A stretch of DNA of 64,000 nucleotides from Deltaproteobacteria bacterium (GTDB lineage: Bacteria; Desulfobacterota; Binatia; UBA9968): positions 1 through 64,000 of the forward strand of contig JACQUW010000107.1 of assembly GCA_016210115.1 (NCBI GenBank). Direction: 5' to 3'. The notes below the pieces were generated by a model. The model did no database searches, was not told the origin of the DNA, and saw only the letters and a program-made list of their open reading frames with translations. Of this stretch, positions 1-64,000 are shown one piece after another. The position numbers were made by a program, and so were the translations under genes. Numbering within the stretch: the first letter of the stretch is position 1; each line of letters opens with the position of its first letter.

Positions 1-114
1 ATTTAGGCTTGAGCGGGCTGCACTGGCTGTGCGAATGTTGGAACGGATGGAAACAAACATTCCAATAAAACCGGCAAACGCTGAGTTCTGTGTGAAGGAA
101 AACTTCACGATCAT
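1..114. other. window edge, gene identity unresolved
   Basis: Two readings compete and neither gives a recognisable protein. On the minus strand an ATG at 114 overlaps the stop of the FAD subunit as ATGA and stays open for 38 codons to the edge. That is the layout expected for the next gene of the operon, but the residues do not match the start of a 2Fe-2S or molybdenum subunit of the xanthine dehydrogenase family. On the plus strand a frame open from base 2 runs to a stop at about 163 and would overlap the FAD subunit tail to tail. Confidence 0.2.
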
Positions 115-1004
115 TCCCCCAAAGCCGTATTCCACGCATCCCGGAGGGCTCGCCTGATCAAGACTCTTATGAGATCCAGACGGAACTCTCTTTGCGCGCG
201 CCATGAGCTCCGCGGCTCTGCCTCGCTGCAAGCGATCTCGGCCGCCTCCTCGAGAGCCTCATCGGTGAACGCATGCCCGCGCAGGAGCGCCTCCGCTTTC
301 GTCGCTCTAAGGGGCACGGGCGCGCTGCTTCCCAGAGCTATCTTAACGTCTCGAAAAGCGCGCCTCTCTTTGTCCACACTTACGAAGGCGCCGACCCCGG
401 TCGTCGTCATGTCCATAGAATGGCGATCATGAAACTTGATGTAGACTCCGCCGCTCGCCGCGGGCTGAGCCGGCACCTGAATCGCCGTCAACAGCTCCTC
501 AGCAGATCTAACGGTCTGCTCGAATTTAAGGTAGAAATCCTCCACGGGGACCCACCTCTCGCCCCGCCTGCTCTCGAGCTTTACCTTTGCTCCCAGAACA
601 ATCAACGCCGGAGGGAAGTCCGCGCACGGCAGCGCTCCAGCGAGGTTGCCGCCGATTGTAGCCACTTGCCGAATCTCCGGACTTCCCATTTCATTGGCGA
701 CCTGAAAAAGGAGATTGCATTTCTCGCGAACGATCGCAGAGGATTCGATAGCGTGAATCGTCGTCATGGCGCCAATAACGAGATTTCCACCGGCCTCCTC
801 CCGGATAAAAGCCAGCCCGGAGATGCCCTTCAGTCCGATAACGTAGCGCGGAGCGATCTCTCGCCGGCGCATCTGCAGGATGAGATCGGTGCCGCCCGCG
901 AGCAAACGCGCCTCCCCGCGATATTCGGCAAGGGCGTCACACGCCGCGGCGACGCTTTGGGGCGCCAGGTACTCAAATCTGGGCAGGCGCCGGAGATACC
1001 CCAT
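111..1004 (-). CDS. FAD-binding subunit, xanthine dehydrogenase / CoxM / HcrB family
   Basis: A 297-residue protein with the length and layout of the medium FAD subunit of molybdenum hydroxylases (CoxM, CutM, HcrB). The pyrophosphate loop LLAGGTDLIL lies near residues 34-43, and the second FAD motif ATIGGNLAGALPCADF lies near 115-130. In the family this subunit passes electrons between the 2Fe-2S subunit and an acceptor while the large subunit hydroxylates or dehydroxylates the substrate; 4-hydroxybenzoyl-CoA reductase and furoyl-CoA dehydrogenase are CoA-linked examples. The ATG at 1004 starts one base past the stop of the upstream CoA ligase, with an AAAGG-like site inside that gene's end. 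The small and large subunits are not in the window and would have to lie beyond the left edge. The substrate cannot be told from this subunit alone. Confidence 0.88.
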   Translation of the reverse strand: MGYLRRLPRFEYLAPQSVAAACDALAEYRGEARLLAGGTDLILQMRRREIAPRYVIGLKGISGLAFIREEAGGNLVIGAMTTIHAIESSAIVREKCNLLFQVANEMGSPEIRQVATIGGNLAGALPCADFPPALIVLGAKVKLESRRGERWVPVEDFYLKFEQTVRSAEELLTAIQVPAQPAASGGVYIKFHDRHSMDMTTTGVGAFVSVDKERRAFRDVKIALGSSAPVPLRATKAEALLRGHAFTDEALEEAAEIACSEAEPRSSWRAQREFRLDLIRVLIRRALRDAWNTALGE

Positions 1005-1005
1005 T

Positions 1006-2421
1006 TTAGCCTTTTATGATCCGCGGGGTTTTTGTCTCGAGACGGGGAAAGGTCCCAGCCGGATGAACTTCAACCGGCAGAGTAACCGTGGCTTTTAGTC
1101 GGATATCCTGTTGCAGCTTCTGCGCAAGCCCGGCGTACTGTTGCTCCGGCACGCCCGGCTCGGCCTCAGCCAGAACAACCACCTGCTCCCCCTTTTTCTG
1201 CAGCCTGTACTCCACCCCAAGTCCTGGAAGGCTCCGGACCGAGGCTTCCACCAACGAAGGATAAAGCTTGATCCCCTTCACAAAAAGAACGTCGTCCGAG
1301 CGTCCCACGGCGCCGCCGACGGCTAACGGAAGGGTCCGCCCGCAGGGACAGTCGGCATGCTCGTCGATGCGGAGATAATCGCCGACCAGAAATCTTACCG
1401 CCGGCATCCCGTAGCGACCCAAAGCGGTAACGCAAGTAGTTCCCGGCGCGCCTGCGGGAGCGGGCTCAAGAGTCTCAGGGTCGAGCAGTTCCACGATGAA
1501 GTAATCGATATTTACGTGGTCCGAAACGGGCGTCATATCAGCTTGAGCTTTGCAGCTAAAAAGAATCGGGCCGCTGGTCTCTGTGACGCCGAGAATATCG
1601 TGAATTTTGGCATTCCAGCCCTCTGACAGCAGACGATTGGTGGCCGGGACGCAGGCGCCCGGTTCGGCGGCGAGCGTTAAAATGCTCATGCCTAAATCGG
1701 CGGGATTTATGCTCAGCTCTTTTGCCGCCTCCATCTGCCGGATCGCGTAGGTCGGGGTGGAACAGAGAAAAGAAGGCGCGGTGCCGGCAATGTTTCGCAT
1801 GAGCTGAATCCAGGCTGTCGTGGGTAAAGTTCCCTTCGGCACCACCTGGCAACCCATAGCTTCTGTGGCGGCAAAGCAGAGCCAGAAACCGATGAACGGC
1901 GGAAAGCCGAATGAAAAAAAGCCGCGCCATCCGGGTCTCACTCCATGACCGTAAAGAGAACGCGTGTAGAGCAAGATCCCGTTCTCCCAGTCCTGGCGCG
2001 TATCGAGCCAAACCCTCGGCCGCGCCGTGGTGCCGGACGTTTGCCAATACTTCAGATGTTCGTTCGGCGGGCTCGTGGGCGCAGTGCCAAACGGAGGATG
2101 CGCCGCCTGGTCCTTTTCAAAATCATACTTGGTCACAATCGGAAGCTTCGGCAGGTCCGCCAAAGTTTTTACATCCGAAGGCCGGACCTTCTTGCTGTCC
2201 CAGAGCTCACGGTAGAACTGCGAGCGCTCGTAAGTAAATGAAAGGAGAAACCGCAGGCGCTGGAGCTGGATTTCCTTTATTCGTTCGAGGGGAATCGTTT
2301 CAACGCCGCACCAGAATGTGTCAGAAGCCGGTCTTGAACGATCCCCTTCATCGAGGATCTCGGGTCCGACGCGTTCGCCGACCATTCCGTCAGTCCAGAT
2401 ATATCCAATCCGTGCGCGCAT
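1006..2421 (-). CDS. PaaK-like AMP-forming acyl-CoA ligase
   Basis: A 471-residue member of the phenylacetate-CoA ligase (PaaK) branch of adenylate-forming enzymes. Family marks are the phosphate-binding loop WQTSGTTARPRVW, the A5-like segment DILGVTETSGP, the late GDYLRIDE motif and the cysteine pair in DCPCGR. The C-terminal subdomain starts after VGRSDDVLFVKGIKLYP. Members of this group activate aromatic or related acids (phenylacetate, benzoate-like, coenzyme F390) to CoA thioesters or adenylates. The ATG at 2421 is preferred over the upstream one at 2472 because a GGAGG site lies about ten bases before it. It sits between the FMN-fold protein and the FAD subunit, all one way, which fits a CoA-dependent pathway. 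The substrate is inferred only in outline (a carboxylic acid). Confidence 0.85.
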   Translation of the reverse strand: MRARIGYIWTDGMVGERVGPEILDEGDRSRPASDTFWCGVETIPLERIKEIQLQRLRFLLSFTYERSQFYRELWDSKKVRPSDVKTLADLPKLPIVTKYDFEKDQAAHPPFGTAPTSPPNEHLKYWQTSGTTARPRVWLDTRQDWENGILLYTRSLYGHGVRPGWRGFFSFGFPPFIGFWLCFAATEAMGCQVVPKGTLPTTAWIQLMRNIAGTAPSFLCSTPTYAIRQMEAAKELSINPADLGMSILTLAAEPGACVPATNRLLSEGWNAKIHDILGVTETSGPILFSCKAQADMTPVSDHVNIDYFIVELLDPETLEPAPAGAPGTTCVTALGRYGMPAVRFLVGDYLRIDEHADCPCGRTLPLAVGGAVGRSDDVLFVKGIKLYPSLVEASVRSLPGLGVEYRLQKKGEQVVVLAEAEPGVPEQQYAGLAQKLQQDIRLKATVTLPVEVHPAGTFPRLETKTPRIIKG

Positions 2422-2618
2422 ATTTGTTCTACCTCCGTTTTCCGAGAGCGGCGTGGCAAAACTTCCGCCCATTTACAAATCAAACGATTGTCACAACGAC
2501 TCCGCAGGTCCTGGACCGGGCATACGAAGCGATTTTATCGCCGTGCGGGCAAATCGTGGCGCCGGCGCCGCTCAGGGGATCGCTCGCCCGCACCCGTTGT
2601 CCACCCCTCGATGCCCGA

Positions 2619-3011
2619 TTACCCGGCTTGAAGCGTCTCTCCAGCCTGCGCAGGTGAAAGGATATCAATTCGATCGACGAGCAGGCGGACCACCGCCTTC
2701 GGAGGACGCGGAAGTCGCTCCCGCAGCTTTTCGAATATCGGACCGGACTGATGGACTTCCGCCTGTCCCACAAACCGGTACCCCTCTCTTTTTTCCCAAT
2801 CTATGGCTGCGATCGTGATGCGCTGGTCCCGCTGGACGTTCTCAAGGTTATGCTTGCCGACAAATTCTGCAAAAGCCAGACTTTCATCATCATAGACCTG
2901 CGTGGAAGCTTTAGGACCAATGTTCGCCGAGCCATCTGCGTTCACGGTGGCGAGCACCTTGGCGACGTCACGCCGGGAAACGAAGTCTACGAGTGTCTGC
3001 GGTATTTTCAT
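2619..3011 (-). CDS. pyridoxamine 5'-phosphate oxidase-fold (FMN-binding) small protein
   Basis: A 130-residue protein of the split-barrel flavin-binding family. It begins with the typical MKIPQTLVDF helix, followed by VAKVLATVNADGSANIGPKA and a central HNLENVQRDQRITIAAID strand pair. Proteins of this size are usually homodimers binding FMN, or less often F420 or heme, and act as flavin reductases or electron carriers. The start at 3011 has an AAGGAG site eight bases upstream, and only 11 bases separate it from the molybdopterin enzyme. A role as electron-transfer partner of the operon's oxidoreductases is inference. A gap of about 200 bases to the CoA ligase downstream holds nothing recognisable. 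Confidence 0.8.
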   Translation of the reverse strand: MKIPQTLVDFVSRRDVAKVLATVNADGSANIGPKASTQVYDDESLAFAEFVGKHNLENVQRDQRITIAAIDWEKREGYRFVGQAEVHQSGPIFEKLRERLPRPPKAVVRLLVDRIDILSPAQAGETLQAG

Positions 3012-3022
3012 AACAGGCTCCT

Positions 3023-5560
3023 TCAGTAATCCTTATAGACTTTCACTTCCACACAGTGATCGAGGGCTGTAGAGATCTTGTCGATGTGGTTTAGGTCCGT
3101 AGGAAGAAGAGAGTTGAAATTCACGCCTTTTCCCATGGCGATAGGCATCCCGGGCGCCCAGTGGCCAAAGTGCCCGCCGATGCCAACGGCCTGCGGATGA
3201 ATGCATTGGGTCAGCCTGGCCTTGGCCCTGACTTTCCGCACCGGAGATTCCAACCACACGTCATCGCCGTCACGGATGCCTTTGGTCTTCGCGGTATCCT
3301 CGTTGATGAGAATGCTGTAGGCCTCCGTGTTCTCGCAGATTTCGTTGACCCAGGGATTCTCGTTGCCGTAGGCCCCGTAAACATAGGGAAACTTGTAGTG
3401 AACCGCGATCAGATCGTATTCTCCCTTTTTGGTGGCCTCGTACGAAGGGCAAGGCATCCATTCGGACAGAGGCACATAGTCGGAGTAATCCCAGTCCAGT
3501 CCCATTTGCCCGGCGACTTTTTTCAGTTCCTCTCCCCGCTGCAAGAAGTGCTCGAGATAGATCGGGAGGCGCGCCTGCAGGAAAGGACCTATGTAGGCCT
3601 CGTCCACGTCTCTCGGAATTCGAATCAGCCCGTGCTCCTGAAACCACTCCAGCCCATGTTCCTCTCCGAACCAGCCGCGCGCCATCCGGTCGATCACCTC
3701 GTTTACGGAATAGCGACGGCCCGCCTCCAACGCGTGGGGAGCTTTCAAGCGGAAAGCGTGATTTAGAAGGCGATAGAAGTCGTCGAGAATGCCAATCCTC
3801 TCGGCGACCTCCATGATCACCTCCTGGGGATGTCTCATGCCCGAAGGCGGCTCGATAGCGGGTTGCCTCACCTGCCAGAACCAATCGTCTTTGCCGCACG
3901 GCGGAATGAGCAGGCCGGTCCCCGCGACAAAATCGAAACGTTCGAGATACGTGGGAAACGGAAAAATGATATCGTCAAAGAGGTTTGTCTCGTTGATCTC
4001 TATCGCGAAGCCAGCGATGAAATGCATCGATTGGTAAAATGCTTCGACTTTTTTGAGATCGCCGAACGAGCCTAGAACAGAGTTCGTGGGCGCGTGGATC
4101 ATCACCTCGATTCCATAGGACAGCCCGTAACGCTTTGCGTCTTCGGAAGTGATGGGTAAAAGCGTGTGAAAATGGGGCGCCAGGGGAAAAAGTTCGGCAA
4201 GATCCATCCGTACCGGTTGAGTCGGAGTGCGGCCGGGAAATGCCTTCGGATGGGGGAGCGGCAATACGTGTCCTCCGTCTTCCAACAACCCGTCGAGGCC
4301 GCCGTCCGGCCACCAGAGAAAGGGTTTTTTCCCCGCAGCGGCCGTGCTCAGGATGCCCCCCGGAACGTTCACTGCGCCCATAACGATGTTCACGAGTTTA
4401 AGGGCCCAGGACTGGTGAAATCCGTGCTTGTGCCCTTGTGGGCCCTTGGCCCAGTCCACACACACCGGCCGGTGCGGAAGCTCCACGCCGTCGATGGTAA
4501 TCGTCGCGCCCACACGAGCCGCCTCGCCGAATTCCCGCGCGATTCGCCTTAGCGTCGCGGCCGGAACCGTCGTTATCTCCTCCACTTTTTCCGGCGGATA
4601 CTGCGCCACATGTTCCCGCAGAAGCTCAAAACCCGGTCGTGCTTTGAGGCCTTCCAACTCATAGGCGCCGGTGATGGCCGGTTCACGAAGCGTGGGATCA
4701 TCGTGGGCCTTGACGGTGTTGTCTGCGGCGTCGTAGATCATCGGTTTTCCCGATTTCGGGTCACGAATGTAACGTCCCTGCCCTCCCACCAGGTAGGGAG
4801 CATTGGTCCTGTGCTGCAGAGCCTTCGCGTCATAAACGCCCAATTCGTTCAGCAGCACATGGAGCATGCCCAGCGCAAACGCCGAGTCGGTCCCGGGCCG
4901 GATCGGCACCCACTCATCGGCTTTGCTTGCGGCGAACCCGCCGATCGGATCGACCACGATCAGGCGCATGCCGCGCGCGCGAGCTTCGGCCATATCCAGC
5001 GCGATATGATTGAACGAGCCTCGCGCCGAGATCGCGAACTGAGTTCCCACGAGGATGCAGTAGTTGCAGTAGTGAAGATCCGGCTGTTGATGAAAACCGC
5101 CGCCGGAGAAAAATTCCACCGGATGAATAACCTTGCCGCAAGTGGGCGAAGCGTTGCCCATAAGATGCGGCGTGCCGAACGCGCTGCCGAAAGCCAAGAG
5201 CCAATAGAAATTATCTCCGACAACGTCCCAGGCTTGAATATAGAGCTTTTGGGGCTGATCCTTGATTTCCAGAAGGTTCGCCCCGACCGTTGCAAGCGCC
5301 TCTTCCCATGAGATTTCCTGCCAGCCGGGATCGACGTAGAGGCCTTTTTTGGGATTCGTGCGCTTGAGCGGCTTTTTCACCCGATGCGGGTTATAGGGGT
5401 TCATGATTCCGGCCTTGCCTTTAGCGCACATCTTGCCACGATTCTGAGGATGGTTCGGATCGCCTTCGATGGCGAGGACCCTGCCGTCCTCCACCAGAAC
5501 CCGAACGCCGCACCCGACGTAACACATGCCACAGGCTGTCAAGATCCACTCGGACTGCAT
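3023..5560 (-). CDS. molybdopterin (bis-MGD) oxidoreductase, DMSO reductase superfamily
   Basis: An 845-residue catalytic subunit of the molybdenum/tungsten bis-MGD family. From the upstream ATG at 5566 the N-terminal [4Fe-4S] motif is C12-x2-C15-x3-C19-x27-C47. C143 in SPTCGKV is the likely metal ligand, as in cysteine-ligated members. The C-terminal cofactor domain (dinucleotide-binding barrel) carries ENTEAYSILINEDTAKTKGI. No twin-arginine signal is seen, so it is probably cytoplasmic. The ATG at 5560 is preferred because the GAGGGGGG ribosome site is about six bases before it, whereas it touches the ATG at 5566. The stop of the MoaD-like gene overlaps the 5566 ATG. No iron-sulfur or membrane partner lies alongside. 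It cannot be assigned as formate dehydrogenase, thiosulfate reductase or acetylene hydratase from motifs alone. Confidence 0.9.
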   Translation of the reverse strand: MQSEWILTACGMCYVGCGVRVLVEDGRVLAIEGDPNHPQNRGKMCAKGKAGIMNPYNPHRVKKPLKRTNPKKGLYVDPGWQEISWEEALATVGANLLEIKDQPQKLYIQAWDVVGDNFYWLLAFGSAFGTPHLMGNASPTCGKVIHPVEFFSGGGFHQQPDLHYCNYCILVGTQFAISARGSFNHIALDMAEARARGMRLIVVDPIGGFAASKADEWVPIRPGTDSAFALGMLHVLLNELGVYDAKALQHRTNAPYLVGGQGRYIRDPKSGKPMIYDAADNTVKAHDDPTLREPAITGAYELEGLKARPGFELLREHVAQYPPEKVEEITTVPAATLRRIAREFGEAARVGATITIDGVELPHRPVCVDWAKGPQGHKHGFHQSWALKLVNIVMGAVNVPGGILSTAAAGKKPFLWWPDGGLDGLLEDGGHVLPLPHPKAFPGRTPTQPVRMDLAELFPLAPHFHTLLPITSEDAKRYGLSYGIEVMIHAPTNSVLGSFGDLKKVEAFYQSMHFIAGFAIEINETNLFDDIIFPFPTYLERFDFVAGTGLLIPPCGKDDWFWQVRQPAIEPPSGMRHPQEVIMEVAERIGILDDFYRLLNHAFRLKAPHALEAGRRYSVNEVIDRMARGWFGEEHGLEWFQEHGLIRIPRDVDEAYIGPFLQARLPIYLEHFLQRGEELKKVAGQMGLDWDYSDYVPLSEWMPCPSYEATKKGEYDLIAVHYKFPYVYGAYGNENPWVNEICENTEAYSILINEDTAKTKGIRDGDDVWLESPVRKVRAKARLTQCIHPQAVGIGGHFGHWAPGMPIAMGKGVNFNSLLPTDLNHIDKISTALDHCVEVKVYKDY

Positions 5561-5562
5561 AA

Positions 5563-5871
5563 TCATCCCCCCTCGAACATGGGCAGCATGATGATCTCTA
5601 AGTCGCCTGCATCCAACGTTGCTGCCAAACCGCCGATCTCCTTAATGTTCCGGCCGTTTAAGAAAATCACAATCGAGTGTTCGATGCCGCCTGACTGGTT
5701 CAGAACACGAGAGACAAAGGGTTCTCCGTAGCTATGGCAAAGCGATTGAATGAGGTCACCGACTGTGCTTCCTCGAGGCAGAACCATCCGTTGATCGGGC
5801 TTTCCCATGACGGCCCGTAGATCACCCATAAATCTGATTCTGACGGAAATTTGGGCTAGATCCTTGGCCAT
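5563..5871 (-). CDS. MoaD/ThiS-like ubiquitin-fold sulfur carrier
   Basis: About 102 residues from the ATG at 5871. The open frame extends upstream to 6030, but the extra residues have no family character. The beta-grasp pattern IRFMGDLRAVMGK..GSTVGDLIQSL..VIFLNGRNI ends in the exact C-terminal Gly-Gly that is adenylated and thiocarboxylated in MoaD and ThiS. Such proteins donate sulfur for molybdopterin or related cofactors, or serve tungsten/molybdenum enzymes locally. It overlaps the start of the molybdopterin oxidoreductase as ATGA, so the two are probably translationally coupled and a dedicated cofactor role is likely. No strong ribosome site is seen at a usual distance before 5871, so the start is uncertain. 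No matching MoaE or MoeB is in the window. Confidence 0.75.
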   Translation of the reverse strand: MAKDLAQISVRIRFMGDLRAVMGKPDQRMVLPRGSTVGDLIQSLCHSYGEPFVSRVLNQSGGIEHSIVIFLNGRNIKEIGGLAATLDAGDLEIIMLPMFEGG

Positions 5872-6042
5872 AGCGTGTTGGTCATTTCTCCAAAAGATCC
5901 CCTGGGCAGCTTGGTCGAAGGGTGGCTTCCCTCCGGAACGTGCGTTTCGATCGCAGCCAAGCCCTACGGGATCGCAAATTTCAAAGGGCAAATTTGAAAT
6001 CTGAGATTTGTCATCTGCAATTCCTCGCACAGCGAGGACTTG

Positions 6043-7503
6043 CTACATCTGGAACCAAACGGTTTTCGTTTCGGTGTAGAGAGGGAGCACCTCCTGACCG
6101 AATTCCCGCCCGAAGCCGCTTTGCTTAAAGCCGCCGAAGGGCGCCATGACGTCCAGCGCGCCGTAGCAATTCACCCAGACGCTCCCCGCCTTCAGGCGCC
6201 GGGCCGCCCGGTAGGCTTTCTTCATGTCTTTGGTCCAAAGACCGGAAGCCAGACCGTAAAACGTGTCATTCGCCTTTTCGATGACTTCATCGAATTCTTT
6301 AAAAGGAATGATGGCCAGGACCGGACCGAAAATCTCTTCCCGGGCAAGCTTCATGCGATTGTCCACTTCATCAAACACCGTCGGGTTTAAGTAATACCCT
6401 TTTTTCATCGGCGGGCGGTCTCCGCCGAGAATCAGTTTTGCCCCTTCTTTTTTTCCTTCTTCGATATACCCGGTGACCTGCTGGAGTTGCGTTTTGGAGA
6501 TCAACGGCCCCATTTGCGTTTTCGGATCCATCGGGTCCCCTACCGTCCAATCTTCCCGGACATGACGCAGAAGCTTTTCCAAAAACTCATCGTGCACCTT
6601 CTCCTCGACGAAAACGCGCGAGCCGGCCCAACAAATCTGTCCCTGGTTAAGACAGAAGCCCTTGGCGGCAAAAGTCGCGGCAGCTTCCAAATCGCCATCG
6701 GCAAAAACGATGTGAGGAGACTTCCCGCCCAGCTCAAGGGAGATCCGCTTAAGCGTCGCCGCCGCTTTTTCCATGATGATCTTGCCGGTCACGGTCTCGC
6801 CGGTGAAAGAGACCTTGTTCACATCCGGGTGCGTCACCAGCCGCGTTCCAACCGAATCACCCGGCCCGGTCACCACGTTGTAGACCCCTTCAGGGAGCCC
6901 GGCGGCCTGGCAAATTTCCGCGAACTTCAAAGCGGAAAGCGGAGTCCAACTCGCCGGTTTGTGTATGAGTGTGTTCCCCATTGCCAACGCCGGCGCGATT
7001 TTCATCAGCGAGAGAATAAGAGGGGAGTTCCAGGGAGTAATGATGGCGACGACCCCGACAGGCTCTCTCAGCGTGCAGGCAAGAGCGCTTTCATCCGTGG
7101 GGAGGGTCGCGCCATAGAATTTGTTGGCCCAGCCGGCGTAATACCGCAGGAGATCCACTGCAAAGGGCACGTCTCGCGTCCGGGTAAATGAAAGTGGTTT
7201 TCCCGTATCGAGACTTTCGACCAGCGCAAGCTCCTCCGCCTGCTGTTCCACCACTTCCGCAATGCGAAAAATTTTCTTTCCGCGCTCCGCAGGTTTCATG
7301 GCAGCCCAAGGCCCCTGCTCAAAGGCTCGACGGGCTGCAGCGACGGCGAGATCTGTTTCCCGTTCACCCGCCTGGGGTACCTGGGTAATAGCCTCTTCGG
7401 TCGCGGGATTGACGGTTGCGAAATAACGGGCCGATTCAGGCTCGATCCATTTGCCGTCGATAAAAAGTTTTCTCGGCTCTGCAATCTTTTCTGCAAACGT
7501 CAT
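6043..7503 (-). CDS. NAD(P)+-dependent aldehyde dehydrogenase
   Basis: A 486-residue classical ALDH-superfamily enzyme, full length. The catalytic general base is Glu257 in ELGGKSP and the nucleophile is Cys291 in GQICWAGSR. The cofactor-binding segment is VVAIITPWNSPL with FTGETVTG. Family members oxidise an aldehyde to the acid using NAD+ or NADP+. The start has a strong GGGGGAGGGAG ribosome site directly upstream. It lies between the fused iron protein and the MoaD-like gene, with a 118-base gap on its upstream side that holds an inverted-repeat array. Together with the CoA ligase it could oxidise an aldehyde and then activate the acid; this order is inference. Substrate preference cannot be read from sequence. 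Confidence 0.92.
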   Translation of the reverse strand: MTFAEKIAEPRKLFIDGKWIEPESARYFATVNPATEEAITQVPQAGERETDLAVAAARRAFEQGPWAAMKPAERGKKIFRIAEVVEQQAEELALVESLDTGKPLSFTRTRDVPFAVDLLRYYAGWANKFYGATLPTDESALACTLREPVGVVAIITPWNSPLILSLMKIAPALAMGNTLIHKPASWTPLSALKFAEICQAAGLPEGVYNVVTGPGDSVGTRLVTHPDVNKVSFTGETVTGKIIMEKAAATLKRISLELGGKSPHIVFADGDLEAAATFAAKGFCLNQGQICWAGSRVFVEEKVHDEFLEKLLRHVREDWTVGDPMDPKTQMGPLISKTQLQQVTGYIEEGKKEGAKLILGGDRPPMKKGYYLNPTVFDEVDNRMKLAREEIFGPVLAIIPFKEFDEVIEKANDTFYGLASGLWTKDMKKAYRAARRLKAGSVWVNCYGALDVMAPFGGFKQSGFGREFGQEVLPLYTETKTVWFQM

Positions 7504-7521
7504 GGCTCCCTCCCCAAGATC

Positions 7522-7610
7522 AGTTCAAGCAGTTCCAACAGTTCAAGCGGTTCAAATGGTTCCGAGATCAACGGATTGAACGGCTTGAACGTTTTGAACT
7601 TTTTGAACCA
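7522..7610. repeat. GTTCAA/TTGAAC inverted-repeat array in intergenic gap
   Basis: Units of GTTCAA recur on the left side and TTGAAC on the right side of a centre near 7565. The clearest arms are GTTCAAGCGGTTCAA at 7541-7555 and TTGAACGGCTTGAAC at 7576-7590, complementary with one mismatch, and further GTTCAA-like units extend both arms. It lies in the only sizeable gap of the operon. It could fold in RNA, where it might stabilise or attenuate the message between the fused iron protein and the aldehyde dehydrogenase, or be a small dispersed genomic repeat. No poly-T run marks it as a terminator. Confidence 0.7.
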
Positions 7611-7621
7611 GTAACGTCTCG

Positions 7622-9376
7622 TCAGCTGTGCTTGTTTACAACCGCCATGATTTCCCGGTTGGAGAGGATCTCGCGGGTAAGCTTATGACGCTCAGAGTTC
7701 TCCCGGAGTCTTTTCGCGAGTTCCATGTAGTGCCTGGCCTGTTCCGACCCGGGGAACGATTCGACCACGGTAGTCCTCAAGTTCTCCGCTGTCTGAACAA
7801 GCTCGCAACGGGGAATATGGTGGATGACCGGTATGCCCACCATCCCAAAAGCCTCCTCGACGATGGCCTCTTCGTTGGGAACCCCGCGCATGTTATTGAT
7901 GACGCCGCCGATCCCCACCTCCACCCCGCGCTGGCCGGCCGCCTGGATGCTCTGGGCGATCTTCATCGCCTGAGTCAGAGAGGCCGCCTCACCGTTGGCG
8001 ACGATGTAAGCCTGGGGGGTGTATTTCAACGGGCGAGCGAATCCGCCGCAGACCGTGTCCCCCAGCACGTCATAAAGAATCAGAGTGAATTTATACTCGT
8101 CCATCAGCCCGTGATCTTCGAAGAGCTTGAGAGCCAGATCCACTCCCTTTCCCGCGCATCCTTTGCCGGGAACCGGGCCGCCGCATTCGGTTCCGTACAG
8201 GCGGCTGTCGTGGTTGACCCCGGGAAATATCAGTTCCTTGAGAATGTCACGATTCATGGCCCGGGCTCCCCCGCGCTTCTGGATCTCGTCCAAGACAGTG
8301 GGCTTCAATCCACCGCAGAGATTGGCAATGGAGTCATGCTTCGGGTCACAGCCGATTTGAAAAATCTTTTCCCCCATGAGCACCATTGCCGCGCTTACGT
8401 TTGCCGACACCGTCGATTTCCCGATTCCACCGGTGCCATAGATGGAAACTCTAAGCGGCTTGGCGCGCTCTACCGTTTTGGGCGGGATTCGGCTCACGTA
8501 AGCCGTTCGTCCTTCCTTCCCCTCTTCTCCGTGCAGCCCCTGAAAACTCAAGAACATCTCAAACAAATCGTCGTAGCTCGCGATAGGAGCCGGGTCTGTC
8601 TTGGGCGCGCCTTGCTCTACGTTTTGCGCCAGTTCGAGAAAAGTAGCGGCAATCTCCGACTCGGGAAGAGTCCTCACGATGGGTCCTCCGCGGCGCTCCG
8701 CTTCCTTGAAAGCGATGGGATCGCGTTTAATAAACGCAAGAATAGGCACGCGAGTTCGGGCAGCGAAGGCCTCGACAATCTCCTTCTCGCGGGGAACGCC
8801 GCGCATGTTCACGACATATCCCAAGACTTTGAGATTGCCACCGACCGCCTTCACCGCCCGGAGAATGTTGTTGCCGGCGTAAATCGCCATCAGCTCGCCG
8901 CTGATAATGATGAGCACCTCTCGGCCGCCGCCGCGGAGTGGAGTCGAGAAGCCGCCGCACACCACATCGCCAATGAGATCATAAATATTGTACTCTACCT
9001 TATCGAAATCCTGGATTTGGGCCTTGTATTTCTTGAGCTCGCCGAAAGCGGTGGGAAGACCTACTCCTGCGCAACCGATGCCGGGCTCCGGCCCGCCGGT
9101 CTCCGTCAGGAGGATTCCCTCCCGGCTTGTCCAAACCGCCTTGCCGATATTCTGCGCGTTGACTCCCTCCTTGCGCTTGAGATCAAGGATCGGGAGAACC
9201 TCTCCGCTCAGATCGTAAAGGTCGATGAGGCTCGATTTCGGGGAACAGCCGACCAGCATGACCTTTCGCCCCTTCTGATGAGCGAGGGCCTCGCCGAGAT
9301 TCGTGGCGACCGTCGTCTTCCCAATTCCACCCTTCCCATAAACGATTAGAAAACGTTGACTGCTCGGCTGGTCCAT
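7622..9376 (-). CDS. tandem-fused nitrogenase-reductase-like iron protein (NifH/BchL/BchX superfamily, two domains)
   Basis: A 584-residue chain with two complete NifH-like ATPase domains (about 1-255 and 306-570) joined by a charged linker. Normal family members are about 270-300 residues and dimerise. Domain 1 has P-loop GKGGIGKT (14-21), cluster cysteines C102 (GIGCAGVG) and C140 (GDVVCGGF), and switch Asp133/Asp137. Domain 2 has GTGGIGKS (314-321), C407 (GKGCAGKG), C443 (GDTVCGGF), Asp436 and Asp440. All four cysteines for a bridging [4Fe-4S] cluster are therefore in one polypeptide. The halves differ at ATPase residues: domain 1 keeps the signature lysine (K15) but has Ser45/Ser49 where NifH has Asp39/Asp43; domain 2 keeps Asp344/Asp348 but has Thr315 in place of the signature lysine. 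It should reduce the adjacent NifDK-like component using ATP. Its start shares a base with the preceding dehydrogenase stop (TGATG). Confidence 0.93.
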   Translation of the reverse strand: MDQPSSQRFLIVYGKGGIGKTTVATNLGEALAHQKGRKVMLVGCSPKSSLIDLYDLSGEVLPILDLKRKEGVNAQNIGKAVWTSREGILLTETGGPEPGIGCAGVGLPTAFGELKKYKAQIQDFDKVEYNIYDLIGDVVCGGFSTPLRGGGREVLIIISGELMAIYAGNNILRAVKAVGGNLKVLGYVVNMRGVPREKEIVEAFAARTRVPILAFIKRDPIAFKEAERRGGPIVRTLPESEIAATFLELAQNVEQGAPKTDPAPIASYDDLFEMFLSFQGLHGEEGKEGRTAYVSRIPPKTVERAKPLRVSIYGTGGIGKSTVSANVSAAMVLMGEKIFQIGCDPKHDSIANLCGGLKPTVLDEIQKRGGARAMNRDILKELIFPGVNHDSRLYGTECGGPVPGKGCAGKGVDLALKLFEDHGLMDEYKFTLILYDVLGDTVCGGFARPLKYTPQAYIVANGEAASLTQAMKIAQSIQAAGQRGVEVGIGGVINNMRGVPNEEAIVEEAFGMVGIPVIHHIPRCELVQTAENLRTTVVESFPGSEQARHYMELAKRLRENSERHKLTREILSNREIMAVVNKHS

Positions 9377-10248
9377 CAGGCGCTTTTCTCCTTTTTCACA
9401 TAGCTGTAGAAACCGGACCCGGATTTTCTTCCCAATCGACCGGCGGCCACCATCTGACGCAGAAGCAGAGAGGGCCGAAATCTCTCGCCGTGAGCCGCGT
9501 GCAGCGATTCCATGGCCGATAAAACGGTCTCCAGGCCAACCAGGTCCATAAGCTCGAATGGGCCCATGGGGTGGTTGTAAGCAAGTTTGCAGGCCTTATC
9601 GATGTCACTCGCGGAGGCGATTCCTTCCTCCAGACAGTGGAGGGCTTCGACGAGATAGCCGTTATAGATGCGGGTTGTGACAAACCCCGTGTAGTCTTTC
9701 TCAACCAGAATGGTTTCTTTTCCGAGGCGGGAGCAAAACTCCTTTGTCTTCTGAATGGTCTCCTCGCTCGTGGCGTAGCCGCGCACGATCTCCACGAGCT
9801 TCATTACGGGCGCGGGATTAAAGAAGTGCGCGCCGATAACCCGCTCGGGATGGCGAGTTGCCGACGCGATCTGCGTAATTGGCAAACCCGTGGTGTTGCT
9901 CGCGAGGACCGCCTGCTCGGAGCAAAGCCTATCCAGGTCGGCGAAGACCCGCCGCTTAAGCGCGAGATCTTCCGGCACCGCCTCGATAACAAAAGACGCG
10001 CCTTCGAGATCCCCGTAATTTGCCGTGAAGCGGAGACGCTTCAGCCACTCCCCGGCTTCTTCCTGTTTGGCCTGTCCCTTCTCCACTGCGCGGGCCGCGA
10101 GCCCCTCGATCGAGGCGCGGCTCTTTTTGAGCAGTTCCTCCGCCACGTCAACCACCACCGTCTCGGCTTCAGTGCGCGAGGCCGCGACAAACGCGATCCC
10201 CGTCCCCATCAACCCGCTGCCGACGATTCCGAGCTTTTGGTAGCTCAT
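9376..10248 (-). CDS. 3-hydroxyacyl-CoA dehydrogenase family protein
   Basis: A 290-residue enzyme of the short 3-hydroxyacyl/3-hydroxybutyryl-CoA dehydrogenase family, full length. The N-terminal Rossmann loop is GIVGSGLMGTG. The catalytic pair is His141 (GAHFFNPAP) and Glu153 (KLVEIV), twelve residues apart as expected, and the C-terminal helical domain has the NHPMGPFELMDLVGLE motif. Members reversibly oxidise 3-hydroxyacyl-CoA with NAD(P)+. The gene is wedged between the NifK-like subunit (ATGA overlap) and the fused iron protein (TGATG overlap), so its translation is probably locked to the reductase subunits. This placement argues that the reductase handles a CoA thioester or a product needing 3-hydroxyacyl oxidation. 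That link is inference. Confidence 0.92.
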   Translation of the reverse strand: MSYQKLGIVGSGLMGTGIAFVAASRTEAETVVVDVAEELLKKSRASIEGLAARAVEKGQAKQEEAGEWLKRLRFTANYGDLEGASFVIEAVPEDLALKRRVFADLDRLCSEQAVLASNTTGLPITQIASATRHPERVIGAHFFNPAPVMKLVEIVRGYATSEETIQKTKEFCSRLGKETILVEKDYTGFVTTRIYNGYLVEALHCLEEGIASASDIDKACKLAYNHPMGPFELMDLVGLETVLSAMESLHAAHGERFRPSLLLRQMVAAGRLGRKSGSGFYSYVKKEKSA

Positions 10249-11633
10249 CCTTCAACCCCATCGCCCGGAACAAAGGCCAGTTTCTTCCAGGCTTCCGTTT
10301 CGTAAAACGCATCATCGACTACACGGCAAATTTCCGAGAAGAGTCTGAGCGATCCCTTCACGCCGACGAGCGGCCAGGGAACGAAGTTATAGTTGTTAAA
10401 GTAGTAGAAGCCTCCGAGGTTGAGATGGGCAATCCCGTAGCTCTTGAAAAGCGGCTTATCCTGCATGGAGCCGATCGCGAAATCGACGTTGGCTTTTTTT
10501 GCCGCTTCACCCATCTGGAGGTAGGTGGGGTTTTCCAAAACGGTGAAATCCAGAGACTCCGAAAGCGGCTCCAGGACTTTCTCCGCCTTTTCGATTCCAG
10601 CCTCGGTCTCGCTCCACAGGCCGACAACCTTCACCCGGATGTTGAGGTCGTGAAAAAGGTAGCGGGTTATGGCCGCGGCGAATGGGGCATAGCCGCAGAC
10701 AGCCGCGTATTTGTCGCTCAGAAAGCTCGCCATCCAACTGAAGTTATAGTTGCGATGAAGGATCTTCTTGACTTTGCCCATTTCCTCCAGCAGGTATCGC
10801 TTCGCTTTCTCCGGATCGCCGAAGCGCTCCGCGAGCGTAAGGAGCCATTCTTCCGTATTGCCGATTCCAAACGGGAGCGCGAGATCATCCGTTAACGTGG
10901 GGACTCCAAGAGCTTCGCTCTTTCCGAGAAAATCCGGCATCTCATCGTAGGTGAGGAGCAGGTTCGCCTCGGCGGCGGAGAAGCGCTTCAGATCGGCAAA
11001 AGTCAGGTTGCGCGACAAAACGAGGTTCACCTTTATGCCGGCGGCTTCGAGGATCTCTACGATATGGTCGATATCAAACGGCCAGTTGGCGCTTCCCATC
11101 AGGAATGGAGCAATCACATTCAGCCCTTCTCGCTCGCCGTCATGCGGCTCCACCACCTCGTCAAGGATCTTGCATAAAGCCAGCTCAGCCCCCCGCACGA
11201 GCCCGCCCTTAAACCCGGCATTCTCGATAGCGACGATCTTGACCCCGCTGTCCGCCGCCACGCTCCTGGCGACGCCTTCAATGTCCTCTCCGCCCACCGC
11301 CGGACAATCGCTCATCGAAATCCAGATGCATTGAGGCTTCTCTTTTACAAGCCTGGCCTCGGCGATTTCTCTGAGCGTCTTTTCGAGCTTGCCGGCCCCA
11401 CCCATGATCGCCTCGGTCTCAAGAAATCCCGTCCCGACGACGGGCACGTAACCCCCGTTCGGCATCAGGTCTCCACGAAAATGCTGCGCCATGGCGTGGC
11501 AGCCGGAGACGCCATGATAGACGTTGACAGTGTCGAGTACGCCGCTTGTAAGAAAAATGCTGCCGATGAAAGCTCCCGGCTGGAACTGGTCGCGCATTTT
11601 TGTTTCTTTTGTCGGGGAAAGGATTTCAATCAT
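10245..11633 (-). CDS. nitrogenase-like component, NifK/NifE/BchB-type subunit
   Basis: A 462-residue protein of the oxidoreductase/nitrogenase component 1 family. Family features are QPGAFIGSIFL near residue 18 (cf. the NifK CQPLGA segment), GVSGCHAMA with C45, GTGFLETEAIMGGAGKLEKTLREI, and SMSDCPAVGGEDIEGV with C110. C45 and C110 line up with two of the three cluster cysteines of NifK; the first is missing and a phenylalanine occupies its place before QPGA. C102 is an extra cysteine nearby. It should pair with the adjacent NifD-like subunit in an alpha2beta2 complex served by the fused iron protein. The ATG at 11633 has an AGAGG site about ten bases upstream, and 18 bases separate it from the preceding gene. 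It is not a true NifK, BchB or BchZ by motif. Confidence 0.88.
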   Translation of the reverse strand: MIEILSPTKETKMRDQFQPGAFIGSIFLTSGVLDTVNVYHGVSGCHAMAQHFRGDLMPNGGYVPVVGTGFLETEAIMGGAGKLEKTLREIAEARLVKEKPQCIWISMSDCPAVGGEDIEGVARSVAADSGVKIVAIENAGFKGGLVRGAELALCKILDEVVEPHDGEREGLNVIAPFLMGSANWPFDIDHIVEILEAAGIKVNLVLSRNLTFADLKRFSAAEANLLLTYDEMPDFLGKSEALGVPTLTDDLALPFGIGNTEEWLLTLAERFGDPEKAKRYLLEEMGKVKKILHRNYNFSWMASFLSDKYAAVCGYAPFAAAITRYLFHDLNIRVKVVGLWSETEAGIEKAEKVLEPLSESLDFTVLENPTYLQMGEAAKKANVDFAIGSMQDKPLFKSYGIAHLNLGGFYYFNNYNFVPWPLVGVKGSLRLFSEICRVVDDAFYETEAWKKLAFVPGDGVEG

Positions 11634-11651
11634 GAGAACGGGCCTCTTTCT

Positions 11652-13154
11652 TTATTTGCCAAGCTGGAATTCGAACGGCGTCGAGGACCAAATCCGGCCG
11701 AAAAAGGTCGGCTTTGATTTGCGGCTGGCAGCCTTGACGGACTCTATGATTCCCTTATAACTGCCCGCGGTGCCGGCATAGCCCACGCCCAAAAACGACG
11801 ATCCCTTGACGCGCTTCATCTGCGAAGACGTGGTGTAGCGAGCGACATTGGACGGGTCAAAGCTGCCGCTCTTTGCGTAAGGGAAAACGTCATCATAGAT
11901 ATAAAGGCACTGATCGCCATCGACGCCGAGGTCGGCCATGACGTCCTCGACATTGACGGGCTGGTGGTAAGGATAGGGGCCGATAAGGACCGGTGGATTC
12001 AGCCCTTCCACGTCCGCAATCGCCATCAAGTCGTCCCTCTGCGATTTGAATTCCACCGGGTGGAGGCAGTAAATGTACGGCTTCATTCCCAACTCTTGGC
12101 CGAGTCTGGCGTAGGCGAGCATCTCGCCGTACTTCGCCTGAGAATTTCTCGAGCATTCCACGAGAAGGATTTTTCCCTCGACCCATTTTCTTGTCTCTTC
12201 AAAGAGCCCCGCAAGCTTTTCTTCTTCGGTTTTGCAGAATCTTTCGGCCTTCTCTTCCCGATCCATAAAACGCGCGAGGTCCATGACCCAACTCCGCGTG
12301 CCCTCGAGTCCCATCGGAAGCTGCCTCTTTAGCCACGGCGTGCCGAATTGCTCCTCCATCGCTTGCGCGACCGGATAGCCCCACATCGCCGTGTGGATCG
12401 TGTTGACGCGCGCCTCCGGCGCCGTCCGAAGATAATCATAATCGCCGGCGTTCATGATTCGATGAACCTTGAGACCGATTCCTTCGATCAGATGGACGTA
12501 TGCTTCGGTGTTCCCACCGTGTTTGCGTCCTTCGGCCTCGGTGAAGCGGGTGTCATAGTAGAGTCCCAGGACATTGACTCCCTCCTGCTCGATCTCGGAA
12601 GGAGAATCCATGAGCGACGCCACCAGCGGTCCCATCGCCTCCACGGCCTTGCCGCATTGCACGCCCGCAAAACCCGGGCTTGGCGTATAGACAATTTTCG
12701 CCTTCACGTCCGGCTCTACTTCGGCGATCACCGCATCGACGTCATCGTGGATCATATAAGAGGCGCAGGTATCGGTGATAATGATCAGCCGCGGGCGATA
12801 TTCTTTGTCCACCTCCCTCAACGTGTCGGCGAGAATGCCGGTTCCCCCCATGATGACTGCATTCTCATCCATATTCGTGCAGGGCGAGTGCGCAAAAGGG
12901 AGAGCCGAGTGAAGAGAATAGTGGGTCTGTTTGAAATTCTTAACCGCAGCGACGCAGGAGAGAGGGCCGTGAGTAACGATGATTACATCGCGAAAAAATT
13001 GCTGGAAGTAGGTCGTTGTCCAGAGGTAACGACACCAAACGCCTTCATATCCCGGGCAGAGTTGATTAAACTCGGGCGTATCGATTTCAGGGAGCGACTC
13101 GAAAGCTTCTTTAAGAGGAAGCCAATGATAACCTTGAGTTTCTAGTTTTGACAT
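11652..13154 (-). CDS. nitrogenase-like component, NifD/BchN/BchY-type subunit
   Basis: A 500-residue protein of the nitrogenase component 1 family and the first gene of the operon. Cysteines 41, 67 (THGPLSC) and 130 (ITDTCASYMIHDD) match the three NifD P-cluster ligands; the C41-C67 distance of 26 equals that of NifD C62-C88. Other cysteines (33, 92) are close by. NENAVIMGGTG-type sequence near 96-106 matches the family's IVFGG segment. No counterpart of the FeMo-cofactor ligands Cys275 and His442 is evident. The enzyme therefore probably carries an iron-sulfur cluster but not a nitrogenase cofactor, as in protochlorophyllide and chlorophyllide reductases. No ribosome site is seen before the ATG, and a sigma-54-like promoter ends only a few bases upstream, so the message may be leaderless. 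Confidence 0.88.
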   Translation of the reverse strand: MSKLETQGYHWLPLKEAFESLPEIDTPEFNQLCPGYEGVWCRYLWTTTYFQQFFRDVIIVTHGPLSCVAAVKNFKQTHYSLHSALPFAHSPCTNMDENAVIMGGTGILADTLREVDKEYRPRLIIITDTCASYMIHDDVDAVIAEVEPDVKAKIVYTPSPGFAGVQCGKAVEAMGPLVASLMDSPSEIEQEGVNVLGLYYDTRFTEAEGRKHGGNTEAYVHLIEGIGLKVHRIMNAGDYDYLRTAPEARVNTIHTAMWGYPVAQAMEEQFGTPWLKRQLPMGLEGTRSWVMDLARFMDREEKAERFCKTEEEKLAGLFEETRKWVEGKILLVECSRNSQAKYGEMLAYARLGQELGMKPYIYCLHPVEFKSQRDDLMAIADVEGLNPPVLIGPYPYHQPVNVEDVMADLGVDGDQCLYIYDDVFPYAKSGSFDPSNVARYTTSSQMKRVKGSSFLGVGYAGTAGSYKGIIESVKAASRKSKPTFFGRIWSSTPFEFQLGK

Positions 13155-13167
13155 AATTCATGGACGG

Positions 13168-13183
13168 AGCAAGAAATATGCCA
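13168..13183 (-). promoter_or_regulatory. sigma-54 (-24/-12) type promoter candidate
   Basis: On the minus strand the bases read TGGCATATTTCTTGCT. Against the consensus TGGCACG-N4-TTGCW this matches every fixed position except two, with the invariant GG and GC at the required ten-base spacing. The predicted start of transcription is about 13157, three bases before the ATG of the NifD-like gene, which would give a leaderless transcript. Sigma-54 control is common for nitrogenase-related and aromatic-degradation operons, but no enhancer-binding activator gene lies in the window. Confidence 0.5.
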
Positions 13184-13802
13184 CGAGATTTCAGAGGAAT
13201 TGGATCAGAATGCGAAGCAATCGAAGGCTGGAAAGAACAAATCAAGACCCTCGCAGTGATGACATTCCAATTTATGAAAAAATCAATTGAGAGATTCCCA
13301 ATTGCTGGAAAGGTCTCGCGAGCAGGCGTGGAACGGCCACAGAATGTACAGTGATGAGACCCAAACGAGGATTCAATTTTTTGAGGAACACCATGAATTT
13401 CTTCGCCCTAAAGAATAAACGCTGTGCCCGAAGGGGCGAACGGGCAGGAAAGTAGGTCGTGGAGGTAGAACCGTGAAGGTCATACTTCTCCCTTTGAAAT
13501 TGACACGAAGTCAGCTTCCGTCTGGGGTTAAATGCGCCGGTGGGACGAGAACGGTTGCAGCCGTTCTAAGGGCGCAGGATAGCTAAAATTTGCGGGAGTT
13601 TTCTGAAAGGGCCGGAGCCAAAGGCCTCAGCCGGATGGCAGGAATGGGATGAGGACAGATCTGAGATGTACCTGATTCTGAGGGATGAGATTGTGGTTAG
13701 TGAACTTTGCAGCGCCATTTCTCACTCCCGGATCGCGTTCGCGGCAGGCTCCGACGCTCTCCCGGAGGGGGGACATTGTTGGGGCCCGTGAGGACCGGGC
13801 GT
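13184..13802. other. intergenic region between reductase operon and biosynthetic cluster
   Basis: About 620 bases without a convincing gene; the one open frame (13160-13354, plus) has no family character. It holds small perfect hairpins: GCCCG/CGGGC arms at 13426-13445, GAACGG/CCGTTC at 13549-13566, and GCCCG/CGGGC at 13784-13800. The last lies just past the stop of the phosphoheptose isomerase, where a terminator of the leftward cluster would be, though without a T-run. An AT-richer stretch at about 13255-13310 could serve activator or IHF binding upstream of the sigma-54-like site. No match to a known riboswitch was recognised. Confidence 0.4.
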
Positions 13803-14495
13803 TTACAGCTTTGTTGTTTTTATGCCCTCGGCAGGTTCCACCACCAGGGGAAGATCCTGCAGAATATTTTGTATCGGAAAAACTTCGGATTTTGCCCGGC
13901 GAACGTTCTGCCGTTTGATCGCTTCGGCTTTGATTGTTGCATGGAGCTGTATAGAGATCGCGTGCCCCAAGGCAAGATGAACGTCTTCGATAATCTGAAC
14001 AGTTGAACTCGGCACAATGAGACAGTGGTCGACAATCTCCTTCACTTTTCCGCCCTGAAACCCAGTTAGCGCCACTGTTTGTGCGCGGAAAACTTTGGCA
14101 TATTTTAAGGCTTTCACAACATTAGGAGAATTGCCGCTGCTTGTGATACCGATAACCAGATCTCCAGCATTCATAATATTGCGCAACTGCTCTACAAAAA
14201 TCTCCGAGTAGTCGGCGTCATTGGCCCATGCCGTCATGACCGGGATCTGATCGCAGAGACTGATCACCCGAAAACGCCGCTTGCCCGGTACAATCGTCCC
14301 CTTGGCGAGATCACAAGCAAAATGCGAAGCCGTGGCGGCGCTCCCTCCGTTGCCGAACAGAAACATTTGTTTATCGGCCTTCCGCGCGGAAAGAATCAGA
14401 TCAATAATTTCTCTGATCTTTGTCGTCGGCACAGCAAGGATCGCCTGCCGCAGAGAAGATAGATAACTTTCAATGGTCGAAATTGGATTTGCCAT
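13803..14495 (-). CDS. gmhA: phosphoheptose isomerase / SIS-domain protein (GmhA-like)
   Basis: A 230-residue SIS-domain sugar isomerase, slightly longer than the usual 190-200 of GmhA because of a C-terminal tail. Family motifs are MFLFGNGGSAATASHFACDL with the phosphate-binding Gly-Ser region, VIGITSSGNSPNVVKAL, and EDVHLALGH near the C-terminus carrying the metal/catalytic Glu and His. GmhA converts sedoheptulose 7-phosphate to D-glycero-D-manno-heptose 7-phosphate in the cytoplasm. The start at 14495 has a clear GGGGAGG site; the earlier ATG at 14516 does not. HddC-like and HddA-like genes at 14.6 and 46 kb support a GDP-heptose route. This gene is the last of the leftward cluster. Confidence 0.85.
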   Translation of the reverse strand: MANPISTIESYLSSLRQAILAVPTTKIREIIDLILSARKADKQMFLFGNGGSAATASHFACDLAKGTIVPGKRRFRVISLCDQIPVMTAWANDADYSEIFVEQLRNIMNAGDLVIGITSSGNSPNVVKALKYAKVFRAQTVALTGFQGGKVKEIVDHCLIVPSSTVQIIEDVHLALGHAISIQLHATIKAEAIKRQNVRRAKSEVFPIQNILQDLPLVVEPAEGIKTTKL

Positions 14496-14607
14496 GAGAC
14501 CTCCCCAAGCCGACAATGCCCCTCGCCGGAAAAGCTTATGTCATGAGTGGCGCGCTTTGCTGAAACTCATCTGAGCTGGTGGGCCATGTCTGGTGGGCTG
14601 TAAAGAG

Positions 14608-15336
14608 TCAGTCTGGCGGGCGCATACAAGCGCCGTCTTGACCTTCCACAGCCGCCCACTCGGCCTGCGCTTGCCGGTAAGTTGCCGGCGTTCCGATATC
14701 GAGCAAATATTCCGGTATGACATACCCGTGCATCTTACCCACTAACTTGGGCAGCACATCGAAACCGAAATCGAGAAATCCCTCCACGCGGAGGTAGTTG
14801 TAGAGTTGTTGACCGGCGATGTAGATCCCGGCATTGGCCAGGTTCGAGCGCGGCCGTGCTGGCTTTTCGGTGAAATCGATAATAAGGCCCCGGCCATCGA
14901 GACTCACAATGCCTTTCTCCTCAGGCGTGTCGGTCCGGAATAAACCCATCGTCAAAAGACTCTCTCGTCGTCGATGGAAACGCAGCATTGCTCCGAGATC
15001 GATATTGGTAAGATTGTCGGCGTAGAGAACGAAAAAATCCTCCTCTCCGGTGACAAACGACTGATGCCGCGCCACGGTTCCGGCGCTGCCGGAGAGGCGT
15101 TCCTCGTAGACGGTCGTGACCTTCACGCCGAAGTCGTGATCGTTCAAGAAAGCCAACACTTTCTCCGAAAGGTGATGGAGGTTGATGAGAACCTCGGTAA
15201 CGCCGTGCTTGCGGCAAAGCTCGAGCCAAAGGGAAAGTAGCGGCTTGCCGCGAATTGGGAGCAGGCATTTCGGTACCGTTTCGGTGACAGGCCGGAGGCG
15301 GAGGCCCTCGCCCCCGGCGAGCAAGAACGCCTTCAT
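14608..15336 (-). CDS. hddC: nucleotidyltransferase, HddC-like heptose-1-phosphate guanylyltransferase
   Basis: A 242-residue nucleotidyltransferase. The frame is open further upstream to 15618, but the family start MKAFLLAGGEGLRLRPVTE begins at 15336. The signature LAGGEGLRLRP and the PKCLLPIRGKPLL segment bind the NTP, and FFVLYADNLTNIDL carries the metal-binding Asp. The size and the company of GmhA and HddA fit D-glycero-alpha-D-manno-heptose 1-phosphate guanylyltransferase, which makes GDP-heptose. A glucose or mannose 1-phosphate nucleotidyltransferase cannot be excluded from sequence alone. The short stretch to the isomerase (112 bases) holds no gene. Confidence 0.75.
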   Translation of the reverse strand: MKAFLLAGGEGLRLRPVTETVPKCLLPIRGKPLLSLWLELCRKHGVTEVLINLHHLSEKVLAFLNDHDFGVKVTTVYEERLSGSAGTVARHQSFVTGEEDFFVLYADNLTNIDLGAMLRFHRRRESLLTMGLFRTDTPEEKGIVSLDGRGLIIDFTEKPARPRSNLANAGIYIAGQQLYNYLRVEGFLDFGFDVLPKLVGKMHGYVIPEYLLDIGTPATYRQAQAEWAAVEGQDGACMRPPD

Positions 15337-15374
15337 ATTTGATCGGAACGAAACCCGGAATTCGCGCCGTCTTC

Positions 15375-16856
15375 CTACTTCAGCTCCCGCAAGACTTTCA
15401 AAGTGGCGCATCTGCGGATCAGCGCCCAATCCTCTTCGGTGAAAAAACGAGACATTCTCATGAAAGTGACGTAGGCGGCGACGTAGCCCATCCCGAAGAG
15501 GAGCACCATTGCGGCGTTTCCCGGGCTCGCCCAATGGAACGGAAATATGGCCGCACCCATCAACAAAGATGCCCAGGCCGGTTGCGCCAGTTTCGAAATC
15601 GGCACAAGTTCTGTCCACGAAACTCTTAGGACCTTCCTGGAGTGGCGCAACAGATACCAGAAGCCCAGCACTTCTCCAGCCACGTTTCCGATAGCCGGTC
15701 CGGTCAGCCCCAGCGTAGCCTGGAGTGTTACGCCCAGCAAAATGCTGGCAACCAAGGCCATCATCGCGGAACCCAAGATAGGCTTTGTATGCCCGCTGGC
15801 TGACAGGATGGTCTTATAAGAAACCAGACGCAAAGGAAGCAAACAAAGGTAAATCCGGAAGATTTCCACACTCCCGTGATAATCCGCTGTGAATAGCAGC
15901 GTAATGATCTCTTCCGCGAAAATAAAAGAAAACACAAAGAGAGGGAAAAAAAGTTGAGAGACCTTTCGGGCAGCCTCCTGCCAGAGACTCAGAATCGTGC
16001 CGATGTCGCCTCGACTGTACAATTCGGCAAATCTCGGAACAAGCAAGCTGCTCAAGGCGAACGGCACTAAGCCGACCAGAGGAAGCTCGAACGCGCCGCG
16101 TGAGTAGACTGCGAAATCTTCCGGCCGATACAGAAAGGCGACCAGGAATTTGTCCCCGCTCACGCGAGCCGCCCCAATGATGAAAGATAACCAGAGGGGA
16201 AGCGAATAGCGCGCCTGCGCCCTTAAGATCTCCCAGTCGAAAAGCTTTGGAAATCCACCCTCCAACGTGAGCAGCACGGACAAAACGAGTACAAACTCGA
16301 GCGCGTAGTACGCCACCATCGAGAGGAGGACAACCTCAAGCCCTTTTCCCAGGAGAAGCGGAATAACTACGAACAATGAGCTGAATAGGTGAGTTGAGAT
16401 CTCCAACAAGGAGGCCAGCTTGATTCGCCCGAGCGAAAGAAGTGTGACCTGGGCGCACTTGCCTGGAACGATAAACAGGAGGTACAGACTGAATATCCAG
16501 GCCAGGGGTATCAAAGCCGGGTTGGAAAACCGCGCGCTGATCTGATTCTGGAGGAGATAGCCGCCGACAGCCGCCGCGGCCCCCAAAAGAAGCAGACAGG
16601 CAAAGATCTGTAACGCAAGCTGTTTCTTCTCTTTTGGCGAGCGGGCTCTGGGTATGAAATAGGACAGGCTCTGGGGCAGGCCGAGAGCCACGCATGTCGG
16701 GACAAGAACGGCAATCAGCATGATCTGACGAAAAGTGCCGTAATCATACTTGGACAAACACCGCACCATGACCATGCTCATAAGTAGCGGCAAAAGCGAT
16801 CCAGCCAGGAGGCTGCCGATATAGATGATCGATTTATCTGAAAACCTCACGGGCAC
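15375..16856 (-). CDS. Wzx-type lipid-linked saccharide flippase (MOP/MATE superfamily)
   Basis: A 493-residue integral membrane protein with about twelve to fourteen hydrophobic segments. It begins with SIIYIGSLLAGSLLPLLMSMVMVRCLS, the usual first helix of polysaccharide-biosynthesis flippases. The KYDYGTFRQI loop and SYFIPRA segment after it are typical. It should flip a lipid-linked glycan, or possibly a lipopeptide, across the inner membrane. The start is GTG with a GAGG sequence just before it, inside the end of the hydrolase gene. It lies between the heptose genes and the hydrolase pair, which ties glycan export to the NRPS-PKS cluster. Confidence 0.88.
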   Translation of the reverse strand: MPVRFSDKSIIYIGSLLAGSLLPLLMSMVMVRCLSKYDYGTFRQIMLIAVLVPTCVALGLPQSLSYFIPRARSPKEKKQLALQIFACLLLLGAAAAVGGYLLQNQISARFSNPALIPLAWIFSLYLLFIVPGKCAQVTLLSLGRIKLASLLEISTHLFSSLFVVIPLLLGKGLEVVLLSMVAYYALEFVLVLSVLLTLEGGFPKLFDWEILRAQARYSLPLWLSFIIGAARVSGDKFLVAFLYRPEDFAVYSRGAFELPLVGLVPFALSSLLVPRFAELYSRGDIGTILSLWQEAARKVSQLFFPLFVFSFIFAEEIITLLFTADYHGSVEIFRIYLCLLPLRLVSYKTILSASGHTKPILGSAMMALVASILLGVTLQATLGLTGPAIGNVAGEVLGFWYLLRHSRKVLRVSWTELVPISKLAQPAWASLLMGAAIFPFHWASPGNAAMVLLFGMGYVAAYVTFMRMSRFFTEEDWALIRRCATLKVLRELK

Positions 16857-16860
16857 AGCC

Positions 16861-17760
16861 TCACTTGGCCCAAACGTTTCCTCTCGCCCACCCGCAAACG
16901 AGTTTCAGCACATCTTCCTGGTATCGGATTAAAGTAAAGGTGTGATCCGCCTCGACAAATTCGACCCTCGCTCTCTCACGCGGTCGCAATCCGGCGACCT
17001 CTGCTGCGAGCGAAAGGCGGAAGTATTCGGCCACCCCGGTTCCTTCGCTATAGACAAACAGCAGATTCGCGCCCCGCTCCATCAGTGAGCGCAACTCGAC
17101 CGCCACCGGTTTTAATCCGGCTGCTTCACGGCGCTTCTTTCCTAACAGACCGTTGAGCTGCGAATAGAAGACCCTGACGATCTTTCTGTAGTCCGCCCGG
17201 CCCTGCGCAACTTTGAGCCAGCTTGGCAGGTGAAATATTTTGGTGTGCCAGTAGCTCCGCGCGATTTTTCGATCGATTAAATAGGATTTCGTCTCCTGAC
17301 TGAGATCATCTGCAGACTCGAGTAAGCCGTTCAGCAGGACCAGTCCCACCACCCTTGAGTCACAGCACGCTGTTCTGAAAGAGGTCAGCGTTCCTGAACA
17401 GAGGCCGACGATAACGAATTTCTGACAACTTCGGAGCCGCTGCAGGCAACTCATGGCCTCTCGGGTTTCCTCCACTGAACTCTTTTCGAAAGGGAGATTA
17501 TCGTCGCGCGCCTGACTATCCCCGATCCCGGAATGATCGAAGCGGAGGCTTGAAAAGCCTATGCCTGCCAGGCGCCTCGCCAGCTTAACGAAGAGGCGAT
17601 GAGGGCCTACGCGGTGAACGATTCCCGCGTTCAGAAAAATAAAAGCCGGCAGGTTGCCGTTCCCTGAGGCTTCGGGAGGATCGGTAATCACCCCCTGCAG
17701 AGAGCTCCTGCTTCCGAACTGTACGGCTTCCTCCCTCAGCCGGCCATGGCAGAAATCCAT
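16861..17760 (-). CDS. alpha/beta hydrolase, exosortase-system hydrolase 1-like
   Basis: About 299 residues from the ATG at 17760; an ATG at 17841 would extend it into the previous gene. The fold marks are the oxyanion strand FIFLNAGIVHRVGPHRLFVKLARRL, the FDHSGIGDS segment and the elbow IVGLCSGTLTSF. The elbow has Cys where GxSxG places the nucleophile Ser. The late FVEADHTFT supplies the His. The layout resembles the hydrolases found beside exosortase A and exopolysaccharide genes. It overlaps the following hydrolase gene by 25 bases, so the two are probably made together. A hydrolytic or acyl-transfer role in release or tailoring of the assembly-line product is inference. Confidence 0.75.
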   Translation of the reverse strand: MDFCHGRLREEAVQFGSRSSLQGVITDPPEASGNGNLPAFIFLNAGIVHRVGPHRLFVKLARRLAGIGFSSLRFDHSGIGDSQARDDNLPFEKSSVEETREAMSCLQRLRSCQKFVIVGLCSGTLTSFRTACCDSRVVGLVLLNGLLESADDLSQETKSYLIDRKIARSYWHTKIFHLPSWLKVAQGRADYRKIVRVFYSQLNGLLGKKRREAAGLKPVAVELRSLMERGANLLFVYSEGTGVAEYFRLSLAAEVAGLRPRERARVEFVEADHTFTLIRYQEDVLKLVCGWARGNVWAK

Positions 17761-18530
17761 GAGATCACAGAACGCAAGATCTGGTGGGGCACGACAACTC
17801 GCTCGATTCCTTCCATCCAGATCGTTGGATTCGAAAGACACTGATAATCGACGGTCGCAGCGGTCGCTTCAAGATGATGTCTGAGATCATCTGCTCCGGC
17901 CGCGGCAATGAGAACCGCGTTCGCGGGCTTTTTGTGGATCGCCAAGAGATCCACATTCGCCAGGTCCGTCAGCATATATTCCGAGAAAGGAAAACCAAAT
18001 ATTTCCGTAGTGCCGTCCTTCCTGACCAGCTGCGCCGGCTGAGGGGAAGATCGCTCCAAAAAATCCTGATGCACGCTCTCCAGCTCGCCCATGTAGCTTT
18101 TGCCGCTGATCACAGGCTCCCAGAGAACGATTCCATCGATGTCTCCGCGCTGCGCTCCCGCCATCATCGACAGCGTCGCTCCAAAACGGAGCCCGATCAT
18201 GTACACTTTTGCGATCCCGGATCGTCTCCGGGTTTCGACAATAGCGCCTCCGATGTCCGCCAGCCATCGCGCTATCCGCCACCCCCGCTCATCGCCTCGT
18301 GAGTCCCCACAGCCGTAGTAGTCAAAGCGCAGGACCGGAAAACCGGCCTGAGACAGAAGAACAGCCATCTGCCTGAAGGCACGATGGGCGGCGATATATT
18401 CGTGTCCGAGAGGATAACAGAGCACCACGGCGCAGCTTCGCCGACGCGCGGGGTGAGGCGGATGATAACAGCCAAAAAGGGACCCTTCGGGAGAGCCAAA
18501 GTAAAACGCATCTGCCGCGGCTTGCGCCAT
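17736..18530 (-). CDS. alpha/beta hydrolase, exosortase-system hydrolase 2-like
   Basis: A 264-residue alpha/beta hydrolase. Motifs include GSLFGCYHPP, the VVLCYPLGHEYIAAHRAF oxyanion segment, LRFDYYGCGDSRGD, and the elbow YMIGLRFGATLSM, where GLRFG has Arg at the nucleophile position in place of Ser. That pattern resembles the second hydrolase of exosortase-associated pairs. The ATG at 18530 is chosen because a GGAGG site precedes it; the longer frame would need a TTG at 18557. It lies 71 bases after a radical SAM gene and overlaps the partner hydrolase. Without a standard nucleophile the reaction is unclear. Confidence 0.75.
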   Translation of the reverse strand: MAQAAADAFYFGSPEGSLFGCYHPPHPARRRSCAVVLCYPLGHEYIAAHRAFRQMAVLLSQAGFPVLRFDYYGCGDSRGDERGWRIARWLADIGGAIVETRRRSGIAKVYMIGLRFGATLSMMAGAQRGDIDGIVLWEPVISGKSYMGELESVHQDFLERSSPQPAQLVRKDGTTEIFGFPFSEYMLTDLANVDLLAIHKKPANAVLIAAAGADDLRHHLEATAATVDYQCLSNPTIWMEGIERVVVPHQILRSVISWISAMAG

Positions 18531-18601
18531 CTTCTCCAACCCCTCCGAATTACACAAATCGGACCATTAAAAGCCTCGCCATGTTCACGTGCCGCCCCGC
18601 T

Positions 18602-20569
18602 TCAGGACGCAGCCACTGCCAGCGGCACGTCCGTCGCCTTCTTCGACGGCTCGTCTAAGTCTTCCCAGTGGGGTAGAATTTCACCGATCGTGTCGAGCTT
18701 GTGCGTGCAGTAAAGAAAGTTGTGCTCGTCGGTTTCCGTCTTCATGTACGGGAGCTGTTTGTGAAGCTGGCGCACGCGAACCGGATTGCCATGGAAAGTC
18801 GCCCTCCCGCCGAGAATATGCCGCAACGGAGCCATAACATCAGCCGGCACGCGGACGGTGTATCCATCCGGGGTTCCGTTGAGTACGCTGAGGTGACGAA
18901 ATCGATATTGTTTGGGACGGAAACCGGTGTTCGAGTAGACGTAAACTCGGTTGATCAGATCAACCTCAAAATACGCCTGCGCCATCGGGTCTTGCCACCA
19001 AGGCTGCGCGGATGCGAAAGCGGCGAGCAGGTTGTCGAAGGCTTCGCGCGCTTCGTGGCAGACGTGATGCACGATGCGGCCAAGCGTAGAGAATCTATTC
19101 TTTGAGATGTCGATGACCTCCTCGCAGAGCCTGGCCAGCGGCGCGTCGGAACGCCTCTTCAGGAACTGGGCGAAATCAAAGAACAGCTCGCCGTATGGCT
19201 TGACCCCCTGGTCGTGGAGGTAGTGGGCCAGCGTATACAAACCCCGCACGTTGTACAGAACGATGGTCGAAAAGATGAGCCGCCAGCCCTCTATGCAGGT
19301 CTCGTGAGATACTTCTTTGCTCTGGATCACGTGCTCCAGCTCGCTGTACGGATCCTGCGTGCGCACGGTAATCAGCCCGTACTCATACTTGTTGTTATCC
19401 AACTCGGTGTTGTTCAGCAGCAAAAGCGGATAGAAAAGGAGCGATTCCGTCCCGGACGCGCACAGTTGCGTGATGCCGGACTGAAAAGTCTCAAATGTCT
19501 CCCCCGGCAGCGGCCAAATCAGCTCGATAAATGAGCTAATGCCCTGCGCGTTCAGGTCCTTCTGGAGCTGTTCATAAGTGCTGCGTTTGATGTTGTCCCG
19601 GCTCACCTTTACAAGAGCCTGCTCGCTCATGGTCTGCAAGGCGATGGATTGCGTCGAGAGCAACCCGGCTGCGCGGAAGATTTGCGTGATGCGACTGACG
19701 CGCTGCGGGGTATTTTTCGAGCTGCAGAAGGCGACCTCCAGCGGCAGTCCATATTTCTCGCGGCAGGCCGCGATGTGCTCGGACAAGCGGACGTCCCGGT
19801 CGAGCATGCCCCAGTTCGCGTCCACGATAAAGAGGAACATGATGCCATTTTCGGCGAGCCAGGTGATCTCATCCATGACGCGCTCCTCGCCCATCTTATT
19901 CACCTTCGCGCCGACGGCGCCGCCCCAATAACAATACTGGCATTTGAACGGGCAGCCCCGGTTGGTCTCCAGGTGCGCGTTCGTGTAGCACCCCGCCTGG
20001 ATATAGCCATTCAAGTAGGGCGAGGGGATCTCGTCGAGATCTCTGATGCGCTCTTGCGGCCCGGTCGTGATCAGTTCGCCTTCCCGATAAAAGCTCAGGC
20101 CTTTGACGCGAGTCAGATCGCACTCGGCTTTGCTCAGCTCCGCCAGGTACTCTTTGAAGGTGCGCTCCCCTTCGCCGTCGCACAAAACCAGCCCCTCGTG
20201 TCTCGGGTCGAGGTATCTCCCGGCATGATGCATGACTTGAGGACCGCCGAGAATAACCCGAGCGTCAGGTTTCTCGCGCAGGAGCGGCCCCAGGGATTTC
20301 TTGATCATACCCATATTCCAGACATAACAGGAGAACGCGTAGACATCCGCGTCCGCGTCTAATAAGGCCCGAAGGAAGGAGTCGGCGCTGGTTTTCGTCA
20401 ACGTGCAGACGTATTGCTCGAATCGCCAATTCGCCGCCACGATCGGGTCGGTGCGGGCGAAAGCTTCAAGATACCCCGCCCCTAAGGGCGCGACACGCTC
20501 GGCCACATCCGCGGTCGCTATCAGAACCTTCTGCTTTGCTGAATCAGTCACTGCTGAACTGGTATTCAT
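18602..20569 (-). CDS. B12-binding-type radical SAM protein
   Basis: A 655-residue class B-like radical SAM enzyme. The N-terminal 150 residues form a cobalamin-binding-like Rossmann domain (DADVYAFSCYVWNMGMIKKSL..ARVILGGPQV). The radical SAM motif is C206-x3-C210-x2-C213 (CPFKCQYC) followed by the TIM-barrel segments FLFIVDANWGML and ELIWPLPGETFETF. A long C-terminal region (about 400-655) has no firm assignment. Such enzymes often methylate unactivated carbons or rearrange them. A strong AGGAGG site precedes the ATG. It follows the first radical SAM gene after 131 bases and precedes the hydrolases, so it is a tailoring candidate for the NRPS-PKS product. The cobalamin-binding call rests on domain layout, because no DxHxxG motif is present. 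Confidence 0.85.
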   Translation of the reverse strand: MNTSSAVTDSAKQKVLIATADVAERVAPLGAGYLEAFARTDPIVAANWRFEQYVCTLTKTSADSFLRALLDADADVYAFSCYVWNMGMIKKSLGPLLREKPDARVILGGPQVMHHAGRYLDPRHEGLVLCDGEGERTFKEYLAELSKAECDLTRVKGLSFYREGELITTGPQERIRDLDEIPSPYLNGYIQAGCYTNAHLETNRGCPFKCQYCYWGGAVGAKVNKMGEERVMDEITWLAENGIMFLFIVDANWGMLDRDVRLSEHIAACREKYGLPLEVAFCSSKNTPQRVSRITQIFRAAGLLSTQSIALQTMSEQALVKVSRDNIKRSTYEQLQKDLNAQGISSFIELIWPLPGETFETFQSGITQLCASGTESLLFYPLLLLNNTELDNNKYEYGLITVRTQDPYSELEHVIQSKEVSHETCIEGWRLIFSTIVLYNVRGLYTLAHYLHDQGVKPYGELFFDFAQFLKRRSDAPLARLCEEVIDISKNRFSTLGRIVHHVCHEAREAFDNLLAAFASAQPWWQDPMAQAYFEVDLINRVYVYSNTGFRPKQYRFRHLSVLNGTPDGYTVRVPADVMAPLRHILGGRATFHGNPVRVRQLHKQLPYMKTETDEHNFLYCTHKLDTIGEILPHWEDLDEPSKKATDVPLAVAAS

Positions 20570-20577
20570 CGGTCCTC

Positions 20578-20694
20578 CTATATTCTAGGCCGTTCCGTTT
20601 TCGCGCCGGTCACCGGCTGTAAAGGTTTGACCTCCCCAATCAGCACCTCGTTGCAACTTAAAAAACAATTTCCGGGCAAACCGGGATAACTCAC
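20578..20694 (-). CDS. possible small peptide gene between two radical SAM genes
   Basis: A 38-codon open frame starting at GTG (20694), seven bases after the stop of the RiPP-type radical SAM gene, and ending at 20578, nine bases before the next radical SAM gene. The peptide contains NCFLSCNEVLIGEV with two cysteines and is otherwise unremarkable. There is no strong ribosome site, and an open frame this short is likely by chance (roughly one in six). It is listed because enzymes of the adjacent type modify ribosomal peptides and the position is right for a precursor. Confidence 0.2.
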   Translation of the reverse strand: MSYPGLPGNCFLSCNEVLIGEVKPLQPVTGAKTERPRI

Positions 20695-20700
20695 CCGCGC

Positions 20701-22599
20701 CTACAGATAAAACTGATCCCTGCTGCGCCGGACCGTCCGCGTCCCCCGAGGGAGAACAAGGCTCAAAAACCGCTCCCCCTCCTGAAAGATCAGGCTGCGC
20801 TCCTGAAGGAAAGTCAGATTCCTTTCCACATCCAAGCCCGGCGCTTCTCCAAGAGCCGAAGCAAGATCAACCGCGGTCGCCGGCTTGGTGAGACGCTCCA
20901 GCATCTGCCGCGCGCCGTCGCTGATCTCGTGCTCGATCGCCTGCCCGAAACGAGAATCATAAACGACCACCGAGCCGTCCCTCTGCTTGAAGACGAGCTC
21001 TGGAGGGACAGGCTGGTTTTCCCCATACCAGCGATTGCGCCATAACTCTACTTTTTCTCTCAGTTGGCCGATCCACTCCAACATAACGTTAAAGTATTCC
21101 GCGTTGCTGTTATAGTCCATGAAGTAGTAAGCCATATTGGCAAGTGCCTCTTCGTTGAACGGATAGATGAGGCTGTAGAAGTCGTACGGATGCAGATCCA
21201 ATCCGTACTGTTCCGCCTTCACAAAATATGGACTGTAACGGTCGAACCGGACAGGATACACGCCGAAGGGAGGACGCAGATGCGTCAGTAATGGAATGTC
21301 ATGCAGATACTTTTCGTAAACCTCTTGACCCTCCCCCGGAAAGCCGACCAATAGATTCCATCTTGGAAAAATATCGTGGGCGACACAACTCTTCAGCAAA
21401 ATAAGGTTCTGAAAAACCATCGTGCCCTTTTTCATTAGCCGCAATGTCGAAGTCGCCAGAGACTCAATTCCCGGCTGGATGTCTTTCACCCTGGCTTGGG
21501 CCAGCACTTGCAGGTCTTGGTCGCTCAGCTCCGCCTTGACTTCGTAGAAAATCGATGCGTGAGGGGGAACGCTTAGGAACGGAAATACCTCCTTCAGATA
21601 ATTTCGCGGCATGATGTTGTCGACACATTCAAAGTGCGAACAAACGCAAGCGTATCGGGAGAATAGAGATTTGAATTGCGCAATGGCTCTTTCCGGCGCC
21701 ATCGCCCGATATTTCATGGTCATCCCATTCAGCCCGCAAAAGGTGCAATGGGCCTTTTCCCCCCACCAGCATCCCCGGGACGTTTCAAAGAACAAAACCG
21801 GCTTGATCCCCTGGTCCGGAAAGTTCTCCTTGAGCGTGTCCAAAAAACCCCTATAGTCCAGCTCGACGTTGACGTCGATGTCGAGATCTTCACCAATCGC
21901 GCCAATACCGCCCGAACCCGCAGAACTGCAGTTGAGCTTCGAGAAGACGCCCCCTATGCTGTTGCATTTCTCTGTTTGGTCCTCAAAACAGTACTGAACA
22001 AATTCCGGAAAATTCTTTAAAGCCGGGCCGGAAAAAACGAAATCTATGGCGTTTACATGTTTGACGATTTCCTGGCCCATCGGCGCCTCGCAATTGGCGC
22101 CTCCCATCACGATAACCACGCCGGGATTGCGCGCCTTCAGGTGCCTGGCAAAGGCAAAACAGGCCGCGTTTTGGGAGAACATAGACGTAAACCCGACGAT
22201 TTCTGCCTGGTCGATCTTATACCGGTCGATCAACCCGACGAGGAAGCGATCGATTCCCGGCCTCTTCTGCAGAATCGAGCGCTTCAATGCCTGGGTTGGC
22301 TCGTCGCGGTAGGGATAGTAACGCCGGAAATATAGGTCGGCGTTATCGGCCAGTTCGGGAAACGCCGATTGCCGGAAAAACCAGTCGCCGATCCCGGAAT
22401 TGTTGGCATCCAAAGATTCCACTAAATGCTGGTACAGCTCGATGCCGATGTACTTCGCAAAATCGTGATTGAGGTAGAGTATCTCCACAGACATTCGACT
22501 CTTGTGCCTGTCCTCCAACATGGATTTCAGTTGTGTCAACGCAATGGACGGCGAATTCAGGGCTGCGAAAGGCATATTAATGAGAACAATCTTGCCCAT
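20701..22599 (-). CDS. RiPP-maturation-type radical SAM protein (B12-binding)
   Basis: A 632-residue radical SAM protein from the ATG at 22599, chosen over the upstream ATG at 22671 by a GGGAGG site about eight bases before it. It starts with KIVLINMPFAALNSPSIALTQL and has a cobalamin-domain-like segment (QAEIVGFTSMFSQN..VVIVMGGANCE). The radical SAM cysteines are spaced C277-x7-C285-x2-C288 within GCWWGEKAHCTFCGLNG. This unusual spacing and wording is that of the 'RiPP maturation radical SAM protein 1' group, which acts on ribosomal peptides and, in some clusters, methylates carbon. Here it directly follows the last NRPS gene (55 bases), so it may act on a carrier-bound or released peptide. 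No clear RiPP precursor, protease or transporter accompanies it. Confidence 0.88.
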   Translation of the reverse strand: MGKIVLINMPFAALNSPSIALTQLKSMLEDRHKSRMSVEILYLNHDFAKYIGIELYQHLVESLDANNSGIGDWFFRQSAFPELADNADLYFRRYYPYRDEPTQALKRSILQKRPGIDRFLVGLIDRYKIDQAEIVGFTSMFSQNAACFAFARHLKARNPGVVIVMGGANCEAPMGQEIVKHVNAIDFVFSGPALKNFPEFVQYCFEDQTEKCNSIGGVFSKLNCSSAGSGGIGAIGEDLDIDVNVELDYRGFLDTLKENFPDQGIKPVLFFETSRGCWWGEKAHCTFCGLNGMTMKYRAMAPERAIAQFKSLFSRYACVCSHFECVDNIMPRNYLKEVFPFLSVPPHASIFYEVKAELSDQDLQVLAQARVKDIQPGIESLATSTLRLMKKGTMVFQNLILLKSCVAHDIFPRWNLLVGFPGEGQEVYEKYLHDIPLLTHLRPPFGVYPVRFDRYSPYFVKAEQYGLDLHPYDFYSLIYPFNEEALANMAYYFMDYNSNAEYFNVMLEWIGQLREKVELWRNRWYGENQPVPPELVFKQRDGSVVVYDSRFGQAIEHEISDGARQMLERLTKPATAVDLASALGEAPGLDVERNLTFLQERSLIFQEGERFLSLVLPRGTRTVRRSRDQFYL

Positions 22600-22654
22600 C
22601 GGATAACCTCCCGCCGGAATGGCAAATGCTTCTGCAGTCTTGAAAGGAAATTCT

Positions 22655-25600
22655 CTACGGCTTGCGGGCACCGCCGGAGCTCACTGCCGCCTGACCGCTC
22701 TCGTCGCTGCTTCCCCTCCTCAGGTAGGACACGACGCCGTGAACAGCTCCCAACATCCGGCGTCCGAAGCTAACGGACGGCTCCTCAGCCTCTCCAGCCC
22801 GGCGCGACTCGCAGACCGCCGCCAACTGCCCCAGCGTTTGGAACACCAGTTCCCCCGGACCAATCCGCACGCCCAGTTGTTTTTCTAACCTTGTGACCAC
22901 CTGCAATGACAAAAGTGAATGGCCCCCGAGATCGAAGAAGTTATCGCGAACGCCCACGCCATCGATCTGCAATAGCTCCTGCCAGATGCCGGCGATCAGC
23001 AATTCCACCTGGGTGGATGGCGGCTCATAAGTCTCCGCCAACGCTGGCCTGGTCAGGTCGGGGGGCGGCAGCGTCCTCCGGTCCAATTTACCATTGGGCG
23101 TAAGCGGCAGCGCCGCCAGGAAAACGAATGCAGAGGGAAGCATATGGCCGGGGAGCTTTTTCCTGAGGAAATCCCGCAGCTCATCAGTCGTCAGGAAGGG
23201 CTCACCCATAGTCCGGAGCGATCTCACGTCCGCGCGCCTTGCACCGGCTGCCGGCGCACTCTCCGGAGACCGCCGGATCGCATACACATAACAAAGAGGC
23301 GTGTTCTCAAGCAGCGGATCCTGCTCCACGAAGGACTCAAAACCCTCGCGCTCGAGCATGCCCAGGATAATCTGCAATTTCTCCTGGACATCCACCTCCA
23401 GGACGACCTGTTTGATTTTTTTCCAATCATCGCCCTTGATTCCGGTGAGCACATCCAGCTCGCTTTTTTCGACGTTGATTTTCAGCAGATCGATACGATC
23501 GATGCCTTCCTGCTCGATGACGCCGGAAAGAGTTCTCAACTCGGTGGAAAATGTCGTCGAGGAAAACCGTTCGTCGAGGATGCCATCGATGCCGTCTATC
23601 GGCCCAGCGATGCCGATCTCACCGGCTTTTTGCCGGTTCCGGACGAACGCCTTGACCACCTCTTTTTCTGACTGCGGATCGGCATGAAAACCCGAGAGTA
23701 TTGAAAACCCCGGGAAAAACGTGAAAGAAGCTGTCCCCGCCTCGTGCGACAATCCGCAATGAAATAATCTCGCGTCGCGAGCATAGAGCGAAACATTGGC
23801 ACTCAGGATCTCAAAAGCGAAGGGATTGGGCTCGAATGCGTATATCTTGGCGTCCTCAGAAACCTGCTTCACGAACAGCGCAAACAAGCCGATGTTGGCG
23901 CCGACATCGAATACGCAATCGCCGTCCTGAATAGTGATCCCATGCCTGAGATACGCCTGGCGTTCGAATATCTCCTCGTATAGATAATCCGTCTCATGCT
24001 TGTTCAGGTGGGCGATCCCCATATTGTTTGGCAGCCTGTAACGTTGCCTGCCGGCAATGAAAGCCGCTCGATGGGGGCCGGGAACAACGTAGGCGACCAG
24101 GCGTTTTTCCCCGGGGCCGTCATCGCGAATCGACACGGCGGCCCCTTGAATATCGGGGTGTTGGGCGAGGGCCGCTTCGACCTCGCCAAGCTCGACGCGA
24201 AAGCCGCGGATTTTGACCTGATTATCGATCCGCCCGATGAATTCGACGTTGCCATCCGGCAGCCATCGCGCCATGTCTCCGGTCCTGTAAAGGCGCGCTC
24301 CGCTTTCTTTGCTGAAGGGATTCGGGACGAATTTCTCAGCGGTCAGATCGGGCCGGTTCAGATAGCCGCGAGCAAGACTGGCGCCGCCGATGCACAACTC
24401 ACCGGACGCGCCGATCGGCACCGGTTCGAGGTTTCGATCGAGGAGATAGATTTGCACGTTGCCGATGGGACGGCCCAGAGGAATCAGCGGGCCTTCGGGG
24501 ACGCGCCCGGTTTCCCCCATCCGGTATGTCAGGACACCGACAGTGGCTTCGGCCGGCCCGTAGTGATTGAGAATAGCGCAGTTGGGCGCCAGCGCCTGCA
24601 GGCTCTCAACCCACGCGGTCCGTGAGGGCTCACCCCCGAGGACGAGCAGCCGGCGCGGCAAAATGTTTTCCGAGCCTGCCGATCTTTGCCATGCCGCGAG
24701 ATGAGAGGGAACGATCTTAACACAATCGATAGAATAGAGGCCAAAATACTCTGCCATGGACCGGGGATCTAAAGCCCGCTCCTGAGAAATCACGTGAAGA
24801 CATCCGCCGGTGCATAAGGAAGAAAAAACCACGGTATTGCCCAGATCGGCGGCAATTGTCGAAACCATTGCAAAACCGGCACCCTCCGGGAGAGCCATTC
24901 TCTCAAGAATCCCGTTTAGATAATTCGTGAGTTGTCGGTGTTCCACCGAGACTCCCTTGGGCAATCCGGTGGATCCCGAGGTGTAAATGACATACACGAG
25001 GTTCTCAGAGATGACCCCGCTGTCCACGTTCCGGTTCTTCTCCCGCGTGATAAGATCCCAATCCGCGTCAAGGCAGACAACCCGGGCGTGACAATCGATG
25101 AGTCCTTCGCTGAGCCGCTTTTGGGTCAACAGGACCGGCGCCTGAGCGCTCTCTAAAACGAAATTCACCCGCTGCGGCGGATCTGAAGGGTCAATAGGGA
25201 CGTAGGCCCCTCCCGCCTTGAGAATACCGAGCAACCCCACCAGCATGTCCAGCGAGCGCTCCAGATAAAGGCCCACCAGGACTTCTGGTCCGACACCGAG
25301 CGCGCGCAAGTAATGCGCCAGTTGATTGGCGCGCCCGTTTAGCTCGGCATATGTGAGTTGCCGTCCCTCATAGGCGACAGCGATGGCATCCGGCGTGCGA
25401 TCGGCCTGGGCTTCGAATATTTGATGCACACATCGATCTTCAGGATAAACCCTCTCGGTATGATTCCACTCCAAGAGCAGACGTTGTCGCTCGGCGGCTG
25501 TGAGCAGCGGCAGTTGAGCTAAGTGGCACTGAGGGTTGGCAACCACGCCTTCAAGCACGCTCCGCAGGTGACCGAGCATCCGCGTGACAGTCGCGGCCTG

Positions 25601-26830
25601 AAAACGGCGACGGTCGTACATCATGAGCAGTGAGAGCTTGAATCCCGGCAGGATTTCGATGCCCAGGGGGTAGTGAGCCCAATCGAAGCCGCGTACGGAC
25701 ACGACCTCCGGAATTCTGGCGTTTTGCCTCGCGGCTTGAGCCGCGGAATTCTCAAAAGCCAAAATGCTTTCAAAAAGCGGCCGGCCCGTGGCGACCTCAC
25801 TCCATCTTTGAATCTCATTCAGCGGCGTGTAATCGTATTGGCGCACCTGGGCCTGATGCGACTGAAGATCCGTCAGCCAGGACAACAACGAGGATCTATC
25901 CGGTACCCGTACCCGCAAAGGCAGGGTATTGATAAACAATCCAACCGTTTTGTCGATTCCGCCGAGGCTGGAGGGACGACTGGAGACGGTCGCTCCGAAG
26001 ACAATGTCCTGCTCGCCGCTATAACGGCTCAAGAGTATAGCCCATGCGCCCTGAACCACCGAGTTTAGCGTCAGACGATGCTGCCGCGCGAAGGCTTGCA
26101 AGCCAGCTGTCGCTGCTTCGCTCAACCAGACCTGCTCCTTTGCGTAGACCTCTTCTCCAGAGGGAAGCTCATTCGATGACAAATCCACTCCGAACGGAGT
26201 CGGAGCGGTAAAGCCCTTCAGCTCCTCGCGCCAGAAAATTTCAGCCGCTTCTAAGCTTTGCTCCTGAAGCCAGATAATATAGTCCCGATAAGGACGCGGG
26301 CGGTCCATGGCGACTGCGTCGCCCCGAGAAAACGCTTCGTAGAACGCCCACACCTCCTGCAGGAGCGAGAAGCTGCACGATCCATCCATGATCAAGTGGT
26401 GGAAGCTCCAGAGGAAGTGGTGGATGTCCTCTGCTCCTCGAGCGAGGACCCACCGCATCAGAGGCGCCGTCGTGAAATTGAACCCGCGCCGCGCCTCGGC
26501 CTTGAGACGGGAGTCGATCTCCCTCTCCTGTTCGCCCGGCGACAGCGAGCGCCAGTCCTGCTGCTCCACCTCGACTTCCACGCGCCGATGGACTACCTGC
26601 AGCGGCTTTTGCAGTTCCTGCCAATGAAAAGAAGTTCTCAGAGCCGGGTGCCGATCCATCACGTGCTGCCATGACCGAAGAAAAGCCGAGACGTCCAACT
26701 CACCCCGCAACGTATATCCCAACCGAATGCAGTATACGCCGGACTCCGGCGCATCCAGACTGTGAAACAGCAGCCCATGCTGCATCGGCGAAAGCTCGTA
26801 GATGTCTTCAATGTCGTCTTGCGCGCGCAT
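22655..26830 (-). CDS. NRPS module C-A(FkbM-MT)-PCP, aspartate-type pocket
   Basis: A 1391-residue NRPS. The condensation domain (about 8-440) has HHLIMDG near 143 and a SPMQHGLLFHSL opening like C domains that accept a D-configured donor. The A domain core (about 465-895) has YTSGSTGLPKG and NHYGPAEAT. By-eye alignment to GrsA gives the pocket D-L-T-K-V-G-H-V-G, one change from the published Asp code DLTKVGHIGK. Between A8 (KIRGFRVELGEVE) and the C-terminal subdomain (NGKLDRRTLPPPD) sits an FkbM-type methyltransferase (about 915-1150; VFDVGANIGLF, YAFEPNPFAFE). The PCP carries DNFFDLGGHSLLSLQ (about 1300). There is no thioesterase or reductase after it, only a short basic tail. As the last assembly-line protein it probably adds Asp, which the inserted domain may methylate (inference). 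Confidence 0.93.
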   Translation of the reverse strand: MRAQDDIEDIYELSPMQHGLLFHSLDAPESGVYCIRLGYTLRGELDVSAFLRSWQHVMDRHPALRTSFHWQELQKPLQVVHRRVEVEVEQQDWRSLSPGEQEREIDSRLKAEARRGFNFTTAPLMRWVLARGAEDIHHFLWSFHHLIMDGSCSFSLLQEVWAFYEAFSRGDAVAMDRPRPYRDYIIWLQEQSLEAAEIFWREELKGFTAPTPFGVDLSSNELPSGEEVYAKEQVWLSEAATAGLQAFARQHRLTLNSVVQGAWAILLSRYSGEQDIVFGATVSSRPSSLGGIDKTVGLFINTLPLRVRVPDRSSLLSWLTDLQSHQAQVRQYDYTPLNEIQRWSEVATGRPLFESILAFENSAAQAARQNARIPEVVSVRGFDWAHYPLGIEILPGFKLSLLMMYDRRRFQAATVTRMLGHLRSVLEGVVANPQCHLAQLPLLTAAERQRLLLEWNHTERVYPEDRCVHQIFEAQADRTPDAIAVAYEGRQLTYAELNGRANQLAHYLRALGVGPEVLVGLYLERSLDMLVGLLGILKAGGAYVPIDPSDPPQRVNFVLESAQAPVLLTQKRLSEGLIDCHARVVCLDADWDLITREKNRNVDSGVISENLVYVIYTSGSTGLPKGVSVEHRQLTNYLNGILERMALPEGAGFAMVSTIAADLGNTVVFSSLCTGGCLHVISQERALDPRSMAEYFGLYSIDCVKIVPSHLAAWQRSAGSENILPRRLLVLGGEPSRTAWVESLQALAPNCAILNHYGPAEATVGVLTYRMGETGRVPEGPLIPLGRPIGNVQIYLLDRNLEPVPIGASGELCIGGASLARGYLNRPDLTAEKFVPNPFSKESGARLYRTGDMARWLPDGNVEFIGRIDNQVKIRGFRVELGEVEAALAQHPDIQGAAVSIRDDGPGEKRLVAYVVPGPHRAAFIAGRQRYRLPNNMGIAHLNKHETDYLYEEIFERQAYLRHGITIQDGDCVFDVGANIGLFALFVKQVSEDAKIYAFEPNPFAFEILSANVSLYARDARLFHCGLSHEAGTASFTFFPGFSILSGFHADPQSEKEVVKAFVRNRQKAGEIGIAGPIDGIDGILDERFSSTTFSTELRTLSGVIEQEGIDRIDLLKINVEKSELDVLTGIKGDDWKKIKQVVLEVDVQEKLQIILGMLEREGFESFVEQDPLLENTPLCYVYAIRRSPESAPAAGARRADVRSLRTMGEPFLTTDELRDFLRKKLPGHMLPSAFVFLAALPLTPNGKLDRRTLPPPDLTRPALAETYEPPSTQVELLIAGIWQELLQIDGVGVRDNFFDLGGHSLLSLQVVTRLEKQLGVRIGPGELVFQTLGQLAAVCESRRAGEAEEPSVSFGRRMLGAVHGVVSYLRRGSSDESGQAAVSSGGARKP

Positions 26831-26842
26831 GCGAAGGCTCTT

Positions 26843-29800
26843 TTACTTGGCTCGTTGAGAGCCGGCTTGCGAGATTGCGCCGATGAATCGATCCAGCTCG
26901 CTCTGGCTCAGCCTCGCGCCGCGGAAGTCTGAAGGCGTGTACGGCGTTATCGGCTGCGATCCGCTATGAGCGATGAGCGACCGCAGCACTTCCAAAGCTT
27001 CATGCGCGAGATTTTCAATCGTAGAACGTCGATGAATGTTCTCACTGAAGGTCCAGTCGAACTGCAGCTCGCCGGCGCTCCCGCCGAGACTGCCAGTAAT
27101 TTCCAGTAGATGCGTTCGCATTCCCCGTGGACTGCGGGTGGGGCCGCAAGATTGCGTGTCGAGTTTAAGAATAGAGGACAAAGGGAGACTTTGATCGAAC
27201 TGGCCCATATAAAGAAAAATGACCTCCGGGCGGGGCTGGGCCTGGAATCGCTGCGTAACCCGGTCTTCGGCCATATAGCGCAGCAACCCGTAGCCGATGC
27301 CATGATTCGGAACGCGGCGCAGTTGCTCTTTGACCGATTTTAAAGCCTCTCCGGGATTGTCGCCCGCACGGAAATCGAGCCGGACCGGATAAAGAACGGT
27401 GAACCATCCCACGGTTCGGGAAACGTCTAGGCCCTCGATCTCGACCTCCCGGCCATCGTTCTCCTGGTCAATCAAAACAGCAGAAGATCCAGCCCACCGA
27501 GCCAAGACCCGTCCCGCGGCCATTAGCAAGATATCATCCATCCGCGCGTTGTAGGATTTCTGGACCTCCTGCAGTAAAGCTCGTGTCTCTTCTCGCGCGA
27601 GTGAGACTGAGACGGTGCGCGCCGAAGCCACAGTGTTGGCGCCTCCCGAGTAGTCCACCGGGAGCGGCGGCGGCACCGAGTTTCCGATTTCGAGCCAATA
27701 ATCCATCTCGCGTTCAAGCGCCTCCGAGCGCGCAAACTCCATGAGCCGCTCACCCCATTGTTTCAATGAGTGGGTTTTGGGGGGAAGGCAAATTTTTTCG
27801 CCGCGCCTCAGCCGTTGATAGGTGTCGCAAAAATCTTCCAGGAGAATACGCCAGGAGCCGAGATCGACTACGAGATGATGGCAGATAATGAGCAGGCGGC
27901 TCCGTGCTCCCGAACCGCTAGCGAAATAGACGATCCGCAGCAGCGGCCCCTCGGACAGGTTTATGCCGGCCTGCAGCCGGGCTGCGGATTGCTGCAGCGC
28001 GGGTATTTGCTCCTCCAACGGCAGTGACGACAAATCGAAACACGAGAATGGAGAGACATGATTCAGATCGCCGTGCATCTGCCGCCAGCCGGAATCCTCC
28101 TGAATAAAACGCAGGCGAAGCGCGTCATGGTGTGCGACCAAGGCTTGCACGGTTTTCTCCAGGAGAGACGGATCCAGGGCTTCGGCTGCTTCAAAGAAAA
28201 AAGCCATGTTCCAGTGGTGAGCGTCAGAACGAGCATGCTCAAAGAACCATCGCTGAACCGGGGTCAGCGGAACAAGTCCGCTGACTGGACCGTGTTCGGC
28301 GCCGTAGCTCCGCTTTCCGGCAGCGAGCGCCGCCAGCTCGGCGATCGTCTGGTGATCGAAAAGCTCCTTATTGGTGAACCGAAGACCCGCCTTGTGGGCC
28401 CGAGCAATAAACTGAAGCCCTATGAGCGAATCCCCGCCCAATTCAAAGAAGTTGTCATGGATACCGACGCGCTCAATGCCCAGCAGCGCCTGCCAGATCT
28501 CTGAAAGGGTTTGCTCAATTGGAGTATTGCCGGCGACGCGGGGATCTGCTTCCACAGGGCGGATCTGGACCGCGTCTGAAGACCCAGCTTGTCCCGAAGA
28601 TTCCGCGGGCTTCGAAACAGTATACTCACGCATCACCGCATTGAAATCCTGCGTGGACACCACCACTTCCGGCAATCCACTGTCCAGAACGCGGTAAAAT
28701 ACCTCGATCCCTTCCTGAGACGACATGCCTGTCTCTAGCGACAAAGCCTCCGCCGATCGCTGGCCGATTTTCGCCCCGACCTTGACTGACATACCATCCT
28801 CTCGCCAGACGCCCCAATTAATGGAAGCGGTCAACCTTCCAGTCCTTCGGAACTGATCATGAGCAAAAGCGTCAAGGAAAGCGTTGGCAGCGCAATAATC
28901 GACAAGCCCTTTGCCGCCCACCAGAGATCGCACCGATGAGAAAAGTAAAAGGAAATCCAGCTCAGCGTCTCTAAAGACAGTCTCCAGCACGCGGCTTCCT
29001 TTGACCTTGGGAGCAAGCACGCTTGCGGCGACCTCCGGCTCCTTTAGTTGAATAATACCGTCATGGAGCACTCCTGCGGCGTGCACCACGCCATGGATGG
29101 TGCCGAAGCGATCGCGCGCCTGCTGAATACAGAGCGACATCTCTTCCAAATTGGTCACGTCCGCTTTGAGGGCAAGAATCTGAGCTCCCATTCTTTCGAG
29201 CGCCACCAGTTTTCGGATCTTCTCCCGGGTTTCCTTTCCCTTGTCGTCTAAGGCGTGCTCACCCTCTGGAGATTGCAGCCATTGTTGCCACAATTCTCTT
29301 CTTGGAAACGCTGTTCGCCCGGTCAGGATCAGTTTTGCCTTCGCCTTCTCGGCCAGGCTCTGCGCGAGAACCAACCCGAGACCTCCCAAACCTCCCGTGA
29401 TGAGATAAACCCCTTCTTCTCGGAGAGATATCGTGCCGTCGAGTCTTCTCTCTAATCTCACGGGTTCAAAGATTTGTACCCACCGATGCTTGCCGCGATA
29501 AGCGATGCTGCCGTCTGACGGTTCAGCCGTAAGCTCGGTGATGAGATCCTCGATCAAGCGTTGTTCCTCGGCAGTTTCCGGGGCCGGCGGCGCGATGTCG
29601 ATTGAACGGCAGCTGATGTTTGGATATTCCTGCGGAATTACCTTACAGGGGCCGAGTACCGCGGCCTTCTCAGGATAAAGCGATTCTTCCCCCGTGATTT
29701 CCTGAACGCCGCTCGTAAGCACAAAAAGAGAGAGAGATTCCCATGGATTTTGGTTTCCCCATGCCTGACCCAGAAAAAGCAGGCTGTAAAAACCGCTATC

Positions 29801-32800
29801 CAAATGCGCTTCGGCCAACGCCGTTTCTGATGAGGATCGATCCTCTAGTCCAACATTCCATAAATGCAGAATAGCGCTCGGGGTTTTATTCGCGAGCCGA
29901 AGATCGGCAAGCAAGCCGTTGTAGTCCTCCCGTTTCCGGGGCGATATGATGTAGTCCCGCCGGCTGATTCGGGTGAATTCTTTCCCCGCCCTGACCGTGA
30001 TGACCCGGTAGCCTCTTTCCTCCAGACGCAGCGCCAGACGGGACCCGAGCCCGCCTTGATCGGCAAAAATCAAACAAGGGGAGTTTTTGTTCGGAGACGT
30101 TTTTTGCCGGGCCTCTCGCGGCGCCGCAGAACGTTTCCAGGACGGTGCATAGAACCAATCGGCAATATCTGCTTTCCTGCGCAAGGACCTCTCGGCTATC
30201 TTCCCGTTAACTTGTTCGCTTGGCGGGTCAATCCAATAACGCTGCCGGTCGAATGGATAACTCGGTAAGGAGACCCGGCGGCGGCGCTCCGTGGCATATA
30301 TGCCGGACCACTCCACGGGCACGCCAGCAAGCCAGAGGCGGCCCAGACTGCTCAGTAGCAAAGCGCTATCCGACTGTTTTTCGCTTGGGCCGCGGGTTGA
30401 GGACAATACGAGAGGACCCGGCCGTTCAGTTGCCTCGCGGTTTACGAGCGCCGTCAGCGTCTGCCCCGGACCGACCTCAAGGAACAGCCGTCCCGGTTGT
30501 TTCGTCAGCTCTTGCAGGCCTGCCGAGAACTGCACGGTGTTACGCAGATGCTTGGCCCAATAGCTCGGAGCCGTCGCCTCCGACGGGGTAATCCAGGTGC
30601 CGCTGAGATTGGAAATGTAAGGCAAGCGGGGAGGCTTTAAATTGATTTGCCTGATCCGTGCGGCAAAGGCGTCGGCGACGGAGTCCATCATAGCAGAATG
30701 AAAAGCGTGGGAGGTATTAAGGCGGCGACACGCCACTCCTTCCTCGGTCAATCGAGCTTCTAGAGCGAGCACAGCGTCCGTGGGTCCGGAAACCACGCCC
30801 AGGGACGGCGCGTTAGCCGCGGCGATGCGCAGCTCTTCACCCAGGCAGTACCGCAACTTCTCAAGCGGCATTGACACGGCAAGCATCGCGCCGTGGGGCG
30901 CTCTATTCATCAACTCGCCTCGGGCAGACATCAGCGCTAACCCGTCCTCAAGAGAAAAGACGCCCGCCAAACATGCCGCCGCGTATTCCCCTATGCTGTG
31001 GCCTATCATCGCCTGGGGCTGCACCCCCCATTTCATCCAGAGCTGGGCCAGAGCGTATTCCACCACAAAGAGCGCCGGCTGCGTAACATCGGTCTGATTC
31101 AGTCGTCGCGCCGCTTCCTCGGATTCTGCGACATCCGGGTACAGAACCGAGCGCAGGTCAAAACCGAGATGAGAATTGAGAATATCCGCGCACTGATCAA
31201 CCTGCTCGCGAAAATACGGCTCCGTCTCATAGAGCTCCGACGTCATGTTTAGATACTGCGCCCCCTGACCCGGAAACATAAAAACAACAGATGGTGTATC
31301 GGATTTGTAAACGCTCGTGATCACTCTCTTGGGATCGGATGTTTCCAAAGCGTCAGCCGCGTCCGCGAGATTCTGGCAAACCACCATCCGCCGATGGCTG
31401 AACGCACGCCTCCCGACCTGTAACGTGTAAGCTACGTCAGGAAGATAAAGATCTCGATCTTTTCGCAAGCGCGCCGCAAGATTCGCAGTAGCCTGATTAA
31501 GTGCCTTCTCGCTTTTCGCGGACAGCACCAGGAGATGCCAACGCCGGCGGGATTCAGCCCGCCGCGCGGGGGGGGCCTCTTCGAGAATGACATGCGCGTT
31601 CGTGCCCCCGATGCCGAATCCGCTGACTCCCGCGCGGCGCGGACCGCTGCCCTGCGGCCAACTGCTCAGTTTTGCATTGACGTAAAACGGGGTCTTATCG
31701 AAATCGATTTGAGGATTGGGCTTTTCAAAGTTCAGGCTCGGCGGCAGAAGCCTGTGCTTTAAAGAAAGCACCGTCTTAATAAATCCTGCCACACCGGCAG
31801 CCGCATCCAGATGTCCGATATTGGTCTTTACCGAACCGATGGCACAGAAACCTCTGGCCTCAGTTCCGGCGCGAAATGCCTGCGTTAGCGCCGCAACTTC
31901 GATGGGATCGCCGAGGGCGGTTCCGGTACCGTGAGTTTCGATATAACTGATCGTTTCGGGCGCAGCTCCGGCTACGCTTTGGGCCGCCTGAATCACCTTC
32001 GCCTGTCCAGCCACGCTCGGAGCGGTGAAACCTACTTTGAAAGAGCCATCATTATTGATCGCGCTTCCCTTTATGACGGCATGGATTGAGTCTCCGTCGG
32101 CCAGCGCATCCTCTAACCGCTTCAGGGCGACAACACCGACCCCGGAGCCAGGAAAAAATCCGCGCGCGCTCGCGTCAAAAGCGCGGCAGTGGCCGTCCGG
32201 CGAAAAAATGCCGCCTTCTTGGTAGAAATAGCCTGCCTGTTGAGGGATCTTGATTAACACGCCGCCTGCCAGCGCAATATCGCACTCCCCGCTCAACAGA
32301 CCTTGACACGCAACATGAATTGCCACGAGAGACGTGGAGCAGGCGGTTTGCACCACGATGCTCGGCCCCTCCAGATTGAGTTTGTACGAGACGCGCGTCG
32401 CCAGGAAATCTTTGTCGTTTCCAAGCACGGTTTGGAAACCCATCCCGGGCTCCATGATATCGTGGCGCTCCCGGAGATTATTCAACAGGTATGTGTTGAC
32501 GCTGACGCCGGCGCAAACACCGATCAGACCCTTGTAGTTGGACGTGTCGTATCCCGCGTCCTCAAGCGTTTTCCAGGCGCATTCCAGAAAAAAGCGCTGC
32601 TGCGGGTCCATCAGCTCGGCCTCTGTGCCGCTATACCCGAAGAAAGCCGCATCGAATAAGTCAACGCCTTCCAGCACAGCGGCTGATTTGACATAGTCAG
32701 GGTTGTCCAGGACTGCGGGGTCTACGCCTGAAGCCAGGAGCTCCTGGTCGGAAAAAGTCTTCACGGATTCCACGCCGTCCCGGAGGTTTTGCCAAAATTT

Positions 32801-32875
32801 TTCGATATTTTCGGCGCCCGGGAATCGTCCGGACATCCCCACGACAGCTATTTCGAGGCCGCTGCGATCACTCAT
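26843..32875 (-). CDS. type I PKS KS-AT-KR-ACP with C-terminal epimerization-type domain
   Basis: A 2010-residue hybrid protein. KS (about 6-430) has the active cysteine in TACSTSL near 175 and later HGTGTALGDP and NIGHLDAAAG. AT (about 535-850) has GHSIGEYAAA near 622 and HAFH near 721, the malonyl-CoA signature. A KR with an N-terminal structural half (from about 925; Rossmann loop TGGLGGLG near 1160; FSSVRSLVGG and YCAAN) has HDG near the LDD position of B-type KRs, and no DH or ER is present. ACP carries LGGDSL near 1478. Residues about 1535-1980 form a condensation-fold domain with HHLVVDLGSWRILLEDF, ENDGRE and DVSRTVGWFT, the marks of NRPS epimerization domains. It overlaps the upstream NRPS stop as ATGA and lies 12 bases before the next NRPS gene. 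It should add one reduced malonate unit. Confidence 0.94.
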   Translation of the reverse strand: MSDRSGLEIAVVGMSGRFPGAENIEKFWQNLRDGVESVKTFSDQELLASGVDPAVLDNPDYVKSAAVLEGVDLFDAAFFGYSGTEAELMDPQQRFFLECAWKTLEDAGYDTSNYKGLIGVCAGVSVNTYLLNNLRERHDIMEPGMGFQTVLGNDKDFLATRVSYKLNLEGPSIVVQTACSTSLVAIHVACQGLLSGECDIALAGGVLIKIPQQAGYFYQEGGIFSPDGHCRAFDASARGFFPGSGVGVVALKRLEDALADGDSIHAVIKGSAINNDGSFKVGFTAPSVAGQAKVIQAAQSVAGAAPETISYIETHGTGTALGDPIEVAALTQAFRAGTEARGFCAIGSVKTNIGHLDAAAGVAGFIKTVLSLKHRLLPPSLNFEKPNPQIDFDKTPFYVNAKLSSWPQGSGPRRAGVSGFGIGGTNAHVILEEAPPARRAESRRRWHLLVLSAKSEKALNQATANLAARLRKDRDLYLPDVAYTLQVGRRAFSHRRMVVCQNLADAADALETSDPKRVITSVYKSDTPSVVFMFPGQGAQYLNMTSELYETEPYFREQVDQCADILNSHLGFDLRSVLYPDVAESEEAARRLNQTDVTQPALFVVEYALAQLWMKWGVQPQAMIGHSIGEYAAACLAGVFSLEDGLALMSARGELMNRAPHGAMLAVSMPLEKLRYCLGEELRIAAANAPSLGVVSGPTDAVLALEARLTEEGVACRRLNTSHAFHSAMMDSVADAFAARIRQINLKPPRLPYISNLSGTWITPSEATAPSYWAKHLRNTVQFSAGLQELTKQPGRLFLEVGPGQTLTALVNREATERPGPLVLSSTRGPSEKQSDSALLLSSLGRLWLAGVPVEWSGIYATERRRRVSLPSYPFDRQRYWIDPPSEQVNGKIAERSLRRKADIADWFYAPSWKRSAAPREARQKTSPNKNSPCLIFADQGGLGSRLALRLEERGYRVITVRAGKEFTRISRRDYIISPRKREDYNGLLADLRLANKTPSAILHLWNVGLEDRSSSETALAEAHLDSGFYSLLFLGQAWGNQNPWESLSLFVLTSGVQEITGEESLYPEKAAVLGPCKVIPQEYPNISCRSIDIAPPAPETAEEQRLIEDLITELTAEPSDGSIAYRGKHRWVQIFEPVRLERRLDGTISLREEGVYLITGGLGGLGLVLAQSLAEKAKAKLILTGRTAFPRRELWQQWLQSPEGEHALDDKGKETREKIRKLVALERMGAQILALKADVTNLEEMSLCIQQARDRFGTIHGVVHAAGVLHDGIIQLKEPEVAASVLAPKVKGSRVLETVFRDAELDFLLLFSSVRSLVGGKGLVDYCAANAFLDAFAHDQFRRTGRLTASINWGVWREDGMSVKVGAKIGQRSAEALSLETGMSSQEGIEVFYRVLDSGLPEVVVSTQDFNAVMREYTVSKPAESSGQAGSSDAVQIRPVEADPRVAGNTPIEQTLSEIWQALLGIERVGIHDNFFELGGDSLIGLQFIARAHKAGLRFTNKELFDHQTIAELAALAAGKRSYGAEHGPVSGLVPLTPVQRWFFEHARSDAHHWNMAFFFEAAEALDPSLLEKTVQALVAHHDALRLRFIQEDSGWRQMHGDLNHVSPFSCFDLSSLPLEEQIPALQQSAARLQAGINLSEGPLLRIVYFASGSGARSRLLIICHHLVVDLGSWRILLEDFCDTYQRLRRGEKICLPPKTHSLKQWGERLMEFARSEALEREMDYWLEIGNSVPPPLPVDYSGGANTVASARTVSVSLAREETRALLQEVQKSYNARMDDILLMAAGRVLARWAGSSAVLIDQENDGREVEIEGLDVSRTVGWFTVLYPVRLDFRAGDNPGEALKSVKEQLRRVPNHGIGYGLLRYMAEDRVTQRFQAQPRPEVIFLYMGQFDQSLPLSSILKLDTQSCGPTRSPRGMRTHLLEITGSLGGSAGELQFDWTFSENIHRRSTIENLAHEALEVLRSLIAHSGSQPITPYTPSDFRGARLSQSELDRFIGAISQAGSQRAK

Positions 32876-35800
32876 GGGTCCTGCTTCTCGGCTTTCCCTC
32901 CGCTACGCCGTCGCTGGAGATTATGCAGCCGCTCTCTTCCCTCTCTCATCTGTTCAACACGAGCATTGCTTTGCGGCTTTGGCGGCGTGTCGCTTCTTTC
33001 TTGCGCCAGGAAACCTGCTAAAGCGCTTATGGTTGGAAATTGAAACAAGGCCACCATGGAGAGCTCTTTCAGACCAAGCTCCTTCAGCTTCCCGTGCACG
33101 CGAGTCATGAGCAAAGAATTACCGCCGAGATCGAAGAAATTATCGTGAACGCTGACCCTTTCCAGGTGAAGCATTTCCTGCCAAATCGCCGCAATAGCCC
33201 GTTCCAACTCCGTTTGTGGCGCGCTCCCGGCCACTTCAGATTCTGCAGTCAGACGATCCGGATGCGGCAGCCCTCGGCGATCCAGCTTGCCGTTGGGCGT
33301 GAGCGGCAAAGCATTCATGAAGACAAAAGAGGCGGGCACCATAAAATCGGGGAGTTTCTCTTTTAAAAATACGCGCAGTTCGCCAGGAATCGATGCGGTA
33401 CCTTCGTCGGCGACGACGTACGCCACGAGACGGACATCTCCAGGAGAGTCCTCGCGAGCCACAACAGCCGCCTCTCGAATCGAGGGATGGCTCGCCAGTT
33501 GCGCCTCGATCTCCCCTGGCTCGACGCGGAAACCACGGAGCTTAACCTGGTGATCCGTGCGACCGAGAAACTCGATGGTGCCATCCGGCCGGTAACGCCC
33601 CTGGTCTCCGGTTCTGTACAGGCGCGATCCCGGCTTGTGGCCGAACGGATCAGGCACGAACCGCTCAGCGGTCAGCTCTGGGCGATTCAGGTAACCCCGG
33701 GCCAAACCGTCCCCCCCGACGAATAACTCACCCGGAACGCCAATCGGGACCGGGTTCAGGTATGCATCCAAAAGGTATACCTGCAGGTCCTCAATGGGCA
33801 CGCCGATCGGGGTTGGCCGCGCGATGCGCGCGTCACTGGTTTCGAGCGAACGGTGGGTAACGTGGACCGTGGTCTCGGTAATGCCGTACATATTCACCAA
33901 TCGCGGCCGCTCATGACCGTAACGCTCAAACCACGGCCGTAGCCTCTGAACGTCAAGCGCCTCGCCGCCAAATATGATAAACCTCAACGAGAGATTCCAG
34001 CCAGATCTCTCCAGATCCTCCTGCGCCCACATAAGCTGCCGAAACGCGGAGGGGGTTTGGTTCAAAACCGTCACCTTCTCGCGGCACAAGAGGGCATACA
34101 ATTCCGCCGGCGAGCGACTGGTTTCGAAAGGAACAACCACAAGTCGCCCGCCGTATAGAAAGGCTCCCCAAAACTCCCACACGGAAAAATCGAAGGCGTA
34201 GGAGTGAAACAGCGTCCAGACATCATGCTCGTTGAATTGGAACAAGGGCTTGGTCGCCTCAAATAAGCGCCCCACATTCTCGTGAGTAATGAGCACGCCT
34301 TTTGGTATCCCGGTAGAGCCCGATGTATAGATCACATAGGCCAAGTTCGCCGGCGTCGCCCGGCTGGCTGGATTGTCTTTGCTTCTCTGGGCGATAGCCT
34401 GGCGGTCTGAATCCACGCGGATGACGTTGATCCCCTGCGCGGGGAGCTTTCGCAGCAAATCTGTCTGAGTCAGAATCACCCGAGCCTGCGCATCTTGTAA
34501 CATGAAGGCGAGCCGTTCTTTTGGATAAGCCGGATCCAACGGCAGATAAGCCCCGCCGGCTTTGAGAATTGCCAAGATCCCGATAACCATGTCCAAAGAG
34601 CGTTCGACGCAAATGGCCGCCGTGATCTCCGGGCCGACTCCAAGCTCCATCAGATAATGGGCCAATTGATTGGCTCTGCAGTTAAGCTGCTCGTAACTCA
34701 ACTCCTCTGGCCCGCAACTTACGGCAATCGCCTCGGGCGCCCGCTCGACCTGTTTCTCGAAGATCTCATGGAGACGTTGCGCCTGCGGAAAGCTTTTAAC
34801 CCTGCTGCTCGACGCCTTGAGGTGGTGTCGCTCTTGAGAAGACAACAGAGCCAATTGCGCCACTCGTTCGTCAGCATCAGAAACGATACCCTCCATGAGC
34901 GTCCGCAAGTGCGCTTCCATCCTGGCCACGGTTCCGGCATCAAAAAGATCAGCATTGTAATCGAATGATGCTGAAAGCGATTCTCCCACCTCAACGAAAT
35001 TGAGCATGAGATCGAACTGTCCTTCCTGCTGGATTGGAAACGGCAGGGCCTCAAGGGTGAGTTCTCCAAATTCCATCCGAGCTCCGGCTTCGCCGAGAAT
35101 GAAGGGCGCGAGCCCCTCCTTGACCAGATGATGCGGTCTCTGGAGCACGAACATGACCTGGAAAATGGGCGACCGGCTTGCATCCCTGTTGGGCTGGAGC
35201 CGATCGACAAGCAAAGGAAATGGAAAGGCCTGGTGCTCAAGCGCGTTGAGCACGGTATCTCGTACCTGGCGAAGCAAACTCCTGAACGTAGGATTGCCTC
35301 CCAGGTTTGAGCGCAATACGACCGGATTGGCACAGTAGCCCACAACCCGCTCGAATTCAGATAGATTTCGACAGGGCAGCGGAGAGCCTATAAGGATGTC
35401 CTCCTGTTGGCTGTAGCGGTAGAGCAAGACTTGAAAAGCCGCGACCAGCGTCATGTACAACGTCGCCCCGACCGATTTTGACAACAATTTCAGCCGCCGG
35501 GTCAATTCGCCGTCCACTCTGAAGAAATGGGAAAGGCCACGATAGGTTTGCGTGGACGGACGTGGGTGATCGGTCGGTAGGCGCAAGACGGAAAGATTAC
35601 CTGCGAGCTGTTGTCGCCAATACTGCCAGAGCCAGCTGCCTTCGGGACCCTCAAGCATCTCCGTCTGCCATCGCAAGTAGTCAGTGTACTGCGGTACGGC
35701 CTGCAGAGTCGGCGAAGTTCCGGTTCTGGCTGCGCTATACAACGCGCGAAGCTCATCCAGGCAGATCCATAGGGACCAACCATCAATGACAATGTGGTGC

Positions 35801-36285
35801 GCGCTGAAAAGAAGATAACGCTCCTCCGCCGAACGGTTGAACAGACGGACGCGCACCATCGGTCCTCGTTCCAAATCGAAAGGCTGGTGAGCTTCCGTAG
35901 TGAGGCGCGCGTGCAGCGTCGGTTCGCTCCAAGCGGTCGCGTCGATCTCTTCAAAATCAACGGCCATGGACGAGTGGATCCGTTGAACGGGTTCCCCTTG
36001 GCGCGAAAGAAATGTCGTCCGCAAAGCGTTATGACGATCGAGAAGAAGTTGAAAAGCGCTATGTAACGCCGAAACCTCGAGCTTTGATCGGATGCGCGCG
36101 GCAAACAGCACGTTAAAAGCCGCGCTCTCTGGGGCAAGCCGGTGCAGCAACCAGAGCGCCCGTTGTCCGTAGGAAAGAGGAAATTCCTGGGAGTGCGGAT
36201 TCGATGATTCCTGCTGCACCTGCGCCAGGAGCTTGACTTTCTCCTCCGCCGACAACTCTTCAACGGGTTTGTTCGGCTGATTCAT
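32872..36285 (-). CDS. NRPS module C-A-PCP, threonine-type pocket
   Basis: A 1137-residue NRPS. The C domain (about 37-470) has HHIVIDG near 163 and PLSYGQRALWLLHRL at its start, as in C domains that take an acyl or L-aminoacyl donor. The A domain (about 495-985) has YTSGSTGIPKG near 650 and NMYGITETT near 798. By-eye alignment to GrsA gives the pocket D-F-W-N-I-G-M-V-H, identical to the published Thr code DFWNIGMVHK. The PCP has DNFFDLGGNSLLMTR near 1055. The stop overlaps the PKS start (ATGA). It sits between the AMP-ligase starter and the PKS, so it should condense the starter acyl group with threonine. No epimerization domain follows within this protein. Confidence 0.94.
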   Translation of the reverse strand: MNQPNKPVEELSAEEKVKLLAQVQQESSNPHSQEFPLSYGQRALWLLHRLAPESAAFNVLFAARIRSKLEVSALHSAFQLLLDRHNALRTTFLSRQGEPVQRIHSSMAVDFEEIDATAWSEPTLHARLTTEAHQPFDLERGPMVRVRLFNRSAEERYLLFSAHHIVIDGWSLWICLDELRALYSAARTGTSPTLQAVPQYTDYLRWQTEMLEGPEGSWLWQYWRQQLAGNLSVLRLPTDHPRPSTQTYRGLSHFFRVDGELTRRLKLLSKSVGATLYMTLVAAFQVLLYRYSQQEDILIGSPLPCRNLSEFERVVGYCANPVVLRSNLGGNPTFRSLLRQVRDTVLNALEHQAFPFPLLVDRLQPNRDASRSPIFQVMFVLQRPHHLVKEGLAPFILGEAGARMEFGELTLEALPFPIQQEGQFDLMLNFVEVGESLSASFDYNADLFDAGTVARMEAHLRTLMEGIVSDADERVAQLALLSSQERHHLKASSSRVKSFPQAQRLHEIFEKQVERAPEAIAVSCGPEELSYEQLNCRANQLAHYLMELGVGPEITAAICVERSLDMVIGILAILKAGGAYLPLDPAYPKERLAFMLQDAQARVILTQTDLLRKLPAQGINVIRVDSDRQAIAQRSKDNPASRATPANLAYVIYTSGSTGIPKGVLITHENVGRLFEATKPLFQFNEHDVWTLFHSYAFDFSVWEFWGAFLYGGRLVVVPFETSRSPAELYALLCREKVTVLNQTPSAFRQLMWAQEDLERSGWNLSLRFIIFGGEALDVQRLRPWFERYGHERPRLVNMYGITETTVHVTHRSLETSDARIARPTPIGVPIEDLQVYLLDAYLNPVPIGVPGELFVGGDGLARGYLNRPELTAERFVPDPFGHKPGSRLYRTGDQGRYRPDGTIEFLGRTDHQVKLRGFRVEPGEIEAQLASHPSIREAAVVAREDSPGDVRLVAYVVADEGTASIPGELRVFLKEKLPDFMVPASFVFMNALPLTPNGKLDRRGLPHPDRLTAESEVAGSAPQTELERAIAAIWQEMLHLERVSVHDNFFDLGGNSLLMTRVHGKLKELGLKELSMVALFQFPTISALAGFLAQERSDTPPKPQSNARVEQMREGRERLHNLQRRRSGGKAEKQDP

Positions 36286-36328
36286 GGCTAAACCTTTTGT
36301 TCAGTCAGACGATCGCCCAGCAAGGCGT

Positions 36329-39300
36329 TCACTTCTCGATTGGAAAGTTGATCGACGTTCGCCGAGACCTCTTCCCGAGCCCGGCGTTGGTGCCACCGAG
36401 AGCGCCGGCGCTCTCTTTGAGCGGGGCCCCCGCGCGCGTCACGATGTCAGCCAGTCCCGCCACAGTCGGCGATTCAAAAAAAGAGCGCAGCGACACCCCT
36501 GTCTGAAACGCATCCCGCACCCGCGCGAGGAGGCGCAAAGCTGAAAGGGAATCTCCCCCAACGTCGAAGAAATTATCGCGCACGCTCACTTGGTCGAGCG
36601 ATAAGATTTCCCGCCAGAGGGCAGCGATCCGGCGCTCCACGTCGTTGCGGGGCGCCGTCAGATCGGGAGCTGGCAGGATCGGCTGGAGTCGATCAGCGAG
36701 CTTTTCGCGATCGATTGTGCCGCTTTGCGTCAAGGGCATCTCCTCAATCCGCGTCCATTCGCAGCTGCTCAACGTTCCAAATCGATCTTGGAGCGTCATA
36801 GACCGCAATTGAAAAGTCGGTGACGAGCTCTGCCGTGCCGTGAAAAAGACCGTCATCTTCTGTAGCTCACAAGAAGCGCTTTCCATCTGCCGGCGGACAT
36901 TCCGGTAAGTTCCATCCAACCCGATCAGAAGCTGCCTCTGATCCGTATGCAAGGCTGCAAGAAGCGAGTTCAGAGCCTCTTCCGGCTTCATCGTTTGATA
37001 GCCGCGGGCGTGAAGCAGTCTTTCCATCTCGAATTGCCGGCTTACCCCCACGCCCTGCCACGCGCTCCATGCAAAAGAATAATAGCGCGGTACACGCGAG
37101 CTTTGTGACAGCACGAAAGCGTCCAGAAACGAATTTGCGGCCGCGTAGGCCGATACCGCAGCGCCCCCAAAAGAGCCCGCCAGTGACGAGAAGCCTATGA
37201 ATAACGCGTCCGGTTCATTCTTTAGCAACTGATGAACGGCCAAGGTTCCCGAAATTTTTGGACGAAAGATTTCCGCCAGGCTTTCGCGGCTCTCCTCCAA
37301 CGCGCCCTTTTCGTGATAAGTTCCGGCAAGATGGATCACCCCGTCTAATCCGCAATGCCACCGGGCTTTGGCTCGTTCCACAACATCGCGTACACGCTCA
37401 AGATCGCATACGTCGACGGCCTCGTAGGAAAGCTCCCCGCCCAGCCCCTCGAGGCTGAGATAAGCCTGAATGCGCTGCGCGACGGCATCGGATAGCTGTT
37501 GACGACCTGCCCATTCTTTCCGGTCGGGCAAAGGAGTTCTTCCCACAAGGACCAGGCGCGCGCCCCACCGCTGGATCAAATATTTTCCGATCTCCACCCC
37601 GATTCCACCCAGGCCGCCGGTCATGAGATACATGCCGCCAGGCGTGAACGGAAGTGGCCGCCTTTTCGATGGGTCAAAATCGATCTTCTTTAGGCGAGTA
37701 ACCAAGCGTTGACCTTGACGGTAGGCCACTTCCCGGTCCTCTTGAAGCACCGTCAACTCTCTGAGGACACGCCGGACATTAACGTTTACATCATTCAGGG
37801 GGAGATCAATGTGACGGCAATGGAGTCCCGGCATTTCTTGGGGAAAGGACCTGATGAATCCTAAGAGAGGGCCTTTCGCATAAATCATTGCATCGTCCGA
37901 AGACGTTTTCTGCGCAAACGTGGAGATGACATATACCCGAATCAGCGGTTGAGAAGCCTCTCGCTCGAACAACGCCTGGACCAAGAATAATAGACTGTAG
38001 GTTCCCCGCTCGTGAAAGCGTTCAAGTTCCTCGACATTCGCCGGCTCTCCGATGTCGTCATCGTAGGTCCAGAGGTGCAGGACTTGGTCAACAGACCGGC
38101 CGTTTTCCAGGAGAGATCCTATCAGTCGTCTGTAATGCTCCGTGTTCCCGGGATCAATCCGGTAATGATCATGATCGACAACGGCAAACTGAGAACCTGC
38201 TTCCACGACAATACAGGGCCGCTGAAGCTTTTCGAGTTCGATGCAAAGCGCCTCCCCAAGCCCCAGCCTGTCAACAAACACGAGAGAACGCGCTTGCCGC
38301 GGCGCCGGAAGCAAGCCGACCGCTTCCCTCCGGCGCCAGATCCTGCGGTAGAACCAATCCGGCAGCGTCGTCGGGCTCTCGGTCAAAATATCGAGGCGTT
38401 TGAGAACCGCATCAAAGTTTCCCTCCACAAAACGCTGGCCCAGCTGCGACCGCTGGATTTTTCCAATTGCCGTTTTTGGAATTTCCTCTTTTTTTACTGG
38501 AACCAAATAATCCGGATGGATGCCGACTTTTTTTACGAGCTGAGCGCGAACCTCGTTGATAACGGCCAGGAGATCAGCGTCTTCGAAACGCGATGGAGAG
38601 AAAAAAACGGCCAGCCGGTCCGTCGCGGCGCCGGGCTCGCGGATGGCGCAGGCAGCCGTATAAGACGGCTCCACGCCTTTGATCTCTTCGACCGCCGCCT
38701 CGATTTCATGGCTGTAATAATTCATCCCATTGATGATGACCACATCCTTTTCGCGACCGGTGATGGTCAAACGCCCGCCCCGGAGAAAACCAAGATCGCC
38801 GGTTTTAAACCAGCCGTCGCCGGTGAAAACTTCTCGGTTAAGCTCCGGATTATTGTAATATCCGCTTGTGATGGGAATCCCCATGACCTCTAAAGAGCCG
38901 ATCGTTTCCTCCTCCACGACTTCGCCGCGGTTGTCGACGATTCGCAGGGAGACTCCGGGGATGGGCCCGCCAACTTCAACAAACGGATCATCGTCGGCTG
39001 TCGTCACCATGCTAAACCGATGGGAGTACGTCACGCCGGAGGATGTTTCGGACATTCCCCATGCGGGATGCATCGCCGTATCCCGGAGTCCATGGGGAGA
39101 AAGCAATTGGAGAAATTTTCTCGCCGTTTTAGCGACTATCGCTTCACCCCCGTTGAGGATGAAGCGCATCGAACTCAGGTCCCAATGGCGCGCGCTGATC
39201 TCCTCCGCCCTGGCATTGACGAGCGCATAGGCAAAATTGGGCGCCCAAGTGATGGTTGCCCGGCGGCGTTCGATTAGATCCAGCCACTTGAGAGGATTCC

Positions 39301-40555
39301 CCAAGATCAGCGCCGTATCCGCCTGGATCTGCTGGCAACCGAGGTAGACGTCTCGAATGTGAAACATCACGATGCCACCAACATGATCGAGAGGGAACCA
39401 GTTTAGCGATACGTCATCCGCTGAGAAACGATTAATTTGGGCGCTCGCGGCCGACCTGTGAAGCAGGCTCCGGTGGCTCTGCATGACGGCTTTCGGAACA
39501 CCCGTGCTGCCGGACGTCAGCAGCAAAAGAGCTAAGTCATCAGGCTCGGCAACATGGTAATTCCTGTCGATCTCGCATGTCCGGAACTCCTCAATGGCCG
39601 CAACGCGGATGCTTTCCCGCCCCGGCAAACGTGACAATGAAGAAACTGCAGGAGCGATCTTCTCGCTCGTTAAGATCAGCGGCTCACCCAGCATGAGCCA
39701 CGCGTTGCAGAGTTTCTTTACAGTGTTGTTGCAGTGGTCGTATCCCGGAGCAATGGATATGGGCGCCGGAACAAAACCCCCCAGGGCACAGCTCCAGAAA
39801 GAACTGATGAAATCCTCATTGCGGTCCAACTGGAAGATAACCTTGTCTCCGGCCTTTAGGCCCAATCGCCTGAGGCCCGCGAGAATGCGCGCGGCTTCCT
39901 CCAGTAGTTTCGGATACGGCTGGAAACTTTCAGAGCCGTCTTCCTGAATATAGAAAACGCCCTTTGCAGGTGACTGCAGCGTCGCGCGCCGCAGCGCCAT
40001 CGGGAGAGTACGGGGAGCGCCCGCCGGTTCCCCCAGCCCTTCACCGTGGCTAATGGCCGGAACTTTTGAGCGCGCTTTTTCCCGCGGCGCAGTTTTTTGC
40101 TCCGGATCGTCCAGGGGGGCGGCAGTCCGGAGCGACAGCCCCTGCCACTCTGATAGCACATCTGAGAGGTGAAGCCGTGAGAGCGGCCGGGGATTTTCTC
40201 CGACCACAACCACTGCCTCCTCAATCTCCGGAATCGCCTTCAGGCGCATTTCCCACCCCTTCACCAGCTCGCTATCAATGACCTCGACTCTAACTAAAGC
40301 CTGCTCGTCGACTTCTCCCGCGGAGTTCAACGGCATACATGCGACCGTGACATAAGCGTCCGGCAACTTGCCGGCGGGAAGAATCTCCTGCAAACGCGAA
40401 TTCAACCGTTTCGGCAAAAAGGCTCCCTGGGGAACGATATATGCCACGAGCTGAGGTTCGCCTCGGACCGTGAACCTCTCGAGGACTGCGCAATCCTCAA
40501 CCGACACATCCTCCATCAGCGCTGTTTCGATCTGCTCAATAGCGAGTTTTTCCAT
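36329..40555 (-). CDS. starter enzyme: A-subdomain remnant, AMP ligase, KR, ACP
   Basis: About 1408 residues from the ATG at 40555 (CGGGAG site upstream; the ATG at 40627 lies deep in the thioesterase gene). Residues 1-130 resemble the C-terminal subdomain of an A domain without its core. An adenylate-forming ligase follows (about 165-710; LLTSGSTGVPKAV near 345, WGMSETSSG, GWFKTGDLGFL, FAAL-like). Then comes a PKS-type KR with structural half (from about 735; TGGLGGIG near 976, FSSLAGSFGG and YAAAN), then an ACP (VGGDSLSALR near 1331). Ligases of this type load acyl-AMP directly onto a carrier. With a KR in the same module, a keto-acyl starter could be reduced on the ACP, or an alpha-keto acid turned into a hydroxy acid; which applies is not decided by sequence. 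This protein should start the assembly line. Confidence 0.9.
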   Translation of the reverse strand: MEKLAIEQIETALMEDVSVEDCAVLERFTVRGEPQLVAYIVPQGAFLPKRLNSRLQEILPAGKLPDAYVTVACMPLNSAGEVDEQALVRVEVIDSELVKGWEMRLKAIPEIEEAVVVVGENPRPLSRLHLSDVLSEWQGLSLRTAAPLDDPEQKTAPREKARSKVPAISHGEGLGEPAGAPRTLPMALRRATLQSPAKGVFYIQEDGSESFQPYPKLLEEAARILAGLRRLGLKAGDKVIFQLDRNEDFISSFWSCALGGFVPAPISIAPGYDHCNNTVKKLCNAWLMLGEPLILTSEKIAPAVSSLSRLPGRESIRVAAIEEFRTCEIDRNYHVAEPDDLALLLLTSGSTGVPKAVMQSHRSLLHRSAASAQINRFSADDVSLNWFPLDHVGGIVMFHIRDVYLGCQQIQADTALILGNPLKWLDLIERRRATITWAPNFAYALVNARAEEISARHWDLSSMRFILNGGEAIVAKTARKFLQLLSPHGLRDTAMHPAWGMSETSSGVTYSHRFSMVTTADDDPFVEVGGPIPGVSLRIVDNRGEVVEEETIGSLEVMGIPITSGYYNNPELNREVFTGDGWFKTGDLGFLRGGRLTITGREKDVVIINGMNYYSHEIEAAVEEIKGVEPSYTAACAIREPGAATDRLAVFFSPSRFEDADLLAVINEVRAQLVKKVGIHPDYLVPVKKEEIPKTAIGKIQRSQLGQRFVEGNFDAVLKRLDILTESPTTLPDWFYRRIWRRREAVGLLPAPRQARSLVFVDRLGLGEALCIELEKLQRPCIVVEAGSQFAVVDHDHYRIDPGNTEHYRRLIGSLLENGRSVDQVLHLWTYDDDIGEPANVEELERFHERGTYSLLFLVQALFEREASQPLIRVYVISTFAQKTSSDDAMIYAKGPLLGFIRSFPQEMPGLHCRHIDLPLNDVNVNVRRVLRELTVLQEDREVAYRQGQRLVTRLKKIDFDPSKRRPLPFTPGGMYLMTGGLGGIGVEIGKYLIQRWGARLVLVGRTPLPDRKEWAGRQQLSDAVAQRIQAYLSLEGLGGELSYEAVDVCDLERVRDVVERAKARWHCGLDGVIHLAGTYHEKGALEESRESLAEIFRPKISGTLAVHQLLKNEPDALFIGFSSLAGSFGGAAVSAYAAANSFLDAFVLSQSSRVPRYYSFAWSAWQGVGVSRQFEMERLLHARGYQTMKPEEALNSLLAALHTDQRQLLIGLDGTYRNVRRQMESASCELQKMTVFFTARQSSSPTFQLRSMTLQDRFGTLSSCEWTRIEEMPLTQSGTIDREKLADRLQPILPAPDLTAPRNDVERRIAALWREILSLDQVSVRDNFFDVGGDSLSALRLLARVRDAFQTGVSLRSFFESPTVAGLADIVTRAGAPLKESAGALGGTNAGLGKRSRRTSINFPIEK

Positions 40556-41366
40556 CTCGGGCTCCCGCCGTGATTTTTGCAGCGACCTCTGTGGGAGAGC
40601 CTCCCTCAGGATTTTGGACCGCCCCATCCAGCTCTTGAGAGATTGCTTGTAGAAGAACAGACTGCGCGCTTTGAAGAAAGAAATGTTCTCCGGGCAGCAT
40701 GCGCAGGCTAAATGATCGGCATGTCTGCCGTGACCAGAGCGCGAGATCGTTATGACTCACCTTTGGATCCTCCACTCCTCCAAAAGCGAAAATGGGACAG
40801 TCAAGCGGCGCTTCCGCGTAATAGACATAACTCTCCGTCAGAGCGAAGTCAGCTCTGAGCGAAGGCAACAGCAGTTCCATCAGCTCGGAATCCTGCCGAA
40901 CGGCCTCTGGTATGCTGTTGTAACGCAATTGCACTTCCCGGATGAACTCATCTCTGGAGCGTTCATGAATCGGCAGATCAGCATCCAATTGGTGCGGAGC
41001 GCGACGGCCTGAAACGAACAACAAAGCCGGGGTGGGAAGTGATCGCCTCCGCAATTCCCGGGCAAGCTCAAAACCGATGAGCGCTCCCATGCTATGACCG
41101 AAAACGGCAAAGGGGAGATTGAGGGAATGCTCTAACGCCTGGGCCAAAGCTTCGACCAATGGGCTGATACGGCTAAACGGCGGCTCCCGCAACCGGTTTT
41201 CCCTCCCCGGGAGTTGTATGGGACAGAGCTCGACGGTCGGCGGCAAGGTGTTCGCCCAGTTGCGAAACATGGACGCGCCTCCTCCGGCGTAGGGCAGGCA
41301 AAAAAGGCGCACTCGAGGCTGCAAATTCGTTCTGCCGCGGAGGATCCAAGGATTTTGCGAGATCAT
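40536..41366 (-). CDS. type II thioesterase
   Basis: A 276-residue alpha/beta-hydrolase thioesterase of the stand-alone kind found with NRPS and PKS clusters. FCLPYAGGGASMFRNW near residue 22 forms the oxyanion region, the nucleophile is Ser92 in GHSMGALIGFELA, and GEHFFL near the C-terminus carries the His. The role is to clear misprimed or stalled carrier domains; with no cis thioesterase in the cluster it might also help release product. Its end overlaps the start of the AMP-ligase gene by about 20 bases, so the two are coupled. It follows the MbtH gene after 84 bases. The ribosome site is weak. Confidence 0.92.
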   Translation of the reverse strand: MISQNPWILRGRTNLQPRVRLFCLPYAGGGASMFRNWANTLPPTVELCPIQLPGRENRLREPPFSRISPLVEALAQALEHSLNLPFAVFGHSMGALIGFELARELRRRSLPTPALLFVSGRRAPHQLDADLPIHERSRDEFIREVQLRYNSIPEAVRQDSELMELLLPSLRADFALTESYVYYAEAPLDCPIFAFGGVEDPKVSHNDLALWSRQTCRSFSLRMLPGEHFFLQSAQSVLLQAISQELDGAVQNPEGGSPTEVAAKITAGARDGKTRY

Positions 41367-41450
41367 ACCGGCAGCTCAGAATGCTCGCGATGGCAAAACT
41401 ATTCTCATGGCAGTTTCCGGAGAAAACTGGCTTTGTTCATGATGCGGCAG

Positions 41451-41672
41451 TTATTTCCGGCCCGTCGACTCCATTCTCTTTCTCAGGCTCATGGGCCGCA
41501 TATCCGTCCACACCTCTTTGATATAGCCCAAGCATTCTGCCTTGGATCCGGTCTTACCCGCGTCCTGCCACCCGAGAGGATTTTCCCGATCCGCCGGCCA
41601 GATTGAGTACTGTTCTTCCTGATTCACCACGACCTTGTAGACGGTTTGGTCGTCCGTGTCTTCTGCAGCCAC
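41451..41672 (-). CDS. MbtH-like protein
   Basis: A 73-residue MbtH-family protein with the full signature: [32 protein letters not shown] and a final SLRKRM. MbtH proteins bind the A domains of NRPS enzymes and are often needed for their folding and activity. The start codon is GTG with an AGGAGG site seven bases upstream. It precedes the thioesterase and NRPS-PKS genes in the same operon and presumably serves one or both A domains there. Confidence 0.96.
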
Positions 41673-41705
41673 CGTCTTTCCTCCTCTGAACTGGTATCGC
41701 TGACC

Positions 41706-42477
41706 TCACTGTGCAGCCCGTATCAATGACTCGCGCTCAATGCTCCATTGCCAGCATCTCACGAGCCGGTTTTCGCCTTGCACCGCAAGCGCTCCCACAT
41801 ACCCTCTGGCGGGATGCAACTCACGGAGTGACCAACCGACGACTTCGCACGAATTCCCCTTGACACACAGCAACCTGGCTGGCTCTCCCGGAATGATCGA
41901 GACTTCAATCTCGTCCAGAGGACGAGCGAGCCCCTCCCCCGTGGCCTTAAGATAGGCCTCCTTACGTGTCCAGCAGTTAAAAAAAGCCTTCGTTTGCTTC
42001 TCAACCGGGACTGCGCGAAAAATCCTATTCTCGGCGGGAGAAAAAGAGCGCTCCACGATTTGTTCAGCCTCTGGTAACCGGCGGACGCTCCAGATCGACG
42101 CCTATTTCCCGGCCGCAAGCGACTGCATAAAGAGCGAGATCTTCGGATTGTGACATATTAAACGAGAGAGAAGTACGCGTTCGGAGGCTTGGTTTGCCAT
42201 GCGGCCCATAACAAAACTGGAGCTGGTCCGGGGCACTGTTTAAGTAAAGACCCAGAAGCATTCTAAGCAGCCCGCGCCTAATGATAAAACGTCTACCATC
42301 TCTTGAAAAATAAAAGCACCTGGCGCGCTCGACTTCATCGTGGGAGAGAAAGCCCAGCAAACTATGCCAAGAGGACTCCGCCCGGTCCGCCACTGAAGCG
42401 CACCAGACATGTACTTCGTCATTCTGTAGTGCCACAGGGCCGGCAGGGTGAGCCCGCCAGGAACTAAAAACGGTCAT
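41706..42477 (-). pseudogene. Sfp-type 4'-phosphopantetheinyl transferase, frameshifted as read
   Basis: Two adjacent frames together make one Sfp-type enzyme. The first (42064-42477) carries the N-terminal half and IGVDLERPP, containing the Mg-binding Asp, then stops. The second frame picks up as LPEAEQIVERSFSPAE just before its first ATG at 42056 and runs to 41706, with the CoA-binding WTRKEAYLKATG motif. Joined, the order IGVD...FSPAE...WTRKEAYLK is complete, so one extra base or two missing bases near 42065-42075 separate the halves. It is either a real disabling mutation or a sequencing or assembly error. The protein would add phosphopantetheine to the carrier domains of this cluster. 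The start has a GGGAGG site, and it is the first gene of the leftward cluster. Confidence 0.85.
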
Positions 42478-42604
42478 TGGCCTCCCACTCCCGCGCAGTC
42501 GAAGTTTTGCAATACAACCACAATCCGTTTAGAATTCCGTCCAGCCTCAATAGGCCTGTTCATTTTGATCGTGACTGCGAGCTTTCGGGCGAAAAAGGGC
42601 AACG

Positions 42605-43879
42605 TTGCGGATCCTATTGGTCAACAAGTTTTATTACCGAAAGGGCGGGGGCGAAGTTTACCTCTTTGATCTGATTTCGGCCCTGCAGGAGCACGGCCAC
42701 GAAGTCATTCCATTTGCCATGCGGCACGAACAGAATCTGGCCAGCGACTACGCCTCTTTTTTCGTCGACACGGTGGACTATAATCAGCCCGATTCCTGGT
42801 ACGTCAATCTATGTAAGGCTTCGCGCATTCTCTATTCGAGGCAGGCGAAAATCAGGATAACAGCTCTGCTGGACCAGGCTCGCCCGGACCTGGTGCACCT
42901 CTTCAACGTCTATCACCAGATTTCGCCGTCCGTCTTGCCGGTTTTGAAGCGGCAGAAGCTGCCGGTCATTATGACGTTGCACGACTTAAAGCTTCTCTGC
43001 CCAAACTACAAGATGCGCACCCAAGGAACCGTCTGCGAGCGATGCAAACCGCGGCGGTTCTATCAGGCCGTTGTGCATCGTTGCATCAAAGATTCTGTAT
43101 TGGCCAGCATCGTGTGCGCTGCGGAACTGTACCTGCACCGCTACACCGGGGTGTACGAGACTAACGTCGACACCTTCATTACCACGAGCCGGTTTTATCA
43201 GCAGAAAATGATCGAGTGGGGGATTCCTGAAAAACAACTCGTGTGCATTCCCAACTTTGTCCATGCAAACCGCTACGCTCCGGTTTATGGTGGCGATGAC
43301 TACTTCCTCTACTTTGGCCGACTCTCGGAAGAAAAAGGGCTGTTCACGTTACTCAAAGCCATGCGCCGCCTCCAACAGGGGACGCTCTACATTGTCGGAG
43401 ATGGTCCCTTGTATGAGCCTCTGCGGCAAACCATTGCGGAGTATCGTTTAAAAAACGTCCATCTCACCGGACCAAAATGGAACGAAGAGCTGGTGAGTCT
43501 GATCAGCCGCGCGCGTTTTACGGTACTTCCCTCCGAATGGTATGAGAACTGTCCCATCGCCTTGATGGAGAGTTACGCGTATGGGAAACCTGTATTGGGC
43601 GCGAATATTGGCGGGATTCCGGAGATGATCCAGCACGGTGAGACCGGTTTACTTTTTGAGTCTTACAACGTGGAGGACCTGGCGGAAAAGATCCGCTATT
43701 TGCTGACGCACGACAGCGTGGCGGCCCAGATGGGCAGGCATGCCAGGTCAAAAGTGGAACGGGAGTACCATCCCGAGCGGCACTATGCGGCGCTGGCGCA
43801 AGTGTACAGGGAAGTTTTGGGCAAACGAACTGCGATTCAGGGGCCAGAGACAGTGCCAGTGAAGGGCCGCTACCGGTAA
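42605..43879 (+). CDS. GT4-type glycosyltransferase
   Basis: A 424-residue retaining glycosyltransferase of the GT-B fold. Family marks are the N-terminal NKFYYRKGGGEVYLFDL, HLFNVYHQISPSVL, the LYFGRLSEEKGLFTLLKAM donor-domain start, IVGDGPLYEPL, and the nucleotide-sugar site SEWYENCPIALMESYAYGKPVLG with its E-x7-E pattern. The start is TTG at 42605 with an AAAAAGGG site; no in-frame ATG lies upstream before a stop. It is the first gene of the plus strand and diverges from the NRPS-PKS operon across about 127 bases, which must hold promoters for both. The donor and acceptor are unknown; with heptose genes nearby, glycan or lipopeptide glycosylation is possible. Confidence 0.92.
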   Translation: MRILLVNKFYYRKGGGEVYLFDLISALQEHGHEVIPFAMRHEQNLASDYASFFVDTVDYNQPDSWYVNLCKASRILYSRQAKIRITALLDQARPDLVHLFNVYHQISPSVLPVLKRQKLPVIMTLHDLKLLCPNYKMRTQGTVCERCKPRRFYQAVVHRCIKDSVLASIVCAAELYLHRYTGVYETNVDTFITTSRFYQQKMIEWGIPEKQLVCIPNFVHANRYAPVYGGDDYFLYFGRLSEEKGLFTLLKAMRRLQQGTLYIVGDGPLYEPLRQTIAEYRLKNVHLTGPKWNEELVSLISRARFTVLPSEWYENCPIALMESYAYGKPVLGANIGGIPEMIQHGETGLLFESYNVEDLAEKIRYLLTHDSVAAQMGRHARSKVEREYHPERHYAALAQVYREVLGKRTAIQGPETVPVKGRYR

Positions 43880-43939
43880 TCAGTGACATGTGTCCAGAGA
43901 TGCTTGGGACAATTTGATCAAATAGAAGGTGCATAGCCC

Positions 43940-44923
43940 ATGAGAACGCTGCAGAACGCTCGTGTCTTGATCACGGGGGGTCTTGGAATGATCGGGAGCT
44001 CCATTGCACGGAAAGCCGTGGTGCACGGCGCACAGGTGATGATTGTGGATGCTCTGCTCCCTCTTTACGGTGGAAATCCTTTCAACATCAGGGATATCCG
44101 AGACAGCATTCAATTCGTTAAGGCGGACATTCGAGACTATGAAAAGATTGAAAAGTTAGTCATCGACACTGACGTGATATTCCATTTGGCAGCTCAAGTC
44201 AGCTATGTCGATAGCAATAAGGATCCATTCACGGATCTTGACATTAATTGCCGAGGTCATTTGAACATCCTGGAGGCCTTCAGAAAAGCTAACAAGAAAG
44301 CCAAAGTCATTTTTTCAAGCTCGCGATTTGTCTACGGTGCCACGGAGAGAAATCCTGTTGACGAAAGTCATCCCTTAAACTGCTTGAGTATCTACGGCAT
44401 TCACAAGCTCGCAGCGGAGCGGTATTGCCAGTTTTATGGTCGGGCCTACGGCATGCGGCAAACGATTTTTCGTATTGCAAACCCCTATGGGCCGGGACAG
44501 CAAATGCGCCACAGTCAGTATGGAATCGTCAATTGGTTCATCCGTTTGGCTCTCGAAGGCAAGCCATTAACCATTTACGGAGATGGAAGCCAGAAAAGGG
44601 ATTACATATTTATCGACGACTTGGCTGAAGCCATGGTGATGGCAGCCTCCACGGAGACGACTGATGGGAAGGTCTACAATATCGGCTCTGGAGTCGGTAC
44701 GGCCTTTGTTGAAATGGCACAGACCATTGCCGCAATCATTCCGAATACTAAACTCGAGCACGTGGAATGGCCCGGGGAAAGATACTTCGTTGAGACCGGT
44801 GACTATATAACCGATATTTCTAAGATCTCCCGGGACACGGGTTGGCAACCCAGAACTTCCCTATATGACGGGACAAAACGGACGGTCGACTATTACGCCA
44901 AATACGGCAAACATTACTGGTAG
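43940..44923 (+). CDS. NAD-dependent nucleotide-sugar epimerase/dehydratase (extended SDR)
   Basis: A 327-residue extended short-chain dehydrogenase. It has the NAD-binding loop ITGGLGMIGSS, FHLAAQVSYVDSNKDP, the SSRFVYG segment and the catalytic YGIHK (YxxxK), and NPYGPGQQM with IYGDGSQKRDYIFIDD in the substrate-binding part. These fit NDP-sugar 4-epimerases and 4,6-dehydratases. It follows the glycosyltransferase by 60 bases with an AAGGTG site and is convergent with the next epimerase. Which sugar nucleotide it handles is not clear; a GDP-heptose modifying role is possible. Confidence 0.9.
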   Translation: MRTLQNARVLITGGLGMIGSSIARKAVVHGAQVMIVDALLPLYGGNPFNIRDIRDSIQFVKADIRDYEKIEKLVIDTDVIFHLAAQVSYVDSNKDPFTDLDINCRGHLNILEAFRKANKKAKVIFSSSRFVYGATERNPVDESHPLNCLSIYGIHKLAAERYCQFYGRAYGMRQTIFRIANPYGPGQQMRHSQYGIVNWFIRLALEGKPLTIYGDGSQKRDYIFIDDLAEAMVMAASTETTDGKVYNIGSGVGTAFVEMAQTIAAIIPNTKLEHVEWPGERYFVETGDYITDISKISRDTGWQPRTSLYDGTKRTVDYYAKYGKHYW

Positions 44924-44937
44924 GATGGAAAACTCCG

Positions 44938-45897
44938 TCATCTCTGCGGATTTCCTGTTTTGGCTGCCATGGCATGAAGAGTCGCGCGTTTCTGCCAGCG
45001 CACGGTCTCCCTGACGCCGTCTTGCAAAGAAACCCGAGGCTGCCAGCCAAGCTCACCCTGGATTTTTCGACTATCGAGGCAGATCCGATCGATTTCACCG
45101 GGACGCTTCTGGTCAAAACGCGGTTCAACGGTAGCCCCGACGGCATCCCGCACCGTGGAGAAAATTTCGCAATCGGAAACTTCCCTGCCCCAGCCAACGT
45201 TGTAAACTCTGTTATCCCCGCGATTGATAACCAGGAGATTGGCCGCGACGACGTCATCGATGTAAGTATAATCGCGGGTTTTTTTACCGTCGCCGAAAAT
45301 CGTGGGACGGTCTCCCGCTAATATCCGCTGAATAAAGATAGCCACCACTCCCGCCTCGCCATGCGGGTTCTGACGTGGGCCGTAAACGTTCGGATAACGC
45401 AACACGGTGTAGGGCACGCCGTAAAGCCTCCCATAGAGCGCAAGATAGCTTTCAAAGGCGTGCTTCGTCAGGCCGTACGGAGAAAGAGGAGCGAGGGGGT
45501 GAGCCTCATCTACAGGGAGATACGCCGGCTCCCCGTACACCGCGCCACCGGTCGACGCATAAATCAACTTCCGGACGCCCGACCGCCGCCCGCATTCAAG
45601 AATATTGACCGACCCTACAACATTGACCATTGCATCCAATTGAGGTTCGCGCACGGCCCGACGCACATCCATCTGTGCGGCGTGGTGGTAAACAACGTGG
45701 GGCCGTTCTTCCGCGAAAATATCGGCGACCTCGGTGCTCACGATGTCTACGTTGTAAAAGGTGGCCTGGGGATTGAGGTTCTCGCGTTTGCCGGTGGACA
45801 GGTCATCGATCACGGCCACCTCATAGCCGTGACCCAACAGCGCGTCCACAACGTGGGACCCAATAAATCCGGCACCGCCTGTCACGAGAAATTTCAC
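44938..45897 (-). CDS. GalE-like NAD-dependent epimerase
   Basis: A 319-residue extended SDR close to UDP-glucose 4-epimerases. Motifs are VTGGAGFIGSHVVD, VVYHHAAQMDVRRAV, YASTGGAVYGEP with YGLTKHAFE (catalytic Tyr and Lys), and YGPRQNPHGEAGVVAIF. It should interconvert a hexose epimer pair on a nucleoside diphosphate carrier. It is the last gene of a minus-strand sugar run and meets the plus-strand epimerase tail to tail with 14 bases between stops. The kinase upstream is about 95 bases away; the gap contains no gene. Confidence 0.9.
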   Translation of the reverse strand: MKFLVTGGAGFIGSHVVDALLGHGYEVAVIDDLSTGKRENLNPQATFYNVDIVSTEVADIFAEERPHVVYHHAAQMDVRRAVREPQLDAMVNVVGSVNILECGRRSGVRKLIYASTGGAVYGEPAYLPVDEAHPLAPLSPYGLTKHAFESYLALYGRLYGVPYTVLRYPNVYGPRQNPHGEAGVVAIFIQRILAGDRPTIFGDGKKTRDYTYIDDVVAANLLVINRGDNRVYNVGWGREVSDCEIFSTVRDAVGATVEPRFDQKRPGEIDRICLDSRKIQGELGWQPRVSLQDGVRETVRWQKRATLHAMAAKTGNPQR

Positions 45898-45993
45898 CGC
45901 GGGATGGCCTTTCAGTGGGAATTGATTGAGGCTGCGCGCCGGACGGCCGCCAGTGAGGGAAACCCGTCGGCGGGGCTGGTTCAGTAAACCGGC

Positions 45994-46971
45994 CTAGCGT
46001 CTTGCGTTGAATATGATCTTGCTTCCATCCATCTCAAACCGAAACGGCAGTTCGCGCAGTTCTCGGAGGCTGTCCTTTACCGCGTCCTGCTTTTCGCGGT
46101 TGCAGTAGAGGAGGAGAAATCCACCGCCTCCGGCGCCGACGATTTTTCCCCCGAGCGCGCCGGCTGCCATGGCTCGCTCATAAAGCGAATCTATATGAGG
46201 ATTGCTGATTTTCGACGCGAGCCCCCTTTTTAACTCCCAACTGCGGTGCAAAAACCGGCCAAACTCATCGAGGTCCCCGCTCAACAAGCAGGACTCCATT
46301 TCATCGACCATATCGACCAGCCGAGCCAGTACCCGCGAGTTCGCCGTCCCATTGGCCTTCTGCTCCACCAGAATATCGGACGCGTTCCGTCCGTAGCCGG
46401 TGTACAATAACATGAGTCTCTCATCCAAGGCTCTTCTGATACCGGCAGTGAGTTCCACGGTTCTTACATTCACGGAATCGTCCGGATTGAAGCTGATCTT
46501 GCGGAAGTTCCCGAAAGCGGCCGCATACTGATCCTGCTTTCCGATCGGCTTGCCCAAGATGTCGATCTCGATCTCCGCCGCCTGGCGCGCGAGCGTGGCG
46601 GCCGTCTGAATCTCCCCTCGATAAGCGTGGAGCGCATTCAACAAACCCACGGTGACACTGCTCGAAGAGCCGAGTCCAGAGCCCGTCGAAGGGACATCGG
46701 CCATTGTCGAGATTTCAACTCCACGATGGATACCGACCGTGCGCATGCTCTCCCGTACAAGCTCGTGCCGCAAGCTGTCAATATGATCCACGATTTCCGT
46801 CGTCGAATAGCCGACCCGAACTTGATCATCAAAGCGGCTCTTCAAGATGACGTAAATGTATTTGTCGATGCTGGTGCAGAGAACGGCTCCCCGTTGATGC
46901 CCGTAAAAACCCTCAAAATCGCTCCCGCCTCCTGCAAAGCTGATGCGGAGCGGCGTCTGCGAGATGATCAT
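45994..46971 (-). CDS. hddA: GHMP kinase, HddA-like heptose-7-phosphate kinase
   Basis: A 325-residue GHMP-family sugar kinase. It begins TPLRISFAGGGSDFEGF, a start characteristic of D-glycero-alpha-D-manno-heptose 7-phosphate kinase and its relatives. The ATP loop is STGSGLGSSSSVTVGLLNAL, and the C-terminal motif is KIVGAGGGGFLLLY. HddA phosphorylates heptose 7-phosphate at C1 to the bisphosphate in the GDP-heptose route. GmhA-like and HddC-like genes at 13.8 and 14.6 kb supply the steps on either side, while the bisphosphatase GmhB is not seen in the window. A fucokinase-type relative is the main alternative. Confidence 0.85.
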   Translation of the reverse strand: MIISQTPLRISFAGGGSDFEGFYGHQRGAVLCTSIDKYIYVILKSRFDDQVRVGYSTTEIVDHIDSLRHELVRESMRTVGIHRGVEISTMADVPSTGSGLGSSSSVTVGLLNALHAYRGEIQTAATLARQAAEIEIDILGKPIGKQDQYAAAFGNFRKISFNPDDSVNVRTVELTAGIRRALDERLMLLYTGYGRNASDILVEQKANGTANSRVLARLVDMVDEMESCLLSGDLDEFGRFLHRSWELKRGLASKISNPHIDSLYERAMAAGALGGKIVGAGGGGFLLLYCNREKQDAVKDSLRELRELPFRFEMDGSKIIFNARR

Positions 46972-47025
46972 CGTCGTTTGTCGCCTTTCTTCGGCGTGTT
47001 TGATCCCATCCCGCCCGGAACGCTT

Positions 47026-48120
47026 TTAATGGCTTGCATCAAGGCAGTCGAAATAGATTCTTTCAAGCTTATCCACCACAGCGTCCCAGCCATAGTGTTG
47101 ACTGACTCTCGCCTGGGACTTGTCTTTCTGCGCATGAACGAAGCCGGGATTCTCTAAGAGAAAAAGCATTTGCCTTCTCAGATCCTCGATGTCCCCGCTC
47201 TTAAACGTCAGGCCGCAATCGCCGAGAGCTTCCATATTTGCGGGTATTCCGCTCGCCAATACGCATTTGCCGAAGCTCAATGCTTGCAGCAGCGAATGCG
47301 GCAAGCCCTCAAGCTCGGATGGCAGTACATAAAAATAGGCGTTGCTGAACAGCTCTTCGAGGAAAGTCCCTTTGACATGCCCGGTAAAGATAACGTTACG
47401 GCCGCTCAATTGCTTCAGTTGCAACACGTAATCGTCCGAATGGCTGCCATCACCGGCAATGACCAGTTTCATCGGACTATTTATGGTTGCAAAAGCCTTC
47501 AACAAATAATGGCAGCCTTTTTCAGGCACCAGCCTGCCAAGAAATAAAATATACTTTCCCTTCTCCAACCCCCATTTTTTGATCTCTTGAGGTTCCCGTT
47601 GCGGATAGGCTTCCACCCCTGTTGGAATATATTCGAGGTGCTTCCGGTATTTCTGCTCAAAATAGTTCTTCAAAGTCTCGGAGATAACCACGGTGCGGTC
47701 GGGAAAGTATGCAGCGGCATATTCAGCCCACCGCAGGCACATCTTCGCGATTCGCCCCCACTTCTGCCTTTGCCAGTCCAGCCCGTGCACTTGAACGACG
47801 ACTTTGATTCCTCTCATGCCTGGAATAAACGAGAAAACGGACGGCCCGAGAGCATGAAAGTGCACGACGTCCACGTCCGAACGCGCCGCATCGAGCGTTG
47901 CCAGGAAAGTATGAGTGAGAGCGTCGAAATGTTTCGTGTTGATGGAAGGCAATCTCCTGATTTGCATCCCCCTGTAACTGTCCCCGACCTTGACGTACGG
48001 GCGGACGTATACGGTTACGCGGTGTCCCCTTTCCGCAAGCCGCCAGCCAACCTGCTCGGTAAAATTTTCGATCCCCTCGGGATAAGGGACCCCTTTGAGT
48101 CCCAACATCGCAATCTTCAT
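47026..48120 (-). CDS. GT4-type glycosyltransferase (DUF1972-like N-terminus)
   Basis: A 364-residue GT-B enzyme. The opening MLGLKGVPYPEGIENFTEQV with VHFHALGPSVFSF resembles the DUF1972 half of some rhamnosyl- and related transferases. The donor domain begins YILFLGRLVPEKGCHYLLKAF and has the EGLPHSLLQALSFGKCVLAS nucleotide-sugar site. It starts right at the stop of the preceding glycosyltransferase gene, so the two belong to one transcript. Donor and acceptor are not known. Confidence 0.92.
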   Translation of the reverse strand: MKIAMLGLKGVPYPEGIENFTEQVGWRLAERGHRVTVYVRPYVKVGDSYRGMQIRRLPSINTKHFDALTHTFLATLDAARSDVDVVHFHALGPSVFSFIPGMRGIKVVVQVHGLDWQRQKWGRIAKMCLRWAEYAAAYFPDRTVVISETLKNYFEQKYRKHLEYIPTGVEAYPQREPQEIKKWGLEKGKYILFLGRLVPEKGCHYLLKAFATINSPMKLVIAGDGSHSDDYVLQLKQLSGRNVIFTGHVKGTFLEELFSNAYFYVLPSELEGLPHSLLQALSFGKCVLASGIPANMEALGDCGLTFKSGDIEDLRRQMLFLLENPGFVHAQKDKSQARVSQHYGWDAVVDKLERIYFDCLDASH

Positions 48121-49515
48121 TTAATCAGTCGGCTTGTATTCCAGCACCTCTAGAAACACTTGTTGCAAAGCACGCGCTCTCGATTCCCAGCTGTGTTGGC
48201 TCACCTCCGAGCGCACACTCTTGACCTTTGTCACCAGGCTAAACAGCTCATCCACACTGACGGTCTCGTCGCTATCCAACTCTCCCAGATATAGACCCAC
48301 GCCTGCGTCCTCGATGATATTCCAAGCTTCGTCTCTGGGGCCAAATAGTAGGATCGGCTTGCCACCACGCAAATACTCCCACAGTTTTCCAGCCAGCACT
48401 CCTCGAGCTCCTTCAACCAGCTTTCCCACCGAGGCACATAGAAGATAACAGTCCGCCGCCGCCAGGTACGGGAGGAGAATCGAATGAGGAATGACGCCGT
48501 GAAAGAGGTAATTGAACCGAACGGCTTTCTTGCGGTCCCCGCCGAACAGATCGTTCCCTAAAGCGTGCACATACATCGCGTGGCCTTTCTCTTTGAGACC
48601 CCGTTGCAGCGAATTCAAATTGTTCTGAATCTTCGTCACCTCCTCCTCATTGAGCACCCAGCTTCCGACGTGCAGGATGTGAATTTCCTTTGCTCTTTTT
48701 TGAAAGGGAAGTTCCTGGCCCCTCTGTCTGACAAAATCATCTTCATCATATCCGTTAGGGATGGTTTTGATGCGGGAATGATTTAGGGAAAAAACTCTGG
48801 AGAAGTCTTTCTTAAGCAATTCGCTTTGGGTGATCACATAGTCCGCTCTACTCAGGACGTAGCGCTGATAATTGAAATCGACTTGTTCTCGCACTTTGTT
48901 TTTCACATAACCGAGCACCTGTTTGTTCCATAAGCTTCCGCCATCACGAAAATCGGCGACCCACTTAGCGCCGCAAAGTCTTAACAACAACCCCGGAAGG
49001 TGGCCGCTGGGCGGATTGGAGGTCGTATAGATCACGTCGTACCGGTTACGTAAGTGAAGCCACAATGCCTTAAACGATGCCAGCGAGCCCCAAACAACAA
49101 GGTGATCTGGAAAATAGAATGTCATGATCAACATTCGATACAGCTTCCTTAACGATGCCCTCAAGAACCTGAGCCCGGTATCATTTGAGAGGGGTCTCCG
49201 CTTTGAAGAATTGCCTTCTTCCCCGTTCCCTCGCGCGCGCTTTCTCCGGGCGATATCAAATATCCCGCGGAGGACATCATCGAATTCTATACTGGGAAGA
49301 CGATAGACTCTTGGTTTAGGAGAGACTTCGGCCAGTAGCGTGTCGTCCCGGATCGCTCGTCTGTACTTGGAGACCAGCGAGAGCGTCAGAAAATCAACTT
49401 CAAATCGCCTCTTATCCAGATACTTGTAAATTTTGATCGGCCGAAACACGCCACCGCTTTGCCTCGGTGGAAAATGAAAAGTAACCCATAGAATCCGCTT
49501 TCGGCCGCGTTTCAT
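48121..49515 (-). CDS. GT4-like glycosyltransferase
   Basis: A 464-residue protein with a GT-B layout. The N-terminal half has VTFHFPPRQSGGVFRPIKIYKYL and YTTSNPPSGHLPGLLLRLC, and ADYVITQSELLKKDF marks the linker. The C-terminal half has IHILHVGSWVLNEEEV and a degenerate donor site around GKLWEYLRGGKPILLFG. The length and the KLWEYLRGGKP wording match exopolysaccharide glycosyltransferases. A basic, low-complexity insert lies near residues 95-115. It sits between the dehydrogenase-like genes and another glycosyltransferase on the same strand. Confidence 0.85.
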   Translation of the reverse strand: MKRGRKRILWVTFHFPPRQSGGVFRPIKIYKYLDKRRFEVDFLTLSLVSKYRRAIRDDTLLAEVSPKPRVYRLPSIEFDDVLRGIFDIARRKRARGNGEEGNSSKRRPLSNDTGLRFLRASLRKLYRMLIMTFYFPDHLVVWGSLASFKALWLHLRNRYDVIYTTSNPPSGHLPGLLLRLCGAKWVADFRDGGSLWNKQVLGYVKNKVREQVDFNYQRYVLSRADYVITQSELLKKDFSRVFSLNHSRIKTIPNGYDEDDFVRQRGQELPFQKRAKEIHILHVGSWVLNEEEVTKIQNNLNSLQRGLKEKGHAMYVHALGNDLFGGDRKKAVRFNYLFHGVIPHSILLPYLAAADCYLLCASVGKLVEGARGVLAGKLWEYLRGGKPILLFGPRDEAWNIIEDAGVGLYLGELDSDETVSVDELFSLVTKVKSVRSEVSQHSWESRARALQQVFLEVLEYKPTD

Positions 49516-49536
49516 CGTCGGGCCGCCCTTCGGCCT

Positions 49537-50340
49537 CTACCAGGGTCCGCCGGCGAACAACGTCCGGAGCCTAGTCCCGTCTTGAAGTATTCTATAGGCC
49601 CTTTGAAGCGGAAAGCTAAATTCGCAAGGATCGTCGAAAATCAAGGCGGGATCAAATACCGTCGCATACAGGCGTGCGCCCTTACGATGAATGTTATTGT
49701 AAAAATCTATCGTTAGCGGCCGATTCTTTGGCCCCGCGAGCATCAAACGACCCCGTGGCGGAAGGACTTCAAGCAACACGTCAATGACTTCCGGACAGCC
49801 GCTGAGATCGACAGCGGCAAATCCCGCCTTGTCCTTGACACGCTGTTTTAGCTCGCTGATAAGAGCCTCTGGATCCTCAAGTCCCAGTGTCTCCACTTTC
49901 GCGCCGAATTCTTGTCGCTGGTTTGTTCCTATTCCAATGACGGGGCATCCTCCCCGCCACCAAGCGACCCGTCCGACCAAGGCCGAGAAGGGAGTTCCCT
50001 CGCTATAAACGGCGATCTCGCCCAGCTCAAGAGCGAGTTTTTCCCAGATCCAGAGAACAAGCGCCAAAGGCGGAGCGAGAATGGCGACGTCAGCATCCAA
50101 ACCATCGGGGACAAGAAGGCAGTCACGTTCGCTGACCACAACCTCGGGGTTATCGGAATCCCATGTTTTCACCAAGAGAAGACTCCCGGGTGAAAAACCG
50201 TTCTTTTTCGCATCGATTCCGACAACTCTTCCGACTCCGTACGAGGTCCACTCCGCCAAGCCGTCCACGAGACGAGATTTTCTGTCAAGGACGACGTCAA
50301 GACGTAGCGTTTGTTCTAGACGCACGGCTATTCTTCTCAA
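49537..50340 (-). CDS. zinc-dehydrogenase-like (MDR) protein, divergent
   Basis: A 267-residue protein that resembles a shortened medium-chain dehydrogenase: a GroES-like start (GVGRVVGIDAKKNGFSPGSLLLV), a middle region where the Rossmann loop is poorly kept, then AAVDLSGCPEVIDVLLEVLPPRGRLMLAG. Typical family members are about 340-380 residues, and the zinc-ligand pattern is not visible here. It overlaps the upstream Gfo/Idh/MocA gene by four bases (ATGA). It may be a modified third oxidoreductase of the small set made here, or a partner without its own activity. Confidence 0.65.
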   Translation of the reverse strand: MRRIAVRLEQTLRLDVVLDRKSRLVDGLAEWTSYGVGRVVGIDAKKNGFSPGSLLLVKTWDSDNPEVVVSERDCLLVPDGLDADVAILAPPLALVLWIWEKLALELGEIAVYSEGTPFSALVGRVAWWRGGCPVIGIGTNQRQEFGAKVETLGLEDPEALISELKQRVKDKAGFAAVDLSGCPEVIDVLLEVLPPRGRLMLAGPKNRPLTIDFYNNIHRKGARLYATVFDPALIFDDPCEFSFPLQRAYRILQDGTRLRTLFAGGPW

Positions 50341-51383
50341 TCATGGTTAGGAAACAGCGGGACCTCTAGCGGCCTCATTTTCTCCAGGGACAAATTGGCC
50401 GTCGAAATAAATGCCACGTTTTCCCATCCCTCTCGTGCGGCGACATCAGGCGCTTTGCCTTCTCGTACCGCAAGCACGAAGCGTCTAACCCATTCTGCGG
50501 TGCAACTCACGCCGCGGAACTTCGGAATCTGGTGCATTTGCCCCGGCCTTTTCCCATCGATCGGTCGCGTGGAATAGAAGGAAAGCCCATCCGGGCACAG
50601 TACCAATGTGCCGCGACTACCCCAGATTCTTTCTTCAATCTGGTCCGGACCCCTCATGATGGTACTGGCGCTTATCGTTCCGATGGCCCCATTGTCGAAT
50701 CGGATGGTGACGCTCGCGATGTCCTCCACCTCTGCCGGTGAGCCAAGAGTCGCATATTCACTGTAGATCCGCGCGGCCTTTAGTCCCGTCAGGAAATAAA
50801 CATAATCGATGACATGGCAAACATTCATAAACAGCAGGCCCGCGCCCGATTTCTCCCGCGAAGCTCTCCAATCATCCGGCGAATTACTGCGCCCCCCCAT
50901 CCAATACCCCCGCTCTCGAAATACGTGAGCGATGATTTGTACGCCGGTGATATCGCCGACGGCTCCTTGCTCTATCAAGGCTTTTGCCTTTCGATTCCTC
51001 GCTAAATAACGCAAACTGAAGTTGACGGTCAGGAGAACTCGGCGCTTCCTACAGGTTGCGATGATATCATTCGCGTCTTCCAGAGTGGTTGCCATAGGCT
51101 TTTCGACGAGGATGTGTTTACCCCGATCTGCAGCCTGGATCGCCATAGTCTTGTGGAGATAATGGGGCACACACAACAACACCGCCTCAATCTCCTGACG
51201 GTCTAATAACTCCTCGTACGTGGGGGAAACCCGAGCAGAAAAGACTCGCGCCAGATTTCTAGCGACTGGGTGATTAACGTCAAAAACGCCAACGATTTTT
51301 GCTGAGCCCGACTTTACTGCCTCCTCTGCGTCGTACTGTCCGATAGCGCCCGCTCCGACAACGCCTATTCGCAAGGGTTCCAC
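50337..51383 (-). CDS. Gfo/Idh/MocA-family oxidoreductase
   Basis: About 348 residues from a GTG at 51383, which has an AAGGAG site six bases upstream and lies just past the stop of the preceding dehydrogenase gene; the ATG at 51485 would overlap that gene by 92 bases. The NAD loop GVVGAGAIGQYDAEEAV starts the protein, VLLCVPHYLHKTMAIQA and HILVEKPMATTLEDA are the family core (EKP with the conserved Lys), and the second domain has GAGLLFMNVCHVIDYVYFL. Members oxidise or reduce sugars, often nucleotide-linked. With the adjacent zinc dehydrogenase it matches a pair that is fused into one chain in other bacteria. Confidence 0.88.
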   Translation of the reverse strand: MEPLRIGVVGAGAIGQYDAEEAVKSGSAKIVGVFDVNHPVARNLARVFSARVSPTYEELLDRQEIEAVLLCVPHYLHKTMAIQAADRGKHILVEKPMATTLEDANDIIATCRKRRVLLTVNFSLRYLARNRKAKALIEQGAVGDITGVQIIAHVFRERGYWMGGRSNSPDDWRASREKSGAGLLFMNVCHVIDYVYFLTGLKAARIYSEYATLGSPAEVEDIASVTIRFDNGAIGTISASTIMRGPDQIEERIWGSRGTLVLCPDGLSFYSTRPIDGKRPGQMHQIPKFRGVSCTAEWVRRFVLAVREGKAPDVAAREGWENVAFISTANLSLEKMRPLEVPLFPNHD

Positions 51384-51393
51384 ACCGGTCTCC

Positions 51394-52554
51394 TTAGACC
51401 ATGGCGGAGCATGGCTTATTTTTTCCCCCGGAAACTGGCCGCCCTTTATCTTCTCTCCAATTGAAAATGATACCGACGTGCTCATGACCGCCGTCGCCTA
51501 AAACCTCATACACCCGATTACAGTCATCCGGCCTGGCGCGCCAGGTGATAAGATCCGAAACGGTTAAGCGTCCGGTCTGCAACAACTCCAGAAAGAGACT
51601 GCCTTCTTGCCGGTACGTCCATCGGGACCGGCTTGCATCCTTCTCCGGTACCGTGCTGGAGTGGGCTCCAACCACAGTCAGCTTCTTTTTTTGCATAAGC
51701 TCCCACACATCCACCTCTCGTCCCAGGCCTCGAGAACTCCCGATGAGACTCAGCCGGCCGTTTTCCCGTGCGCAATTGCACGCGATGGCGACGGCTTGAG
51801 GAGTTCCTGCCGCCTCGATCACGACGTCTGCGCGCACATCCCGCAGCCAGTGCTGCTCCTCGGAAAGAGAGAGAAACTCGTCCGCTCCGGCCAGCAGCGC
51901 TGTCTTCTCTCGGTTTCTGGTGGCGGCAACAGCGATGATCTTGGACGCTCCGCACAAACGAGCCAATCTGCTAGAGATTTGGCCGATTAGTCCCTGTCCA
52001 ATAATCACCACCCGATCCCCTGGAACGATACGAGCCTTACGGATACCTTGCAATGCGACAAAGCCGAGCATCAGAAAACTCGCTTCTTCATACGAGACGC
52101 CATCCGGGACCTTAAACAGACGCTCGGGCAAAACCGTCTCATGACTCGCATGGTGAATCATTCCGGCTACACGGTCACCGATCTTAAGGACTTTTACTCC
52201 CTTTCCCACGTTCGCAACGACTCCGGCTGCCGAATAGCCTGGCGTGTGAGGAAAGTGGTGACGCATGCCGGGCAATCCGCAAAGAATCGCGCGCTCTGTA
52301 CCCGGACTAACCAAGCTGCAAAACGTTTCTATCAGAACTTCGCCTTGTTTCGGACCCAAAAACTCAAAGTCTTCGAGGTTGGCGATTTCAAAACAGAGAA
52401 ATTCCACACGCTTTCCGGCGCACACGGGGCGAAAAAGAATCAAGGACTTGAATCTAATGAGACACCGGAAAAAGCACTTCTTCAACGATGGTCGGAGCCT
52501 ATCGGGGAATCTCAAGTAGATTGCGCGCAATAAAATAAAGAGCCAACTCGGCAT
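51394..52554 (-). CDS. zinc-type alcohol dehydrogenase-like (MDR) protein
   Basis: A 386-residue medium-chain dehydrogenase. The catalytic GroES-like part has ETFCSLVSPGTERAIL and HTPGYSAAGVVANVGKGV, the cofactor loop is VVIIGQGLIGQISSRLARLCG, and VVIEAAGTPQAV follows. The wording CSLVSPGTERA matches the dehydrogenase half of 'bi-domain' sugar oxidoreductases found in glycan loci. The first 45 or so residues are basic and hydrophobic and may not belong, so the start is uncertain. The stop lies 11 bases before the GTG of the Gfo/Idh/MocA gene. Confidence 0.85.
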   Translation of the reverse strand: MPSWLFILLRAIYLRFPDRLRPSLKKCFFRCLIRFKSLILFRPVCAGKRVEFLCFEIANLEDFEFLGPKQGEVLIETFCSLVSPGTERAILCGLPGMRHHFPHTPGYSAAGVVANVGKGVKVLKIGDRVAGMIHHASHETVLPERLFKVPDGVSYEEASFLMLGFVALQGIRKARIVPGDRVVIIGQGLIGQISSRLARLCGASKIIAVAATRNREKTALLAGADEFLSLSEEQHWLRDVRADVVIEAAGTPQAVAIACNCARENGRLSLIGSSRGLGREVDVWELMQKKKLTVVGAHSSTVPEKDASRSRWTYRQEGSLFLELLQTGRLTVSDLITWRARPDDCNRVYEVLGDGGHEHVGIIFNWREDKGRPVSGGKNKPCSAMV

Positions 52555-52563
52555 TTGGAATGC

Positions 52564-53673
52564 TTACCCCCCCACTTTCACCAGAACTCTTCGTAATTCG
52601 TCCTCGTACAATGGCAGCACCTTCTCCCACGAGTATCGCTCTGCCATCCGAAGGCATTTCTGCCCCATGATTCTTCTGAGTTTCTCATCCTGCGCCAGAA
52701 CCTGAATATAGTGTGCGATCGTTTCCGCGCCCCCGGACTCAAGCAAAAAACCTGTCTCACCGTGCTCGATCAAATCAGGAATACCTCCGACCGCCGTTGC
52801 AAGGATTGGCACTCCGTGCGCCATCGCTTCTAAGAGAACATTAGGAAATCCCTCGCTTCTGGACGGTAACACAAGCATCCGGGCCTTCTGCATGTACGCT
52901 GAGACTTCTCCCGGTGGAAGCCGGCCGACAAAGTCGATATTGGTCAGATTTCGAGCTAAACGCTGCAACCTGCGCTTCTCCGGGCCGTCTCCCACAATCA
53001 CAAGTCTCTCGTTCGGACACCTTTTCATCGCCGAGATCAAGCATCCCACTCCCTTGCCTTCAACCAACCGACCGACGTAGAGAACGACCGTGCTCTCCGC
53101 ATCTGTTCCAGATCGCGACGAAACTCCATTTGGAATAACCCCTAGTTTCGTTTCCACAAGCTTTCTTAGGCCATTGGATCCGTACTTTCGAAGTTCCGAA
53201 AGCAAATCGTCTTTAATCCTCCCGGACTGAACAATAATTCGGTCCGCATTTTTGAACACAAAAGGGGCAAAGATCTTCGTCTTGCGAAACTCGTGGATCT
53301 TGTATTCCTTTTCAGATCTGACAAATACAATAACTGGAATATGAAATAGCCGCCTCGCTACTGCGCCGATTAACCCGTCAATGATGGTTTGATAAGCCAT
53401 GATGATGTCGATCCTGCCTCTGTATCGACCCAGACGAATCAGGGTTGAAAAGACATCGGCGGGAAACCTCAGGATTGGAATGTCAATCCGGGTCCTCCTA
53501 CAAACGACGACGTCTGGTCGGGCCGGATCGTGCTCCCAACCCATTATCCGGGAACGAGTAAACAGGGTTACGTGATGGCGCCGTGACAGGAGTGTCGCCG
53601 CCTCTGATGCCTGGATCTCCGCACCTCCCACGCACTCAGGAGGAAGCCCGGCGGTCAGAATAGCTATGTTCAT
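52564..53673 (-). CDS. GT4-type glycosyltransferase
   Basis: A 369-residue GT-B glycosyltransferase. It starts ILTAGLPPECVGGAEIQASEAA, a standard acceptor-domain opening, and has VVLYVGRLVEGKGVGCLISAM and the donor site RSEGFPNVLLEAMAHGVPILATAVGG with E-x7-E. It overlaps the end of the upstream glycosyltransferase gene by 38 bases and lies directly before the zinc dehydrogenase gene. The acceptor is probably a growing surface polysaccharide or repeat unit. Confidence 0.93.
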   Translation of the reverse strand: MNIAILTAGLPPECVGGAEIQASEAATLLSRRHHVTLFTRSRIMGWEHDPARPDVVVCRRTRIDIPILRFPADVFSTLIRLGRYRGRIDIIMAYQTIIDGLIGAVARRLFHIPVIVFVRSEKEYKIHEFRKTKIFAPFVFKNADRIIVQSGRIKDDLLSELRKYGSNGLRKLVETKLGVIPNGVSSRSGTDAESTVVLYVGRLVEGKGVGCLISAMKRCPNERLVIVGDGPEKRRLQRLARNLTNIDFVGRLPPGEVSAYMQKARMLVLPSRSEGFPNVLLEAMAHGVPILATAVGGIPDLIEHGETGFLLESGGAETIAHYIQVLAQDEKLRRIMGQKCLRMAERYSWEKVLPLYEDELRRVLVKVGG

Positions 53674-54856
53674 GATCTCGTCGCGGTGATCCTTTTTTTC
53701 TCATGAGTTCGTCGTAAACCCGTTCGGTGCTGCGCCATGTCTTCTCAAAATCAAACCGGGCTTTGATTCTGAGCCTTCCTAAGGCGCCCATCTTTTCCGC
53801 TAGACTGGAATCGGCCAAAAGATTGCAGATAGCCTCTGCCAATGCGGAAGAATCCTGTACCGGCACCAATATGCCCGTTTCCTGATCAACCACGACGTCC
53901 CTATTCCCCGGCACCGCGGTCACCACAGCCGGCTTTCCCGCGGCCATCGCTTCCAGCAAAGCCATGGATATCCCTTCCGCAAAAGACGGCAGCACGAACA
54001 CCTGCGTCACAGCGAGAATCTCGGGAATGTCGGATCTTTCACCCAGAAACAGGACATGCCTCCCGAGACCAAGCTGTGAAACGAGCCCACGCAAATTCTC
54101 GCGCCCTGGCCCGTCGCCCACAATCAGAATTCTTGCGCTCGGATAGTGTCCGACCACTTCTTGACCCGCTCGAATCAAAACTTCATGTCCTTTGTTCCAA
54201 ACCAATCTCCCGATACAGGTCACGATCTTGTCGTCTTGCCGCAGGCCCCACTCGGAAAGCACAGATTCCGAATCGACGGGTCTCTCATATTCCGAAACCT
54301 CGGCGCCGTTATAAATAACCACGATTTTACTGGAATGGATTCGAAAAGAGTCCCTTAGGAGGTCTCTTACGGAATCCGAAACTGCGATCGAGCGGTCGGC
54401 GAGTTTACCGGCCAGTCGATAAAAAACAGCCCTCAAAACGTTGCGCGGGTCAAACTTGTTCCGACCAGAAGGAAAAATACCGAGCCCATGATAGGTAGCA
54501 ACAACGGCCGTTCCGGAGAGCTTTCCAACGATGCCGGCCAAGATAGCGCAGTCCGGGAGATGCGCGTGAATGATATCGATCTTTCGTCTTCGTATCAGTA
54601 TAATCAGTCTGATAACGGTCTTAATCACGTCCTTGAGAAACAGCGGCAAGAGAATGACGCTTCGCCTTGCGATGTGAAAGGTCAGGACCGGAACTCCCCT
54701 GCCCTCCAGCTCTGCCCTCAGCGGACCGTCGGATAAAGAACACACGACCGGATCATATTCTCCCTCGCGCAAGTGGAGAACCAACCGTGAAAGAAGTCTC
54801 TCCGCGCCACCAATCGTTAGCGTCTCAATAAGGTGGAGGACCGTTGGCTTCCGCAT
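53636..54856 (-). CDS. GT4-type glycosyltransferase
   Basis: A 406-residue GT-B glycosyltransferase. Motifs are HLIETLTIGGAERLLSRLVL, IIHAHLPDCAILAGIVG, VTCIGRLVWNKGHEVLIRAG, ILIVGDGPGRENLRG and the donor site FAEGISMALLEAMAAGKPAVVTAVPG. It is the first gene of the run that continues leftward; about 340 bases of non-coding DNA with a long hairpin separate it from the GHL15-type gene upstream. The ATG at 54856 is the family start. Confidence 0.93.
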   Translation of the reverse strand: MRKPTVLHLIETLTIGGAERLLSRLVLHLREGEYDPVVCSLSDGPLRAELEGRGVPVLTFHIARRSVILLPLFLKDVIKTVIRLIILIRRRKIDIIHAHLPDCAILAGIVGKLSGTAVVATYHGLGIFPSGRNKFDPRNVLRAVFYRLAGKLADRSIAVSDSVRDLLRDSFRIHSSKIVVIYNGAEVSEYERPVDSESVLSEWGLRQDDKIVTCIGRLVWNKGHEVLIRAGQEVVGHYPSARILIVGDGPGRENLRGLVSQLGLGRHVLFLGERSDIPEILAVTQVFVLPSFAEGISMALLEAMAAGKPAVVTAVPGNRDVVVDQETGILVPVQDSSALAEAICNLLADSSLAEKMGALGRLRIKARFDFEKTWRSTERVYDELMRKKGSPRRDHEHSYSDRRASS

Positions 54857-55134
54857 TGCACCGAGCGATCAAACGATATTCGCTGCTAGGCATTGCCGCG
54901 CTACTGGAACGTCACCACAAGTCAGAGCCTCGCGCCGTCGCTTAAAACCAGGATCAGTACACAAGCGCGAGCGGCAGTAATAGGCGCGCGTGCCACGGAG
55001 GTTGAATAACGCTTAGTCGAAGGGATACCTTCGCGAACTCCCGCGGCCTGGGACGGGGTCAGACTACGTGCATTGGTCGGATGAGGCGCTTGGAAGTCGT
55101 GGCGCTATCCCTTTGCGCTCGTGGGGTTGGGCGC
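54857..55134. other. non-coding stretch beside a long hairpin
   Basis: No gene is seen. A stretch near 55043-55065 (GGACGGGGTCAGACTACGTG) resembles the conserved edges of small REP-like or IS200-type elements in other bacteria, but no transposase is present. It presumably holds the promoter of the glycosyltransferase gene that starts at 54856. Confidence 0.3.
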
Positions 55135-55170
55135 GCGCCATGACGTCTCATTGAAGAGACGTCATGGCGC
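55135..55170. terminator. 15-bp perfect inverted repeat (hairpin)
   Basis: GCGCCATGACGTCTC at 55135-55149 and GAGACGTCATGGCGC at 55156-55170 pair perfectly across a six-base ATTGAA loop. It begins 26 bases after the stop of the leftward GHL15-type gene, where a terminator is expected. Neither side has a good T-run, so factor-independent termination is uncertain. A message-stabilising hairpin or a remnant of a small mobile repeat are alternatives. Confidence 0.5.
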
Positions 55171-55196
55171 TGATGAACAAGAATGTTATGAGAATT

Positions 55197-56588
55197 CTAC
55201 TGCAGTATGGACGTTTTCTTAACAAGCAAAAGCCCACTATGCGGTGCCACTTTCAGGGGGCTCCTTAATCGACGTCCCAATACATCGTAGTAGATGCCAC
55301 GAAACGCGTACGACCGCCAGTTCACAGTTGGATTGACCACAACGTCGGCATTTTCAAAAGCCCGGTTCCAAAGATCTCCGATGACCTTAACTCCTTCTAA
55401 AGGGAGGCCAAGATCCAGATCAAATTCCCTGTACCAGTAATGAGGAATGGCTGAAATGCCCTCTTTAAACGTCCAATACACCTGTCGGTCTGGAGCGGCA
55501 ACTAATAGATAGGTGAAATAGGCGTATAGTGTCCAGTCAACATCACCGGCGATGCCGGCTGTTGGTGAGTTCAGCAGAATGAGTTTGTCCTTGGGCGCGT
55601 TTAGGGCAACCTCAATATAACGTTTTATGTTTTCTGGAGGGGAATAACCCGCCGAGGAGGCTGCCTCCATAACGAAAACTTCTGCTTCTGCCCCACCTGA
55701 TACTTCCACGGCCTGCGAGAAGAAAGACGGCGTTGTCACGATTGAAAGTCCTTCCACATTAGGCACGATCGGAACACTTACCATCGATGAGACCCCTTGC
55801 AAGAAACTGAGCTGTGCCGCTTGAAATTCCGAGTCGTTGCCGTAGTTAACCTGCAGCTCAGTTCCCGCATAGTCACGATGGCTGTTGTGGAAACCCAAAA
55901 ATTGATCCAGGAGAACGCCATCCCAAACGTCGCCCGTAAGCTCAAGGGCCCTGTTAAGCTTTTCTGCAAAAAATGCTTGCCACTCTTGATTCCCTGGGTC
56001 AGGCCAGTAGCTCTCCCCTTTTATTGGGTTGCCCCACCCGTCTTTCAACAACCACTCCGGATGATAAGTAACAAGCCATTCCGTGTTCTGTTCGTCGACG
56101 CTGCCGGCGTCAATCAAGGACGCCTGCGGAGTCAAGCCTGAGTCAAAGTACATCAGTACCTTGAGAGAGGGGTTGTACTGCTTCATCACCGGTACCAGGT
56201 GACTTCGAGCAGCGACCAGCATAATTAGATCGTACTGCCGTGCGACCTTGGCGACTTCCTCCTGGCTGGGCTCAAAGCTTGCGAACAATCCGGTTGAACG
56301 AAATTTGGCCACCCGCCTACCGGCCGATCGCGTCGTAGGATAAGTGCTTAACTTGTGATCAACCACCTGAAACGTTAACTGCCGTATCTCTTCTTCTCCG
56401 AGCATTGACAAATCACAGGGAATCGCGGGGAACGGCGGTAGTCGCGTTATTGTGGTTCTTGTCGGCGTTCTCCGGGCCGTGTCGATGCAATCTGCCCACG
56501 CGAATGAACCGTGAAAAACCGGCGCGCATACCAGCCCCGAAAGAAAAACACATGTTGTAAAGCTGGATCGGAGCTCAAAGAACCTCAT
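55197..56588 (-). CDS. secreted GHL15-type (hypothetical glycosyl hydrolase-like) protein, copy 1
   Basis: About 463 residues from the ATG at 56588, preceded by an AGGGGGG site; the frame is open a further 14 codons. A signal peptide (FTTCVFLSGLVCAPVFHGSFAWA) points to export. The rest looks like a TIM-barrel glycosyl-hydrolase-like domain: FASFEPSQEEVAKVARQYDLIML, VLMYFDSGLT, YWPDPGNQEWQAFF, DVWDGVLLDQF with a likely catalytic or metal Asp, and QVYWTFKEGISAIPHYWYREFDLDLG. It is clearly paralogous to the gene at 61.6-63.0 kb. The family is known only as a hypothetical glycosyl hydrolase, so an activity on the locus's own glycan is inference. Confidence 0.72.
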   Translation of the reverse strand: MRFFELRSSFTTCVFLSGLVCAPVFHGSFAWADCIDTARRTPTRTTITRLPPFPAIPCDLSMLGEEEIRQLTFQVVDHKLSTYPTTRSAGRRVAKFRSTGLFASFEPSQEEVAKVARQYDLIMLVAARSHLVPVMKQYNPSLKVLMYFDSGLTPQASLIDAGSVDEQNTEWLVTYHPEWLLKDGWGNPIKGESYWPDPGNQEWQAFFAEKLNRALELTGDVWDGVLLDQFLGFHNSHRDYAGTELQVNYGNDSEFQAAQLSFLQGVSSMVSVPIVPNVEGLSIVTTPSFFSQAVEVSGGAEAEVFVMEAASSAGYSPPENIKRYIEVALNAPKDKLILLNSPTAGIAGDVDWTLYAYFTYLLVAAPDRQVYWTFKEGISAIPHYWYREFDLDLGLPLEGVKVIGDLWNRAFENADVVVNPTVNWRSYAFRGIYYDVLGRRLRSPLKVAPHSGLLLVKKTSILQ

Positions 56589-56918
56589 CGGTACCCCCCT
56601 AAACGTTGTTTGGATTATGCATGCTAGCAAGGCTCGTGCCTAACAGGCGTTGCAGTTCGCATAAGAACGGTTAGAGGAGACACCTCAAATCTTTACCGAA
56701 AACCTAAAGAATCTCTGGTCCCGTTTTCGAGCAGGCTCCAGGACCCTCTGCAAACTGCCGTTTTTTGTTAGTTGTGTCGCGGATTTCGCTTTCGGAAGTT
56801 AGAATAGGGGCGGGCCGCAAACACGTGAAAAAAGAGCCACAGCACAGCGGAAAAATGCAGAGGAATGCACCGTCGCTTGTTGTTTAAAATGCTCGTTAGT
56901 ACGAAGGAGTGGGGGGGA

Positions 56919-58157
56919 TCACGCACCCGTTTTCTCATTATTGAGAATGGCCTTCAACGTTGGGTATACCCGTTCCACACCTATTGCCTTTAGGCACAGA
57001 TTGTCGTTACAGGGTGTGAGTCTCTGATTATACGGGCCGACACAAGGGCTACAGGCGTAATTCGCATAAATCACCGTACAATTATCGGTCAGAGGCTTGT
57101 AGCGTGCCGGCAATTCAGGACCAAAAACCACAACAACATGGATATCCGTCAATGAGGCGAAATGCGCGGGGCCGCTGTCGTTAGTAATTAAGACTTTGGA
57201 AATATTGTAAAGATCGAGGAGATTCTTTAATGTCGTCTTTCCAGTTAGGTCCAATACTCTGTTATCTCCCACGAACTCGCATATAAAGGCCGCATCCGGT
57301 TTTTCCGACTGCACACCCGTAATGATCACGCAAATATTCTTATCTTCTAGTAGCCTTTTCACGAGAGTGGCATAGCTCTCAAGCGGCCACTTCCTCATGG
57401 GAAATAATTTGCTCGCATTTGGATTCACAACGACGATGGTTTTGGTTTCGTCTATATGAGGATTTAAGGCCTTAAGCAGGGCCCAAATCCTCTTCTTGGC
57501 GGCCGGGGTAGAAGTGATTTTTGGCAAGCGCACCTCATGACCGTCCAGGGGAAACTTCACCATCGGAATCTGTTCCACGGGTGCGTCCAATGCATAAACC
57601 AGAGCCATAAACGAGTAAACGGTATGGATGTGGGGGTTATAGATCACCCTGTGAGTTAACAAGTCACCCGTATAGATGCCCTCTTGATTGTAGCGGAAAA
57701 AGCCAACGCGCGTTTTGGCGCCGCTGAGATAGCTCAAAATGGAGCTATAGCGGACAAACATCTGAAGATTAATAACCGTATCGATCTTTTTTATTCGGCA
57801 CAGCCGCATGAATTTCAACGTGTCTTTCACCACGGAAAACGCAGACTTCTTCCGGATAGTAAAAACGTTCTCCTTTGGGATGATCTCTACTAGTTCAACG
57901 GTCTCCTCAATTTCCTTGAACAAGAGAAAATACAGGTTGGCATCCGGGTAACGGCGTTTCAGTTCTCTCATCGCCGGATATGCGATAACCGTGCTTCCCA
58001 TTTCTACCAGTTCGATGAAGAGGACATTCCGTGGTTTTTCGCGGGGCTGCGGGCTTTTAAAGTTAAACAGACGTTGCAGTTTAACGATCGCTGTAAGCAA
58101 GAAACACACAGGAATGCCAACGTGGTAGTCAATCCTGCGCATTGCATTAGGTTCCAT
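56919..58157 (-). CDS. GT9-family glycosyltransferase (heptosyltransferase-like)
   Basis: A 412-residue GT-B enzyme of family 9. It has an N-terminal hydrophobic helix (IPVCFLLTAIVKLQRLF), then VLFIELVEMGSTVIAYPAMRELKRRYP, VVVNPNASKLFPMRKWPLESYATL and LITNDSGPAHFASLTDIHVVVVFGPELP, the last being the typical GT9 donor-site region. A cysteine-rich stretch (NYACSPCVGPYN..LTPCNDNLCLK) is also common in GT9. Family members use ADP-heptose or related donors; with the heptose genes here, transfer of a heptose is plausible. A 330-base gap to the GHL15-type gene downstream (56589-56918) holds no gene. Confidence 0.9.
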   Translation of the reverse strand: MEPNAMRRIDYHVGIPVCFLLTAIVKLQRLFNFKSPQPREKPRNVLFIELVEMGSTVIAYPAMRELKRRYPDANLYFLLFKEIEETVELVEIIPKENVFTIRKKSAFSVVKDTLKFMRLCRIKKIDTVINLQMFVRYSSILSYLSGAKTRVGFFRYNQEGIYTGDLLTHRVIYNPHIHTVYSFMALVYALDAPVEQIPMVKFPLDGHEVRLPKITSTPAAKKRIWALLKALNPHIDETKTIVVVNPNASKLFPMRKWPLESYATLVKRLLEDKNICVIITGVQSEKPDAAFICEFVGDNRVLDLTGKTTLKNLLDLYNISKVLITNDSGPAHFASLTDIHVVVVFGPELPARYKPLTDNCTVIYANYACSPCVGPYNQRLTPCNDNLCLKAIGVERVYPTLKAILNNEKTGA

Positions 58158-58164
58158 GGCAACA

Positions 58165-58965
58165 CTATGAGGGTCGGCCCAACTTCATCGCATAGACCGA
58201 CACATCGCTCGAGTAAAAATAGTATAGGTACCGAAAAATGTGGATGTTTTGGACCCAAAACAGCCCCGTCTTGATTGCCGCCTTCCAGCCTTTGAGGTCA
58301 GACCGCTCAATCAAGTCAAGGCGGGTGTAAATCTTGTATCCCAACCCGTTAAGGAATGCTTTTAGCTGTTCATAGGTAAACCAATGGATGGCCGGGTGTT
58401 CCGTATAATTGACCATAGACGGGTGAGATTCCGTTATCTTTTTTAAAATTCTCTTTTTCATAGTCCCCGGAATCCACGGATAAAACGGAAAGTGATTAAT
58501 TTCGTGTTGGAAGGGATGCAGCCTATTGGTCGTCCAAAACACTAAAACACCGCCTGCTTTGAGAACCCGAGTCGCCTCTCGCAGAGTCTTCTGCCAGTCC
58601 TGGACGTGTTCCAAGAGGGAATTGGCCACGCAAACGTCAAAAACGCCTTCTTTGTAGGGCAACTCCTCCGCGCGACCCACGCTAAAGAGAGCTCTCATTC
58701 CTCTCTTTTCTAAGCGCTCTTTCGCATTCTTTATGAGACGCCCGTCGAAATCGATTCCCGCGCCTTCTAAACCATTCTCCATGCAGAACTCAGTAAATAA
58801 TCCGGGCCCGCACCCGATATCAAGAAGCTTGAAATTCGCCGACAGCGCCTTGACCCTGGACACATACTTCAGCTCATTTCGAAAGCCGTCGTACCGCCTC
58901 TCTGAAACGTTCCGCGCAGCATTATAGTCCAAAAATTTCTGTCGGTTTTCGGCTTGGTGGCTCAC
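58165..58965 (-). CDS. class I SAM-dependent methyltransferase
   Basis: About 266 residues if the GTG at 58965 is the start; the frame is open to 59070, but that part lies inside the upstream membrane-protein gene and is hydrophobic. Motif I is LLDIGCGPGLFTEFC, the acidic loop is GAGIDFDG, and FDVCVANSLLEHVQDW and LKAGGVLVFWTTNRLHPF complete a methyltransferase domain of the ubiquinone-methylase type. The C-terminal half is less conserved. It probably methylates a sugar or lipid in the glycan pathway. No clear ribosome site marks the start. Confidence 0.82.
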   Translation of the reverse strand: MSHQAENRQKFLDYNAARNVSERRYDGFRNELKYVSRVKALSANFKLLDIGCGPGLFTEFCMENGLEGAGIDFDGRLIKNAKERLEKRGMRALFSVGRAEELPYKEGVFDVCVANSLLEHVQDWQKTLREATRVLKAGGVLVFWTTNRLHPFQHEINHFPFYPWIPGTMKKRILKKITESHPSMVNYTEHPAIHWFTYEQLKAFLNGLGYKIYTRLDLIERSDLKGWKAAIKTGLFWVQNIHIFRYLYYFYSSDVSVYAMKLGRPS

Positions 58966-58982
58966 CGGGCACGACCAGGAGA

Positions 58983-61529
58983 CTACCGGATCACTCGAAA
59001 ATGCCTGAAAAATTGGGAAGGAAAGACAGCCAAGATTAAGATAAAAGACAGGGAGAGCAAGAAAGTCCACTTACTGAGCGGCGAGGCCTGTCCCCGAATC
59101 TGGATGCTATGCTCGCCCTTATGCAGCGGGACCACAATGGTGTGCATCGCGGAGCGATAGAAAGGCACCGGCTGCCCATCAACCCGGACATCGAGATACG
59201 GGAAATATGAGTAGGGAAGTTGCCCAAAACCTAGGCCATTAGAAATGTACCTCAACGTGATCGTGTCGATCGAGACGAGGAAATTTCTTACCTGGACATC
59301 CAGGGATTCTGTCTGATCGTTAATCGGTGAAACAAGATCATCCCGAACAATGAGATAATCGGCCCTACCCCGAGTCAGATCAATGTGCATCGCGTCAATC
59401 AGCGGCCTAACAATTTCTTCGTAGTGTGGCGTGCCGTAAGCATACATATCTGGATCAAAGTAACGGCCGGCCTCGATGATGTTGTCCGACTTGTAATTAG
59501 TCACAGCTTTAAGATGAAGGAGTTTATCGGAAACCAACAGGGGCCGGATCTCCCCAAATTCGATGAAACCTTCTCGAAGAGAGTACCTGGGATTTGGTTC
59601 GAGAGGAGGCATAAAGTACTGATACCGGTCCCGGAAGAGCACGAATTTGACGCCCATGAGGTAAAGCCCTTTCACCGCGAGATCCGAAACCTGCCCTTGG
59701 TGGAGATCCAAATGCAGCTTTTTGATCATTTCTGTATTATAGCTAATGGATCGCGGGCTTCCTTCGTGAAACCAACCTAGCGGCGTTTGAACCTTCGCAT
59801 AGACCGAAGGAATTCCCAGCTTTGCGGAGTCAAAATTATCCTTGAGACTTTTTGCCGGGTCATAACGGGTTGTTATGCGTTCAATGACTTTGTAATTTCC
59901 ACCAATACTTAGTAATCGGTTGTATATCGTTTCTCTGGAAACACCGTGTTCCTTATAAATGTTTTGAAATGTAATCGGTCCGAGGTCAAGAACCATCAGC
60001 GCAAGAAGGCTGATCACGATCTTGCTCTCCAGCAGTGCACCCCATCGTTTCTCCAGCTTTTCATAAAAGCCACCTTTGACAAGCAAGAATAGCATCGCGG
60101 CCGGCGTAAAAGCCGTCAACGCGGTAAGAAAGAACACAGTAAAGTTGATATTCCTGACGTTGTACATCGCGTTCGACTGAAGGGTGGCGAAACTCAACAC
60201 CATACAGATCGCCAGCGCCATGCCCGCATTCATTCTCGTCTTGATAATGTACAGAACGGAAACAACGGCAAATAGCATTACGGAAATGCCGACGTATGTG
60301 ACGTTCCCCGTCGAACCAACCGGTGTCCATCGAAGGAGCTTTCCCATAACCACCGCGAGCCCCTCTAAGGAGGGCAGCGATGGCCATAGGAGATGAAACG
60401 GTATGCGCGGCATGCCGCGAACGTGATGCATTTCGGCAATAAACGGAATCAGCGAGAACCCGCTCAAAAACACAGCCGCCAATCCTCCCAGGGAAAAGAA
60501 TGCGAAGAGGTTTATTTTAGTGTTCCGGGGAACCGCCAACCCCAAAATACGGATCAAAAGATATATGCCGATAAACACCATGCCGAAGAAAGCATACGCG
60601 TGGTGCGTAATTATCAGGGCTGCAACCAGGAAAGAAAAGGCCAAAAAACTTCTTTTACCGGCGCTACGGCCTTTGAGATGCCTCTCACAAACAAGGAGAA
60701 TCAGCGGGTATAACAAGAACACAAGCGCGAGTTGCAGTTTTCCTTGATACAGCACGATATAGATTCGCTGAACCATTAAGCCATAGCCCGCCGCCCCTAC
60801 CAAAGCCGGCAAGACGCCTTCGGTGACCAGGCGCAAAAAATGGAACATGACGAAAATCGACATCACATGCGAAATCCATAGGACAAGCTTCGTAGCCAAA
60901 TGGATATCATTCACAACAACATTGATGGCTCCGACTACCGTAAAAAATAACGGACCGTAATACTGCACCAGCGGGAAGCCGCCATACCAGTAATTGGACC
61001 AGACAGGCAATTGCAGTTTTCTTAGATGTTCGGCCACCATCCAGCTTCTGATGGTGTGCGTCTCGGTGTCTCCCATAAATATCTGACCTGAGGCTAAGTA
61101 GTAGCGCGTCACAACAAGGGAAAAACCGATTAAGAACAGCTTCAAAGCTAAAGGCCGCAAACTCAGCTCGCGCAGATAACGAGAAAGCGCATGACGGTGG
61201 ATTTCGCAGAGGACGAGCGCCACAAGCGAGAGAGCTAAAAGAAAAACAACCACCCAATCCAAAGGTTCCAAGATGGACGTCCAATTCGCGAGGGCTATTT
61301 TCACGGCGTTCCGTCTTATAATTTGGGTCTGGTCATTGGCGGCGGAAGACAAAACAAACTCTTTAATCCGCCGGATCGCGGTGTTTTGAATAACGAAAAT
61401 CAACAGCGCCGAAAAACTCAGCAGCCCGATAACCGCGGCGTTCGTTCCGGCAATTTTTCTCATCATCGCGAGCACGCGCCGCTCAGTCGGAGCACGGGAA
61501 ACGCTTCGACGGCGGTCCGAATTATCCAC
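58983..61529 (-). CDS. large multi-pass membrane protein (PTPS-related / GT-C-like)
   Basis: An 848-residue protein with about eleven to thirteen hydrophobic segments in its first 550 residues and a soluble extracytoplasmic C-terminal part (about 550-810), then a final membrane helix. The segment QLPVWSNYWYGGFPLVQYYGPLFF is characteristic of the '6-pyruvoyl-tetrahydropterin synthase-related' membrane family, whose members resemble GT-C glycosyltransferases with a large periplasmic domain. An acidic residue pair in GDTETHTIRSW near 150 sits where GT-C enzymes have a metal-site motif. It probably moves a sugar from a lipid carrier, but this is inferred from topology. Confidence 0.8.
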   Translation of the reverse strand: MDNSDRRRSVSRAPTERRVLAMMRKIAGTNAAVIGLLSFSALLIFVIQNTAIRRIKEFVLSSAANDQTQIIRRNAVKIALANWTSILEPLDWVVVFLLALSLVALVLCEIHRHALSRYLRELSLRPLALKLFLIGFSLVVTRYYLASGQIFMGDTETHTIRSWMVAEHLRKLQLPVWSNYWYGGFPLVQYYGPLFFTVVGAINVVVNDIHLATKLVLWISHVMSIFVMFHFLRLVTEGVLPALVGAAGYGLMVQRIYIVLYQGKLQLALVFLLYPLILLVCERHLKGRSAGKRSFLAFSFLVAALIITHHAYAFFGMVFIGIYLLIRILGLAVPRNTKINLFAFFSLGGLAAVFLSGFSLIPFIAEMHHVRGMPRIPFHLLWPSLPSLEGLAVVMGKLLRWTPVGSTGNVTYVGISVMLFAVVSVLYIIKTRMNAGMALAICMVLSFATLQSNAMYNVRNINFTVFFLTALTAFTPAAMLFLLVKGGFYEKLEKRWGALLESKIVISLLALMVLDLGPITFQNIYKEHGVSRETIYNRLLSIGGNYKVIERITTRYDPAKSLKDNFDSAKLGIPSVYAKVQTPLGWFHEGSPRSISYNTEMIKKLHLDLHQGQVSDLAVKGLYLMGVKFVLFRDRYQYFMPPLEPNPRYSLREGFIEFGEIRPLLVSDKLLHLKAVTNYKSDNIIEAGRYFDPDMYAYGTPHYEEIVRPLIDAMHIDLTRGRADYLIVRDDLVSPINDQTESLDVQVRNFLVSIDTITLRYISNGLGFGQLPYSYFPYLDVRVDGQPVPFYRSAMHTIVVPLHKGEHSIQIRGQASPLSKWTFLLSLSFILILAVFPSQFFRHFRVIR

Positions 61530-61583
61530 TTGAATCGCAGGCGTACAACCAGCAGAAATCCACTACCTGACCGATCCTCCAGA

Positions 61584-63014
61584 TTAGTTTTTGCTTTCAC
61601 CGGCAGGGATAATCCGCCTGTTCTTGATCAAAAGGACGCCGCTGTTGGGACCGAGCGAGATCGGACCTCTAACAGGTTCGCCCAGAACATCAAAATAGGC
61701 TTCTTTCGATGTAAACGCCGCAGCCTCTCGATTGGGATTGACGAGCACCGCCGCATTTGCAAAATCTCGTTTCCAGAGCGGCCCGGCGGTCTGCATCGTC
61801 CCATGGGGAGGCCCCAGATCCAGATCAAACTCCTTGAACCAAAAATGTGGGATGCTCGAATCGCCCTCTTTGAAGGTCCAGTAGATTTGCCGCTCCGGCC
61901 CCGCCACTAAGAGGTAGCTGAAATAGACGTACAGTGTCCGCTCAATATTGCCTTCCAGACCCGCGGTGGGGGAATTGAGAAGCATTATTTTCCCGGACGG
62001 AGTTTTGTTGGCGCGATCGAGGTAGACCTTGAGCATTTCCTTCTCAAGAAACCCATGCCGGTTCGGCGCGTGCAGGCCGAAAATCTCTGCCTCTGCGCCC
62101 CCGGCAATCCGCTGCACTTCTGTGAAAAAATCAGGCTTAAAAGCCTCTGAGGTGGGATTCAACACAAGAGACTCCACGTTTGGAATGATTGGCACATGCA
62201 GCCCGGGAGCTACGTTCCTCAAGAACTCGAGCTGAGCCCGCTGAAAAGCCCCGTCGCTCGTATATTTCGCCTGCGTCCCGGCGGATCCGGCGTAAGAGGC
62301 AGAATGGCTCGTGCGAGTTGTTAGAAACTCGTCGAGAAGCACTCCATCCCAGAGCCCGCCGGATTCCCTGAGGGCTTTATTCACTTTTCTGACAAAGAAT
62401 GCCTGCCACTGTTTATTTGCCGGATCCGGCCAGTATTTCGGACTCCATGACGTTCCTTGAATCGGTCTTCCATCGCTGTCTTTGAGAAGCCAATCCGGCT
62501 GATTTTTGAGGATCCACTCGGTGTTCTCCTCATCAACGCTCCCCGCATCGATCATCGTGGCCACGGAGGTCAAGCTGCTCGACATGTAGAGCAGTGCTTT
62601 TGCCGACGGGTTAACTTTTTTGATCAGTCTCATGAGATTGCCTCTAAAGCCGGTCAGCAAAAACAAATCATAATGAGGCGCAACTCTTTTAACTTGTTCC
62701 TCCCGTGGCTCGAAAGACGAGAAAAGGCCCGTGGTGCGATATTTCCCCACGCGGTATGACGTCGAAGGTTTGTCCGGGTAAGTACTTAATTTGACGTCAA
62801 CGATCTCCCGCAACACCTCCGATCTCTCTCTCATGAACCTGGACCATAATGAGATTTGAGGAAGCGGAGGCAGTCGAGTCAGAGTCTTAACGCCCGTTTC
62901 TGTTGCCCACGATCGAATGGACAGGGGCACAATGTCAGACCACGGCGCAAAAGCCGTTAGGCCAACGACTATGGATAGAAAACCTATCAGTGCCACGATT
63001 CGTATTTGAGTCAT
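61584..63014 (-). CDS. secreted GHL15-type protein, copy 2
   Basis: A 476-residue paralogue of the gene at 55.2-56.6 kb. It has an N-terminal signal or membrane segment (IVALIGFLSIVVGLTAFAPW), then LFSSFEPREEQVKRVAPHYDLFLL, ALLYMSSSLT, YWPDPANKQWQAFF, GLWDGVLLDEF and QIYWTFKEGDSSIPHFWFKEFDLDLG. The two copies match closely over the barrel core and the WTFKEG/FDLDLG segment. It lies 54 bases before the large membrane-protein gene and 13 bases after the SDR gene, all on the minus strand. No enzyme activity is established for the family. Confidence 0.72.
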   Translation of the reverse strand: MTQIRIVALIGFLSIVVGLTAFAPWSDIVPLSIRSWATETGVKTLTRLPPLPQISLWSRFMRERSEVLREIVDVKLSTYPDKPSTSYRVGKYRTTGLFSSFEPREEQVKRVAPHYDLFLLTGFRGNLMRLIKKVNPSAKALLYMSSSLTSVATMIDAGSVDEENTEWILKNQPDWLLKDSDGRPIQGTSWSPKYWPDPANKQWQAFFVRKVNKALRESGGLWDGVLLDEFLTTRTSHSASYAGSAGTQAKYTSDGAFQRAQLEFLRNVAPGLHVPIIPNVESLVLNPTSEAFKPDFFTEVQRIAGGAEAEIFGLHAPNRHGFLEKEMLKVYLDRANKTPSGKIMLLNSPTAGLEGNIERTLYVYFSYLLVAGPERQIYWTFKEGDSSIPHFWFKEFDLDLGPPHGTMQTAGPLWKRDFANAAVLVNPNREAAAFTSKEAYFDVLGEPVRGPISLGPNSGVLLIKNRRIIPAGESKN

Positions 63015-63027
63015 ATCAGCGTAACAA

Positions 63028-64000
63028 TCAGACCGCCCTTGGCGCTTTGTCCAAATCGCTCCTTTTTCGAAGGCTATACTCGCGGCGCTGCCCTGATTTC
63101 AGCTCTGCATCAAAGGTTACAGAATCGTGCTTCGCCGTAAGGAGTCCGGCAAACGACAGCCATGTTTTTGTTAGCTCAGCGCCGGCAAAGAAATCAAAGC
63201 GCGGCTGCCATTTCAGTAGCCGCTTCGCCATTCTGTTTGAGAACGTGATGGGGCAGGTTTCTCGAATGAGGCGCCCTGGATTGTTCCACCCCGCTGGAGT
63301 GGAACAAGCGCCATCATTCGAATCCCAGGTACGGGCCTTCAGCCGAAGGAGTTGTTCCCGTGAAATGAGGTGCCGCACAAGGCGCTTGGTCACACGAATA
63401 CAGGCATCGAATGCGGGAACGGTCGATAACTGCTGATGGAACTGCTGGGACACAAGCAGTCGGGCAATCGCAGAAAGATTCGCTCGTATGCTGAAGGTCG
63501 ACGGGCAGACCCAGTACCGCCGAAGCTCTTCCGAGGAGATGGATCGAATCGCGGGAGGAGGATCGACCATTTGGGCAAAACCGACGATAAACTCTCTCCA
63601 ACTGACGGATTGATCCGCAGTAACAAAACACGCCTTTCCAATTGCCTCTTGGCTTTCCAAAGCCGCCGCGATGGCGTCACACACGTCGTCAACATAAACA
63701 GCGTTACAAATCCATTTTCCGTCGTCGATCAACGTAACAAGTCCGAGAAGAGAACTCTGTATGATATCGAGCACAAAGGCACCATACGGGCCATAGACCA
63801 GCGTCGGCCTTAGAATCACTGCCGGTAATCCTTCGCGCTGAACTCCCCTCCGGACCAGATTTTCCACTCTTGCTTTGACGTCAGAGTATCCTTCGCCGTA
63901 ACGTGAGATGGTAGCGGTTTCCTCCACGGCACTTTCTGGGCCTGGCGCGGGTCCATGGACGGCTACCGAACTGACGTGTACAAATCTCTCGATTTTTGCT
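63028..64000 (-). CDS. NAD-dependent epimerase/dehydratase-like SDR, partial (N-terminus beyond window)
   Basis: The frame reads through the edge of the window without a start. The part seen begins with FVHVSSVAVHGPAPGP, continues YGEGYSDVKARVENLV with the catalytic YxxxK, and has RPTLVYGPYGAFVLDI and CNAVYVDDVCDAIAAAL. This is the middle and end of an extended SDR. The last 150 residues diverge from the usual epimerase tail. It precedes the second GHL15-type gene on the same strand. Function: likely sugar or steroid-like oxidoreductase/epimerase, not more exact. Confidence 0.8.
   Translation of the reverse strand, partial: AKIERFVHVSSVAVHGPAPGPESAVEETATISRYGEGYSDVKARVENLVRRGVQREGLPAVILRPTLVYGPYGAFVLDIIQSSLLGLVTLIDDGKWICNAVYVDDVCDAIAAALESQEAIGKACFVTADQSVSWREFIVGFAQMVDPPPAIRSISSEELRRYWVCPSTFSIRANLSAIARLLVSQQFHQQLSTVPAFDACIRVTKRLVRHLISREQLLRLKARTWDSNDGACSTPAGWNNPGRLIRETCPITFSNRMAKRLLKWQPRFDFFAGAELTKTWLSFAGLLTAKHDSVTFDAELKSGQRREYSLRKRSDLDKAPRAV

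Follow-up and report, generated by a model that had tools for sequence, protein, structure and literature searches.

A natural NifH-NifH fusion with one predicted complete and one degenerate ATP site, encoded in a nitrogenase-like gene cluster of a Binatia genome

The window, a stretch of 64,000 nucleotides, carries on its minus strand a gene for a 584-residue chain of two NifH-like domains, next to genes for NifD-like and NifK-like catalytic subunits and the further genes listed in Table 1. The cluster is cut by the contig end beyond the gene for the FAD subunit. The start codon of the fused gene overlaps the stop of the preceding 3-hydroxyacyl-CoA dehydrogenase (3HCDH) gene in TGATG, with GGAG lying before the start. 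Owing to the start and stop overlaps of nifK, the dehydrogenase gene and the fused gene, the K-3HCDH-HH block looks translationally coupled.

Table 1. Features of the gene cluster, with positions in the window.
Feature	Position	Strand	Basis and remarks
FAD subunit, xanthine-dehydrogenase/4-hydroxybenzoyl-CoA-reductase-type enzyme	111..1004	minus	annotation
PaaK-like (phenylacetate-CoA-ligase-like) AMP-forming ligase	1006..2472	minus	annotation, also in relatives
PPOX-family flavin/F420 protein	2619..3011	minus	annotation
Molybdopterin oxidoreductase catalytic subunit (DMSO-reductase/thiosulfate-reductase type)	3023..5566	minus	annotation, also in relatives
ThiS/MoaD-like small protein	5563..6030	minus	annotation, also in relatives
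Aldehyde dehydrogenase	6043..7503	minus	next gene, same order in relatives
Fused two-domain Fe protein (NifH-NifH), 584 aa	7622..9376	minus	profile match, residue conservation, dN/dS, AF2 model
Domain 2 (H2-type), aa ~307-584	7625..8470	minus	T315, D344, D348, Walker A K320, cluster Cys C407/C443
Domain 1 (H1-type), aa ~8-262	8579..9376	minus	K15, S45, S49, Walker A K20, cluster Cys C102/C140
3-Hydroxyacyl-CoA dehydrogenase (3HCDH)	9376..10248	minus	start overlaps nifK stop (ATGA), stop overlaps fused-gene start (TGATG)
NifK-like catalytic subunit, 462 aa	10245..11633	minus	one clade-invariant Cys, C45
NifD-like catalytic subunit, 500 aa	11652..13154	minus	Cys C41, C67, C130 invariant in clade; without FeMo-co ligands

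The fused protein, for which the sequence-only reading named no strand, is encoded on the minus strand, and the plus-strand translation of 7622-9376 does not yield it. A 573-aa open frame on the plus strand (7628-9349) lies antisense to nearly the whole fused gene and probably results from the codon usage of this GC-rich gene. Between the fused gene and the aldehyde dehydrogenase gene (7504-7621) lie units of about nine bases, with GTTCAA on one side and TTGAAC on the other, which form an imperfect inverted pair of short tandem arrays. An Rfam search of the 64-kb window gave no hits. Farther along the window, at 22655-41366 on the minus strand, an NRPS/PKS cluster contains condensation, adenylation, ketoacyl synthase, FkbM methyltransferase and thioesterase functions, with radical-SAM enzymes beside it.

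Pfam Fer4_NifH (PF00142) matches two stretches of the chain (E 1.2e-123), separated by a linker of aa ~263-306, which confirms the two full NifH-like domains described in the sequence-only reading. Each domain is ~36% identical to Azotobacter vinelandii NifH. The two are 32% identical to each other and so represent an old pair; a recent tandem duplication as their source is rejected on this figure. An AF2 model of the chain, built from a shallow alignment (5 rows across domain 1), is of moderate confidence (pLDDT 81.8, pTM 0.74). Its match to NifH chains extends over a single domain, with a TM of about 0.9 of target length. A viral fold search returned nothing useful.

Measured against NifH, the two domains have lost different residues. 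Domain 1 keeps the signature lysine (K15, NifH Lys10) and has S45 and S49 in place of Asp39 and Asp43, while domain 2 keeps both aspartates (D344, D348) and has T315 in place of Lys10. The equivalents of the cluster ligands Cys97 and Cys132 are C102/C140 in domain 1 and C407/C443 in domain 2. All ten of these residues, which the sequence-only reading had placed correctly, are invariant across four genera. The Walker A lysines are intact in both domains (K20, K320), the equivalents of NifH Asp125 and Asp129 are present in both (D133/D137, D436/D440), two features on which the sequence-only reading was silent, and domain 1 also keeps the Asn185 equivalent. A typical NifH has two equal sites with Lys10, Asp39 and Asp43, unlike the fused chain. 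Across the NifH dimer, the signature lysine extends to the nucleotide of the partner subunit. If the domains pair as in NifH, the losses all fall on one composite site, in agreement with the earlier proposal of one complete and one degenerate ATP site. That proposal also held that the degenerate site lacks both features; the Asp pair and the in-trans lysine are indeed missing, but the site should not be regarded as unable to bind ATP.

Fused homologues with 85-86% identity over the whole length are present in three other genera of the same family. In GTDB these are the MAGs RIFCSPLOWO2_12_FULL_60_19, NC_groundwater_697 and NC_groundwater_353, named 'Deltaproteobacteria', which we take to be Binatia. 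The fused form is rare and was found in 4 of 148 genomes of the class, all four in one family. For domain 1, pairwise comparisons give dN/dS values of 0.034-0.081, and for domain 2 values of 0.032-0.052 (rough figures, with dS near saturation); the linker changes faster than either domain. Both halves of the fused protein are under purifying selection. The same fused ORF in four genomes of different genera, with dN/dS of 0.03-0.08, excludes an assembly join or frame artefact, a danger already named when the gene was first noticed, as well as a pseudogene. An alignment-based GTDB scan recovered the three fused relatives and two single-domain matches, and a scan from a single sequence, with poorly conserved peptides, found none. 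Among the matches listed by tblastn against plasmids, all were below 60% identity and resembled ordinary NifH. No description of a natural NifH-NifH fusion or of a heterodimeric Fe protein was found among the results listed for the literature searched, which takes in few of the subscription journals.

Other long frames turned out to be of different kinds. Those in genomes G275 and G298 are separate genes with in-frame stops between them, and NifH ORFs of ~750 aa are NifH-NifD fusions. The latter join NifH to a nitrogenase-component-1 (NifD-like) domain in chains of ~740-840 aa (L096:1136-3391, L101:1153-3372, L104:2185-4695), with similar lengths in L097, L099 and L100. They come from genomes of two phyla, and most adjoin a NifK-like gene.

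Profile scores were compared for single domains and for the whole chain. Domains 1 and 2 score 200.8 and 220.1 bits with the nifH equivalog model (cut-off 394.35), and 209 and 223 bits with the CfbC model (cut-off 402). The whole chain reaches 419.3 and 428.6 bits, respectively, and passes both cut-offs because two sub-threshold domains add up; annotation pipelines may call the chain 'nitrogenase iron protein' for this reason. The single domains reach 112-180 bits with BchL (cut-off 345) and 120-139 with BchX (cut-off 331), and the ArsA model gives 39.4 bits (cut-off 650). For the D/K partners, the CfbD model gives 19-36 bits against a cut-off of 268. By profile and cluster ligands, the fused chain is assigned to the NifH superfamily; by its single-domain scores it is not NifH, BchL, BchX or CfbC. 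The single-domain scores also support the first impression that it belongs to neither nitrogenase, DPOR nor COR.

In the catalytic partner, Cys 41, 67 and 130 of D are invariant in eight sequences and Cys 45 of K is invariant in nine, which is the DPOR/COR pattern of three Cys from one subunit and one ligand from the other. BchN likewise supplies three Cys from one catalytic subunit, as does D here. The FeMo-co ligands are not present in D, with Thr at the position of Cys-alpha275 and no His at that of His-alpha442. NifB has no hits in the four fused-family genomes, which are 94-100% complete, and has one hit in the genome of a split relative (G171). Since FeMo-co ligands are absent and NifB was not found, D/K should carry one interface cluster and no complex cofactor, and we infer a cluster type as in DPOR or CfbD. 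No radical-SAM gene is among the annotated genes next to D-K-HH. An ordinary nitrogenase or a known nitrogenase-like enzyme is rejected on the single-domain scores, the missing ligands and the lack of NifB hits.

The order of genes in the relatives is D, K, 3-hydroxyacyl-CoA dehydrogenase, fused Fe protein and aldehyde dehydrogenase. Next come a molybdopterin oxidoreductase, which has Fe-S and NrfD subunits, the ThiS/MoaD protein and the PaaK-like ligase. The relatives' cluster also has a molybdenum hydroxylase of the xanthine dehydrogenase family, the alpha subunit of which scores, in one relative, 771 bits with 4-hydroxybenzoyl-CoA reductase (cut-off 995) versus 576 with XdhA. An amidohydrolase, an acyl-CoA dehydrogenase and an enoyl-CoA hydratase come after the cluster in one relative, and a UbiD-family decarboxylase lies upstream of it in another. 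From its gene content, the cluster looks like one for carboxylic-acid/CoA-thioester catabolism. The neighbouring genes point to a CoA thioester, plausibly aromatic or conjugated, as the most likely substrate. Against this, the fused-family genomes carry HGD-D (benzoyl-CoA-reductase/dehydratase-type) proteins elsewhere.

The search of the same phylum found ten genomes with two adjacent, separate nifH-like genes, here termed H1 and H2. NifD/nifK-like genes stand beside the pair in nine of them; in the tenth, the contig stops a short way off. All ten genomes show Ser at the position of NifH Asp39 in the first gene and Asp in the second. Sampling of the phylum of an Oscillospiraceae locus (L052) added further H1-H2 pairs from another phylum, in genome G814, so that the H1/H2 search covered two phyla. 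Two G814 pairs have D/K genes alongside, the products of which share 31-40% identity with their counterparts in the window family; one D/K set has a 3-hydroxyacyl-CoA dehydrogenase 52% identical to that of the window, and the other adjoins an acyl-CoA dehydrogenase and a thiolase-like protein. At the signature lysine, H2 of the G814 lineage has GKAG for GKGG, and the same segment is GTGG in the fused protein. In genome G654, D/K are 37-41% identical to those of the window, and H genes are absent from that contig. Nearby are a member of the benzoate-CoA-ligase family (655 bits, cut-off 375), a dehydrogenase that scores best with the model for 6-hydroxycyclohex-1-ene-1-carbonyl-CoA dehydrogenase (Had-like; 280 bits, cut-off 339), a 3HCDH and an enoyl-CoA hydratase.

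Position 39 is Ser in 13 of 13 split H1 and 4 of 4 fused domain 1 sequences, and Asp in 12 of 12 H2, 4 of 4 fused domain 2 and 56 of 56 unpaired NifH-like proteins. The search pattern for the unpaired proteins allowed any residue at position 39 and only Lys or Thr at position 10, which biases the latter column. Ser at position 43 is confined to fused domain 1 and Thr at position 10 to fused domain 2. Asp39-to-Ser was observed in two lineages, and only alongside an adjacently encoded partner that has Asp. Split homologues, or homologues with Lys and Asp regained in both halves, had been named in the sequence-only reading as evidence against it. Split homologues do exist and have Lys10 and Asp43 in both subunits, but Asp39-to-Ser is present in every H1. 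The idea that the asymmetry arose through fusion is not borne out, as separate-gene H1 proteins already have Ser39 in every pair. The broader result, read from the genes, is that hetero-Fe-proteins with one switch-I aspartate missing are encoded as separate genes in more than one lineage.

The split systems show some further variation. One H1 (L095:7222-8097) has the P-loop GKGSCGKS instead of GKGGIGKS, and by this altered P-loop the degenerate subunit appears to be changing in that system too. The 3.1-Mb genome G814 (L094, L095, L116, L117, L118) has four K-like genes of this type on different contigs and an H1-H2 pair adjoining an aldehyde:ferredoxin oxidoreductase, which suggests several substrates. 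A second H1-H2-D-K family (L041:8142-13442, L045:5272-10962 and other f50/f88/f109 genomes) also has Ser39 in H1, and a MarR-type regulator precedes at least one of its loci.

In the trees, H1 of the CoA-type split systems clusters with domain 1 and their H2 with domain 2, and the stem of domain 1 is the longest branch (1.27-1.30 substitutions per site). In the other split lineage, H1 and H2 are sisters of each other (UFBoot 100); support figures are those of the reduced tree, as the full IQ-TREE tree carries none. The AU test rejects a tree in which all H1 form one clade (p-AU 4.6e-5). By this rejection, the first-encoded copy appears to have changed from Asp39 to Ser on at least two occasions, provided that no shared origin was wiped out by early gene conversion. 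Such recurrence argues for a function. The history with a single origin of Ser39, in which gene conversion homogenised H1 and H2 in the other lineage, seems doubtful but worth keeping in view. In its favour, the genes are adjacent there and H1 and H2 are 55-61% identical in the two pairs compared. It is opposed by the AU test and by the H1 and H2 clades, each with a support of 100, which also speak against ongoing conversion; early conversion in that lineage could nevertheless have taken place. Either history is compatible with the mechanism preferred below. By parsimony, Asp39 would have been lost first, and the fused family would then have lost Asp43 of domain 1 and Lys10 of domain 2 from the same composite site. 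Fusion of separate H1 and H2 genes would have fixed a heterodimer that was already asymmetric.

The reading that best accounts for these data, with a probability of roughly 0.6, is that the fused ORF encodes the Fe protein of a DPOR-like, ATP-driven aryl- or enoyl-CoA reductase with one hydrolysing and one ATP-holding site. The two unlike domains of one chain would fold against each other and hold one [4Fe-4S] cluster between C102/C140 and C407/C443. Pairing within the chain is what we infer, and pairing between chains is also conceivable. At site B, the nucleotide on domain 2 would meet D344/D348 in cis and, supplied in trans by domain 1, K15, a complete site expected to hydrolyse ATP. At site A, the nucleotide on domain 1 would face Ser45/Ser49 in cis and Thr315 in trans. 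Because both Walker A lysines are intact, site A is expected to bind ATP and help to close the chain for docking, with no hydrolysis or very slow hydrolysis. One ATP would thus be hydrolysed and one held per cycle. The reduced, ATP-loaded chain would dock on the NifD/NifK-like partner encoded just upstream. This partner would have no FeMo-co and only one cluster, held at its interface by three Cys of D and one of K, and single electrons would pass to an organic substrate bound on D/K, as in DPOR. NifH Asp39 is presumably equivalent to D40 of MinD. In the same ATPase class, loss of the switch-I Asp in MinD D40A stops hydrolysis (PMC7276532), and the Soj ATPase mutant D44A was crystallised as a dimer (PMC9178275); the structure of Asp39Asn NifH is PDB 1xd8. 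In a linked BchL dimer, both sites have to be occupied by ATP (PMC7948495).

This last requirement bears directly on an unlikely alternative, in which the degenerate half is a regulatory or scaffold domain without nucleotide and all ATP chemistry takes place on domain 2 as a one-ATP switch. The loss of both switch-I acids from domain 1 and its long stem would fit such a role. However, domain 1, which is under purifying selection, retains K20 as well as its counterparts of Asp125, Asp129 and Asn185, and the need of linked BchL for two bound ATP also argues against an empty half. It is similarly improbable that the losses are compensated, with Ser39 tolerated and both sites hydrolysing ATP in a fused but otherwise normal Fe protein. 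Engineered fusions of two identical NifH units can function (PMC13385145), and a replacement that is always Ser could mark a conserved alternative role. Yet Asp39 is invariant in the unpaired proteins collected, and its change to Ser in two lineages only beside an Asp-bearing partner is hard to reconcile with simple tolerance.

The chain might instead be an ATPase that supplies neighbouring enzymes with clusters or metals, in the manner of Mrp/NUBPL or of NifH in cofactor assembly, rather than an electron donor to D/K. NifH does have such side roles, and molybdenum enzymes and a ThiS/MoaD protein are encoded in the same cluster. We consider this highly improbable, since all four bridging cysteines are kept, the gene stands with nifD/nifK-like genes in fused relatives and split systems alike, and the fused-family genomes have no NifB hit.

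The reductase proposed here shares features with several known systems. As in DPOR and COR (BchL-BchNB, BchX-BchYZ), there would be an Fe protein with a bridging [4Fe-4S] cluster, a catalytic pair with no FeMo-co and a conjugated organic substrate. However, BchL and BchX form homodimers, in which the two ATP sites are equal, and the fused chain is proposed to work like the DPOR Fe protein without being DPOR itself. CfbCD of F430 biosynthesis, also nitrogenase-like and without FeMo-co, is the best-scoring single-domain family, but the single domains lie below the CfbC cut-off and the partners far below that of CfbD. ArsA, in a single chain, and heterodimeric ABC transporters likewise combine two related ATPase domains whose sites are unequal, but have neither a [4Fe-4S] cluster nor a NifDK partner. 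The ATP-dependent benzoyl-CoA reductase BcrABCD may do the same job, ATP-driven aryl-CoA reduction, but its families (BadF/HgdC-type ATPase, HGD-D) are unrelated and are not among the genes annotated in the cluster. The methylthio-alkane reductase MarBHDK and the isethionate reductase IsrBHDK, both group IV NFLs, are likewise encoded by nifHDK-like operons in anaerobic metabolism. The H gene of the Mar and Isr systems is accompanied by a radical-SAM B gene (PMC11423573), and Mar works with nitrogenase metalloclusters (PMC12552129); in contrast, H is fused here, with no radical-SAM neighbour annotated, no NifB hit and no FeMo-co ligands. The engineered linked BchL dimer and NifHH/AnfHH also consist of two Fe-protein units joined by a linker (PMC7948495, PMC13385145), but these are designed and have two identical units, whereas the fused chain is natural and has unlike halves.

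Why nitrogenase-type enzymes spend two ATP per electron, and whether both sites have the same task, are questions difficult to approach with symmetric homodimers, where any single substitution alters the two ATP sites together; telling them apart took an engineered linked dimer (PMC7948495). Evolution seems to have supplied an Fe protein with one complete and one crippled site. The split relatives would represent an earlier stage, with only Asp39 lost, and the fused form a later one, with Asp39, Asp43 and the in-trans lysine lost; such a natural series of stages brings the sites' division of labour within reach of direct tests. A more tentative possibility is that the nitrogenase scaffold here supports an ATP-driven aryl-CoA (dearomatising) or enoyl-CoA reductase of a new class, with no relation to the benzoyl-CoA reductases known so far. 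Its natural hetero-Fe-protein would keep one ATP as a structural latch and hydrolyse only the other, at a cost of one ATP for each electron rather than two. For an aryl-CoA substrate, this would amount to a further oxygen-independent route to dearomatisation.
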